Shown here piece by piece: positions 1-64,000 of a stretch of DNA of 64,000 bases (position 1 is its first letter; each line of letters opens with the position of its first letter). The translations under genes were made by a program, and so were the position numbers. Origin of the DNA: Allodiplogaster sudhausi (Eukaryota > Nematoda > Chromadorea > Rhabditida > Diplogasteridae); contig CALZFC010000080.1 in assembly GCA_945643635.1 (NCBI GenBank), forward strand, positions 799,501 to 863,500. The letters run 5' to 3'. The notes below the pieces were generated by a model. That model was not told the DNA's origin, searched no databases, and saw nothing but the letters and a program-made list of their open reading frames with translations.

Positions 1-3000
1 CTCTGCCGACACTCTAGGCACCGGCCTGCCAGACGTCGAGACTGAAGCAACGCCAGCCGTCTCTGCCGACACTCTAGGCACCGGCCTGCCAGACGTCGAG
101 ACTGAAGCAACGCCAGCCGTCTCTGCCGACACTCTAGGCACCGGCCTGCCAGACGTCGAGACTGAAGCAACGCCAGCCGTCTCTGCCGACACTCTAGGCA
201 CCGGCCTGCCAGACGTCGAGACTGAAGCAACGCCAGCCGTCTCTGCCGACACTCTAGGCACCGGCCTGCCAGACGTCGAGACTGAAGCAACGCCAGCCGT
301 CTCTGCCGACACTCTAGGCACCGGCCTGCCAGACGTCGAGACTGAAGCAACGCCAGCCGTCTCTGCCGACACTCTAGGCACCGGCCTGCCAGACGTCGAG
401 ACTGAAGCAACGCCAGCCGTCTCTGCCGACACTCTAGGCACCGGCCTGCCAGACGTCGAGACTGAAGCAACGCCAGCCGTCTCTGCCGACACTCTAGGCA
501 CCGGCCTGCCAGACGTCGAGACTGAAGCAACGCCAGCCGTCTCTGCCGACACTCTAGGCACCGGCCTGCCAGACGTCGAGACTGAAGCAACGCCAGCCGT
601 CTCTGCCGACACTCTAGGCACCGGCCTGCCAGACGTCGAGACTGAAGCAACGCCAGCCGTCTCTGCCGACACTCTAGGCACCGGCCTGCCAGACGTCGAG
701 ACTGAAGCAACGCCAGCCGTCTCTGCCGACACTCTAGGCACCGGCCTGCCAGACGTCGAGACTGAAGCAACGCCAGCCGTCTCTGCCGACACTCTAGGCA
801 CCGGCCTGCCAGACGTCGAGACTGAAGCAACGCCAGCCGTCTCTGCCGACACTCTAGGCACCGGCCTGCCAGACGTCGAGACTGAAGCAACGCCAGCCGT
901 CTCTGCCGACACTCTAGGCACCGGCCTGCCAGACGTCGAGACTGAAGCAACGCCAGCCGTCTCTGCCGACACTCTAGGCACCGGCCTGCCAGACGTCGAG
1001 ACTGAAGCAACGCCAGCCGTCTCTGCCGACACTCTAGGCACCGGCCTGCCAGACGTCGAGACTGAAGCAACGCCAGCCGTCTCTGCCGACACTCTAGGCA
1101 CCGGCCTGCCAGACGTCGAGACTGAAGCAACGCCAGCCGTCTCTGCCGACACTCTAGGCACCGGCCTGCCAGACGTCGAGACTGAAGCAACGCCAGCCGT
1201 CTCTGCCGACACTCTAGGCACCGGCCTGCCAGACGTCGAGACTGAAGCAACGCCAGCCGTCTCTGCCGACACTCTAGGCACCGGCCTGCCAGACGTCGAG
1301 ACTGAAGCAACGCCAGCCGTCTCTGCCGACACTCTAGGCACCGGCCTGCCAGACGTCGAGACTGAAGCAACGCCAGCCGTCTCTGCCGACACTCTAGGCA
1401 CCGGCCTGCCAGACGTCGAGACTGAAGCAACGCCAGCCGTCTCTGCCGACACTCTAGGCACCGGCCTGCCAGACGTCGAGACTGAAGCAACGCCAGCCGT
1501 CTCTGCCGACACTCTAGGCACCGGCCTGCCAGACGTCGAGACTGAAGCAACGCCAGCCGTCTCTGCCGACACTCTAGGCACCGGCCTGCCAGACGTCGAG
1601 ACTGAAGCAACGCCAGCCGTCTCTGCCGACACTCTAGGCACCGGCCTGCCAGACGTCGAGACTGAAGCAACGCCAGCCGTCTCTGCCGACACTCTAGGCA
1701 CCGGCCTGCCAGACGTCGAGACTGAAGCAACGCCAGCCGTCTCTGCCGACACTCTAGGCACCGGCCTGCCAGACGTCGAGACTGAAGCAACGCCAGCCGT
1801 CTCTGCCGACACTCTAGGCACCGGCCTGCCAGACGTCGAGACTGAAGCAACGCCAGCCGTCTCTGCCGACACTCTAGGCACCGGCCTGCCAGACGTCGAG
1901 ACTGAAGCAACGCCAGCCGTCTCTGCCGACACTCTAGGCACCGGCCTGCCAGACGTCGAGACTGAAGCAACGCCAGCCGTCTCTGCCGACACTCTAGGCA
2001 CCGGCCTGCCAGACGTCGAGACTGAAGCAACGCCAGCCGTCTCTGCCGACACTCTAGGCACCGGCCTGCCAGACGTCGAGACTGAAGCAACGCCAGCCGT
2101 CTCTGCCGACACTCTAGGCACCGGCCTGCCAGACGTCGAGACTGAAGCAACGCCAGCCGTCTCTGCCGACACTCTAGGCACCGGCCTGCCAGACGTCGAG
2201 ACTGAAGCAACGCCAGCCGTCTCTGCCGACACTCTAGGCACCGGCCTGCCAGACGTCGAGACTGAAGCAACGCCAGCCGTCTCTGCCGACACTCTAGGCA
2301 CCGGCCTGCCAGACGTCGAGACTGAAGCAACGCCAGCCGTCTCTGCCGACACTCTAGGCACCGGCCTGCCAGACGTCGAGACTGAAGCAACGCCAGCCGT
2401 CTCTGCCGACACTCTAGGCACCGGCCTGCCAGACGTCGAGACTGAAGCAACGCCAGCCGTCTCTGCCGACACTCTAGGCACCGGCCTGCCAGACGTCGAG
2501 ACTGAAGCAACGCCAGCCGTCTCTGCCGACACTCTAGGCACCGGCCTGCCAGACGTCGAGACTGAAGCAACGCCAGCCGTCTCTGCCGACACTCTAGGCA
2601 CCGGCCTGCCAGACGTCGAGACTGAAGCAACGCCAGCCGTCTCTGCCGACACTCTAGGCACCGGCCTGCCAGACGTCGAGACTGAAGCAACGCCAGCCGT
2701 CTCTGCCGACACTCTAGGCACCGGCCTGCCAGACGTCGAGACTGAAGCAACGCCAGCCGTCTCTGCCGACACTCTAGGCACCGGCCTGCCAGACGTCGAG
2801 ACTGAAGCAACGCCAGCCGTCTCTGCCGACACTCTAGGCACCGGCCTGCCAGACGTCGAGACTGAAGCAACGCCAGCCGTCTCTGCCGACACTCTAGGCA
2901 CCGGCCTGCCAGACGTCGAGACTGAAGCAACGCCAGCCGTCTCTGCCGACACTCTAGGCACCGGCCTGCCAGACGTCGAGACTGAAGCAACGCCAGCCGT

Positions 3001-6000
3001 CTCTGCCGACACTCTAGGCACCGGCCTGCCAGACGTCGAGACTGAAGCAACGCCAGCCGTCTCTGCCGACACTCTAGGCACCGGCCTGCCAGACGTCGAG
3101 ACTGAAGCAACGCCAGCCGTCTCTGCCGACACTCTAGGCACCGGCCTGCCAGACGTCGAGACTGAAGCAACGCCAGCCGTCTCTGCCGACACTCTAGGCA
3201 CCGGCCTGCCAGACGTCGAGACTGAAGCAACGCCAGCCGTCTCTGCCGACACTCTAGGCACCGGCCTGCCAGACGTCGAGACTGAAGCAACGCCAGCCGT
3301 CTCTGCCGACACTCTAGGCACCGGCCTGCCAGACGTCGAGACTGAAGCAACGCCAGCCGTCTCTGCCGACACTCTAGGCACCGGCCTGCCAGACGTCGAG
3401 ACTGAAGCAACGCCAGCCGTCTCTGCCGACACTCTAGGCACCGGCCTGCCAGACGTCGAGACTGAAGCAACGCCAGCCGTCTCTGCCGACACTCTAGGCA
3501 CCGGCCTGCCAGACGTCGAGACTGAAGCAACGCCAGCCGTCTCTGCCGACACTCTAGGCACCGGCCTGCCAGACGTCGAGACTGAAGCAACGCCAGCCGT
3601 CTCTGCCGACACTCTAGGCACCGGCCTGCCAGACGTCGAGACTGAAGCAACGCCAGCCGTCTCTGCCGACACTCTAGGCACCGGCCTGCCAGACGTCGAG
3701 ACTGAAGCAACGCCAGCCGTCTCTGCCGACACTCTAGGCACCGGCCTGCCAGACGTCGAGACTGAAGCAACGCCAGCCGTCTCTGCCGACACTCTAGGCA
3801 CCGGCCTGCCAGACGTCGAGACTGAAGCAACGCCAGCCGTCTCTGCCGACACTCTAGGCACCGGCCTGCCAGACGTCGAGACTGAAGCAACGCCAGCCGT
3901 CTCTGCCGACACTCTAGGCACCGGCCTGCCAGACGTCGAGACTGAAGCAACGCCAGCCGTCTCTGCCGACACTCTAGGCACCGGCCTGCCAGACGTCGAG
4001 ACTGAAGCAACGCCAGCCGTCTCTGCCGACACTCTAGGCACCGGCCTGCCAGACGTCGAGACTGAAGCAACGCCAGCCGTCTCTGCCGACACTCTAGGCA
4101 CCGGCCTGCCAGACGTCGAGACTGAAGCAACGCCAGCCGTCTCTGCCGACACTCTAGGCACCGGCCTGCCAGACGTCGAGACTGAAGCAACGCCAGCCGT
4201 CTCTGCCGACACTCTAGGCACCGGCCTGCCAGACGTCGAGACTGAAGCAACGCCAGCCGTCTCTGCCGACACTCTAGGCACCGGCCTGCCAGACGTCGAG
4301 ACTGAAGCAACGCCAGCCGTCTCTGCCGACACTCTAGGCACCGGCCTGCCAGACGTCGAGACTGAAGCAACGCCAGCCGTCTCTGCCGACACTCTAGGCA
4401 CCGGCCTGCCAGACGTCGAGACTGAAGCAACGCCAGCCGTCTCTGCCGACACTCTAGGCACCGGCCTGCCAGACGTCGAGACTGAAGCAACGCCAGCCGT
4501 CTCTGCCGACACTCTAGGCACCGGCCTGCCAGACGTCGAGACTGAAGCAACGCCAGCCGTCTCTGCCGACACTCTAGGCACCGGCCTGCCAGACGTCGAG
4601 ACTGAAGCAACGCCAGCCGTCTCTGCCGACACTCTAGGCACCGGCCTGCCAGACGTCGAGACTGAAGCAACGCCAGCCGTCTCTGCCGACACTCTAGGCA
4701 CCGGCCTGCCAGACGTCGAGACTGAAGCAACGCCAGCCGTCTCTGCCGACACTCTAGGCACCGGCCTGCCAGATGTCGAGACTGAAGCAACGCCAGCCGT
4801 CTCTGCCGACACTCTAGGCACCGGCCTGCCAGACGTCGAGACTGAAGCAACGCCAGCCGTCTCTGCCGACACTCTAGGCACCGGCCTGCCAGACGTCGAG
4901 ACTGAAGCAACGCCAGCCGTCTCTGCCGACACTCTAGGCACCGGCCTGCCAGACGTCGAGACTGAAGCAACGCCAGCCGTCTCTGCCGACACTCTAGGCA
5001 CCGGCCTGCCAGACGTCGAGACTGAAGCAACGCCAGCCGTCTCTGCCGACACTCTAGGCACCGGCCTGCCAGACGTCGAGACTGAAGCAACGCCAGCCGT
5101 CTCTGCCGACACTCTAGGCACCGGCCTGCCAGACGTCGAGACTGAAGCAACGCCAGCCGTCTCTGCCGACACTCTAGGCACCGGCCTGCCAGACGTCGAG
5201 ACTGAAGCAACGCCAGCCGTCTCTGCCGACACTCTAGGCACCGGCCTGCCAGACGTCGAGACTGAAGCAACGCCAGCCGTCTCTGCCGACACTCTAGGCA
5301 CCGGCCTGCCAGACGTCGAGACTGAAGCAACGCCAGCCGTCTCTGCCGACACTCTAGGCACCGGCCTGCCAGACGTCGAGACTGAAGCAACGCCAGCCGT
5401 CTCTGCCGACACTCTAGGCACCGGCCTGCCAGACGTCGAGACTGAAGCAACGCCAGCCGTCTCTGCCGACACTCTAGGCACCGGCCTGCCAGACGTCGAG
5501 ACTGAAGCAACGCCAGCCGTCTCTGCCGACACTCTAGGCACCGGCCTGCCAGACGTCGAGACTGAAGCAACGCCAGCCGTCTCTGCCGACACTCTAGGCA
5601 CCGGCCTGCCAGACGTCGAGACTGAAGCAACGCCAGCCGTCTCTGCCGACACTCTAGGCACCGGCCTGCCAGACGTCGAGACTGAAGCAACGCCAGCCGT
5701 CTCTGCCGACACTCTAGGCACCGGCCTGCCAGACGTCGAGACTGAAGCAACGCCAGCCGTCTCTGCCGACACTCTAGGCACCGGCCTGCCAGACGTCGAG
5801 ACTGAAGCAACGCCAGCCGTCTCTGCCGACACTCTAGGCACCGGCCTGCCAGACGTCGAGACTGAAGCAACGCCAGCCGTCTCTGCCGACACTCTAGGCA
5901 CCGGCCTGCCAGACGTCGAGACTGAAGCAACGCCAGCCGTCTCTGCCGACACTCTAGGCACCGGCCTGCCAGACGTCGAGACTGAAGCAACGCCAGCCGT

Positions 6001-9000
6001 CTCTGCCGACACTCTAGGCACCGGCCTGCCAGACGTCGAGACTGAAGCAACGCCAGCCGTCTCTGCCGACACTCTAGGCACCGGCCTGCCAGATGTCGAG
6101 ACTGAAGCAACGCCAGCCGTCTCTGCGGACACTCTAGGCACCGGCCTGCCAGACGTCGAGACTGAAGCAACGCCAGCCGTCTCTGCCGACACTCTAGGCA
6201 CCGGCCTGCCAGACGTCGAGACTGAAGCAACGCCAGCCGTCTCTGCCGACACTCTAGGCACCGGCCTGCCAGACGTCGAGACTGAAGCAACGCCAGCCGT
6301 CTCTGCCGACACTCTAGGCACCGGCCTGCCAGATGTCGAGACTGAAGCAACGCCAGCCGTCTCTGCCGACACTCTAGGCACCGGCCTGCCAGATGTCGAG
6401 ACTGAAGCAACGCCAGCCGTCTCTGCGGACACTCTAGGCACCGGCCTGCCAGACGTCGAGACTGAAGCAACGCCAGCCGTCTCTGCCGACACTCTAGGCA
6501 CCGGCCTGCCAGACGTCGAGACTGAAGCAACGCCAGCCGTCTCTGCGGACACTCTAGGCACCGGCCTGCCAGACGTCGAGACTGAAGCAACGCCAGCCGT
6601 CTCTGCCGACACTCTAGGCACCGGCCTGCCAGATGTCGAGACTGAAGCAACGCCAGCCGTCTCTGCCGACACTCTAGGCACCGGCCTGCCAGATGTCGAG
6701 ACTGAAGCAACGCCAGCCGTCTCTGCCGACACTCTAGGCACCGGCCTGCCAGATGTCGAGACTGAAGCAACGCCAGCCGTCTCTGCCGACACTCTAGGCA
6801 CCGGCCTGCCAGACGTCGAGACTGAAGCAACGCCAGCCGTCTCTGCCGACACTCTAGGCACCGGCCTGCCAGACGTCGAGACTGAAGCAACGCCAGCCGT
6901 CTCTGCCGACACTCTAGGCACCGGCCTGCCAGATGTCGAGACTGAAGCAACGCCAGCCGTCTCTGCCGACACTCTAGGCACCGGCCTGCCAGACGTCGAG
7001 ACTGAAGCAACGCCAGCCGTCTCTGCCGACACTCTAGGCACCGGCCTGCCAGACGTCGAGACTGAAGCAACGCCAGCCGTCTCTGCCGACACTCTAGGCA
7101 CCGGCCTGCCAGATGTCGAGACTGAAGCAACGCCAGCCGTCTCTGCCGACACTCTAGGCACCGGCCTGCCAGATGTCGAGACTGAAGCAACGCCAGCCGT
7201 CTCTGCCGACACTCTAGGCACCGGCCTGCCAGATGTCGAGACTGAAGCAACGCCAGCCGTCTCTGCCGACACTCTAGGCACCGGCCTGCCAGATGTCGAG
7301 ACTGAAGCAACGCCAGCCGTCTCTGCCGACACTCTAGGCACCGGCCTGCCAGATGTCGAGACTGAAGCAACGCCAGCCGTCTCTGCCGACACTCTAGGCA
7401 CCGGCCTGCCAGACGTCGAGACTGAAGCAACGCCAGCCGTCTCTGCCGACACTCTAGGCACCGGCCTGCCAGATGTCGAGACTGAAGCAACGCCAGCCGT
7501 CTCTGCGGACACTCTAGGCACCGGCCTGCCAGACGTCGAGACTGAAGCAACGCCAGCCGTCTCTGCGGACACTCTAGGCACCGGCCTGCCAGACGTCGAG
7601 ACTGAAGCAACGCCAGCCGTCTCTGCGGACACTCTAGGCACCGGCCTGCCAGACGTCGAGACTGAAGCAACGCCAGCCGTCTCTGCGGACACTCTAGGCA
7701 CCGGCCTGCCAGATGTCGAGACTGAAGCAACGCCAGCCGTCTCTGCCGACACTCTAGGCACCGGCCTGCCAGATGTCGAGACTGAAGCAACGCCAGCCGT
7801 CTCTGCCGACACTCTAGGCACCGGCCTGCCAGACGTCGAGACTGAAGCAACGCCAGCCGTCTCTGCCGACACTCTAGGCACCGGCCTGCCAGATGTCGAG
7901 ACTGAAGCAACGCCAGCCGTCTCTGCCGACACTCTAGGCACGGGCCTGCCAGATGTCGAGACTGAAGCAACGCCAGCCGTCTCTGCCGACACTCTAGGCA
8001 CCGGCCTGCCAGATGTCGAGACTGAAGCAACGCCAGCCGTCTCTGCCGACACTCTAGGCACCGGCCTGCCAGATGTCGAGACTGAAGCAACGCCAGCCGT
8101 CTCTGCCGACACTCTAGGCACCGGCCTGCCAGATGTCGAGACTGAAGCAACGCCAGCCGTCTCTGCCGACACTCTAGGCACCGGCCTGCCAGATGTCGAG
8201 ACTGAAGCAACGCCAGCCGTCTCTGCCGACACTCTAGGCACCGGCCTGCCAGATGTCGAGACTGAAGCAACGCCAGCCGTCTCTGCGGACACTCTAGGCA
8301 CCGGCCTGCCAGACGTCGAGACTGAAGCAACGCCAGCCGTCTCTGCGGACACTCTAGGCACCGGCCTGCCAGACGTCGAGACTGAAGCAACGCCAGCCGT
8401 CTCTGCGGACACTCTAGGCACCGGCCTGCCAGACGTCGAGACTGAAGCAACGCCAGCCGTCTCTGCGGACACTCTAGGCACCGGCCTGCCAGATGTCGAG
8501 ACTGAAGCAACGCCAGCCGTCTCTGCCGACACTCTAGGCACCGGCCTGCCAGATGTCGAGACTGAAGCAACGCCAGCCGTCTCTGCCGACACTCTAGGCA
8601 CCGGCCTGCCAGACGTCGAGACTGAAGCAACGCCAGCCGTCTCTGCCGACACTCTAGGCACCGGCCTGCCAGACGTCGAGACTGAAGCAACGCCAGCCGT
8701 CTCTGCCGACACTCTAGGCACCGGCCTGCCAGATGTCGAGACTGAAGCAACGCCAGCCGTCTCTGCCGACACTCTAGGCACCGGCCTGCCAGATGTCGAG
8801 ACTGAAGCAACGCCAGCCGTCTCTGCCGACACTCTAGGCACCGGCCTGCCAGATGTCGAGACTGAAGCAACGCCAGCCGTCTCTGCCGACACTCTAGGCA
8901 CCGGCCTGCCAGACGTCGAGACTGAAGCAACGCCAGCCGTCTCTGCCGACACTCTAGGCACCGGCCTGCCAGACGTCGAGACTGAAGCAACGCCAGCCGT

Positions 9001-12000
9001 CTCTGCCGACACTCTAGGCACCGGCCTGCCAGATGTCGAGACTGAAGCAACGCCAGCCGTCTCTGCCGACACTCTAGGCACCGGCCTGCCAGATGTCGAG
9101 ACTGAAGCAACGCCAGCCGTCTCTGCCGACACTCTAGGCACCGGCCTGCCAGATGTCGAGACTGAAGCAACGCCAGCCGTCTCTGCGGACACTCTAGGCA
9201 CCGGCCTGCCAGACGTCGAGACTGAAGCAACGCCAGCCGTCTCTGTGGACACTCTAGGCACCGGCCTGCCAGACGTCGAGACTGAAGCAACGCCAGCCGT
9301 CTCTGCGGACACTCTAGGCACCGGCCTGCCAGACGTCGAGACTGAAGCAACGCCAGCCGTCTCTGCGGACACTCTAGGCACCGGCCTGCCAGATGTCGAG
9401 ACTGAAGCAACGCCAGCCGTCTCTGCCGACACTCTAGGCACCGGCCTGCCAGATGTCGAGACTGAAGCAACGCCAGCCGTCTCTGCCGACACTCTAGGCA
9501 CCGGCCTGCCAGATGTCGAGACTGAAGCAACGCCAGCCGTCTCTGCCGACACTCTAGGCACCGGCCTGCCAGACGTCGAGACTGAAGCAACGCCAGCCAT
9601 CTCTGCCGACACTCTAGGCACCGGCCTGCCAGACGTCGAGACTGAAGCAACGCCAGCCGTCTCTGCCGACACTCTAGGCACCGGCCTGCCAGATGTCGAG
9701 ACTGAAGCAACGCCAGCCGTCTCTGCCGACACTCTAGGCACCGGCCTGCCAGACGTCGAGACTGAAGCAACGCCAGCCGTCTCTGCCGACACTCTAGGCA
9801 CCGGCCTGCCAGACGTCGAGACTGAAGCAACGCCAGCCGTCTCTGCCGACACTCTAGGCACCGGCCTGCCAGATGTCGAGACTGAAGCAACGCCAGCCGT
9901 CTCTGCCGACCCTCTAGGCACGGGCCTGCCAGATGTCGAGACTGAAGCAACGCCAGCCGTCTCTGCCGACACTCTAGGCACCGGCCTGCCAGATGTCGAG
10001 ACTGAAGCAACGCCAGCCGTCTCTGCCGACACTCTAGGCACCGGCCTGCCAGATGTCGAGACTGAAGCAACGCCAGCCGTCTCTGCCGACACTCTAGGCA
10101 CCGGCCTGCCAGATGTCGAGACTGAAGCAACGCCAGCCGTCTCTGCCGACACTCTAGGCACCGGCCTGCCAGATGTCGAGACTGAAGCAACGCCAGCCGT
10201 CTCTGCAGACACTCTAGGCACCGGCCTGCCAGATGTCGAGACTGAAGCAACGCCAGCCGTCTCTGCGGACACTCTAGGCACCGGCCTGCCAGACGTCGAG
10301 ACTGAAGCAACGCCAGCCGTCTCTGCGGACACTCTAGGCACCGGCCTGCCAGACGTCGAGACTGAAGCAACGCCAGCCGTCTCTGCGGACACTCTAGGCA
10401 CCGGCCTGCCAGACGTCGAGACTGAAGCAACGCCAGCCGTCTCTGCGGACACTCTAGGCACCGGCCTGCCAGATGTCGAGACTGAAGCAACGCCAGCCGT
10501 CTCTGCCGACACTCTAGGCACCGGCCTGCCAGATGTCGAGACTGAAGCAACGCCAGCCGTCTCTGCCGACACTCTAGGCACCGGCCTGCCAGACGTCGAG
10601 ACTGAAGCAACGCCAGCCGTCTCTGCCGACACTCTAGGCACCGGCCTGCCAGACGTCGAGACTGAAGCAACGCCAGCCGTCTCTGCCGACACTCTAGGCA
10701 CCGGCCTGCCAGATGTCGAGACTGAAGCAACGCCAGCCGTCTCTGCCGACACTCTAGGCACCGGCCTGCCAGATGTCGAGACTGAAGCAACGCCAGCCGT
10801 CTCTGCCGACACTCTAGGCACCGGCCTGCCAGATGTCGAGACTGAAGCAACGCCAGCCGTCTCTGCCGACACTCTAGGCACCGGCCTGCCAGACGTCGAG
10901 ACTGAAGCAACGCCAGCCGTCTCTGCCGACACTCTAGGCACCGGCCTGCCAGACGTCGAGACTGAAGCAACGCCAGCCGTCTCTGCCGACACTCTAGGCA
11001 CCGGCCTGCCAGATGTCGAGACTGAAGCAACGCCAGCCTTCTCTGCCGACACTCTAGGCACCGGCCTGCCAGATGTCGAGACTGAAGCAACGCCAGCCGT
11101 CTCTGCCGACACTCTAGGCACCGGCCTGCCAGATGTCGAGACTGAAGCAACGCCAGCCGTCTCTGCCGACACTCTAGGCACCGGCCTGCCAGATGTCGAG
11201 ACTGAAGCAACGCCAGCCGTCTCTGCCGACACTCTAGGCACCGGCCTGCCAGACGTCGAGACTGAAGCAACGCCAGCCGTCTCTGCCGACACTCTAGGCA
11301 CCGGCCTGCCAGACGTCGAGACTGAAGCAACGCCAGCCGTCTCTGCCGACACTCTAGGCACCGGCCTGCCAGATGTCGAGACTGAAGCTACGCCAGCCGT
11401 CTCTGCCGACACTCTAGGCACCGGCCTGCCAGATGTCGAGACTGAAGCTACGCCAGCCGTCTCTGCCGACACTCTAGGCACCGGCCTGCCAGATGTCGAG
11501 ACTGAAGCAACGCCAGCCGTCTCTGCCGACACTCTAGGCACCGGCCTGCCAGATGTCGAGACTGAAGCAACGCCAGCCGTCTCTGCCGACACTCTAGGCA
11601 CCGGCCTGCCAGATGTCGAGACTGAAGCAACGCCAGCCGTCTCTGCCGACACTCTAGGCACCGGCCTGCCAGATGTCGAGACTGAAGCAACGCCAGCCGT
11701 CTCTGCCGACACTCTAGGCACCGGCCTGCCAGATGTCGAGACTGAAGCAACGCCAGCCGTCTCTGCCGACACTCTAGGCACCGGCCTGCCAGATGTCGAG
11801 ACTGAAGCAACGCCAGCCGTCTCTGCCGACACTCTAGGCACCGGCCTGCCAGATGTCGAGACTGAAGCAACGCCAGCCGTCTCTGCCGACACTCTAGGCA
11901 CCGGCCTGCCAGATGTCGAGACTGAAGCAACGCCAGCCGTCTCTGCCGACACTCTAGGCACCGGCCTGCCAGATGTCGAGACTGAAGCAACGCCAGCCGT

Positions 12001-14400
12001 CTCTGCCGACACTCTAGGCACCGGCCTGCCAGATGTCGAGACTGAAGCAACGCCAGCCGTCTCTGCCGACACTCTAGGCACCGGCCTGCCAGATGTCGAG
12101 ACTGAAGCAACGCCAGCCGTCTCTGCCGACACTCTAGGCACCGGCCTGCCAGATGTCGAGACTGAAGCAACGCCAGCCGTCTCTGCCGACACTCTAGGCA
12201 CCGGCCTGCCAGATGTCGAGACTGAAGCAACGCCAGCCGTCTCTGCCGACACTCTAGGCACCTTCTTGCCAGATGTCGAGACTGAAGCAACGCCAGCCGT
12301 CTCTGCGGACACTCTAGGCACCGGCCTGCCAGATGTCGAGACTGAAGCAACGCCAGCCGTCTCTGCCGACACTCTAGGCACCGGCCTGCCAGATGTCGAG
12401 ACTGAAGCAACGCCAGCCGTCTCTGCCGACACTCTAGGCACCGGCCTGCCAGACGTCGAGACTGAAGCAACGCCAGCCGTCTCTGCCGACACTCTAGGCA
12501 CCGGCCTGCCAGACGTCGAGACTGAAGCAACGCCAGCCGTCTCTGCCGACACTCTAGGCACCGGCCTGCCAGATGTCGAGACTGAAGCTACGCCAGCCGT
12601 CTCTGCCGACACTCTAGGCACCGGCCTGCCAGATGTCGAGACTGAAGCTACGCCAGCCGTCTCTGCCGACACTCTAGGCACCGGCCTGCCAGATGTCGAG
12701 ACTGAAGCAACGCCAGCCGTCTCTGCCGACACTCTAGGCACCGGCCTGCCAGATGTCGAGACTGAAGCAACGCCAGCCGTCTCTGCCGACACTCTAGGCA
12801 CCGGCCTGCCAGATGTCGAGACTGAAGCAACGCCAGCCGTCTCTGCCGACACTCTAGGCACCGGCCTGCCAGATGTCGAGACTGAAGCAACGCCAGCCGT
12901 CTCTGCCGACACTCTAGGCACCGGCCTGCCAGATGTCGAGACTGAAGCAACGCCAGCCGTCTCTGCCGACACTCTAGGCACCGGCCTGCCAGATGTCGAG
13001 ACTGAAGCAACGCCAGCCGTCTCTGCCGACACTCTAGGCACCGGCCTGCCAGATGTCGAGACTGAAGCAACGCCAGCCGTCTCTGCCGACACTCTAGGCA
13101 CCGGCCTGCCAGATGTCGAGACTGAAGCAACGCCAGCCGTCTCTGCCGACACTCTAGGCACCGGCCTGCCAGATGTCGAGACTGAAGCAACGCCAGCCGT
13201 CTCTGCCGACACTCTAGGCACCGGCCTGCCAGATGTCGAGACTGAAGCAACGCCAGCCGTCTCTGCCGACACTCTAGGCACCGGCCTGCCAGATGTCGAG
13301 ACTGAAGCAACGCCAGCCGTCTCTGCCGACACTCTAGGCACCGGCCTGCCAGATGTCGAGACTGAAGCAACGCCAGCCGTCTCTGCCGACACTCTAGGCA
13401 CCGGCCTGCCAGATGTCGAGACTGAAGCAACGCCAGCCGTCTCTGCCGACACTCTAGGCACCTTCTTGCCAGATGTCGAGACTGAAGCAACGCCAGCCGT
13501 CTCTGCGGACACTCTAGGCACCGGCCTGCCAGATGTCGAGACTGAAGCAACGCCAGCCGTCTCTGCCGACACTCTAGGCACCGGCCTGCCAGATGTCGAG
13601 ACTGAAGCAACGCCAGCCGTCTCTGCCGACACTCTAGGCACCGGCCTGCCAGATGTCGAGACTGAAGCAACGCCAGCCATCTCTGCCGACACTCTAGGCA
13701 CCGGCCTGCCAGATGTCGAGACTGAAGCAACGCCAGCCGTCTCTGCCGACACTCTAGGCACCGGCCTGCCAGATGTCGAGACTGAAGCAACGCCAGCCGT
13801 CTCTGCCGACACTCTAGGCACCGGCCTGCCAGATGTCGAGACTGAAGCAACGCCAGCCGTCTCTGCCGACACTCTAGGCACCGGCCTGCCAGACGTCGAG
13901 ACTGAAGCAACGCCAGCCGTCTCTGCCGACACTCTAGGCACCGGCCTGCCAGACGTCGAGACTGAAGCAACGCCAGCCGTCTCTGCCGACACTCTAGGCA
14001 CCGGCCTGCCAGATGTCGAGACTGAAGCAACGCCAGCCGTCTCTGCCGACACTCTAGGCACCGGCCTGCCAGATGTCGAGACTGAAGCAACGCCAGCCGT
14101 CTTTGCCGACACTCTAGGCACCGGCCTGCCAGATGTCGAGACTGAAGCAACGCCAGCCGTCTCTGCCGACACTCTAGGCACCGGCCTGCCAGATGTCGAG
14201 ACTGAAGCAACGCCAGCAGTCTCTGCCGACACTCTAGGCACCGGCCTGCCAGACGTCGAGACTGAAGCAACGCCAGCCGTCTCTGCCGACACTCTAGGCA
14301 CCGGCCTGCCAGACGTCGAGACTGAAGCAACGCCAGCCGTCTCTGCCGACACTCTAGGCACCGGCCTGCCAGATGTCGAGACTGAAGCAACGCCAGCCTT
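1..14400 (+). repeat. 60-bp coding minisatellite, 240 perfect-length units
   Basis: The array is made of 240 consecutive units of exactly 60 bp with no insertion or deletion, and it continues past the left window edge. In one frame each unit encodes DTLGTGLPDVETEATPAVSA. Units 1-79 (to 4740) are identical; the first variant is in unit 80. Variants then become frequent toward the right end. Most are silent third-position changes: GAC/GAT for Asp9, GCC/GCG for Ala20, GCA/GCT for Ala14, ACC/ACG for Thr5. Amino-acid changes are few: V18 to I near 9599 and 13679, V18 to F near 11039 and in the last unit, T2 to P near 9911, G6 to F near 12263 and 13463, S19 to F near 14103, A20 to V at 9245. Larger blocks are duplicated inside the array: the units at 11341-12480 recur at 12541-13680, a 1200-bp shift. 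Confidence 0.97.
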
Positions 14401-15197
14401 CACTGGTTTGTCAAAAACTATTTGAATTTTTTATGGACTATTAATTTTTTTACGACATTCGCTAATACCTACTGAACGGACAAAATGTTTAGTTTTCATG
14501 CATATTTTTCTTCAAATATGCAGTGAGCCAATTAGTATTAATCATATTCGAAGTTGAACTAATTAAAATGGTTTACTGAGCTCTGGAAATTAGATTTTAA
14601 CAATTTGTGTACACTTTGAACATCGTTGTCAAATTTGATCCACAACCCAGACTTGCTAAAAGTGATGTTTTGCTGGAGTCTGCATTTCGAAAACGCTTTT
14701 GGTTATTTCTAATGATTGTCCTTATTTCATCCCTGGCTTTATGCATGGAAAACCAAATGTTATAGGCCAGTACTGCACCAAAAGTTGTCTTGACACCGCA
14801 CACAATTTATTTTTCAGCAGCGACACTCGGGACAGAGTGCCCCTCAACAAGCGAGTGCTCGAGCATTCAAAAGGAGCGGGATCAGTTGCTCCTTCTACTC
14901 GCCCAGGTCACGTCCATGGATCCGCATGCCTTCGCTGAGGCTAAGCAATTTCTTCTCGCGCGACACGGGCAGGTTGGCATTTTTGTGTTTTCCATTCTTA
15001 TTCGGAATGAAGTAAAAACCCTCTAAAAGGAGGTGGACAATATTTTCCTGGACATTTCAAAAAAAAATAATTTATTTCAAGTGGCTCTTTTTGTAACGTC
15101 GTCCTCTATGTCCAATGCACTTTAAAATCCGACTTCCTAATTCATATCCATCACGTTTATCCTTCATTTCTAACAGGCATACGAAGCAGCACCTTGA
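1..15197 (+). CDS. Giant tandem-repeat protein, 3' part (start lies left of the window)
   Basis: I do not recognise this protein. The frame is open from position 2 to 14405 (4801 codons), and no ATG occurs in the units, so the start lies upstream. Each 20-residue unit has four Thr, one Ser, two Pro, four acidic and no basic or Cys residues. This suggests a long, strongly acidic, probably disordered and possibly O-glycosylated (mucin-like) chain. A GTTTGT donor after 14405 joins a TTTTCAG acceptor at 14818. The phase fits, and the joined sequence begins with a degenerate repeat (ATLGTECPST against DTLGTGLPDV), which supports the splice. Exon 2 (14818-14972) adds two Cys and a Leu-rich helical stretch (QKERDQLLLLLAQV). 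Exon 3 (15177-15197, acceptor TAACAG) encodes AYEAAP and a TGA stop. About 4860 residues lie in the window. A structural or surface protein is only a guess. Confidence 0.8.
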
Positions 15198-16621
15198 AGT
15201 TCAACGTGGGCGTCTTCTCACATCGGGTCTTTTTACGCATAGCATAGTACTGTAGTTCTTTTTCATGCATTATTATTCTCTAATTATCATGTGCTCCTCG
15301 TATAGAATGATCTCAGTTTCTATTGGGTTGTCTCGTTGATATGTTTTCCTTTCTTCATCGGAGATTGAGTAAATCACTCTATTTATTCCTCGATTACCGT
15401 CTATTAAAAGTGAGTAGCAATTTGGACTACTTTGTTTTATTCTTCAGCCATGTCCAGCTGTTTGATCAGAACATCCCAGTGAACATTCGCATAGTCTATT
15501 TGTTATGTACTTTGAGAATATCAGGGAACCTAAATATTAATATATTCTGTTTTTTATCAACCTCTGTGCAATTTCCAGTTATCCGAAATCGGTGCGTCGC
15601 GGAATTTATCTTAGTATGTACAGCCGCAACACTGTTTGGATCATGCTTTCTTAATAATAATAATTTTTGTTATTATATTTCCAACTCATGTGCCTGGGAA
15701 GCATGAATAACTATAATACTTTAAATTATAACTTAATGTATATGTACACAGTACATTCAAAATCAACCTGTTTGGTCAGGAGAATGGCAGCCGCCGAGCT
15801 TTTCAAAGTAAGAATACTATACATTTCAGTGTCTTGTATGTACAATGGAACGTCTTGGACATGTCCTTGTCTGTGTCCTCGAGTTACAATAATTGTGCGA
15901 ATGCTGTCTTTTAACAGTAAAATCGGTGGACAAATTTTCTCATATGGGCAAATTCGGCAATCAAACATCGTTTCCGACATCAATTTGTAATGGCTGATCT
16001 TGGATAAAATAATTTTAACCTGATATTAGATATGAACACGTGAAACATTGCACAATACTGTAGGAGTCGAATGCTAGTAATAATCTGACCCTATCAGTAT
16101 TCGAGCATGTTTTCACACCCTCTCTTTCTCTCTATGATTCTTTATCTCTTTCTATCACTCTGTCTTTCTGGCTCTCTCGCTCGCTCTATCTCCATTGCAC
16201 ACCTTGCTCTTTTCTATGACAAAATAGGCACCGCCTCTCACCACCTCAACGAGACTTTCCTCTCCAATGGAACGTTTCTGTCTGTTTATCCGAGCGTGTG
16301 TAGGAGAACGAGAAAGTTTCAGTGCGCTTTCTTCATCTCGCAACACATCCGGATCAAGGCAGAGTGTAAGATACAGACATATTATATGGCCGAACGTCAA
16401 CTGCTTGGCGCGGTACGAGTGGGAAAGAAAGAGTGAGAGACAGTAGACAAGATACTCTCGCCGCCTGAGTGATTCTCGCCAAAGGATTGCTCCGTAAGGG
16501 ATAAAGAAGGTGGAGATTGGCCCACCGATCCTGTTCCACTTCATCGCCCATTTCAAATTCCTTTTGAATACCAGCTTAAGCCCGTCTTTGAGTCCTGTCC
16601 AACCCCTGAAGTCCACAATCA

Positions 16622-16630
16622 TATAAAAGG
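16622..16630 (+). promoter_or_regulatory. TATA-box-like site in duplicated unit, copy 1
   Basis: TATAAAAGG is a strong TATA match followed by GC-richer sequence. No convincing reading frame follows on the plus strand, so this may be a promoter of a non-coding transcript or chance. Confidence 0.35.
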
Positions 16631-18287
16631 CGCAATCTCCGGTCTTGGCTTCCAAAAATTTAAAAAAATATATATTTTGCGTTTATGCATATTGATTGAT
16701 CAGAAAGTGAACCAAAATACATATTGATTGATCAGAAAGTGAACCAAAATACATTTTGCAAAAAATGGTTCGATTCTCTTAAAATTCAGATAACCAAGTC
16801 TACATTACTTTTTTATAAACTTTTATTTAGGGATATATATATATACATATGTACATATATATAATAACATTTACAGTTCTGTTGGATGTCATTTTGACAT
16901 GAATACATTGAGTCTTAAAGTGCCGTATTCATGCATTATTATTCTCTAATTATCATGTGCTCCTCGTATAGAATGATCTCAGTTTCTATTGGGTTGTCTC
17001 GTTGATATGTTTTCCTTTCTTCATCGGAGATTGAGTAAATCACTCTCCTTATTCCTCGATTACCGTCTATTAAAAGTGAGTAGCAATTTGGACTACTTTG
17101 TTTTATCCTTCAGCCATGTCCAGCTGTTTGATCAGAACATCCCAGTGAACATTCGCATAGTCTATTTGTTATGTACTTTGAGAATATCAGGGAACCTAAA
17201 TATTAATATATTCTGTTTTTTATCAACCTCTGTGCAATTTCCAGTTATCCGAAATCGGTGCGTCGCGGAATTTATCTTAGTATGTACAGCCGCAACACTG
17301 TTTGGATCATGCTTTCTTAATAATAATAATTTTTGTTATTATATTTCCAACTCATGTGCCTGGGAAGCATGAATAACTATAATACTTTAAATTATAACTT
17401 AATGTATATGTACACAGTACATTCAAAATCAACCTGTTTGGTCAGGAGAATGGCAGCCGCCGAGCTTTTCAAAGTAAGAATACTATACATTTCAGTGTCT
17501 TGTATGTACAATGGAACGTCTTGGACATGTCCTTGTCTGTGTCCTCGAGTTACAATAATTGTGCGAATGCTGTCTTTTAACAGTAAAATCGGTGGACAAA
17601 TTTTCTCATATGGGCAAATTCGGCAATCAAACATCGTTTCCGACATCAATTTGTAATGGCTGATCTTGGATAAAATAATTTTAACCTGATATTAGATATG
17701 AACACGTGAAACATTGCACAATACTGTAGGAGTCGAATGCTAGTAATAATCTGACCCTATCAGTATTCGAGCATGTTTTCACACCCTCTCTTTCTCTCTA
17801 TGATTCTTTATCTCTTTCTATCACTCTGTCTTTCTGGCTCTCTCGCTCGCTCTATCTCCATTGCACACCTTGCTCTTTTCTATGACAAAATAGGCACCGC
17901 CTCTCACCACCTCAACGAGACTTTCCTCTCCAATGGAACGTTTCTGTCTGTTTATCCGAGCGTGTGTAGGAGAACGAGAAAGTTTCAGTGCGCTTTCTTC
18001 ATCTCGCAACACATCCGGATCAAGGCAGAGTGTAAGATACAGACATATTATATGGCCGAACGTCAACTGCTTGGCGCGGTACGAGTGGGAAAGAAAGAGT
18101 GAGAGACAGTAGACAAGATACTCTCGCCGCCTGAGTGATTCTCGCCAAAGGATTGCTCCGTAAGGGATAAAGAAGGTGGAGATTGGCCCACCGATCCTGT
18201 TCCACTTCATCGCCCATTTCAAATTCCTTTTGAATACCAGCTTAAGCCCGTCTTTGAGTCCTGTCCAACCCCTGAAGTCCACAATCA

Positions 18288-18296
18288 TATAAAAGG
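18288..18296 (+). promoter_or_regulatory. TATA-box-like site in duplicated unit, copy 2
   Basis: Same TATAAAAGG as in copy 1, exactly 1666 bp further on. In copy 2 the sequence downstream runs into partial copy 3 and then into unique DNA from 18747. Confidence 0.35.
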
Positions 18297-18746
18297 CGCA
18301 ATCTCCGGTCTTGGCTTCCAAAAATTTAAAAAAAAATATATTTTGCGTTTATGCATATTGATTGATCAGAAAGTGAACCAAAATACATATTGATTGATCA
18401 GAAAGTGAACCAAAATACATTTTGCAAAAAATGGTTCGATTCTCTTAAAATTCAGATAACCAAGTCTACATTACTTTTTTATAAACTTTTATTTAGGGAT
18501 ATATATATACATATGTACATATATATAATAACATTTACAGTTCTGTTGGATGTCATTTTGACATGAATACATTGAGTCTTAAAGTGCCGTATTCATGCAT
18601 TATTATTCTCTAATTATCATGTGCTCCTCGTATAGAATGATCTCAGTTTCTATTGGGTTGTCTCGTTGATATGTTTTCCTTTCTTCATCGGAGATTGAGT
18701 AAATCACTCTCCTTATTCCTCGATTACCGTCTATTAAAAGTGAGTA

Positions 18747-20100
18747 TAGCCTCGTCGACAAGATTCATTCAGTCGAGAAGTTCATTTGATTTGGCCTCTT
18801 TGCCAGTTCTTCTCTTTGCCATAAAACTTTAGTGTCGGTCCACATTCAAACAAAATCAAAATGAAACTTTTCCCGACATAGCTGTACCTACAAATACTTC
18901 ACAGTGAAAAAATTGTAAATGTGGCAGATCAACAGAAATGGCGTCCAGCTGTATGAAAGACTATTAAAGGCGGAGGTCCGCGATAAGATCGTCTCCGATT
19001 GTTGCATTCTTCTTCTCTGTTTCGATTATTGACTTTTCATATTTCCGTTATTCGTCTAAATTTTAGCCAACTTATTGTTAGAGAAGCCAAGTATTTGCTT
19101 CCATGTCTAGATTCCTTCCTTTGCACCAGTCAAAGCGAAGAAGATATGCTGTTAGAAATATCCGAAGACCCGGCGGGAGATGACCGACAACTTCAAGCTG
19201 CTCACATTCAAGGTGGTCTGGGTCACCTCGAGGAGAGAGGCGGCTGCATGAGTCCATTAAAATTTCATAAAAGAAACCACTTACTCCTCAGCCCTTCTCA
19301 CGAAAAAACGAAGCCGCCAATTTCTTCACAAAATATTCAATTGCATAATTAATCAAGAAGTTACGTTATTCACATTTTTGCGAATATCTTGTTGCTCTTT
19401 TTTCCGTTGTCTAATTGCTCTTAGCAGTCAGTATATAGAGTTTGCTTCAAAAAATATATATAAAAAATCATCTTATTATGCGATGTCGCATCTCTCATTT
19501 CTCTGCATCTATTCTTTTCTCCATCTCTGCCTTCGCTCCAGGAATTTCAAACATGCGAAGTCTTCATCTCTTCCTAACTCCTTCATAGGTCCATCTATAC
19601 AATATTACTTTTCTTGGCATCAATTTTGTATGCCCTTCATTCTCAAAGATATAAAAAGGTACTGCGTCATTCTTCATGATTCTGATGAAGTGGTTCTATT
19701 CATTGGTCATTCCTCCCTCCGCAAGAACATTCTGATGGTGAATTGGGCGGGAGGAAATTAAAGTGGTTCTTTTTTGTTGCTTACAAACATACTGACGTGT
19801 GTTTTTAAAACTCCACTCTTTCCTGCTCGACCTCACCCACCGCCTGGCTCTTTCTCGCCCGAGTTCGCCCCGCCCTTCCACCTCACTGACTCCCCCCCAC
19901 GTATGAAACACGTGCTCCACTGACGTGTTTCCTGAATGTTTATGTGTTCCGAGTGTGCGGGGGTGAGCGGGGAAGAAAGGGAGTTTTTCTTCAATAAAGT
20001 AGCCTTCTTCCTCCCTCCTGCCATATAAAGTGTACGAGGATCAGTCGAGAAGTGAGGTGCAAACAACTGGTGGACAACAACTCCACGCACGTCATCTGCG
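18747..20100. other. Mostly unassigned region with one possible exon and a TATA-like site
   Basis: No gene is confidently supported. Around 19155-19210 a frame reads YPKTRREMTDNFKLLTFK with coding-like codon use and a GT after AAG, so it could be an exon of an unrecognised gene. A TATAAAAAGG lies near 19649 on the plus strand without a clear frame after it. The motif TCAGTCGAGAAGT occurs near 18772 and again near 20041, in both places 15-30 bp downstream of a TATA-like run, which may be a shared promoter element. Confidence 0.3.
20024..20030 (+). promoter_or_regulatory. TATA-box-like site before small reading frame
   Basis: TATAAAG sits 71 bp upstream of the ATG at 20101. The sequence between contains TCAGTCGAGAAGT, also present near 18772. 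Confidence 0.35.
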
Positions 20101-20202
20101 ATGGAACGTCTTCAGGAAGAAGCCATTGAAGCCGCTCTTTCTTTACCAACACAATGGAACAAAGCACACTTTTCTGAGAATCCAACGAACTCATCAATTT
20201 GA
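20101..20202 (+). CDS. Possible 33-residue protein
   Basis: A short frame starts MERLQEEAIEAALSLP and ends with TGA at 20202. The first half is an amphipathic, acidic helix-like stretch and the codon use is reasonable. A TATA-like box lies 71 bp upstream. No family is recognised, and it could equally be an exon of a larger gene or chance. Confidence 0.25.
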   Translation: MERLQEEAIEAALSLPTQWNKAHFSENPTNSSI

Positions 20203-21464
20203 GAATCCTAGAAGCGTGAATAACAGCACGAAAGATGAAATCTATAAACTATTTTTGCCCCCTTCTATTCTAATGTAGAAATCGAAGAATGGTTCAGAGC
20301 ATGCAACTGAGTAATGCGCATAATGTATTCTTGATGTAGCGCATTAATATAGAGAGAAGGCATTCTTGGTGCAAGATGTATGGTCAGACAGGCGCATTAC
20401 TCATTCAGTTTGGCAGTGGAAATGAAGTAGGGAAAGAAGAAAGAAATATTTAATGAAAAAGACGATTCCATTGGAAATGAGAAACAGACAAAGCGAAGTA
20501 CTAAGGCGACTCCCTCCCTTTGTGACGGGCGAAGTACTTCTGAACATGTTGTGATCCATTCTCCTATGTCTTCTTTATTCCATGTCACGCAACTTCCTTC
20601 CGGTTCAAACGCCATGAGTTGCGAACTATTATTAGGGGTTTCGTCAGGCATAACCTTAGCTTCTTACGCACTTATCGGACATTTCTCATATTTCTCAAGA
20701 AAATGATAGCTCCTTGGACCTTTTCAAGCGATTCGATATTCATTGCAGCAAAAGGTCGTGATTAGATTGCAGTGACATACTTGGAGCTTTCTGAACGCAG
20801 GCAAGCTGGAGTCCTTTCCTGAATTCCTAAAATAAGCTGTCGCGGCCTTCAGCGATAATACCTAGGATGTTTTAGAGCCGATTAGAGAAGTTGTTTCCTC
20901 CTGACGCAAAATTGCGGAAGCCCTTTTTACTGAAGGGTACACTGCAACAGGATGTGTCCTTAATGATGAAAATGATCCGATTACCAACGGATCTAACATT
21001 GTACGAAAAAGTAAAATTCGGATCAAGTAAATTGTTGTGTTTCCACACTGTTCCGTCATCTCTCCGTCTGTTCTTCTCCATTGAGCCTCTCTCACCCTCT
21101 CTTCTCTTCTCTGACTCTGCCTCTCTCTCATTCCTCTTCAGGAGCTACAGCGTGTTGCTTCCGTGCTGGCAATTTGGCCACTTGTCCATCTTTTGGTCTC
21201 TGACTAGTAGCAGAAGACTTCTTCGCCCCAAAACAGAATCGGGTTCTGATGTGCCAGCTCGTCAAGATTTGACTTTCTCTACAATATCCCAGACTCCGCA
21301 GAGAGCGTTCCAAATTTCGGCGTTTCGCTATGCGAAATGCATGTGTCTGTGTCGCTCAAGAATCACATTTTCTTTTTGGTTTCGGTCACTGACGAAGAAT
21401 GTTTCTTCCGGTTCCCATTCTTTTCTGCACGTCGGGATAAGCAGCTTTTGCCTTGCGAAACAAT

Positions 21465-21500
21465 TTCATGCATTTTTGAACACATTCAAAAATGCATGAA
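21465..21500. repeat. Perfect 16-bp hairpin with 4-nt loop
   Basis: TTCATGCATTTTTGAA is followed by CACA and then by its exact reverse complement. The stem is short for a microRNA precursor. It could be a cruciform-prone palindrome or a transcription-related hairpin. Confidence 0.9.
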
Positions 21501-21916
21501 GTCAGAATTGGCCGTGCCCGCGAGGTGTTGGGAGGGGAGGGGGTGGATTGTTTGATGATGCTGAATTCTGCCATACATCATGCACACCTTTCCGAGGCTC
21601 CCTTTTTCTCCGCTTGACCTTAATTAGTCTCTGATGTCAAGCAGAAGCCATGTTTCGTAAACAATCATCGGAGAAGAGAAATGAAATGTCGTCAGAATCA
21701 CACTAAAAACCGATGGCGAGCTCTGCACTGGATCAGAACTTTGACACGGGTCTCAAAAAAAGAGTCGGAATTAATCCTCTGACGACTCGACAAGAAAGAT
21801 TCCGAGAACTCGTCGAGACGTCGGTGGACGTTTTTTTACATTTCATACCGGAATCTCGTAAGCTTCTCTGAATGTGCACTGGAAGCGGATGACTTAGTGT
21901 CGCGTGAAAATGGTCA

Positions 21917-22072
21917 GAGAGAGAGAGGACCTGAGAGAGAGAGAGAAAAGAGAGAGAAAGAGAGAGAGAGAGGACCTGAGAGAGAGAGAAAAGAGAGAGA
22001 AAGAGAGAGAGGACATGAGAAAAAGTGAGACATAGAGAGGCGACATGAGAGAGATAGAGGGCATGAGAGAGA
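21917..22072. repeat. GA-rich imperfect tandem repeat
   Basis: Runs of GAGA are interspersed with GACCTGAGAGAGAG and GACATGAGA modules that recur several times. The long frames here rich in Ser and Leu on the minus strand are a consequence of this composition. Confidence 0.85.
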
Positions 22073-23352
22073 TGACTTCGTCCCCTGACCGGAAGACTGG
22101 GAAACGTGCTTATTTGAATGGAATGCCATAGCTGCGAATATGCCAATCTACATGTGGATGCTCATGAATATCCATCTATTTATCTCTATTAACCTGTGAT
22201 GGAATGCAGAATGCACATCATTTCTAATGCGACTTTAGCCTTATAAGCTTATATAATCGTTCCAACAAACATATTTATGCCCAATGAATATCTTAATCGG
22301 GCCTATTTACATCGTTTGTTTGCATGCAGTAAGATCCCTTTGTGAATGAGAATAGCTGTGAAAAGAGCTGTGACGCCGAGAAGGATAAAAATGCCTAACT
22401 GAGAACGTAAAATTTTTGTAAGGGTATTTGTCTGCATCGGAATCTTATTGTCAAGCACACGATCCATTTACGGAAATGATATAATGAAGGACGTCAATGC
22501 CAGAGACTTTATGTCTTTCCGGCCCAAATGGTGACACTTGGGATTATACGGATGTCATATAAATGGCGATTCTTGGTACGCTTCCACCAAAGCAAGGAGC
22601 GATGAATGGAAGAAGGAAAGCATCACACTTAATGTTTGGTAGCTTTCTCTCTTTCTCTTCCTCTTCTCTCTTCATCTCTTTCTACGCATGTCTCCCACAG
22701 TCGCCTGTTCTCTCTTTTCAGCTATTTCCAGTGTTTTTTCCTCTTCTGGCGTCGATCCGGAAATAGGCTAATGCAAAATTGGCAATGGATTTCTGATGGT
22801 ATTTTCCATTTGCAGTGAGGCAACATGCGTTATATCTCTTTTGCTTCAAAACAAGCATTTGACAAAAAAATTAATTTCTGAAATTATAAATAATTTCATT
22901 CCGTTTGTAGCGATCGCGGCTCGCCGATGACGCATCTCTTGGCAAGCAACTCATGGATAAAGTGTAAGCGTCATCAACTCCCCTCCCCCCCCCACCCTCT
23001 CTCGTCATCTTTAATGTCTCAGCTGACTCGTTCTTGTGCCAGTGATCAAACGAACGAATAAGCACATGGCTATGAAAGTCTCGTTTTTGTTTTTCTTCCT
23101 TCCTCAAATCGAAGCTCAGCTCTCACTCGAAGCTAGTCTTCTTCGGACAAAAACACTCATTCTGACTAAAGACGTCTCTAAAATTGGAGCCGCCCCAATT
23201 CTGTAAACATTACGCACGCTTCTCTTTTTCTCTCTTATAGAATGTGCACTAGGCGCCCCCTCAAATCGCCTTCAAGTAGCCGTTTACGTTGGTTGCCTGC
23301 TGGAACTTCTAAATTTGTGTCGGCTGTCAAAGCCAGCTGGCCATGTTGTCTG

Positions 23353-23378
23353 ACCTACATACAAAAAAGTATGTAGGT
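23353..23378. repeat. 10-bp inverted repeat with A6 loop
   Basis: ACCTACATAC, six A, then GTATGTAGGT form a perfect stem-loop. It lies in noncoding sequence and belongs to the TACATA-type microsatellite background seen across the window. Confidence 0.85.
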
Positions 23379-23876
23379 GTACATACATACGTGTAAAAGC
23401 TTCAATTTGTCGACACAAGAAAGTCTGGTGTGAAAAACAAGCAATAAATAAAGTTTTAAAAAAATTTAATTTGGCTTCTGACGGCCAGGGAAGCAGCGTC
23501 TGTGATGTCTTTCTGTGTCTTTCGCCCAAGGAAACATCGAGCTCAATTCTCGAGAGCTGAGTTGGCCAGGCGGGCGGGCGATTAAGGTGGAGAAATGTCA
23601 ACTGACGAGACTCTCCCTCGCGGTAGAGAAGAAAAGAGACAACTCTCTCTCTCCCACTCGGACTCTGCCAGCCTTCTTAATTAGAAAGTACATTTCTAGC
23701 TTCTGCCTGAGTCACAAACTTGGAGTGACCGGCTTGGTAGTCGTATCTATAGCTTGGAAGTGAGAAGCTTAAATTATCATTTGCACATGAAGCCCTTCTA
23801 AAGTGCGGCTGCCCCTCTGCAAGGACTTCTAATTGTGCTTTGCGATCATTTAATACTTGAGCCACTCACTTCCAAC

Positions 23877-23999
23877 ATGTCTTTGCTCCTTCTTTCCACC
23901 GTAATTCTGCTGTCCTTTATAATTCCCGCGACACCACTCCCATCTCCTGAATCAAACTACTTACTGTGCCAGGAAAAGACGAGAGAAACAAACGAATGA
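23877..23999 (+). CDS. Possible 40-residue secreted peptide
   Basis: The frame starts MSLLLLSTVILLSFIIPA, a good signal peptide, followed by TPLPSPESNYLLCQEKTRETNE and a TGA. The predicted mature part has about 20 residues with one Cys. A poly(A) signal AATAAA lies 49 bp after the stop (24048-24053), which supports a complete short gene. No family is recognised. It could also be the first exon of a longer secreted protein. It is convergent with the neuropeptide-precursor gene to its right. Confidence 0.45.
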   Translation: MSLLLLSTVILLSFIIPATPLPSPESNYLLCQEKTRETNE

Positions 24000-24047
24000 T
24001 AAGTTTATTCTTATCGGTCAAAATAGCTATTCAAAATAGTATTTTAA

Positions 24048-24053
24048 AATAAA
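24048..24053 (+). terminator. Poly(A) signal AATAAA
   Basis: Canonical AATAAA 49 bp downstream of the stop of the putative secreted peptide gene, in AT-rich sequence. Confidence 0.4.
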
Positions 24054-24335
24054 TAATCTTGAGATCATGACAATTGCAGTGAAAGAACCCGTTCGTTTTC
24101 ATCCGCGCTCGTTTATATATTAACATCTAGGAAATGCACTCAGAAGTATATGGAATGGAAGGATGAATAAGATGTATATGCAGGATGTTTCATGGAGCAG
24201 AACACAGAACTCTAACAACTTAACGCTCTTTACATATACATACATTTGGAATAGAAGGAAAGTACAAGAATAGACGTTTGTTATAATAGCTCTGATTATT
24301 CCGAAGAATCCTCCTTCACGCATTAATGCGAACTT

Positions 24336-25257
24336 TCATTGAAATCGCGACATCGAGTCCATATCGGGTGACCTGAAAGGGGCATCATTCATTTTTCTAG
24401 TACCATTTCGCGTTCATTGCAAAAGCACTGCATTTTTGCCCTAATGAAATTTTTTTTAAGAAGACCTTCAAAGACACCAACATTGCGGGCGCGTTTCTCT
24501 TTCCGCGTGCGGCGTGGAAGTTGAAGGAGCGTTTGGAGTAAACGATGGGCGCGAACTCCTCGGGCAAGGCAGGGATCGCGAGGACACGCAGCAGGCTGTT
24601 CGATGGTGCGTATTCCTTCAAATATTTAATATTTTTATTATTTCCTGAAATTCTTTATTCATTAGGAAATTATTAACAAATATATGTAGATAAGTAGATA
24701 CATGTTCTAAACTAAAATTAATGTGTTACAAGGTTTGATTGGGACTTTATGACCTTCATACATGTATAGCTCTCCGACAATGGAAAGGCATACGCATGCA
24801 TAAACTAGAATGACGCGGATTGAGAGCAAAAAATGTAGTGACAAATCACTGCTAACTTTAGAAACGAAATTGAATCAAATGTAGTTTATGAAGCAGGTGC
24901 GAGATGCGAGCATTTCAGGTTTGAAACTAATAGCTGCTGAGACATTCGAAGCTTATTCGCTACATTTAGAACAACCAAGTAAGGCGCAGAACTATGTACA
25001 TATTTCAGGTGCATTAAATTAATCACTACGCTCTCGACGTTGAAAGATCTCCCGTAATAAATTAGATTTTGAACTTCCCGCCGAATTAGACGCACCTCTG
25101 TTGGAGTGTCGAATCTGGTCTCTGCTTGTCTAAGCAGGCCATCTTCTCCGAGATCATCCGGGGAAGGCGGGAAGAAGGCCGGCGCTGCTTCGGCCATCGA
25201 AGAGAATGACACTGCGATGAAGGAGGCGGCAAACAGAACGACTACCGTACTCGTCAT
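24336..25257 (-). CDS. Neuropeptide precursor 1 (SFNFHAAR-amide)
   Basis: Exon 1 (25257 down to 25096, 54 codons) starts MTSTVVVLFAASFIAVSFSS, a signal peptide probably cut near MAEAA, and ends at a GTGCGT donor in phase 0. Exon 2 starts at 24615 (EYAPSNSLLR) and encodes YSKR, SFNFHAARG, KR. That is a peptide between dibasic sites with a C-terminal Gly, so the predicted product is SFNFHAAR-amide. The exon-2 acceptor (TTTGAAG) is unusual, but residues after the junction align with those of the paralogue at 37.6-39.7 kb. The 3' end is uncertain. A CTTTCAG acceptor just before 24372 offers a short last exon (stop at about 24336 in one phase), or the frame runs on to a stop at 24397. Role inferred: secreted signalling peptide. 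I cannot match it to a named family. Confidence 0.72.
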
Positions 25258-25300
25258 CTTTGATGTGTAGGTTACCTCAAGGTCTATTTGTCAACGAGCG

Positions 25301-25308
25301 AATTTATA
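25301..25308 (-). promoter_or_regulatory. TATA box of neuropeptide precursor 1
   Basis: On the minus strand TATAAATT lies 44 bp upstream of the ATG, leaving room for a 5' leader of roughly 15-20 nt. It is the only TATA-like run close to this start. Confidence 0.5.
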
Positions 25309-28061
25309 CATGGTAGGGAATGAATGCGGGAAGACGGAAGGAGGCAGTTCGCGGCGAAGTGGAAGTGGCAGTGGAAATAGCATTAGCGGAGAATGAACAG
25401 ATGAATTCTGTGTAGTGAATGCGCTACTCCGCATGCGTACTCGAGTGCGCAACCGGAGAAGCACGGAATGAAGGAGGATGTGGAGGCGGAGAGGGAGTGG
25501 CCAGGGGGAGGGGCGGAGTCTAGCCAGAGCGGGTGGGGAATGAGTGATAGAGAGAGAGCGAGAAAGAGAAAGAGAGAGAGAGAGATAGGGTGACAGACAT
25601 CGAGAGAAGGAGGGAATGGGAGACTTTGACAAATTAGAAGGGAAAAATCAGATCACGAGCTCTCGTCGATATCGCACTTTGTCTTCAAACTTGTTCTTCT
25701 CTCTTTTAAATCTGTTAGAATATGGCACGATTTATAGTGCCATGTAAAAAAATTGCACAAAGAAGAAAAGCCTATAAATATAATGATATTCAAAGTAAAA
25801 CTGTCTACGTTGTCGGATATCGAGAGCATTGCCACGAAAGACCTTTTGTCTCTTCGCACAGAGTAGGTTAGTTCCTTGTTGTAAGAGAGGGACTAAACAT
25901 CAGTCCCGAAATAACTATTTCATATTCAAAAGGGAAGTTTTTGTTCTTAACACATTTCTTCGATCGGGAAGTTAGCTTTAGAGCACTTAAAGTTTTGAAA
26001 ATATCCTAATGGCTGCCATGTTACTTTATTCATTGAACGGTTGATTTTCAAAACTTTTTAGTGGCGTCTTTCCAGCAACACAATTGAAGGAGAATAAAGA
26101 ATTTCATTCGAAACATAGCCACTTTTTGCCTTGTCTGAAATAGAAGCTTTTTCATCTGATGAATGATTATTTCTCAGAATTCCTCGGGATGCAATAAAGA
26201 AAGCTGTCGGATACAATTCAGCCTAATCGCCTCTACTTTTTTCTGACATGAGAGAGATAGTGAAAGAGAGAGAGAGAAAGAAAGAGAGAGAAAGAGAGAG
26301 AGGGAGAGGAGGGAAAGCGTAATGTGGAGACAGAGAGAGTTAGAGACAAGTAGAGATGCTGCAGTTGTAGCAAGGGCGAGAGAAAACCGAAATGTCATAA
26401 TTAACTTTCTCTGCTCTGCATAATGCATCTCAAGTGGAAAAGAGAGTTGGTCGTAGCAAAGTTCTTCTCTGGCGAAAGGCCACTCTCCTTTATTTAGATA
26501 GCGCCTAATGAGATCTCAATGGTTTACAAGTGGATTACCATGTACATATAATAGAGTATGCTCAATCCTTCTTCTAATGGAGACTAATGAGAAAATTGGC
26601 GTTGAGAGGTTCACATCCAAGTAGAAGGCTATCTTTGATCACAATCTTTGATGCAAAAGATTGAATCTGCAGTATTTATTAGCTGTTTGATGAAATGTAG
26701 AAACTAGAAAGAAAAGGAAAACATTTTGTAGAAACGAAAGTAGATATAGTCATTTCTTGAAATTTAGCACGCGGCAAATACTAAGAAAGATAGGCTGGCT
26801 TACACATGTGTATGTATGTACATACATACATATGCTAGCCTCGTATTAGCTACAACGAAAAGTTGAAAAAAATATAATTGTAAGTTCTGTTATCACTTTA
26901 GTTGTTGTTGATAGAACCCGTCGGAATTGTCTTTTTGTGATAATTCGTGCCGTAAGCATGTGGTGGAAAAAGTGAGATCGTGGTAAGACACCAAAAACAT
27001 TTTAGTGGGGGGAAGCCTGCGTGTGAGGCTGTCTTACACCATTTGTAATCCGAGAATTACTCCCTCTCTTACGTGCATTCTAGGTGTAGCAGCGGAATTT
27101 CGAAAGTTTTGTTGACAATTATTGGTTTTTATTTGCAAACAGTAATCATGCATATGTATTATGTATATGGCATAGTTTAATAAAATATAATGCATAATTT
27201 TTAGCCATTGCGCCTATGTTCTCTTACGTTTTCTCGCTTTCATCCTTCATCCATCTATTCTTTTCCGAATTCCTGGAAATATACGCTGACAGACGACTCA
27301 AAGGATCATGAGTTGAAAGAAGAAGAACATTGTTTTGTAACATTTGTAACACTTGAAAGTACAGCACGCATGTGCAAACTATCTTTGTGTATAAATGTGG
27401 CATACTTGAAAAGAATCCTTGGAATTGAGCACTACTAGATGTGAAGATATGTAGATGGACTGGAGGGGAGAGATTGAAGAGTGCTCGGAGACCAACTCGA
27501 GCCATACTCAAGTGTAGTCCGCCAAGTGGTAACATCTAATAATAATTTATCTGCAGTGCAATTAATATTGGCAAAGCTTCTTTTTCCCTTTTTAGATTCT
27601 AAATTTTATTCATTGATTTAACCGCTATCTCGGTTTTACTCTGTTCCTTCCTTCAAAACGGTGAGAACGGTGGGCAGAAAGCGCATTATAAAGCAAAGAA
27701 GCAGCTAGTAATCTTTTATATGGCTGGTAAGATATATTATTTAAAATTTTTGCTTGGTGATTAACATTTTAATGGGTTTCAAGAGAGAAGTCAATTACGA
27801 AATAAATAAATTACTAAAGATTTATATTAATTGAGGCAGTGCCCTTTTTAGCCAGCAACGACAAAAACGTTATTCAGTAATCGCGGAAGACGTTCTGCTA
27901 AGGGAACTCATGCAGCCAATGCAGACTTCAAGATTATACTTCAGCGGAGTAACTCAAATGATGTAGAAAATCAATACAAATTAGATAAATACAAAGAAAT
28001 TTAACTTTTATAAACAGAAGAAGGCTGACTTTGTTTAGTCTCATGATTTACCTCTAACCGA

Positions 28062-28103
<42 letters not shown>

Positions 28104-29286
28104 ATTTCAGTCGTCCTTCGACTGCTCTCACAATGTGCACCCTCGCATTTCTCATCAACATCTTCTTATATTTTAATGAATAGCTAAGGGCGTAAAAAAG
28201 AGAAAGTGCGTCAGTCGGGGATAAAGAAAAATGGCTAGGACGGAAAATTTTTATTTTCAAGAAATTCATATCGCAGTTGGAAAGTTGTCTTTATGAAGTT
28301 AACAGATTAAATGATAATTTATGTATATTTGCATTTCATTGGTTGCAATTTACCAGTGGAAAGAAAGTTAATTTGTCACGCATATGGCAAGAAAATAATG
28401 TGTAAGCCGTTACTGAAGCGAATTTAATTTGGAGCAGTGCGTAAAAATTGGAAGCCGATGAATTTAACGCGAGGGAATTTCCTAGGAAAGATTAAGAATA
28501 TCAGTGTTACAAACATAACTACGAATATTTGAGTTATCCAGTAAAAGCGCAAATTGTCGCATTGTATATTTTATAATTCGATTGCATTTCCTCTTTCTTA
28601 TTAGCGTGCCAGACAAGTTTTGATGGCAACCCCAAGATTAGTCGGAAAAGATAGGTGAACTCAAAATGAATTTAGTTATTTTGCATTTGCAGCTGGTGTT
28701 CCAAAACGCACTATTCATAAAAGTAACAAATGTGAGCCTTGCCAGCAGAATTCGTAAAATTTAGCAATCGATTGTGGAATATCGCGTACCAAAAGAAGTT
28801 TAAGAGCGTTAACTTTTGGGGCGTGGCATTGAAATATTAGCCCGGCTTACTCATAGGCAAGATACATATATAATCTAGAATGCCTGAAGACGGTGAAATA
28901 TTACATATGAATAGGCCATGCATGAGACATAAGGAAATAAATGCAAAGTGATAAGGAAATAATAATAAAGTTGGGTGTAACCATGCAAACCGTCAGGGAT
29001 ACGCCCCGATAAGGAATTCTGGATAAAGAGTGCTTGGCCGTCCGTCATTAGATCAAATGGTATAAAAATACGAAGGGTAAGGATTGTCACTTGGGAACTT
29101 CTAGCTTCTCCACTCTCGCCTTGAATCCCTTGGCAGCGAAACGCAGTGCGCACGCCTTTCGTTGGACTACCCTTTATTAACTGCACATCCATGCACCAGG
29201 GTTAATTGACATAGATGTCATTATTTTGCTTAAAGGTCAGACATACATAAATGACAGAAGATAAGCATGGTTTATTGTCGTTGCAG
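25309..29286. other. Gene-poor region with microsatellites and two possible exons
   Basis: Mostly AT-rich unique sequence. GA tracts occur at 25550-25588 and 26255-26302, and a CT tract at 28067-28101. The CT tract leads into TTTATTTCAG, a good acceptor, followed by a short frame (SSFDCSHNVHPRISHQ) ending in TAA, so a small exon is possible. On the minus strand near 29160-29095 a frame reads ACALRFAAKGFKARVEKLEV to a stop, which looks coding. Neither can be tied to a gene. An 8-bp inverted repeat (GTAAGACA at 26983, TGTCTTAC at 27030) encloses a smaller AGCCT/AGGCT stem. Confidence 0.3.
28067..28101. repeat. (CT)n microsatellite
   Basis: About 17 uninterrupted CT dinucleotides, directly followed by TTTATTTCAG. 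Confidence 0.95.
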
Positions 29287-31682
29287 GAGCTCTCTTCAAG
29301 TGCATCTTCCTTTGCGTGCTCTGCTCACTTCACTATACAGGCGAATATACTTTAAACACATTTATATGTTCATTCTTGCGAATTTTCGCATTGACCAATG
29401 TGTGTATATGTTAATAGCTACATCTTTACAAGAGCCGTCGTTTGCTTAGATGCTGTGGTAATCCTCGGAAAAGTGCGTGTATTCGAACAGAGAGACACCT
29501 TTCCTGGCTATAATGTCAGTTTCTTTAAGCAATATTTTCTCATATTAGCCAGAATCAACGAGAATTGTCCTTCCTAATCATTGAAGATGTTTAGGGGACT
29601 CTCAAAAGCTTTTCTTGCTCGAAAGCATGCGCGCTCTATGTTACTGCAAGAGCAAAGACGCCTATGGACTATCTGAAACTTGTGGTTCTCAGCGGCCCGG
29701 GCCAAGGAGACGTTACGTCAGTGTCTTTTTTCTTTTAGAAACATTTCTCCATCTTTGATTTGCTTATTGTTATTATTATTTGTTGTTTGTATATATTTTT
29801 TTAATGTTTTAACAAGAGTTAATGTCAGAATGGCGACGATTATGGAGAAGATTCTCGATAAAAAGACAGGCTACCTTACGCCGTACTCACTGAAGCCAAG
29901 TGTCCTCTACTATCTTGAGGACAAGCATACTTACCCAGACTGGGATTCCAACCCATTTTTCATTTACGTGTTCGAAGGTAATACATATTCATCAACTCAC
30001 GATCAGATTGTATGATATTCTTTTTCGCTCTCCCCCTTTTTCTTGTCCCTTCCCGCTTCATCACTTTTATTGTTCTTATGCAAATGTAAGTATGTGTATG
30101 TACATAGATGCCTCCACCCCTGTCTACAACGCCTTGTACGCGACGACTGCTTCAAGTCAGAAGTCATCTGCCCTCTCTCTCTTGACTGCAGACGATTGCA
30201 TCACTCTTCGTAGCTTCTCGATCAGCTCAGTCAGTAGCTCCTAACAAAACACTTAAAGACGCAAACCAGGGGCCTAAAAAGCAACAGTAATCCTCAAGAA
30301 AAGGATATGCAAGACGAGAGACGCAGACAGTAATTAAAGTGGATTTAAGCTCCATGGACACCCCTTTAAATAAAGTTGTTAAACATACAAACACAAATTT
30401 TAATCCCAAAATACTAGAAATGAATTAAGGGCGGAAGTGCCCGTCTCTGCGTTGGTGGCAGCGATTGCGGCGGTGGAACGAAGAAGCTGGCGCGAGTGAA
30501 GTTTGTGACTATTCAATCCTTTCCCAACCCCGCTTTCTATCCACGTGTTTTGCAGAACTGACAAATTAATATATGTATGTGGGGTTTTTTTTTGCAGAAC
30601 TTACACCTTAAAACATTTCGCCTTCATACTTTAATTAAGCGAAAAGAACGCGGAAAAGAGCGTGATCAAAGTGCTTGCTCCGCTGGTCTCCGTCATTTTC
30701 TCGAGTACCGGCGCAAAGACCGTCGCTGTCAAGGGCACTGAAGGCTGGTCGTATTCATCCATTTATACTAGTTGAAATAGCCATTTCATGACCTTCCTGC
30801 AGGCCTGAACGGCGAGCTCATTTCGGGTGGCCAGGCCGTTGCGACCTCTCCCGGTTACACCGGCATTCCTAACCTTCTGTTTATCCATTCTCTGCAATCC
30901 GAAAAATTCAACGTCACTTTTAAAGTGCGGTCGTTGGTGGAATTGAATAATTAATTTAATTGTGCTAAAGATGATTAAAGTAGTAGTCAATTGCTTATTT
31001 CGAGTCACTATTAAAGTGTTTATTGTCTTGCTCTTAGGCTACTGACGACGTCCTAATGGACATTGACGTGTATTCTGACGAGGAGAGAGGTTCTCTCCTT
31101 GCTTCCGTTTCCGTCGCATCTCATTCTGGCGAAAGGACGTTCGAAAATGAGTGCGATATTATGTTACAGCATACATGAAAAGGAAAACTTGAAAAATGCG
31201 AGGAGTTCCCAAAGATCTAGGACTGCAAGAATCTTTCATATTTGATTACTTGACTACTTTAGTTTGCTTCAGCATCAGAGGCGAGAGTACGGCTGCTTAC
31301 AAGAACCTGCTCGGCTCGACTGGCAAACTGAGATGGAGGCCGTTCGGCTATGGAAACGTCCTCGTCACTTTCACTGCTGCGGGCACGGGTTAGAAGGAAT
31401 CTTGATGGAATTGAAACGTTAAAAGGGGCTCTTTGAGGGAAAGATGAGTGCTCGTTCCTCTCATTTCATGTACTCACCGTAGAAATCAGATTAAAGAAAA
31501 AAACGTGAACGAGAGCGAATTGAAGTGTTACTTTTGAGCTACTAGTAAAATAAATGTTGGTAGCATTCTTCTTTGAGATCAGCCTATGAACATTATTCAT
31601 ATCTATGAATTATGCAGGTGTCTTCTCTTCGTGGAGCAGTTTATGCATGCTTCTCATCGTCTTTTTCTGGATTCAGAAATGA
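29287..31682 (+). CDS. CUB-like secreted/anchored protein, copy A (11 exons seen)
   Basis: Exons: 29287-29340, 29450-29514, 29595-29722, 29829-29977, 30108-30229, 30430-30500, 30661-30743, 30803-30924, 31038-31150, 31273-31388, 31618-31682. Phases agree throughout and match the paralogue at 32.6-35.0 kb. The first exon seen encodes the signal peptide (ALFKCIFLCVLCSLHYT). The initiating exon, probably just ATGG as in copy B, was not located. Conserved with copy B are CSxxCALY, DVTSV, FYVF-like, DDCITL, CxGGSDC, VIKVLAPLVSV and a CUB-like core VATSPGYTG. The last exon is hydrophobic (LCMLLIVFFW), fitting a GPI-anchor signal or membrane tail. About 363 residues are expected. Nematode CUB-like (DUF141-type) proteins have this layout, and some respond to pathogens; this assignment is from pattern memory. 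The introns after 29340 and 30743 start with GC. Confidence 0.75.
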
Positions 31683-31699
31683 TCATAGATGCCTTATTG

Positions 31700-31705
31700 A
31701 TTAAA
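31700..31705 (+). terminator. Possible poly(A) signal ATTAAA
   Basis: ATTAAA, the common variant signal, lies 17 bp after the stop codon of CUB-like copy A. Confidence 0.35.
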
Positions 31706-32310
31706 GTTACAGTATCCTGATAAACGCTAAGTAAGGAGACTCACATGTACAAACATATGTATGCATATGAAACATATGTACAAAGAGTAAGTTTTGAACG
31801 ATTTCGTAAACTTGAATTTGTTTCAGAATTTTGTCACGGAATTAAGAAATTTAATATTTTTGCAATTTCTGATGAGACAAAAATTCTCTTACTCTACATT
31901 TTGTGGCAACAATTCCGCGACAGAGTAAAATGCTAGGGATAATTTCAAACATTAATTTACAGTTTTTTTAAAATTAATAGTTGTACCCTTATGGTAGAAA
32001 AAAAATATTATATATTGATTTATAATTCCGTCCTTGAAGTTGGCGAATGACAGTGACAGGTGATTTAGTCTCCTTGAAGCGGAAAAGATGCATTGTAATG
32101 TGCTTCAACGACCTGCTTACATACTTGGTCTCTTGATCTGCACGACGTGAAATCAAACATTCGCCCTTGTCTGATAAGCTCGCCACACACAAAGTGGGAC
32201 GATATCGACAGGAAACTGTGCCGTATACGATTGAAGATGGAGACAGAAAGAGATTCTTCTAAAAATTATAGAAAGAAGCAAAAGCACGAGTGTGTAGACG
32301 GCTAAGAAAG

Positions 32311-32400
32311 AAAGAGAGAGAGAGAGCGAGAGAGAGAGAGAGAGAAAGAGAGCGAGAGAGAGAGAGTGAGAGAAAGTTAGACATAGTGAGAGAGAGATAG
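32311..32400. repeat. (GA)n-rich microsatellite
   Basis: GA repeats interrupted by GCGAGA and GAGTGA, lying between the two CUB-like genes. Confidence 0.9.
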
Positions 32401-32622
32401 AAAGTCAAGGGAAATAGACCCAGACAGTCTAGATGATTCAGCCCTAGCCTAGACTCCAGTTCTGATTGAAAACCTGAGCTTTTGAGAGGAGAACTCATCT
32501 AAAGACATGTCAATACAACGTACGTGATAAGTGAGAGTCTTCTTCAGATCCAGGCTTCGCTCTCAGCCCTCAAACATTACGAACATTCTTCAAGTAAGAT
32601 CCAAAGTCGTAGCTTCGTGAAA

Positions 32623-33235
32623 ATGGGTTAGTCGAATGCGGAATTTCTTCCTATTTCAACTATATCGGCCTTATTCAGGAATCCTCGGATGCTGCCTGTG
32701 GGCTCTTCTGTTCTTAGCACACCTCTCACGTCAGTTCATTGAAGCTAATTTCTGACAAAAAAGAATGTCTCTTATAGAAGCCCTGGTGACCATTGGAAAC
32801 GTGCGCGTATTTGACTACTTCGAACTCAAGCCTGAAAGTCCAACGGTTTCTTTTGTTATTTAAATTAGAAAAGTTAAAAAAAAATACATATTTAATATCA
32901 TATATATAAATAGAAGATTGTACATGTACCAACTTTTTATATTGATCCATGCATTTATTGCAAATCCAACTACTTATTATGACATGTATGCACATATGTA
33001 GGTATGTATGTATGTACATCCATACGTGCATAGTATGTACATAAATGGTCCACGATCGAGGTGAAATTCACATGCTCTAACAAATGCGCCCTTTATTTCG
33101 CGGCGAGAGAAAACACTCCTCGGGAATATTTGAGGCAGATCATTTTCAACGATAACACTGCGAGAGACGTAACGTCAGTGTACATCATGGCAAGAACATT
33201 TATATTTAAGCTTATTATTCATTAGTTGATAATTG

Positions 33236-33279
<44 letters not shown>

Positions 33280-35024
33280 CAATTTTGCGTTTGTTAATCA
33301 GGATGGAAGAAATCGTGGACAAGTATCTTTATAACGAGACCGGGTTTCTTTCGCCATACTTTCTCTATTCGAATTCGAAATACTCTCTGACAAACAATAA
33401 TAATCAAGTCAGCGTGAATCATCCGTTCTATGTCTTCATTTTTGACGGTCAGTTTTTGAGTTTTCTCGTTCTCTTCCTTTCTCAGTCAATCGCTCGCTTT
33501 CTCAACAGACCTTGAAGTGACCACCATCTCCGTGTATCATGCTTTCTACGCCTCCACCGCCTCTGCTAATTCGGGTGCAGTTAGTATCGTATCCGCCGAA
33601 GATTGCATCACTCTCCATAACTTCGTCATTAGTGAAGTCAGTCAGTGCATACCACCCCTCAATCTGAATAGAAATCGATCACGAGGAACTTCTCACACGA
33701 GTAAGATCAAGAACTCCATGGTAGACTCCACTGAGAGATGAAGAGAGATCATTCGAAATGCACAGATACTAGCGTGGTGTTCACATTGCGTTGTGTTGAG
33801 GGTGGCACTGCCCTCGTCTGTGCTGGAGGGAGCGACTGCAACGAGGACCTGCAAGGGATCGTCGTTATCGAGTTTGACTTATTTCAGTCATTATGTATAT
33901 CCATGTATATCTTACCGTAATCAATTCATTAATTCAATCTATAAATTTAACTTACCATAGCGTTGTATTTTACATCTAAAATACTATAATATACATATGC
34001 AAAAACATAGTATGTACATACATTTGTACATATTTATAAGTAGCTCCAAATTTCCATTCGTTATTATTGTCGGTCTGCTTTTCAAGAAGAAGGAATTCGG
34101 CAAGTAGCGTGATCAAGGTGCTGGCGCCGTTGGTTTCAGTCCGTTTCTCAAAGAATCTGCCACAGCTTGTCAGCGTCGATGGGAAACAAGGCGAGAAGTT
34201 GTCCCTTCGCTCAGTCAACCTTGAAAACTCTCTTGAATTCTCTGCTATTTTATCTCTAGATAACAATTTCAAAAACTAAATCAAAACTAAATTACAGTAG
34301 TTTTAAGATCAATCGATTTTCAGGGCTGAAGGGCGTGCTAAATGCCGACGGTCTAGCGGTTGCCACGTCTCCGGGATACGCCGGAAACTCCGATTTTCGC
34401 CTCAACCATTATCTCCGCGACCTTCACATCAACGTTACCTTTACTGTTAGTTGATTGTTCTTGATCGCGTTCTTTCCTGTTCTGTGGTATACTTTTGATG
34501 GAATCGTCCAGGCAAGCAGCGACCTCAGCATTGATGTCGCAATGCATTCCTACGATACGGGCAGTGGCCGAATCGCTTCCGTTTCTGTCTCGAGAACTTC
34601 TGGGGAGATGAGCCTCAAGGAATAGTATGTTATTTTCGAAAAGAATGATTTTTTATTACTCAGTTTTGTGTAAAAGTGTTATCTCAATCTACTGTGTGCT
34701 CGACTTGAGCATCTCTGGCACTGCCTCTCAAGCCTATAAGAGTGTGCTCGGCTCGGAAGCCCGCCTCGAGTGGAAACCGGCCACGGCCAGTGCCTTCGCA
34801 CACGGAAACGTCCTTGTCAGCTTCAGGGTCTCCTCTGGGACTGGTCAGACTCAATTCAACTATAAAAGAAATTTGCAAAACAAATCATTTCATTAACAAT
34901 GAATGTTCTATATTCATAAAATGTGAAACCAGTTAAATTTTGAGTCGTTTCAGGTAGGACTTTCACGGCTTCCTCGTTTAGTTTGCTTCTATACATTATC
35001 GTCACTATGTTCTGGATAAAATAA
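32623..35024 (+). CDS. CUB-like secreted/anchored protein, copy B (12 exons)
   Basis: Exons: 32623-32626 (ATGG only), 32679-32729, 32778-32845, 33061-33179 (start uncertain), 33302-33447, 33509-33636, 33801-33871, 34108-34190, 34324-34445, 34512-34624, 34710-34843, 34954-35024; about 369 residues. The signal peptide MGILGCCLWALLFLAHLSQA is followed by an N-terminal region with the same Cys pattern as copy A (CSNKCALY, EDCITL, CAGGSDC), then VIKVLAPLVSV and the CUB-like core VATSPGYAG. It ends in a hydrophobic tail (FSLLLYIIVTMFW) expected for a GPI signal or a single membrane segment. Four internal exons have exactly the same length as in copy A (71, 83, 122, 113 bp), so the pair is a tandem duplication. 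One intron (34191-34323) begins with GC. AATAAA lies 11 bp after the stop. Confidence 0.8.
33239..33278. repeat. (TA)n microsatellite in an intron
   Basis: About 20 TA dinucleotides within the intron preceding the exon at 33302 of CUB-like copy B. Confidence 0.95.
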
Positions 35025-35035
35025 TTTATTTCACA

Positions 35036-35041
35036 AATAAA
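35036..35041 (+). terminator. Poly(A) signal of CUB-like copy B
   Basis: AATAAA 11 bp after the TAA stop, implying a very short 3' untranslated region. Confidence 0.6.
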
Positions 35042-35790
35042 ACGTTTTTTTCGTATCAGTTTTATATGTGATCAAGAAGCAGGTTGATAAGCGTAGCTTG
35101 CTCTGCTGGCTGTAGACGAGGCAAGATTCTGTCTGGGACGGGGAGTAAAAAGACAGGCCGAGAAATACAACAGGAAGCTCACTAAGAGAAAGCCTGAAGA
35201 AAGCGGTACAAAGAAAGCAGCGAGAAGGAAAACATGTGATTAAGCAAATCGGCCCAAAATTGAATGTGGCCGAAAGTCTACGCAAGTTTTAAATATATTC
35301 TGGTAAATATCAGCGTTCAAGTGATAATAATGGTGGCTATAGTGCTAACTATGATTAAGCAGACGATCAGTCAATTTCTCTATATATGTACGTCGATAAT
35401 TTTTCTGTATTTGTCACAAGGGGTTAAATGATTTAAAAAGTACATGTATTCGCAAGCTGTAAACTACTGACCAGAGTGCCCACAAAGTGGACAATTTCAT
35501 TGCGTGTGTGTGTTTTTTTTAATAATCAGCCAGATATTGAGGCTCAAAAGACTAATCGTTGTCGGCATAGCAGCTTGCTCATTTCCGTTGCGACTAAAAC
35601 AGGATATTTTAAATCTTAGATTTATTCGGTTACGGCAACTTATCTCTGAATATCCAGGCCGGAAGAGGAAGATAAACAGCGTCGTACGAGCGTTGAGAAT
35701 TCGGTTTTGATTCGCTTTATTTGTTGATTGGCTCGTTGGATGCAGAGACACGTCTGCATATTTGGCCGAATCTAACCCAGTGCCATGGAC

Positions 35791-35899
35791 TGTGATGGGA
35801 ACAAGTGTACGCTTAAGTCGGTCCGTTAATTATATATCTGTGATCTGATATACATATAATTAACGGATAGACTTAAGCGTTACTTGTTCCTATCGCAAT
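35791..35899. ncRNA. Long imperfect hairpin, microRNA-precursor-like
   Basis: Left arm TGTGATGGGAACAAGT, ACGCTTAAGTC and TCCGTTAATTATAT pairs in order with the right arm ATATAATTAACGGA, GACTTAAGCGT and ACTTGTTCC..TCGCA. About 45 bp pair around a short terminal loop. Differences between the arms are a GT/A bulge, one mismatch, and three positions that remain paired as G-U in RNA. Arm length, small bulges and loop fit a pri-microRNA. A decayed inverted-repeat transposon (MITE) is the main alternative. No homology could be checked. Confidence 0.4.
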
Positions 35900-36218
35900 T
35901 CTGTCGCCATTCCTAGAAGGCTTCATAACTGCAAGAGTGAGAACTTACGTCAAGAATATCATCTTCTGGATGTCATGAAATAGTATGCTGTCAAATGAAA
36001 TGCTGCCTCATTAGGTACCATTTCTGGCTGAAATTCTGCAGCTGTCGCTGTCCAAGTTATACGAACGAGGACACTATCGGTAAATACTGCAAGGGAACAA
36101 GTTGCAGATTTTCAGGTCTTATCATCTTCGGATTCTTATTTCGATGTATGCCGTCTCTTCAAACTGTTCAAAGCTGCTATTAAATGCAGAAAAGGGAGTG
36201 AAAAAGAGAGAAAAATAT

Positions 36219-36256
<38 letters not shown>
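36219..36256. repeat. (GA)n microsatellite
   Basis: Nearly pure GA dinucleotide run of about 38 bp in intergenic sequence. Confidence 0.95.
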
Positions 36257-36257
<1 letters not shown>

Positions 36258-37556
36258 GGGGGCCAAGAGGAATTGGAGCCGTAGTATATCCCTCAAACGG
36301 AAGTAGAACAAAAGCACTCTGCCATCTGATACGGAGAATGAGATTACACGGCAGCGTGGATCACAATCAAATCTGCGTTATGCAGACAGGATAACAAGCT
36401 AATAATGTTAGACGGGGGAGAGTTTATGCGACTTGAAGTGTGATGCATTGCATTGTCCTTTTGTTACAACTAGTACATTTTCAAAGTTCTTACGTGAAAG
36501 GACAAGATCTTTCTATGGGAAGATCAATTTTAGTAGAATGTTGGTTCATTGAAATTATATTTAGAAGTTGGCAGGTGCTCTACACAGCTGCTTTTCAACT
36601 TCATTGAAACATATCGAAATGAAACAATTGTATATGCATAAGATATCTACATGAATAGACATAATAAGTGTTTTTTAACATATTTCTACATAAGCATTAG
36701 TTATCGAAGATTATGGACTTATGTTTTTATCATTTTATTAGAACTTTAATGCTTTGATCAATGCTACGAAATGACGAAGAAAAGCTATTCTAGCGGCTCG
36801 TTTCTCGTGTCTCATTAGGGAAGGAGGTAAGGTAATTGCTCTGAGGCAGAAGAAATTTGGCTTTTGCACACCCCAAGAGCCTGAAGAGGGCAGTCCTTCA
36901 CTTGAAACTGGTGCCATAAAGAGTGAAAACAAAACAATCTCCCTTCAGTGAATGCTATTCGCGTCGTCTGCATATTCCGCAAGCTCTTTGTATGTATGTA
37001 CATAGTAACGTTGTTCCAGTTGCTAGAAATATAAATTCAACGTTGTCACTTGCCACGAAATCCTAAAACTTTATTTGTTATGCCGGTTGCAGAAAAAATA
37101 TGTGGAACGAATATCGCTTACATTAGCAGTCAGTTATAATGTTTAATTGGCAAATCTGCCTGGTGCGGGATTATGATTTGGCCTGAGCAAGGAGAGATAA
37201 GCAACGGTGGACAAGGCCAAGACGACTAAAATAGATTTTGTATCAAAGATAATTTTAAAAATAATTTATTTAAAAATGGCTATCGTAACCGTCAATTGGG
37301 AGCACCATAATCGATTCCAGACGAGGTATTTGGTCAGGCCAACATTATTTACGTCATACGTCTAAGCTTACATTGATGTCAATGTTTGAGATTTTATAAC
37401 AATAAGAGTTTTCTGGCTCACTTTTTATATTTTCAGCATTCATTCAGAAATTTCTACTACTATGATTATTGTTCTAACAGGAATACAGCCATCCACTTTG
37501 TCATGATAATACCCTGAGGCTTTGTTCTCGTATGTTCCAGTATCGTCGAAAGAAAC

Positions 37557-39674
37557 TCAAAGACGACGCCAGGCCGCTGAGAGAGCTGTAAAAAAATTGA
37601 ATTATTTATCAATGTTCACAACTTCATAAAGAGAAAATGACAATTGTTTATTGCATTTTATAATAATGGGAAAAGACGCACTTCGCTTTCCGCGCGCGGC
37701 GTGGAAGTTGAAGGCGCGCTTGTGAGCGAAGCCGGGACGGCCGACTTTTCGTTGATCTTCCGATTCTTCTTCTTGGAGTGCTTGACGCAGCACGGGTCGA
37801 GAGGCGATAAATCTCTGGAGGAACAAGCATAATTACATCTATTCAGACATACTCATAGTATGTGTTTTTGTTTACCACACCATGGACATAAGTTAAATTG
37901 CCCAACTGCACTTTGTGTTTGCTTCGTCTCATTCTCAATTCCTCGGTCATTCTGAACGTATTCATTTTTCCTCCTCCTCTCCGCTGCATTGTCTAGTCTT
38001 GACTAATTTCATGGCCACCCACTGAGCTCGATCATTTGACTTCTGCAATGCAGAGAGCAAGCAGCGTTTATCCACGGCTTGCAAAACGTCTCTACATCGG
38101 ATGGAGAGTCCTTCCAAATGTCAGGATGCAAAACTGTAGTTTTGCTACTGTCTGGACAAATATTACAGCCGATGACGTGACAATGAAAATTATGTTTGAG
38201 ATGGAGAATCAAATTTGCAATATTCTCTTGAAACCGCTTCGTTAGATACGTTTCTCATGATATCAACTTACCTTGTATCCTTGGAATGTCAGCTCGAGTG
38301 TGGACGTAAATGAGGAGATTAGCATTTGCCACGGGCATTCAGATGGAATATGTCATGAGCGCACACTTTCCTGGATTGAACGAGGAAGTCTAATGCATGC
38401 GGGTGCTCTCTATTAGTGGAATGGGAAGAGTGGGACACGTTCTTTCTCCATCATTGAGAAGATTTGAGAAGATGGCACGAATTCTATTAATATTAGATGC
38501 TCTCGCAAGTTGCAAGGATTTATCAATTTGCACGGAGAAATGTGGACTCTGGGACCCACAGAACGGTTCTATGCATTCTGGCATAAAACATGCAGCATGG
38601 AGTTTTTTGACTCATCTTTTGATATATGTTTACCAAAATGTGGAATTCCTTTTGCAAGGATATGCAATTTTTTAATATGTCACCTCGGAGTGAGTGCATC
38701 AAAATATGAATATATATTTGAAATCATTAATTGGTGTTGGTTTTAGCCGTACTACATATGCATTTGGCAGTGATCTACATTTGCTGCTGCAATTATGTGC
38801 TTAGGCATATGAGCGGAGCTGCGGGGGAGGACAAGCAGACGTCAGATGCAGCACAGACAAGAGAGAAGTGGGGAAGAGGACGGGGGCGGGTGGAAAGGAG
38901 ACATGTCAACGATGTTGTAGTAGTTCTTTCAACTACATACCAACGTACGTAAGACATGAGACAAGGTGTCACGACCTTCACGGGAAGTCTCTGGCGCAGT
39001 TCTCCTGCTCAGTTTATGGCTTATGCTCTATTGTATCACGTCCAAGTCTCGCGGAATGATTTTTCGCACTATTTTTGTATGATGAAACTTCAAGTTCTTT
39101 TGATATAATATAAGCGGATTAAGTGAGACAGAAGGAGGCGTTTAAATTCTGCAGGGATTTAAACGCCTCGTTCAGTAGACAATCCTTTGTTGGCGCATTC
39201 TGAGTAGCGGGTATTCATAGCGTTTGCTGCGGTTGGCTTGCTTCATGCGAGAAAATGAGCTCAAAATGTTTATGTTAGGATACTTCTAAATCCGGATATG
39301 ATTGAGCTTCTGACCAACTCATTTCTTGTCTATGTCAAGTTTATCTACATACTTACATAGATGTCATCTATCCACCTCTGATCTCATATTGAATTTTTTA
39401 AGATGCGTTTGTGCATATTTATCAAGCAAATGAACTGTGTCGGTGGAAGTATATGATGTGTGCTATAAAGAGCCTACAATTCCCATGGAAAGCTCACCTC
39501 AAGTGCCGCGCCGTTAGCGACTGCAAGAATTTGGTCGTTGCTGAAGCGGCGGACGCCAGAGGGCGCGAGGAAGAATGGAGAAGGCACAGCAGCCGTTAAC
39601 GAAAGAATGAGAAGCAGGCAGAGGAAACGAATGACGACGCTCGAGAAACAGAAGGAAGCTGTCGAGGAGGACAT
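37557..39674 (-). CDS. Neuropeptide precursor 2 (AFNFHAAR-amide)
   Basis: Three exons in agreeing phase: 39674 down to 39498 (59 codons, ends at GTGAGC), 37814 to 37682 (acceptor CCTCCAG, donor GTGCGT), 37585 to 37557 (acceptor TTTTTTTACAG). The product is about 112 residues. The N-terminus holds a signal peptide (SSVVIRFLCLLLILSLTAA). Exon 2 encodes AHKR, AFNFHAARG, KR, so the predicted peptide is AFNFHAAR-amide. The tail is TLSAAWRRL and stop. A CCTTTCAG acceptor lies 6 nt before the ATG, as for spliced-leader trans-splicing or a leader intron. Only the peptide, its flanking sites, the signal peptide and the intron position are shared with precursor 1, the usual pattern in neuropeptide paralogues. 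An extra exon within the 1.7-kb first intron cannot be excluded. Confidence 0.75.
37815..39497. other. Large intron of neuropeptide precursor 2, with an orphan exon-like segment
   Basis: On the minus strand at about 38342-38274 a frame reads SECPWQMLISSFTSTLELTF and reaches a strong donor (AAG then GTAAGT). No acceptor with a fitting phase was found upstream, so it may be an exon of a nested or decayed gene. A hairpin lies at 39135-39169. Nothing else is evident. Confidence 0.3.
39135..39169. repeat. 13-bp perfect inverted repeat
   Basis: GAGGCGTTTAAAT and its exact reverse complement are separated by 9 nt. It lies in the large intron of neuropeptide precursor 2. Confidence 0.9.
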
Positions 39675-40573
39675 CTTAGGCTGAAAGGATTAATAAGAGT
39701 TTAATTTGAAAACCATACAATTTTTATTTTTACCATGCATACATACATACATACAGCTTTAGATATCCATGAGAAATACCCGCGAACTCATAGGAAAAAC
39801 AATTGAAGGACTTTTAACAGCTGAAACGAAAAAGATAATCATGCATAAATTACATCGGCAGCAATCGCAGATGCGCAGGCGGCTTTGTGAATGAAAGGAA
39901 GCACGAAGGGGGAAGGGGGGAGGAGGAACTGGCATGCGAAAGGGGCGTGGCTTATGTTGTAGTGGCAAGAACGAAGGCAAGAAAAGTAGAGCGGAAGTAT
40001 ATGTATATACATAGAAGAAAAATTATCCGAAGGAGAACAATGCGACCAAAGTAGAAGCAAAGTAGGCAAGATGATTCTTTCTAAATCGGTTTCTTTCAAG
40101 CACTAATACTTACTTGGAAGGCATTCGTCTCTTCTCTCCCTCTGTTCAAACTTTCACGAACACTGCTGGTAACTGTTCGACCAATGCATTTATAAGCTCT
40201 TTTACCAGTCATTGTTTGGCGGCAAACGCGCTCACGGTATTTGGGTTTCGGCTTGGGCACTTAGTTAGTATGGCACTACCTTTATATTAGAACCAAAGAT
40301 GTAGGGATTCGATGAATAGGGTAACTAAATAAAACAAATAACAAATTCGAGTCTTCAAGCCTAAGCCCGTGTATCTGGTGCTGCCTGACGCTTCTCTCCT
40401 CGCAATTTCCGAGAGATTCAAGGGCAAGTTTCGTTCAGTGCCGTTGCAGCTGACTTCGCGTACTGAAAAGTTGTGTGTTTGATAGACAATTCACTCTTCT
40501 TTTGAGATAAAAAAAAATGAGAAAATTATTACTGAGTCAAAAGAAGCATGAAGCCGAAAGCGCAGATTTTTAG
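39675..40573. other. Upstream region of neuropeptide precursor 2
   Basis: AT-rich unique sequence with a CATACATACATA run near 39740. No reading frame with coding character was seen. It should include the divergent upstream regions of the neuropeptide gene and the small plus-strand frame at 40574. Confidence 0.4.
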
Positions 40574-40735
40574 ATGGACCTTCTTGACATTTCCGGGCCG
40601 AAGGCTTCAGAGGATGAGGCTGAGATTGCGACGGGAAGGGAAGCCATGGCGGATGAAAAAAAACAAATGCGAAAAAAAACACGAAGAATTTTGCTTCGAC
40701 AACGAGACCATCTTTTACCGTTTGGCTCGTCGTAA
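40574..40735 (+). CDS. Possible 53-residue charged protein
   Basis: An ATG directly after an ATTTTTAG acceptor opens a frame of 53 codons. It has an acidic first half (MDLLDISGPKASEDEAEIAT) and a basic second half (KKQMRKKTRRILLRQRD), and ends LLPFGSS and TAA. The acceptor touching the ATG suits trans-splicing. No family is recognised. The alternative is a first exon of a longer gene, or chance. Confidence 0.4.
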   Translation: MDLLDISGPKASEDEAEIATGREAMADEKKQMRKKTRRILLRQRDHLLPFGSS

Positions 40736-40769
40736 ATTATGAAGTGCTAAACGTTCATCTTCCTTGTTG

Positions 40770-40990
40770 TGCAAATGTCACTGAACAGTTAGCAGGTGGA
40801 TTTAATTATCTGTTTACTGCGACTTAGCCAGTTCTTCTGACTGTGTTAGAACATTTCACATTCGGATCGAGTTGGTTCGTCTCAAAATGGCCTCTTTGCA
40901 TTCTCTCCTGAACTCAACCGCCCTCCTCAAGGTGCCATCTCCATCTCAATCTCCTTCTCCTCCTCTTTAGTAGCTGTATTTCATGTATAC
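40770..40990 (+). repeat. Left arm of ~220-bp inverted repeat flanking the kelch locus
   Basis: This segment recurs in reverse orientation at 50225-50451 with only scattered substitutions and a few small indels (about 90-95% identity by eye). Both arms include a start codon followed by the same short frame (MASLHSLLNSTALL, then K or R, VPSPS). Homology continues more weakly into the adjoining pyrimidine-rich stretch. Confidence 0.9.
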
Positions 40991-40994
40991 CTCT

Positions 40995-41445
40995 CTCTCC
41001 CTCTCTTTCCTTCTCTCGCTCGCTCTTTTCTCTGTCTATCATTCTCTATCTTCGCTTTCTCTTATCTTTATCTTCTCTCTCTCTATTTCTCTCTAGAATA
41101 TGTATCTCTCTCCTTTCTCGTTATTTTCACTCTTTCTTCTCTTTATCTTTTCTCTCTCTTCTCTATCTCTTCTCTCGCTCTCTTTCCCTCTCTCTCTCGC
41201 TCTTTTCTCTCCATATCTCCCTTTATCTTCGCTTCCCCTTATTTTTATCTTCTCTCTCTATGTCTCGTTTCTATATCTTCTCTCTCCCTTCTCTTGATAT
41301 TCGCTCTATCTTCTCTCTATCTTCTCTCTCTTCTCTCTACTTTCTCTCTCTCTCTCTATCTTATCTCTCTCTTCTCTCTACCTTCCCTCTGTTTTTCTTC
41401 TCTCTCTTCTCTCTTCTCTCTGTCCCTCTCTCTTTCCTATGTAAC
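40995..41445. repeat. Long CT-rich low-complexity tract
   Basis: About 450 bp of TCTCTCT with TTATCTT and CCTT interruptions, ending shortly before the ATG of the kelch gene. Frames across it give Ser/Leu/Phe-rich translations and are not genes. Confidence 0.9.
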
Positions 41446-41461
41446 TGATTGAAGCTTCCAG

Positions 41462-41869
41462 ATGACAGAGCCTCGTTGTCACAATGACCCCGTAGCGCAA
41501 GCCATCACGCGCATCGTTGCGGGTCTGTCGTTCTTTTTTCTCTTGCTTTCTCTCATTTGTTGGGTCCAACGAAAACTTTTTCTTTCCATCTCTCTCTCTA
41601 TCTCTCAACTAAATATAATTTCGAAGATCTGGGCTTGCCTTACTCGTTTCTCGTCTACGGAAACATCGCCTTGCTAAGCTTCTCTGGTTCGCAGGTGTTT
41701 GTCGACCTCGTCTCTGCTCGGTTTGTCTGTATTATTTCTTTATTTAGTTAAGAACTATACTGCATATATTGTTTGATTATTTTAGAAAGTGATTCTTTTG
41801 TTAAATTTCATTATTTTTTTCCCAGGCGGATGAACTTCAAATTCAGCCACTTTGACGCCATGGCCATTA
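41462..41869 (+). CDS. BACK/kelch-type gene, 5' part (exons 1-3a), cut by transposon
   Basis: Exon 1 (41462-41522) starts MTEPRCHNDPVAQAITRIVA right after a CTTCCAG acceptor. Exon 2 (41627-41720) reads DLGLPYSFLVYGNIALLSFS then GSQVFVDLVSA. Exon 3 starts at 41826 (MNFKFSHFDAMAI) and runs without a splice site into the inverted end of the element at 41870, where a stop appears after seven foreign residues (THKKECS). Leaving out the element with one TA restores the frame into the sequence at 46847 (RELALINHYICERAV). The combined segment resembles the BACK domain found between BTB and kelch domains of KLHL proteins. No BTB domain was found upstream. Confidence 0.65.
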
Positions 41870-41996
41870 CACACAAAAAAGAATGTTCGTAACATTCAAT
41901 TCTCGGGTTGAATGTTTTTTTTGATGTCCTGCTGAGAAGGACATTCAAACCGACCCGAGCAGGACATTCCCCCCTGGCAGCGCTCCTGGCGCTTCT

Positions 41997-42104
41997 GGCG
42001 CGGAATGTCCTGCTGACCTCGGTTGGAATCTCCTGCTGACCTCGGTTGGAATGTCCTGCTGAGCAGCACATTGTCGCACTCGGTTGGAATGTCCTGTTGA
42101 CAGT
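41997..42104 (+). repeat. Subterminal repeats of the element
   Basis: Four copies of a module around CGGTTGGAATGTCCTGCTGA follow one another, one with ATCTCC and one with CTGTTGA. Related GAATGTCCTGCTCAG modules lie near the opposite end (46684-46824). Such repeats are typical transposase-binding subterminal arrays. Confidence 0.8.
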
Positions 42105-42110
42105 GAAGTA

Positions 42111-42172
42111 GCGATCACGTCCGATCTGGCAAGTTAAGCAACGTCGAGCAGCGACACTTGGAGGTTCAAACC
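42111..42172 (+). pseudogene. 5S-rRNA-like fragment inside the element
   Basis: GCGATCACGT is followed by CCGATCTGGCAAGTTAAGCA, ACGTCGAG, and after a short gap ACTTGG. The AAGTTAAGCAACGTCG core is the box A internal promoter of 5S rRNA genes, and CTGGCA before it is how I remember nematode 5S. The 5' third and 3' third of a 5S gene are missing. The next bases GGTTCAAACCC match a tRNA B box, so this may be a pol III promoter module of a SINE-like sequence. Confidence 0.65.
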
Positions 42173-42302
42173 CACATGTGGTCAATGTTTTGCATAGAGA
42201 CAGAGTGGAGAGAGAGAGAGGAAAAGAGAGTTTTATATGTATATTCGGTCTCTTTGTAGTGTTCACATAAAAAGTGAGAGAGCTGTCATGGTAATGAAAC
42301 TG

Positions 42303-42365
42303 TTATTAGAATGAGAGAGAGAGAGAGACAGAGAGAGAGAGAAAGAGAAAGACAGAGACGGACAG
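42303..42365. repeat. GA-rich tract
   Basis: Interrupted GAGA/GACA run inside the element. Confidence 0.9.
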
Positions 42366-42644
42366 AGACAAAGACAACGAGACCACTTATACTATCCCAA
42401 TGCCACAAATGTCTGTCTGCACGAAAGTCTAACATTTGTTGTCTGAATGTCTGACTCCTGGTTGCCTACGTGCACTTCTAGAGACAACAAAAGCATGCAA
42501 CAAAATGTTAGGCCGGCTGTTCGCGCTGCTTCCCCTCGACCGCAACGCGTACAGCTTCCCCGCCAGTGCTCGCTCCGTACACGTTTATGGTCTTTCGTTT
42601 ACATGTGCATCCAGAGACAAATTAGATATATCTCTCCCTCTTTG

Positions 42645-42750
42645 TCTCTCTCTCTCTCTCTCTCTCTGTCTCTGTGTGTGTATGTCTGTCTCTCTCTCTC
42701 TCTCTCTCTGTCTCTGTGTCTGTCTGTCTCTCTCTCTCTCACTCTCTCAT
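42645..42750. repeat. CT/GT-rich tract
   Basis: TCTCTCTC runs with TGTCTGTGTG interruptions inside the element. Confidence 0.9.
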
Positions 42751-42751
42751 T

Positions 42752-42861
42752 CTAATAGCTGCTAATCGATAGCAAAGACGACTGCAGTTTCATCTCTAAC
42801 ACTCTCTTCATTCTTATTAATAATAGCAAATCCATCCTTGGTATCGATTCGCAGCTATTAG
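42752..42861. repeat. 20-bp inverted repeat with 70-nt spacer
   Basis: CTAATAGCTGCTAATCGATA at 42752 and its reverse complement with one mismatch at 42842. It lies inside the element, and the spacer contains a second ATAGCAAA. Confidence 0.85.
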
Positions 42862-43016
42862 ATTGAAGAGAGCCGAAACATATAGAGTATGTACACCCTC
42901 CGGCAGGACTAACAGGCAGCAAATTCATTCCTGTTTTAAACAACCGAACAGACACTATCGGATAACAATAGCATAACAAATACGGTGCGAGAGAGAGTAG
43001 TAAGGGTAGTCCGGGG

Positions 43017-43137
43017 AACTCAACGAACTCGGACTCTCCATCTGTGCCAAGTTGGCTAAGAGCCAAAAGGTTTTTTCGAGAGTTTTACTGCTCAACGTGA
43101 CTTATGTTGCTTATGTTGCGTCTCTCTCTATCTTACC
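43017..43137 (-). repeat. Inner inverted repeat of the element, left copy
   Basis: The reverse complement of this ~120-bp stretch (with GCCAAAAGG, TTTTTTCGAGAGTTTTACTG and CTCAACGT) matches 46021-46132 closely, apart from a 10-bp insertion and a few changes. Confidence 0.85.
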
Positions 43138-43141
43138 TGTG

Positions 43142-43143
<2 letters not shown>

Positions 43144-43194
<51 letters not shown>

Positions 43195-43290
43195 AGAGAG
43201 AGAGAGGAGAGAGGGAGAGAGAGGAAAGGGAGAGAGGGAAAGAAACAAGAATGAAAGAAAGAAAGAGGGAGAGAACAGGAGAAAGCATGT
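43144..43290. repeat. GA-rich microsatellite
   Basis: Starts with about 22 GA dinucleotides, then degenerates into GGAGAGAGGGA and AAAGAAAGA. Confidence 0.95.
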
Positions 43291-43328
43291 ACAACTCAAT
43301 TAATCTTTTTGGCACGCTGCCAAAATTT

Positions 43329-43862
43329 GTAAGTTTTGTGTATCTTTTGCTGTGAACACTATAAAGAGACCTCTCTCTCTCTATGTCATGACATTCTGCC
43401 CAGAAAGGCGGTTCTAATGAGGTACAGAGAGATGTGTAAAGGTCACGTTGAGCGTTGTTCTTACACTTACAAGTTTGCGCACAAGAGCGAGGAACACCGC
43501 CAACTCCTGACATTCACTTATAAAGAGAAAGAGAGAGAGAATAGAGAGAGAGAGAGAGACAGTCAGACAGACAGAGAGAAGGAGAGAGAGAGAAGGAGAG
43601 AGGGAGCGAAACACCGATATTGAGAGAGAGAGATTGATAATTGAGCGCAGAAAAGACTGTCTGTGAGATCTGTGAGTTTTTGTGTTTCTATTGCTGTGAA
43701 CGCTATAAAGAGACGGAAAGGTGACTCTCTCTATGTCATTAGATTCTACACAGAAAGGCAGTTCTAATGAGGTACAGAGAGATGCGGATAAGTAACGTTG
43801 AGCGTTTTGATTACACTTACAAGTTTGCGCACAGAGCGAGGCACACGGCCAACTCCTGACAT
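43329..43862 (+). repeat. Diverged direct repeat, two copies
   Basis: Copies at 43329-43512 and 43671-43862 share GCTGTGAAC, CTATAAAGAGAC, TTCTAATGAGGTACAGAGAG, TTACACTTACAAGTTTGCGC and CAACTCCTGACAT, with substitutions and small indels (roughly 80-85% identity by eye). A GA tract lies between them. Confidence 0.85.
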
Positions 43863-44421
43863 CATGAACAGTGTTCACGGCGGGTCAAGGCGGACATTGG
43901 AGATTTTTTAGTGTTACCGTACGAATTATGAGAAAAACGCGGTTACGGTACCAAGCTGCACTAATAAAGAGTTGTCATGCGTGTAATAAGCAGTCTTGAT
44001 ATTTTCTTTTAATTGGTTCTTTCGATATAGTTGCTATAAACGGAAAATATTTTTATTGTAACCGGCCGGCAGCAACGTGCAGGCTACCGACGTCGGACGT
44101 CCTACTACCGACGTCCGATGAAGCATGCGAGCAATCTCCACTTCTTTGTCAGATTAGATCAGTAATTTTAACATATTAGCTTTGTAATCTCGTGTGTGCT
44201 GGTTGCTTGTGGTTTATTTCCAGCTCCATCATCTACGTTGTTCTCTGGCGACTGAAGTTTCGAGGCTCATGATGGAACAATCAGAACGGTGAGCTTGGAT
44301 AATTTTCCTCCTTATTTGTCTTTCCTTTGCTCTGTTAAATGCGCGCTTCTTTATTCTTAATTCATATCTCTTTAATTGTGGCCCTAAAGAGGGCCGTTGG
44401 GTTCTGGGTTTAGAAATAGTC

Positions 44422-44709
44422 CTAGTCGTAGAAATAGAGGGTTGCAGCCTCGACACTGAAGTGATTGGCAATTGCTCGCCACCGTCTCTCCTTGCTTCTG
44501 ATGCAGGCGTACTGCCGATCATATTTCTTAAAAGCAGCGTGTAGAGACTCAATTCCCTGCTCACTCATAGCCCCCCAGCTACCATATTGGGACATGAAGG
44601 GGACCACGTGCTCAAGAAGCAAGTGCATCTTGGGAGTTCGCGAGATTGTGCCATTCTCCAGCTTTGCACAGACATTCTCAAATCTAGTCAAGATGAATTG
44701 GAGTGAATC
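44422..44709 (-). pseudogene. Transposon-type protein fragment (HVVPF..SEQGIESLH)
   Basis: On the minus strand a 95-codon open frame reads DSLQFILTRFENVCAKLENG, then PKMHLLLEHVVPF, YGSWGAMSEQGIESLHAAF and YACIRSKERRW, and stops after YFYD. I recall this signature (P-K-x-H-x-L, HVVPF, SEQGxESxH) from uncharacterised, probably transposon-derived proteins common in nematodes and some other animals. A TAA lies immediately upstream and no start is visible, so this is a fragment. An overlapping frame continues downstream as a basic stretch (RIKKRAFNRAKERQIRRK) to a stop at 44229, which may be its frameshifted C-terminus. Confidence 0.6.
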
Positions 44710-45020
44710 TTATTAAAAACACAACCGGATGAATACTGCACGAGATCGGAACGACGAGATAACAAAACAACGACGGCGCGTAATTGGGAGAAAAAGGGAG
44801 AGTGTGAATTGAACAGCAAAAGGGCTCAGGCACCTGTGAAAGAGGGAGTGAAAGAAAGTGAGCGTATTTGAGAGAGAGGGGACGGGAGCAGACAAAAAAA
44901 GGTGGACATGGATTCTTTCAAGAACGATAAAGAGAGAGAAAGAGAGAGAGGGCCGAGTCGCGAGTGAGTGATAAAGAGAGAGAAAAAGAGAAAGAGAGAG
45001 AGAAAGAAAGAGGGGACGCA

Positions 45021-45649
45021 TCAGTTGGTCTCCTTCTGGTTGTCGCTCTGGGCATTCAACGACTCCGCCGCCTTCTCCGTAGCCTTCTCCACCTCGTCCC
45101 TCAGAGTCTTCACATTCTGACGGAGCTCCTCCTTCTCCTCCTTCATTTCCTTCTTATCCTTCTTTAGGTCAGCCACGTCCTGCTTAAGCGCCTCCTTCAG
45201 CTTCACGAGCTCGTCTCGTTCCGTCTTCATCCTCTTCACAGCTGACTTCAGCTGTAAGGAATTAAATGACGCTAACATGTTAATCGAGTAAAACACAATC
45301 GAGTAAAGAACCTCATTTATCTGGCCCTCCAAACGGTCTCGCTCTTCCTTCGCTCTACGAGCACGTCCATCCTCCCTCTCAGCTCTATGCCAGGCCGACT
45401 CCGCGCGAGGATTCGCATTTCTAACAATAAGGAAATGTGTGTTTTTCAAGAGAAAAACCAACGACCACACTCATTTCAAACCTGTGTCATTTCAAACCTG
45501 TTGTTGTTGTTGTTGCTGCGTCCTCTGCCTCCTCCACGGATGTATCCGCCGCCACCATAAGTCGGCTGCACTGGCTGCTGCAGCACCGGCTGCTGAATCA
45601 CCGGCTGCTGCAGCAGAGGCGGAAGCTGTCCATACGGAAACCCGAACAT
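45021..45649 (-). CDS. 163-residue Pro/Gln-RGG coiled-coil protein inside the element
   Basis: Exons run 45649-45498, 45420-45312 and 45251-45021, with agreeing phases and donors GTTTGA and GTTCTT. The start lies 4 nt after TTTTTTTCAG, a trans-splice-like site. Residues 1-30 are Pro/Gln-rich with a repeated QQPV motif. Residues 31-51 are Gly/Arg/Asn-rich (YIRGGGRGRS, then five Asn). From about residue 57 to 150 there is a charged coiled coil (ERDELVKLKEALKQDVADLK and so on), ending DNQKETN. It reads as an intact gene. It may be element cargo, an accessory transposition protein or a captured host gene. Intron 1 begins with two CAG/GTTTGA donors 16 nt apart; use of the second would shift the frame. 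Confidence 0.75.
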
Positions 45650-46020
45650 CTGACTGAAAAAAATAAACACGCCTTAGGGAAAATTAACACTAATCAATGC
45701 AAGAACAAACAAAAAAACATCTCAGCGTCTTTAATTTCGATATTACCGAAGTTTCCCACACTTTTGTTTTTAAAATGCAGTGTTCTCGACAAGAATTATA
45801 CCGTACTTTTTAAAAACTACGTACTCTTCACAAGAAGTTGTTCGTACGGTAGCGTCCTTGCAATTTTTTTTGGCAAGCTTCCAAGTTTCTCTAATGTCCG
45901 CATTTCTAAAGGCCTAACCCACCGTGTGTTCACATATTTGATATATACGGATGAGGTCCAGAACTACTTTTACACAACATTAAATAGCTCAAAAGAACCG
46001 CCTTTTTCTGTAGTAAAATG

Positions 46021-46132
46021 TAGGATAGAGAGAGACGCAACATAAGATACGTTGAGCAGTAAAACTCTCGAAAAAAACCTTTTGGCTCTAAGCAAAATTA
46101 TCACAGATGGAGAGACCGAGTTCGTAGAGTTT
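46021..46132 (+). repeat. Inner inverted repeat of the element, right copy
   Basis: Matches the reverse complement of 43017-43137, including GTTGAGCAGTAAAACTCTCG and CCTTTTGGCTCT. Together with the 20-bp ends it suggests long, interrupted terminal inverted repeats. Confidence 0.85.
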
Positions 46133-46544
46133 TCTCTCTCTCTCTCCCTTTCTCTCTCTCTTTTACTCTGTCTCTTTCCTTTTTCTGTCTCTCTCTCTCT
46201 CCATTCTTTTCTCAACGTTCTCTATGGGCGCCGCCCTTTTCTTCTGGATAAGTTCTTCAACATTCAGATCGCGGGGCGGGTAGTGTGGTGGTAGTGGTTT
46301 GGGTGCGGGGTGCGCGGGGTGGTGGTTCGGGTACGGGCGGTCAGTTCCAATTCCAGATACAACGACGACGGCACCAACACGACTCTACAAACCAGGTTAG
46401 CCAGTTTTTCAACTTTTGCAGCTTTTGTTCTCACGTTTTACCTACAGTTTAAACTGTTTTATAGCGAAAACGACAATAATAGCTGCAAAAGACGATTAAC
46501 TGGCTAGTTTGTGGGCCGTGTTTGAGATTCCTGATAGCAAAGAG

Positions 46545-46583
46545 GGAGAGAGAGAGTGAGAGAGAAAAAGAGAGAGAAGAGAA

Positions 46584-46622
<39 letters not shown>
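46545..46622. repeat. GA-rich microsatellite
   Basis: GAGA run with a few A insertions near the right end of the element. Confidence 0.95.
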
Positions 46623-46623
<1 letters not shown>

Positions 46624-46679
46624 ACGCAAACAGAATGATGGGGAGGCGCTCCTCCCCCCCCTATGCTCGCGAGAAGCGA

Positions 46680-46844
46680 GCGGGGAATGTCCTGCTCAGC
46701 ACTACATTGCCGCAGGACATTGGTGATCCGCTCAGCGGAACATCTGAATGTCCTGCTCAGCGAGTGATTAATGTTCCGGAAGCGATTGATAGCATTAATG
46801 TTCCGCTTGAATGTCCTGCTCAGCCGAACATTCTTCTTTGTGTG
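46680..46844 (-). repeat. Right terminal region of the element
   Basis: In reverse orientation it begins with the 20-bp inverted end and carries three or four GAGCAGGACATTC modules alternating with GGAACATT modules. It is the counterpart of 41870-42104. Confidence 0.75.
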
Positions 46845-46846
46845 TA

Positions 46847-49615
46847 GGGAACTCGCTCTAATTAACCACTACATATGCGAGCGTGCCGTTTTAGGTCTAT
46901 TATTCTTTATTTTTTATCTAGTTAATTTTTTTTACTATTTGGCTGAAGCGAAATATAAAAAAAACACTTTTCCTAAATCGAACTTATTTTTGGGTAATCT
47001 TTGTTAACTCAGTTTCTCTATCTCTCTCTCTCACTCTCTCTCTCTCTCTTTTCCTTTCTCTCCCTCAGTTTCGTTTTTTTCTCTATTTTATTGTTCTCTC
47101 CTTTCTTTCTCGAATTTGGTCTCTTTTGGTTTGTTTGATGCTTTTGACTTCATTTTAAGGCGATGGTCGCTTGCCCGATGATCCCATTGATGGCTATTTT
47201 CGCCAGTTCGTTCCAACTCTAGCAGTACGACAACCCTTTTTTGTTTATTGTAATACCGCCTTTTGCAAAGCACAAAGATTCAGTTTTGTAAATGTCTCTG
47301 CGAAAAGAAAAATTCATATACATACAAGATAACAAATATAAAATGGCGTTGATAAATTACAGGGGGCATTCATTTTCAAAGCTACGCACCATGACGACTT
47401 CTTCTTCTTTCTCAACTACGAGGCTAAAACGCTGCATAAAGTCAAGTCCAACTTTCGAGCAGGGTATGTATTAGATATCAAATAAAAACATTATCATGAG
47501 GAAATTGTATATTCATAAAAGTATATTGTAATCTGCATTTCTACTGTTCTATGTCCTTTATTTACTCGAAATGTGAGATACTTTTCCTGTTTACAATATA
47601 AGAATCTCTGAACATGGCCTGCCGCCTGGATTCGTCCAGATCTTTGGTACCGAACTGGCGTCAGTCAAAATGCAGAGGACGGTAATTTTGGCTCTTTTTT
47701 AAATTTATTAAGGGGAATAAAAATAAATGTTTTGGGAAGAAAATTTAAAACAACTGTTTATAAAAGCTGAATATATATAATGTATATGTATATATATAAG
47801 CATGCGCAAAAATTCATATTTGTGATCTGCAGGAGAAGTCAGCTGACATTCAGGACGTTATAGTTTTCTGTGGTGGCCATTTATTGATGGAAGAAGAAGA
47901 CGATAATATGGTTTAAAAAATTTACTTTATTATATTTATTAATTATACAATTTGTTTTACAGAAAATGATTGTATTAATTAAGTTTACTTCTTAATATTT
48001 CTTTTCAAGCATCGCCTAAAATGGTCTGGCGTGCCCTTCGATAATCTTCACATTTTCGACATCAACCGTGAGATATTCGAACGTTGGCAGACACTTCCGG
48101 ACCCGGTCAGCAATTCATACTTTATCATAATATATAAAAGGTAGCTCATGGCGAATTAATTTTTTGAAAAAAAAACCTTTTAATGAAAGTGATTTATATT
48201 TTTATTTTTATGTAGACCCACGGCTTTCCTGCGACGCGCGTAGACGCTTCTCCAGTGATCGTCGCCAAGAAGTGGCTGTTCGTGATTGGAGGATACTTAT
48301 TGTTAGCCGGTGCAAGCTGCGCTGACGAGCTCTGCCGATTCGTCTGGCGACTCGACATTGCATCATCCACATGGCAACGCGTCTTTCAGCTACCGTCAGC
48401 CGTTATTTTCAAAGGAGCAGGAAATCAAACTTAAATCTGTTTGAAGTATCCTAATAATTGTAAATCACATGCTTCCTCGCCCTTTTGTTAAAGGAAAAGA
48501 CGTGCAAATTCAAGCATGAGTTTATTGGCTCCTTTCAAGTCATACATTTATTTTTATCGACGTTGTATAAAAACTCGAAGGTTTTATCATCTATACATTT
48601 ATAAGAAATGGTCTAAAATTTGTAATAGGTTTTTATTTATTTTTTATTTACTTCTTGATTTGTTTTTTTTTTTAAATTATTTTAGCGATGTGTCCGTTGT
48701 CACTTCCGCTGCGTACTGCCGATTGTCGGGTCGTCTTCTCGTCTCAATGAGAGTAAATCACTTAAAAAATAATTTCTTTATAATTTAATTTCGCAAAACA
48801 AAACATTACTTAATAAAAGTGTTTAAAAATTATAAATATGATGAAAATTCTTTTTTTTTTCTGTGGTTTCACAAACAATGGAAATAAAATGTCTAAGGAA
48901 ATGAAAATATTTATGTGATAGTGATAATCAGTTGATTAATAAGTAATTTCTTAAAGGACGACCAGCATGATCGAGATCAAATGAAGATGGTCCGTGTCGC
49001 GGTGCCCTTCCTTAGCGTTCATGTCGTTCAGCAAGGTTTGCATTTTTTCTCTATGCAAATTTGCGCCACTTTTGGGAAATTTGAATGAAATATGGCTGAG
49101 TCTATTAATTCAAATATTAGAGGAGGTATCCGACGAAAAAAGATACTTGTTCTTTTATATTCCAATATATTTACACTCTTCTTTTCGATGCTGCAGTAAA
49201 CACCTCTGTCGATGCACCCGGTGCGTGATCAAAATCAAGCAAGGAGTGTCAATGGATGGGAAACCTCTCCTACCCAAATAACACTCCATTTTCACCAAAG
49301 GATAAGAGATAGGAATGTCAGCGAAAAGCGAAAACTATGCAAAAGCTTGAGAGAGTTTAGCAGTATATGCATCTTGAATTCTAAGAATTTTCTCGTGCGA
49401 AACAAAAAGTTCTTCATTCTCATCCATCGCTTAATTTACGATACTCTGCCTTGTGAATTAATTTTCAATAAAAAAAGTCTAATCAGGTTCAGAGCCTCCT
49501 GAAGCAAGAGATCCTCGCAGTTGTCCATGCGAGGTTCGGCTTTGGCGTTCCTGTGCCATCGGTCAACGTCGCCGAGGCAACGAGTCGAATCATGGACATT
49601 CTCTTCGCGGATTAA
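46847..49615 (+). CDS. BACK/kelch-type gene, 3' part (exons 3b to last)
   Basis: Exons: 46847-46894 (rest of exon 3), 47160-47287, 47363-47463, 47603-47681, 47833-47910, 48010-48105, 48216-48394, 48686-48752, 48957-49035 and 49487-49615. Phases agree except at the last junction, where an unseen exon or an earlier donor (near 49027) is needed. GYFRQFVPTLAVRQPFF fits the end of a BACK domain. Kelch-type blades follow: DVIVFCGGH, then FDNLHIFDINREIFERWQTL; WLFVIGGYLLLAG, then WRLDIASSTWQRVFQLP; then SVVTSAAYCRLSGRLLVSM. The paired glycines and spaced Trp are the kelch pattern. With the 5' part the protein would have about 390 residues. KLHL-type proteins commonly act as adaptors of cullin-3 ubiquitin ligases, but no BTB domain was seen here. 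Confidence 0.75.
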
Positions 49616-51044
49616 CATGAATTCCTTTAAAACTTTAATATTGCAACAGCCTTATGTCGTCTCATTTTCTTTATGTTCTTCCAAATAATTTTTGCCGCAT
49701 GTGATTTCCGCCATGAACGAAGATCTTTGCGATCTCTCTCTCTCTCAATCACCTAATAATAATCTGTACCGTTTCACAAGACGATAAAAAACTTGGGAAC
49801 TCTTCTGAAAAGTAATTTTTATTTCTTTTTCGGGCTCAATGTTGTACTCTTGGGTGACTATAGTATCCTTCCTAACCCATTGGCGTCCCGGTTGACAGGA
49901 GCGAGTAGTCGGTGACTATTTCCAGAGGCATCTTCGAACCGTTCTCGGGTTGATCCCGCCACGATAGTCTCTGGACTACGGTAATCAGTGATGTAGCTAG
50001 TTGACAGCTGAAGAGCCCAATACGGTTTTCGTAGCTATGAGGAAGACAAGAGGCTCTCCCTTAGCCTTGGAAGAGAGAGATAGAAAGACATAGAGGTACC
50101 GAGAGACAAGCAGAGAGAAGTTAGAGAGAATATAAAGATTAGAGAAAGCGAAGATAAAGAGAGATAGGGAGAGAAAAGAGCGAGAGATGTAAAGAGAGGA
50201 AGAGAGAGAGGACATTCCAACGAAGTATACATGAAATACAGCGACTAAAGAGGAAGAGGAGAAGAAGGAGAATGAGATGGAGATGGCACCCTGAGGAGGG
50301 CGGTTGAGTTCAGGAGAGAATGCAGAGAGGCCATGTTGAGACGAACCAACTCGATCCGAATGTGAAATGTTCTAACGCAGTCAGAATAGCTGGGTAAGTC
50401 GCAGTAAACAGATAATTAAATCCACCTGCTAACTGTTTAGTGACATTTGCATAAGATCCTTTCTTTTACATTATTTATTTATTTTGCGTAGATTTATTGC
50501 GGCGATTACTACGATACATAACACGTCGAGGGCTCCAGAGGCCTTTAAGGGGTGGACAGAGAGACAGTTGGGGTTAGGTTAGGCTGCCGGCTCTCAGGCA
50601 CTCTCTCTTGGTACATATGAATCTCTTCCATCGCTTAAATGTCTCATGGCCGTTGCAAGAATGCGTCACGGATCAGAAAGTAGCCATTACTATGAGTCAA
50701 GGAATTGTAGCCCCCTTCAATGCAATAGATCTCCGTGCGTTCTATCAGAACATTGGCCCATAATAAGTATAAGCATCTATATGCTAATTAAAAAGCACTA
50801 TTTGAAAACAACGACGCTGCGGATACCTTCTCACTCTTCTCATCCATGCCCTTCGCGAGCAGTCGACTCCGCCAAGAGTGAAATAGGCTAGCGACTTCGT
50901 ATTGTATTTTGCAAGCGTGGAATAAATCTTTTTCCAAAAAGTTTGCAATTGAAAAGAGTCATTTAGCTTCCTGAAAGATATCTTTAAACGATTAAAACTA
51001 CATAAAATATTTAGACTTGGTAATTCTTTTCAGATTTGCCGAAC
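49616..51044. other. Intergenic region with GA tract and inverted-repeat arm
   Basis: Holds a GA-rich tract (50055-50215), the right arm of the inverted repeat (50225-50451) and a short TTAGGTTAGGC at 50574. Several CT/GA-rich frames are open but not coding in character. No gene was seen. Confidence 0.4.
50225..50451 (-). repeat. Right arm of ~220-bp inverted repeat flanking the kelch locus
   Basis: Reverse complement of 40770-40990 with substitutions and small indels. The short frame is retained as MASLHSLLNSTALLRVPSPS. The neighbouring bases include TTGGAATGTCCT, the same motif as in the subterminal repeats of the element at 42.0 kb. Confidence 0.9.
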
Positions 51045-51290
51045 ATGTCAAAAGACAAGGACGAGGAGCTGAAGTTAGTAAATTCAATTTTTTTCCTTCT
51101 TCGAGACGTCTGTGAGTCAATGGGAGCATGGGTTGATGTTTTTTTTGTTGAAGAAAAAAATTTTTTTGACAGGCCGGCGAAAGAAGAAAAGAAGAGAAAG
51201 AAGGATAACGACGACAAGGAGAGGAAGGAAAAGCAATCCAAGGAGAAAAAGAAGCGGAAGGATGGCGTTCAAGAAGAGAAGAAAAATTAA
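51045..51290 (+). CDS. 48-residue Lys/Glu-rich protein
   Basis: Exon 1 (51045-51073, MSKDKDEEL plus two bases, donor GTTAGT) joins exon 2 (51173-51290, acceptor TTTTTGACAG). Exon 2 gives PAKEEKKRKKDNDDKERKEK, a further Lys-rich stretch, and TAA. A CTTTTCAG site lies 11 nt before the ATG. The product is almost entirely charged and probably disordered. It is compositionally like the gene that follows 340 bp downstream on the same strand. It may be the first gene of a two-gene operon, or exon 2 may be alternatively spliced into that gene; GAT GGC followed by GTTCAA in exon 2 would be a weak donor in the right phase. Confidence 0.6.
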   Translation: MSKDKDEELKLVNSIFFLLRDVCESMGAWVDVFFVEEKNFFDRPAKEEKKRKKDNDDKERKEKQSKEKKKRKDGVQEEKKN

Positions 51291-51630
51291 ATGAAATATG
51301 TGTTGGGCACATTATTAATTCCGACCGGTTGACTTACCCTTGCACCGGGCTTGAGAAAGCGCCGTTTAAAATAGGATGACTATTTTAGCACGGCCAATCT
51401 ATTCGTCTTGCCCACTCAGTTGGCTTTTAAATATCATAGCTTAAAAGGTTAACCGACTTATCGAGGTCTTTTGTTTTTTTCCGGCTATATCTGGCTGGTT
51501 AAGAGAGAAAATATTTCCAGGCAAATATAAAATAGAACGAAAATTAGCGCAACTAAAAAAATACTGTTGTTATTTCTTCACAATACATTTTACTTATTTA
51601 AAATATTACTTTTAAAGTGTGCTTTTTCAG

Positions 51631-54159
51631 GAAGTCGTGCGCGCCAAAGAAATGGTGGTTCACGCGCCGTCGGAAGAAGAGACGGCGGGCCCGATTCAGG
51701 ATACGACGGTAGAAAATAAAGAAATTTGATTGAAGTTATAAATAAAAGTGCCATCATAGATAATAATGATTAATGTCGAGTGGTTGGCAAGAATTTTTTC
51801 AAGAAGTATGAGCGATATATAAAGAAATTCCACAAAATATTCCAAAAAAAAAGAATTCAGCATTAATTTCAAGGGGCAAGTCAGCGGAGGGTACTACATG
51901 CTCGGCGACTTTATGCCCGGCGCCATGCCGGTAGGTTTTGTATCTTCAAACTAAATTATAAACAAAAACATTTATGTACTAGAATTGCTTTTTTTGTCAA
52001 ATTTTGCTTTTTTGTTCTTTTTTTTCAGAATGAGAAAGCTCCGGCGCCGGATGAGAAGCCAAAGGAAGAAAAGGAGATGGCAGCGAAGAACAAGAACAGC
52101 GGAAGCCACGCGGTCGACAAGAAGCGACCAGAGGTGCCAAAGTGGCCGGCCAGGCCCGCTTGGACGGCTGGCCCAATTTTCCAGGGCCCGGGGAAGAAAT
52201 GTTTGGCTTGCCTGTGGCCCTGTTGGGCCCAAAAGTATATATAGTAATAGGTACCTCACAATCAAATCAAAATTGGACCTGGTCGGGAAATAAGGCTCGA
52301 TGGGCCGGACAGGCCCAAAATATTTTAGCCCAGTAGCACCTCTGGAAACGTGTGAGTTGGGCGCTAGTTACAGTGTTTTTTTAACACGTTTAAATTGCGG
52401 CTTTTATAACTGAGAAAATTCTGGTGACAAAAATAATCGTTAAAGACATTGCTTTTTTGACCCAAAGTGCCAGAATTCAGTTGCACTTTTGGCGAAATTT
52501 GCAAAAACTATAAAATAGCTGTCATTTTTTATTCTTTCGGTTTTTTTTTCAGAATCAAAAAGCGCCGACCCTGAACAAAAGCGAACCGGTTGAGAAGCCA
52601 AAAGAAGAAAAGGAGAACGCAGCGAAGAACAAGGACAGCGGAAGGCACGCGGTCGACAAGAAGCGACCAGAGGTGCAAAGTGGCTGGCCGGACCAATCAT
52701 TCAGGGGCCTGGCTGGTTGGGACGGGTCCAATGTTTTAACCCTTCAGCACACTGGAAGCGAGCGAATCGGCCGCTAGATACAACACTTTTTAGCGAGTGG
52801 AAACTGAATTTTGAATTGCCACTCTTATTATTAAGAAAACTCTGGTACCAAATACAATCGTTAAGAAATTGCTTTCTGTTGTCCCGAAAGTACATATAAA
52901 TATGTTTCGGTGCTTTAAACTAAATTACATGTAGAAAATAAAATTAAAAATAAAAATTATATATACCTACTATCATTCAATTTATTTTTTTAGGAAATTT
53001 GTTGAAACTATAAAATACCTCGCATTTTTTATTCTTTCGGTTTTTTTTCAGAATGAAAAAGCTCCGACGTTGAACAAAAGCGAGCCGGTTGAGAATCCAA
53101 AAGAAGAAAAGGAGAAGGCAGCGAAGAGCAAGGACAGCGGAAGCCACGCGGTAGACAAGAAGAGAGCAGAGGTACATACAAGGTGGCCGGCTCGGCCCGA
53201 TGGGCCGCCTTCCTGGGCCTGCCAGGGCGGGCGGGACGAGCCCAATGTTTGGGCCTTTTAGCACACTGGAAGAGAGCCAATCGGTCGCTAGATACAACAC
53301 TTTAGCGAGTGGAAACTGAATTTGAATTGCCGCTCTGATAATTAAAAATGTGCCTTGTACCAAATACAATCGTCAGAAATTTTTTAACCATTATAACCGT
53401 CCATCTCCTTCAGGGACGCAAAAAGGAGAGCAGCGGCGCGCCAGCGAAGCAATCTGCCGATCGGCCAACACCAAGCTCAGAGTTCGCCAGATTTCTTTCT
53501 CTCTCCCTCTCTCTGCTCTCTCTCTCTCTTTCTCTGTCTTCCCTCTGTCCATCTCCCTGTCTTCTGTATCCTTTGTTTTAGTTTCTAGAAATAAAATGTA
53601 ATCATTTCAAATAATAAAATATGTTTTTATAAGAAAAAAAAATTGCCTGTTTAGAGCGCGGCCACGAACAAAGGGCACGAGAAAGAATTCGGAGTCGAAA
53701 TCGAAGTCGAACCCGTCGGATCCGCCCGACTTGACCACCGTCACGGCGTATGCGCCAAGTCAGGCGGAGAGTTGTAATAATCTTGAATAAATTAAGTGGC
53801 TAGCCTAGAAGCAGCCTTCTCACTACGGCCTATGCTCAAAACATATATTTTAATTTTATTTCACTAAATTCATTCTGAGCAACATAAAAATGACTAAATA
53901 AATTTTTTAAATGTAGGAAGTCCTTTTCGAGAGATAAACAACTAAGACAATTTTGTCAATAAAAAAATTGTAATCTACCAACACTCGTTTACATCACAGA
54001 AATCTTAGAATCGCCTTAGTCTTGAAATTACCTTTGTTCAGGGTATAATAAGAAGTTTACTCGATTTGAAGAAAAAAAAGTAAAAAAAGTCGTGCCCTTG
54101 CAGACCAAGTCGTTGCTCCCAAGAAGAAGGCAAAGAAAAAGGGATGCGTTGTGGCGTAA
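51631..54159 (+). CDS. Lys/Glu-rich protein with triplicated exon and C-terminal CaaX box
   Basis: Exons in agreeing phase: 51631-51708, 51874-51930, 52029-52133, 52553-52672, 53052-53171, 53414-53481, 53655-53770, 54104-54159. The first ATG is at 51652 (MVVHAPSEEETAGPIQDTT), giving 232 residues; an upstream exon is possible. Exons 3-5 are tandem duplicates of 35-40 residues (NxKAP, KPKEEKE, AAKNKDSGRHAVDKKRPE type). Their introns are duplicated too. The protein is charged and likely disordered. The last exon ends in APKKKAKKKGCVVA, then the stop. CVVA is a CaaX prenylation motif preceded by a polybasic stretch, the arrangement that targets small GTPases such as K-Ras to the plasma membrane. 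No catalytic domain is visible. Confidence 0.75.
52029..53413 (+). repeat. Tandem exon-plus-intron triplication
   Basis: Units at 52029-52552, 52553-53051 and 53052-53413 each contain one Lys/Glu-rich exon and the following intron. Introns 2 and 3 share CACACTGGAAG, GCTAGATACAACACTTT and GAGTGGAAACTGAAT. Intron 1 is more diverged. Exons 4 and 5 are the most similar pair, so the duplication happened in at least two steps. Confidence 0.85.
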
Positions 54160-54265
54160 GGAGTGGGAGCGTTCCTGAAACGCACACTATTTCGTCGTTC
54201 GTCAGTATCGGCTGAACTCTCCTCATTCGGCATGCTCTCTCTCCCTCAATTGTCCTCGATTATTG

Positions 54266-54271
54266 AATAAA
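54266..54271 (+). terminator. Poly(A) signal of the CaaX-protein gene
   Basis: AATAAA 107 bp after the stop codon, at the end of a plausible 3' untranslated region. Confidence 0.6.
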
Positions 54272-55449
54272 AAGATTCGCTGTCGAAAAAAACATATCAA
54301 TCCTTTTTTATTATATGTAGTTGAAATTTGCACCATGACGGATCCTTTAATTTTGAGCAAAGAACAAAGCATCATCATGCTGTCGTACGTAGTGAATATT
54401 GGGTTGCCGACTCCAAATGGGAATCAATAAGTTGTTCATTCCTCTCAACATCCATAGCGCAAGGAGGGGAAAAATGGATTCCTCTACTTTTATTAGATCA
54501 TGACCAAGTCATGCTTAAAAGATACAATCATGTCAAAGTCTAACGATAAATATAAAACCATATAATTAACGCTTCAACTTCATGAAAGCATTTATTTATC
54601 TCTGGAATGGTATTAGATGGTCTTGGTAATACCATCAGGGCAACGACGCACAGGACAACGACCACGAGAGCCGCTGCAGCGAAAAGCACCTGGAAGTCCC
54701 TAGAGGACGGGAGGAAGTATCAGCAGAGAGCACAAGAAGCACCAGAGAAGAAGAGAAAAAGCGCCGGAGAAACTGAGAGTCGACCACTCGGGAGCAGTGC
54801 AGTGATGGGGAAAGAGTCATTCTCGGCTCTTTCATTGATTAGGCAATAACGATGTCGAATCTAAAGAAAAAAGGGTGCTGAACATATAAAATATTTTGAA
54901 AAAAAAATGTTTTCCTGTGTTCACATTGCATAACCTTCTTAATATTTCTCCAAGAATTGTCTTTGACATAAACTGCTGCTCCGCTTCCCAGGCACCATAC
55001 TTGGGACGTACGGGAAGTAGAGGAAATCGACACGATTACTCAAACTTGTTTAATTTAATCAACCATTTACAACAACCATAACATATGTATGTATGTACAT
55101 ACATATTTGTATGTACATATATGTATATAGAAGAAATTAAGGAGTCAGATCTGAGAAACGAATATGGATTTGTTCTTCTCTTCATACAGAAATAAAGTGG
55201 AAAATTACATTCCCACGTGATCATCAAATAGACAGAAAACTGACTATATTTCCCACACAACGTAAGCTTAAACAAATATAAATTTACTTCCACGAATATT
55301 ATTTACTTCACACACTAAAAAAATGATATTAAAATTTAGCTAGTTGGCATGATAACTTAAAGTAGCGAAAATGGAAAAGTTTAGAAATTGGGTTTTTACA
55401 ACTCTCAATCTTCACTTCACTTTACTTTCCTCCTCTTCTTTCTCTGTCT
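54272..55449. other. Region before the satellite, with weak coding candidates
   Basis: A plus-strand frame at 54607-54849 (80 codons) contains a charged stretch (EDGRKYQQRAQEAPEKKRKS) and a minus-strand frame at 55033 down to about 54935 reads CLGSGAAVYVKDNSWRNIKK before a GT. Either could be an exon, but neither has supporting context. Around 55081-55130 lies a TATGTACATA-rich microsatellite. Nothing else was seen. Confidence 0.3.
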
Positions 55450-58400
55450 CCCTCCCTCTATCTCTCTATCTCTCTACTCTCCCTCCCTCCCTCTATCTCT
55501 CTATCTCTCTACTCTCCCTCCCTCCCTCTATCTCTCTATCTCTCTACTCTCCCTCCCTCCCTCTATCTCTCTATCTCTCTACTCTCCCTCCCTCCCTCTA
55601 TCTCTCTATCTCTCTACTCTCCCTCCCTCCCTCTATCTCTCTATCTCTCTACTCTCCCTCCCTCCCTCTATCTCTCTATCTCTCTACTCTCCCTCCCTCC
55701 CTCTATCTCTCTATCTCTCTACTCTCCCTCCCTCCCTCTATCTCTCTATCTCTCTACTCTCCCTCCCTCCCTCTATCTCTCTATCTCTCTACTCTCCCTC
55801 CCTCCCTCTATCTCTCTATCTCTCTACTCTCCCTCCCTCCCTCTATCTCTCTATCTCTCTACTCTCCCTCCCTCCCTCTATCTCTCTATCTCTCTACTCT
55901 CCCTCCCTCCCTCTATCTCTCTATCTCTCTACTCTCCCTCCCTCCCTCTATCTCTCTATCTCTCTACTCTCCCTCCCTCCCTCTATCTCTCTATCTCTCT
56001 ACTCTCCCTCCCTCCCTCTATCTCTCTATCTCTCTACTCTCCCTCCCTCCCTCTATCTCTCTATCTCTCTACTCTCCCTCCCTCCCTCTATCTCTCTATC
56101 TCTCTACTCTCCCTCCCTCCCTCTATCTCTCTATCTCTCTACTCTCCCTCCCTCCCTCTATCTCTCTATCTCTCTACTCTCCCTCCCTCCCTCTATCTCT
56201 CTATCTCTCTACTCTCCCTCCCTCCCTCTATCTCTCTATCTCTCTACTCTCCCTCCCTCCCTCTATCTCTCTATCTCTCTACTCTCCCTCCCTCCCTCTA
56301 TCTCTCTATCTCTCTACTCTCCCTCCCTCCCTCTATCTCTCTATCTCTCTACTCTCCCTCCCTCCCTCTATCTCTCTATCTCTCTACTCTCCCTCCCTCC
56401 CTCTATCTCTCTATCTCTCTACTCTCCCTCCCTCCCTCTATCTCTCTATCTCTCTACTCTCCCTCCCTCCCTCTATCTCTCTATCTCTCTACTCTCCCTC
56501 CCTCCCTCTATCTCTCTATCTCTCTACTCTCCCTCCCTCCCTCTATCTCTCTTTCTCTCTACTCTCCCTCCCTCCCTCTATCTCTCTATCTCTCTACTCT
56601 CCCTCCCTCCCTCTATCTCTCTATCTCTCTACTCTCCCTCCCTCCCTCTATCTCTCTATCTCTCTACTCTCCCTCCCTCCCTCTATCTCTCTATCTCTCT
56701 ACTCTCCCTCCCTCCCTCTATCTCTCTATCTCTCTACTCTCCCTCCCTCCCTCTATCTCTCTATCTCTCTACTCTCCCTCCCTCCCTCTATCTCTCTATC
56801 TCTCTACTCTCCCTCCCTCCCTCTATCTCTCTATCTCTCTACTCTCCCTCCCTCCCTCTATCTCTCTATCTCTCTACTCTCCCTCCCTCCCTCTATCTCT
56901 CTATCTCTCTACTCTCCCTCCCTCCCTCTATCTCTCTATCTCTCTACTCTCCCTCCCTCCCTCTATCTCTCTATCTCTCTACTCTCCCTCCCTCCCTCTA
57001 TCTCTCTATCTCTCTACTCTCCCTCCCTCCCTCTATCTCTCTATCTCTCTACTCTCCCTCCCTCCCTCTATCTCTCTATCTCTCTACTCTCCCTCCCTCC
57101 CTCTATCTCTCTATCTCTCTACTCTCCCTCCCTCCCTCTATCTCTCTATCTCTCTACTCTCCCTCCCTCCCTCTATCTCTCTATCTCTCTACTCTCCCTC
57201 CCTCCCTCTATCTCTCTATCTCTCTACTCTCCCTCCCTCCCTCTATCTCTCTATCTCTCTACTCTCCCTCCCTCCCTCTATCTCTCTATCTCTCTACTCT
57301 CCCTCCCTCCCTCTATCTCTCTATCTCTCTACTCTCCCTCCCTCCCTCTATCTCTCTATCTCTCTACTCTCCCTCCCTCCCTCTATCTCTCTATCTCTCT
57401 ACTCTCCCTCCCTCCCTCTATCTCTCTATCTCTCTACTCTCCCTCGCTCCCTCTATCTCTCTATCTCTCTACTCTCCCTCGCTCCCTCTATCTCTCTATC
57501 TCTCTACTCTCCCTCCCTCCCTCTATCTCTCTATCTCTCTACTCTCCCTCCCTCCCTCTATCTCTCTATCTCTCTACTCTCCCTCCCTCCCTCTATCTCT
57601 CTATCTCTCTACTCTCTACTCTCCCTCTCCTCCCTCCCTCCCTCTATCTCTCTATCTCTCTACTCTCCCTCCCTCCCTCTATCTCTCTATCTCTCTACTC
57701 TCCCTCCCTCCCTCTATCTCTCTATCTCTCTACTCTCCCTCCCTCCCTCTATCTCTCTATCTCTCTACTCTCCCTCCCTCCCTCTATCTCTCTATCTCTC
57801 TACTCTCCCTCCCTCCCTCTATCTCTCTATCTCTCTACCTCCCTCCCTCTCTCTCTCTCTCTATCTCTCTACTCTCCCTCCCTCCCTCTATCTCTCTATC
57901 TCTCTACTCTCCCTCCCTCCCTCTATCTCTCTATCTCTCTACTCTCCCTCCCTCCCTCTATCTCTCTATCTCTCTACTCTCCCTCCCTCCCTCTATCTCT
58001 CTATCTCTCTACTCTCCCTCCCTCCCTCTATCTCTCTATCTCTCTACTCTCCCTCCCTCCCTCTATCTCTCTATCTCTCTACTCTCTCCTCCCTCCCTCT
58101 ATCTCTCTATCTCTCTACTCTCCCTCCCTCCCTCTATCTCTCTATCTCTCTACTCTCCCCCCTCCCTCTATCTCTCTATCTCTCTACTCTCCCTCCCTCC
58201 CTCTATCTCTCTATCTCTCTACTCCCCCCCTCCCTCCCTCTCTATCTCTCTATCTCTCTACTCTCCCTCCCTCCCTCTATCTCTCTATCTCTCTACTCTC
58301 CCTCCCTCCCTCTATCTCTCTATCTCTCTACTCTCCCTCCCTCCCTCTATCTCTCTATCTCTCTACTCTCCCTCCCTCCCTCTATCTCTCTATCTCTCTA

Positions 58401-61400
58401 CTCTCCCTCCCTCCCTCTATCTCTCTATCTCTCTACTCTCCCTCCCTCCCTCTATCTCTCTATCTCTCTACTCTCCCTCCCTCCCTCTATCTCTCTATCT
58501 CTCTACTCTCCCTCCCTCCCTCTATCTCTCTATCTCTCTACTCTCCCTCCCTCCCTCTATCTCTCTATCTCTCTACTCTCCCTCCCTCCCTCTATCTCTC
58601 TATCTCTCTACTCTCCCTCCCTCCCTCTATCTCTCTATCTCTCTACTCTCCCTCCCTCCCTCTATCTCTCTATCTCTCTACTCTCCCTCCCTCCCTCTAT
58701 CTCTCTATCTCTCTACTCTCCCTCCCTCCCTCTATCTCTCTATCTCTCTACTCTCCCTCCCTCCCTCTATCTCTCTATCTCTCTACTCTCCCTCCCTCCC
58801 TCTATCTCTCTATCTCTCTACTCTCCCTCCCTCCCTCTATCTCTCTATCTCTCTACTCTCCCTCCCTCCCTCTATCTCTCTATCTCTCTACTCTCCCTCC
58901 CTCCCTCTATCTCTCTATCTCTCTACTCTCCCTCCCTCCCTCTATCTCTCTATCTCTCTACTCTCCCTCCCTCCCTCTATCTCTCTATCTCTCTACTCTC
59001 CCTCCCTCCCTCTATCTCTCTATCTCTCTACTCTCCCTCTACTCTCCTCCTCTCTCTCTCCCTCTATCCCTCTCTCTATCTCTCTATCTCCTACCCTCCC
59101 TCCCTCTATCTCTCTATCTCTCTACTCTCCCTCCCTCCCTCTATCTCTCTATCTCTCTACTCTCCCTCCCTCCCTCTATCTCTCTATCTCTCTACTCTCC
59201 CTCCCTCCCTCTATCTCTCTATCTCTCTACTCTCCCTCCCTCCCTCTATCTCTCTATCTCTCTACTCTCCCTCCCTCCCTCTATCTCTCTATCTCTCTAC
59301 TCTCCCTCCCTCCCTCTATCTCTCTATCTCTCTACTCTCCCTCCCTCCCTCTATCTCTCTATCTCTCTACTCTCCCTCCCTCCCTCTATCTCTCTATCTC
59401 TCTACTCTCCCTCCCTCCCTCTATCTCTCTATCTCTCTACTCTCCCTCCCTCCCTCTATCTCTCTATCTCTCTACTCTCCCTCCCTCCCTCTATCTCTCT
59501 ATCTCTCTACTCTCCCTCCCTCCCTCTATCTCTCTATCTCTCTACTCTCCCTCCCTCCCTCTATCTCTCTATCTCTCTACTCTCCCTCCCTCCCTCTATC
59601 TCTCTATCTCTCTACTCTCCCTCCCTCCCTCTATCTCTCTATCTCTCTACTCTCCCTCCCTCCCTCTATCTCTCTATCTCTCTACTCTCCCTCCCTCCCT
59701 CTATCTCTCTATCTCTCTACTCTCCCCTCCCTCCCTCTATCTCTCTATCTCTCTACTCTCCCTCCCTCCCTCTATCTCTCTATCTCTCTACTCTCCCTCC
59801 CTCCCTCTATCTCTCTATCTCTCTACTCTCCCTCCCTCCCTCTATCTCTCTATCTCTCTACTCTCCCTCCCTCCCTCTATCTCTCTATCTCTCTACTCTC
59901 CCTCCCTCCCTCTATCTCTCTATCTCTCTACTCTCCCTCCCCTCCCTCTATCTCTCTATCTCTCTACTCTCCCTCCCTCCCTCTATCTCTCTATCTCTCT
60001 ACTCTCCCTCCCTCCCCTCTATCTCTCTATCTCTCTACTCTCCCTCCCTCCCTCTATCTCTCTATCTCTCTACTCTCCCTCCCTCCCTCTATCTCTCTAT
60101 CTCTCTACTCTCCCTCCCTCCCTCTATCTCTCTATCTCTCTACTCTCCCTCCCTCCCTCTATCTCTCTATCTCTCTACTCTCCCTCCCTCCCTCTATCTC
60201 TCTATCTCTCTACTCTCCCTCCCTCCCTCTATCTCTCTATCTCTCTACTCTCCCTCCCTCCCTCTATCTCTCTATCTCTCTACTCTCCCTCCCTCCCTCT
60301 ATCTCTCTATCTCTCTACTCTCCCTCCCTCCCTCTATCTCTCTATCTCTCTACTCTCCCTCCCTCCCTCTATCTCTCTATCTCTCTACTCTCCCTCCCTC
60401 CCTCTATCTCTCTATCTCTCTACTCTCCCTCCCTCCCTCTATCTCTCTATCTCTCTACTCTCCCTCCCTCCCTCTATCTCTCTATCTCTCTACTCTCCCT
60501 CCCTCCCTCTCTCTCTCTATCTCTCTACTCTCCCTCCCTCCCTCTATCTCTCTATCTCTCTACTCTCCCTCCCTCCCTCTATCTCTCTATCTCTCTACTC
60601 TCCCTCCCTCCCTCTATCTCTCTATCTCTCTACTCTCCCTCCCTCCCTCTATCTCTCTATCTCTCTACTCTCCCTCCCTCCCTCTATCTCTCTATCTCTC
60701 TACTCTCCCTCCCTCCCTCTATCTCTCTATCTCTCTACTCTCCCTCCCTCCCTCTATCTCTCTATCTCTCTACTCTCCCTCCCTCCCTCTATCTCTCTAT
60801 CTCTCTACTCTCCCTCCCTCCCTCTATCTCTCTATCTCTCTACTCTCCCTCCCTCCCTCTATCTCTCTATCTCTCTACTCTCCCTCCCTCCCTCTATCTC
60901 TCTATCTCTCTACTCTCCCTCCCTCCCTCTATCTCTCTATCTCTCTACTCTCCCTCCCTCCCTCTATCTCTCTATCTCTCTACTCTCCCTCCCTCCCTCT
61001 ATCTCTCTATCTCTCTACTCTCCCTCCCTCCCTCTATCTCTCTATCTCTCTACTCTCCCTCCCTCCCTCTATCTCTCTATCTCTCTACTCTCCCTCCCTC
61101 CCTCTATCTCTCTATCTCTCTACTCTCCCTCCCTCCCTCTATCTCTCTATCTCTCTACTCTCCCTCCCTCCCTCTATCTCTCTATCTCTCTACTCTCCCT
61201 CCCTCCCTCTATCTCTCTATCTCTCTACTCTCTCCTCCCTCCCTCTATCTCTCTATCTCTCTACTCTCCCTCCCTCCCTCTATCTCTCTATCTCTCTACT
61301 CTCCCTCCCTCCCTCTATCTCTCTATCTCTCTACTCTCCCTCCCTCCCTCTATCTCTCTATCTCTCTACTCTCCCTCCCTCCCTCTATCTCTCTATCTCT

Positions 61401-64000
61401 CTACTCTCCCTCCCTCCCTCTATCTCTCTATCTCTCTACTCTCCCTCCCTCCCTCTATCTCTCTATCTCTCTACTCTCCCTCCCTCCCTCTATCTCTCTA
61501 TCTCTCTACTCTCCCTCCCTCCCTCTATCTCTCTATCTCTCTACTCTCCCCTCCCTCCCTCTATCTCTCTATCTCTCTACTCTCCCTCCCTCCCTCTATC
61601 TCTCTATCTCTCTACTCTCCCTCCCTCCCTCTATCTCTCTATCTCTCTACTCTCCCTCCCTCCCTCTATCTCTCTATCTCTCTACTCTCCCTCCCTCCCT
61701 CTATCTCTCTATCTCTCTACTCTCCCTCCCTCCCTCTATCTCTCTATCTCTCTACTCTCCCTCCCTCCCTCTATCTCTCTATCTCTCTACTCTCCTCCCC
61801 TCCCTCTATCTCTCTATCTCTCTACTCTCCCTCCCTCCCTCTATCTCTCTATCTCTCTACTCTCCCTCCCTCCCTCTATCTCTCTATCTCTCTACTCTCC
61901 CTCCCTCCCTCTATCTCTCTATCTCTCTACTCTCCCTCCCTCCCTCTATCTCTCTATCTCTCCTACTCTCCCTCCCTCCCTCTATCTCTCTATCTCTCTA
62001 CTCTCCCTCCCTCCCTCTATCTCTCTATCTCTCTACTCTCCCTCCCTCCCTCTATCTCTCTATCTCTCTACTCTCCCTCCCTCCCTCTATCTCTCTATCT
62101 CTCTACTCTCCCTCCCTCCCTCTATCTCTCTATCTCTCTACTCTCCCTCCCTCCCTCTATCTCTCTATCTCTCTACTCTCCCTCCCTCCCTCTATCTCTC
62201 TATCTCTCTACTCTCCCTCCCTCCCTCTATCTCTCTATCTCTCTACTCTCCCCCTTCCCTCCCTCCCTCCTCTATCTCTCTATCTCTCTACTCTCCCTCC
62301 CTCCCTCTATCTCTCTATCTCTCTACTCTCCCTCCCTCCCTCTATCTCTCTATCTCTCTACTCTCCCTCCCTCCCTCTATCTCTCTATCTCTCTACTCTC
62401 CTCCCTCCCTCTATCTCTCTATCTCTCTACTCTCCCTCCCTCCTCTATCTCTCTATCTCTCTACTCTCCCTCCCTCCCTCTATCTCTCTATCTCTCTACT
62501 CTCCCTCCCTCCCTCTATCTCTCTATCTCTCTACTCTCCCTCCCTCCCTCTATCTCTCTATCTCTCTACTCTCCCTCCCTCCCTCTATCTCTCTATCTCT
62601 CTACTCTTCCTCCCTCCCTCTATCTCTCTATCTCTCTACTCTCCCCTCCCTCCCTCTATCTCTATCTCTCTACTCTCCCTCCCTCCCTCTATCTCTCTAT
62701 CTCTCTACTCTCCCTCCCTCCCTCTATCTCTCTATCTCTCTACTCCTCCCTCCCTCCCTCTATTCTCTCTATCTCTCTACTCTCCCTCCCTCCCTCTATC
62801 TCTCTATCTCTCTACTCTCCCTCCCTCCCTCTATCTCTCTATCTCTCTACTCTCCCTCCCTCCCTCTATCTCTCTATCTCTCTACTCTCCCTCCCTCCCT
62901 CTATCTCTCTATCTCCTCTACTCTCCCTCCCTCCCTCTATCTCTCTATCTCTCTACTCTCCCTCCCTCCCTCTATCTCTCTATCTCTCTACTCTCCCTCC
63001 CTCCCTCTATCTCTCTATCTCTCTACTCTCCCTCCCTCCCTCTATCTCTCTATCTCTCTACTCTCCTTCCCTCCCTCTATCTCTCTATCTCTCTCTCTCT
63101 CCCTTCTCCTCCTACTCTCCCTCCCTCTATCTCTCTATCTCTCTACTCTCCCTCCCTCCCTCTATCTCTCTATCTCTTCTACTCTCCCTCCCTCCCTCTA
63201 TCTCTCTATCTCTCTACTCTCCCTCCCTCCCTCTATCTCTCTATCTCTCTACTCTCCCTCCCTCCCTCTATCTCTCTATCTCTCTACTCTCCCTCCCTCC
63301 CTCTATCTCTCTATCTCTCTACTCTCCCTCCCTCTCTCGTTCCCCTCCCTCTACTCCCTCTATCTCTCTATCTCTCTACTCTCCCTCCCTCCCTCTATCT
63401 CTCTATCTCTCTACTCTCCCTCCCTCCCTCTATCTCTCTATCTCTCTACTCTCCCTCCCTCCTCTATCTCTCTATCTCTCTACTCTCCCCTCCCTCCCTC
63501 TATCTCTCTATCTCTCTACTCTCCCTCCCTCCCTCTATCTCTCTATCTCTCTACTCTCCCTCCCTCCCCTCTATCTCTCTATCTCTCTACTCTCCTCCTC
63601 CTCTATCTCTCTATCTCTCTACTCTCCCTCCCCTCCCTCTATCTCTCTATCTCTCTACTCTCCCTCCCTCCCTCTATCTCTCTATCTCTCTACTCTCCCT
63701 CCCTCCCTCTATCTCTCTATCTCTCTACTCTCCCTCCCTCCCTCTATCTCTCTATCTCTCTACTCTCCCTCCCTCCCTCTATCTCTCTATCTCTCTACTC
63801 TCCTCTCCTCCCTCTATCCTCTCTATCTCTCTACTCTCCTCCCTCCCTCTATCTCTCTATCTCTCTACTCTCCCTCCCTCCCTCTATCTCTCTATCTCTC
63901 TACTCTCCCTCCCTCCCTCTATCTCTCTATCTCTCTACTCTCCCTCCCTCCCTCTATCTCTCTATCTCTCTACTCTCCCTCCCTCCCTCTATCTCTCTAT
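55450..64000 (+). repeat. 35-bp pyrimidine-rich satellite array (about 244 copies)
   Basis: The unit is CTCCCTCCCTCCCTCTATCT followed by CTCTATCTCTCTACT, 35 bp long. It contains no G and only three A on this strand. It starts in CT-rich sequence near 55450 and runs to the window end. The first 2 kb is essentially uniform (one A-to-T near 56553, two C-to-G near 57446-57481). From about 57616 onward there are many 1-20 bp indels, denser toward the right. There is no reading frame of interest. The strand bias makes it a candidate for triplex (H-DNA) formation. Confidence 0.97.

Follow-up and report, generated by a model that had tools for sequence, protein, structure and literature searches.

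A recent, probably trans-mobilised transposon insertion in exon 3 of a kelch-family gene of Allodiplogaster sudhausi, with a second, Chapaev-like element nested inside it

What kind of DNA splits the third exon of a kelch-family gene in Allodiplogaster sudhausi, how recently did it arrive, and what is left of the gene? The window, by which we mean the whole stretch of 64,000 nucleotides analysed here (contig CALZFC010000080.1, positions 799,501 to 863,500), holds this gene copy on the plus strand at 41462-49615. In all likelihood an outer DNA transposon, mobilised in trans, entered exon 3 recently and contains in its turn a Chapaev-like second insertion. The interruption is clean and datable and its empty site is kept in paralogs, which makes it useful, if of an ordinary kind.

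The insertion site and its empty counterparts

The outer element spans 41870-46844 (4,975 bp), lies within coding exon 3, and is bordered by a 2-bp target duplication, TA, at 41868-41869 and 46845-46846. Exon borders of the host gene, which are common to two paralogs, place plus-strand exons at 41695-41720, 41826-41869 joined to 46847-46894, 47160-47224, 47363-47463, 47603-47681, 47833-47910, 48010-48105, 48216-48394, 48686-48752, 48957-49035, and 49487-49615. The gene model is uncertain at its 5' end, because the first exon (41462-41522) is out of phase with exon 2. Deleting the element and one TA in silico yields ...FDAMAI-RELALINHYICE... in one frame, and the downstream exons as far as 48752 follow with GT-AG introns and no change of frame. 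The frame is thus intact across the site and the next splice phase fits, as the original prediction had it.

The genome also contains two close paralogs, C45 (L009/L032) and C59 (L012/L030), in which the site is empty and reads GCCATGGC[T/A]ATTAGGGAGG. Both align over the two flanks, about 4 kb in total, with a single TA between them. Four distant paralogs (L033-L036, about 70% identical) span the site without a large insert, with no conservation of the bases at the joint itself; the alignment of L031 is confined to the right side of the site, and that of L037-L040 to fragments none of which crosses it. A misassembly, or two unrelated genes either side of the element, deserves almost no credence given that both close paralogs cover both flanks, and no point in its favour was found. 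The original prediction of an element inside a coding exon therefore stands: rather than lacking the junction or proving to have unrelated flanks, the two close paralogs run straight through the predicted empty site.

The host gene belongs to a large kelch family. Its match to Pfam Kelch_4 (26.8 bits against a cut-off of 21.6, E 5e-6) indicates a real kelch motif. In BTB-BACK-kelch proteins the BTB and BACK domains precede the kelch repeats. The 287-aa host model used for the domain search, which is without the first and last exons, gave kelch-type families only: with E allowed to reach 5, neither BTB nor BACK was listed, though the HMMER filters discard most matches once E exceeds about 0.1. 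In this model, then, the gene is a kelch family member lacking a BTB/BACK match, and its earlier description as BACK-like found no support. Among 5.8 billion proteins, 774 candidate relatives of the host protein were obtained, of which 0 scored at E up to 1.

The outer element and the state of the kelch copy

Terminal inverted repeats of 20 bp, identical at 19/20 positions, close the outer element at 41870-41889 (plus strand) and 46825-46844 (minus strand). Its termini are CACACAAA; they start with CACACA and have only CAC in common with CACTA, the start of the termini of plant CACTA elements. The repeat pattern has 90 matches in the genome at no more than one mismatch (reversed control, 0). 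Inside the termini are subterminal repeats of the GAATGTCCTGCT type, which on the left (41932-42100) occur in both orientations with at most one substitution and on the right occupy 46684-46823; the motifs lie at 42003-42087 and 46685-46809, with reverse-oriented ones at 41935 and 41958. CACTA/EnSpm elements duplicate 2 or 3 bp of free target sequence, and subterminal repeat motifs at both ends mark the family. Because of its short inverted repeats starting with CAC and its subterminal repeats, we call the outer element CACTA/EnSpm-like; it is to all appearances non-autonomous. None of the six frames of the window copy contains a CACTA-type transposase domain (Transposase_21, DUF1258), and domain scanning of this copy did not find a transposase for the family. 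Nor did any of the 29 listed matches to DUF1258 (Mirage group; 150 of 166 candidates scored) fall within the outer copies of 9-13 kb. These long copies, at C4:343565-352656, C27:1743528-1756142, C90:794743-807728 and C325:71980-83918, may encode a transposase. The element is best explained as a cut-and-paste DNA transposon, its inverted repeats short, that was most likely mobilised in trans. A stretch inside it, 42079-42198, bears a weak likeness to 5S rRNA (20 bits, E 2.6).

The TA on either side of the window copy invites another assignment, namely that the element is of the Tc1/mariner type, whose target duplication is always TA. Flanks of 12 other copies speak against it; this comparison omits L013 and L027 (right end outside the stretch read), L026 (about 0.3 kb, its ends changed), and the additional partial copies present in L017 and L019. 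Matching 2-bp flanks were found in 11 of the 12: AA, TA, TC, TG, TC, TA, AA, CA, AG, TG, and TA. TA thus flanks 3/12 copies, whereas 8/12 have other matching dinucleotides and one (L020) is irregular, being off by two bases. The six frames of the element likewise gave no listed Tc1/mariner family with an E of 0.5 or below, and we regard the assignment as very improbable. TA as a specific target, present in 3 of the 11 matching duplications, finds no support; the TA at exon 3 would have been duplicated by chance.

A young age for the insertion, as originally predicted, is supported by divergence within a single assembly: the window copy of the element differs privately from the other copies at 12 of 2,261 columns (0.53%), compared with an intron difference of 10.7% between the window kelch copy and paralog C59. 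Read on from exon 3, the host frame would add seven element-derived codons (THKKECS) before a TAA stop. The kelch allele is likely disrupted, and it most likely gives a truncated product.

A way out of this damage would be removal of the element from the message as an intron, which would leave the gene functional. The right end of the element and the target, TTTGTGTGTAG/G, score near the weakest true acceptor (5.8 versus 6.1-13.0 bits), and the frame would survive splicing to that acceptor from the exon-2 donor or from an in-frame donor at 41889. However, the donor inside the element scores -0.3, whereas the native donors of the gene reach 3.7-9.2, on a matrix built from 10 introns of the kelch gene only, and the copy is frameshifted near its end in any case. 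Scored in this way, splicing out is a weak candidate, and we consider it improbable.

That frameshift, judged against both paralogs, appears as a second lesion: exon 48957-49035 (plus strand) differs by one base in length and throws the last exon out of frame. The empty allele of this copy may therefore not have been intact. Reversion by precise excision, which the original prediction held out, becomes doubtful, since the family is not Tc1/mariner-like and the copy is frameshifted as well. CACTA-type elements are expected to leave a footprint on excision. With a footprint expected and a further frameshift in the copy, precise excision is unlikely to restore function.

It is a serious possibility, somewhat short of an even chance, that the kelch copy was already dying, the insertion being a neutral event in a pseudogene. 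Besides the frameshift in exon 48957-49035, this would agree with dN/dS values of 0.635 and 0.772 against the two paralogs, with the broken state of paralog C45 itself (a 19-bp insertion), and with C45 and C59 exons that are no more alike than their introns (96.1% versus 97.0%). On the other hand, exons of the window copy are closer to those of C59 than introns are (92.5% versus 89.3%), its remaining exons from exon 2 on stay in frame, and the frameshift is possibly an assembly error.

The nested Chapaev-like element and its hairpin

The transposon of about 5 kb that was first proposed is a genuine insertion but not a single element, for a second transposon is nested at 43876-45926 on the minus strand. 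Without this insert and one copy of the insert's target duplication, the outer element measures 2,920 bp. The insert ends in CACGGCGGGTC / CACGGTGGGTT and is flanked by TGTT at 43872-43875 and 45927-45930. Across 43879-45925 there is no BLAST match of at least 50 bases in the 12 other outer copies compared, and copies L014 and L015 have its empty site, a single TGTT. The 4-bp duplication is that of one insertion site. CAC at the matching end is common to the nested element and L042-L044, and a duplication of 8 or 6 bp was discarded, the flanks of L042-L044 putting CAC inside the element. Chapaev transposons have a 4-bp target duplication and ends beginning with CAC.

The nested element retains the end of a transposase ORF of the DUF1280 (Chapaev) type, namely 94 codons and a stop at 44422-44706 (minus strand), and a putative coiled-coil ORF at 45024-45437 (minus strand). 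Residues 2-94 of the transposase tail are identical to L042, whose frame matches DUF1280 (PF06918) at E 4.4e-20; the DUF1280 part itself is absent from the window copy. The insert is thus an internally deleted Chapaev-like transposon. A search of 5.8 billion proteins brought up no relative of the tail, and 7 pattern matches in viral contigs yielded 0 confirmed ones. A predicted transposase structure was poor (mean pLDDT 46) and was not used.

The transposase ORF is followed after 25 nt by a histone-type 3' stem-loop at 44356-44400 on the minus strand (32.8 bits, E 2.1e-6, gathering score 34). It has a 6-bp GGCCCU/AGGGCC stem, a 4-nt loop CUUU, and ACA following the stem. Histone 3' stem-loops are bound by SLBP, and the message is cut after the hairpin and carries no poly(A). 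We tentatively suggest, at slightly less than even confidence, that Chapaev-like transposase messages end in such a stem-loop. SLBP and the histone 3'-end machinery would then process the message, which would have no poly(A) tail, and transposase expression would be tied to S phase, a period in which cut-and-paste elements can multiply by moving ahead of the replication fork. If this is true, a selfish element uses a replication-dependent histone signal, a direct and testable coupling of transposition to S phase, and the stem-loop would matter more than the kelch insertion. Among the papers listed, titles and opening lines of abstracts report no histone-type hairpin on a transposon.

We also take seriously, though again below even confidence, that the hairpin has arisen by chance, or that its conservation reflects coding or transposon DNA and not an RNA 3' end. 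An open frame passes through the hairpin in L045, the stem is invariant in four subfamilies so that covariation is absent, the loop is CUUU and not UUUA, and AATAAA lies just downstream. The Rfam evidence is uneven too: no match reaches the gathering scores anywhere in the window, the window copy (32.8) and L051 (33.6) fall under them, the L046 hairpin is visible by eye yet unmatched at E up to 0.1, among the 32 best transposase-tail places 12 lack a listed match, and 1 of 14 control genomes was also matched, under cut-off. Against a reading other than RNA, 21 of the 60 listed RF00032 matches in the 352-Mb genome adjoin this transposase ORF, 21-34 nt after it, and L048-type copies score 37.7, above gathering. 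Furthermore, the 36-nt hairpin block is 95% identical across the four Chapaev-like subfamilies, whereas their coding sequence is 72% identical and both flanks 26-38% (gaps counted as differences throughout).

Comparison with known systems

The outer family resembles Tc1/mariner in the TA on either side of the window copy and departs from it in the other dinucleotides at 8/12 further copies, with one irregular. It is closer to animal CACTA/EnSpm elements. SmTRC1 of Schistosoma mansoni has 2-bp direct repeats at its insertion sites in 7/14 copies (PMC1636069), and the outer element shares these repeats and the short inverted repeats. The same source gives the termini of animal TRC elements as starting with CCC; those of the outer element, CACACA, are neither this nor CACTA, and its window copy has no detected domains of its own, Transposase_21 and DUF1258 included. 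The nested element is like Chapaev in its ends, its 4-bp duplication, and a transposase tail from the DUF1280 ORF family, which PMC3985635 assigns to Chapaev transposases. It differs in its internal deletion and in the histone-type stem-loop past the transposase stop. This hairpin in turn is like the histone mRNA 3' stem-loop (RF00032) in its 6-bp stem, 4-nt loop, following ACA, and position near a stop codon, and unlike it in belonging to a transposase message, in a loop that starts with C, and in the AATAAA downstream.

Two insertions in a kelch-family gene copy

Two transposon insertions with their target duplications, one nested inside the other, interrupt the frame of the kelch-family gene copy at 41462-49615. 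The outer element (41870-46844) splits a coding exon, has terminal inverted repeats of 20 bp (19/20 identical) and carries GAATGTCCTGCT-type repeats within both ends. Joining the exon across it gives the frame FDAMAI-RELALINHYICE, and the exons 3' of it have GT-AG borders and remain in frame up to 48752. The coordinates and frame of the original prediction are exact to the base, while its BACK domain is replaced by a Kelch_4 match above cut-off in the host protein model, which matched no BTB or BACK family. The window covers C80:799501-863500 of the genome (351.8 Mb in 382 contigs), which we searched with the left junction; two places match the gene part only, stopping at the TA. The empty site in the close paralogs C45 and C59 is GCCATGGC[T/A]ATTAGGGAGG, equal to the window flanks minus the outer element and one TA, plus nearby base changes expected between paralogs. 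In four more paralogs (~70% identity) the alignment runs through the site with no large insert, though the bases at the joint show no conservation; paralog L031 aligned right of the site only, and alignments of paralogs L037-L040 do not span it. The gene family is large, with at least 75 matches (40 of 128 first-look candidates scored). An inverted repeat of ~330 bp (40767-41094 and 50112-50454; 85% identical overall, 95% over the first 201 bases) flanks the gene, and its left arm also adjoins both close paralogs.

The outer insertion is young, as originally proposed. Over 2,261 positions, with gappy columns and stretches rich in purines or pyrimidines excluded, the window copy differs from the family majority at 33, of which 12 (0.53%) are private; the other twelve copies lie 0.7% to 10.2% from the majority. 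The introns of the gene differ from those of C59 by 10.7%, so the jump is much younger than the gene duplication. Loss of function and a truncated product would be expected of the interrupted copy. Its message might instead be restored by splicing the element out, and an acceptor at the element's right end does score close to the gene's weakest acceptor. The sole in-frame internal donor scores far below the gene's own donors, which makes such splicing unlikely. Reversion by precise excision, also proposed originally, is possible in principle; it is not favoured, and the claim needs correction to that extent.

Even at the time of insertion, the allele was perhaps not a functional gene. C59 has an intact frame of 327 residues from exon 2 to stop, whereas C45 carries a disruptive 19-bp insertion. 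The window copy has a one-base difference from both in exon 48957-49035, so that its last exon is frameshifted; this difference may be an assembly error. Values of dN/dS (0.635 for the window copy against C59, 0.772 against C45, 0.661 for C45 against C59) point to weak constraint.

Elsewhere in the window, a 14.4-kb satellite array of a 60-bp unit (1-14405) has copies ~98-99% identical. A tandem repeat at 15262-18746 has a step of 1,666 bp, 99.7% identity over 1,821 bases and a third copy begun, and direct repeats occupy three places at 51995-53381 (78-82% identity). The ORFs 29677-30015 and 33210-33515 share short stretches alike by eye (EKILDKKTGYLTPY and EEIVDKYLYNETGFLSPY) and are perhaps paralogous exons.

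The nested element and its histone-type stem-loop

The original prediction had read a single element. Nested in it at 43876-45926 (minus) is a Chapaev-like transposon: window 43879-45925 has no BLAST match of at least 50 bases in any of 12 other outer-family copies, and the empty site in outer-family copies L014 and L015 is AACAGTGTTCACAT. Its ends are best read as CACGGCGGGTC and CACGGTGGGTT with a TGTT duplication; CAC adjoins the corresponding end in its relatives L042, L043 and L044 too. Over 827 columns, its left part (43879-44704) matches L042 at 99.4% identity. The 708 bases between the matching parts of L044 are absent, hence the nested element is internally deleted. It retains a transposase-like ORF tail (44425-44706, minus) from a family of 112 matches with open frames up to 1,081 residues, and frames of the family match DUF1280 (L042 4.4e-20, L045 1.6e-20, L051 1e-23). 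In an alignment of four frames, GD, the pair C-x2-C and the motif SEQ-x2-ES are conserved, a pattern in keeping with transposases of the CACTA-Mirage-Chapaev group. The relevant passage of one paper places DUF1280 in Hydra too (PMC7642931). A coiled-coil ORF (45024-45437, minus) is possibly a second protein of the family; before it, at ~45500-45660, visual inspection shows a stretch rich in Q, G and N.

A histone-type 3' stem-loop (44356-44400, minus) lies 25 nt after the transposase ORF and matches Rfam Histone3 at 32.8 bits (E 2.1e-6; gathering 34). The hairpin GGCCCTCTTTAGGGCCAC occupies the same place in L042-L045 and also in L048-L050, copies only ~75% identical. L048 scores 37.7 bits, L051 and L053 33.6, and L046 has no Histone3 match though a hairpin with G in the loop is visible. 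L053 has a second such stem-loop (3134-3179; 28.5 bits, E 1.4e-4) on the same strand, ~1.3 kb downstream of the first. The genome has at least 60 Histone3 places at E <=1e-3 (75 of 52,322 first-look candidates scored), and 8 of those listed exceed the cut-off; one of 14 control genomes gave a match, below cut-off. Of the 60 listed, 21 follow a same-strand transposase-tail match at a distance of 21-34 nt and 39 do not; conversely, the best 32 transposase-tail places include 20 with a stem-loop match and 12 without one among the matches listed. The hairpin could lack an RNA role: its stem shows no covariation, its loop is unusual, an AATAAA lies downstream and the L045 open frame reads through the block. 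Against this, the 36-nt block has 95% mean identity across four subfamilies, where upstream coding sequence reaches 72% and the 5' and 3' flanks 26% and 38%, with gaps scored as differences. Among the papers listed, no title or abstract opening mentions a histone-type hairpin on a transposon. The insertion is of an already known sort; it is the conserved histone-type hairpin of the Chapaev-like transposons that gives reason to pursue the locus.

The outer family and related transposons

The terminal-repeat pattern has 90 genomic matches at up to one mismatch (reversed control 0), forming ~26 pairs counted by eye. Twelve other copies read with both ends are 2.1-3.4 kb long, and four longer pairs (9.1, 12.6, 13.0 and 11.9 kb) may be autonomous copies. 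A six-frame scan of the window copy alone gave no domain above cut-off; its transposase would have been supplied in trans. The portion read of the 12.6-kb copy (L013) has a gag-type ORF at 745-2403 (Retrotrans_gag 1.2e-6, zinc knuckle 2.2e-6), probably from a nested retroelement. Near the outer element's left end, 42079-42198 has a weak 5S rRNA likeness (20 bits, E 2.6). The genome also has matches to DUF1258, a family that one paper finds chiefly in nematodes (PMC3985635), which makes a nematode source probable.

The weight that the original prediction gave to TA needs correction. Identical 2-bp flanks of varied sequence border 11 of the 12 other copies, three of them TA, and in the remaining copy (L020) the flanks are off by two bases. 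Such varied flanks argue against a strict TA element and fit CACTA-like transposons. In SmTRC1 of Schistosoma, 7 of 14 copies are reported to have 2-bp direct repeats at their insertion sites (PMC1636069), a feature shared with the outer family.
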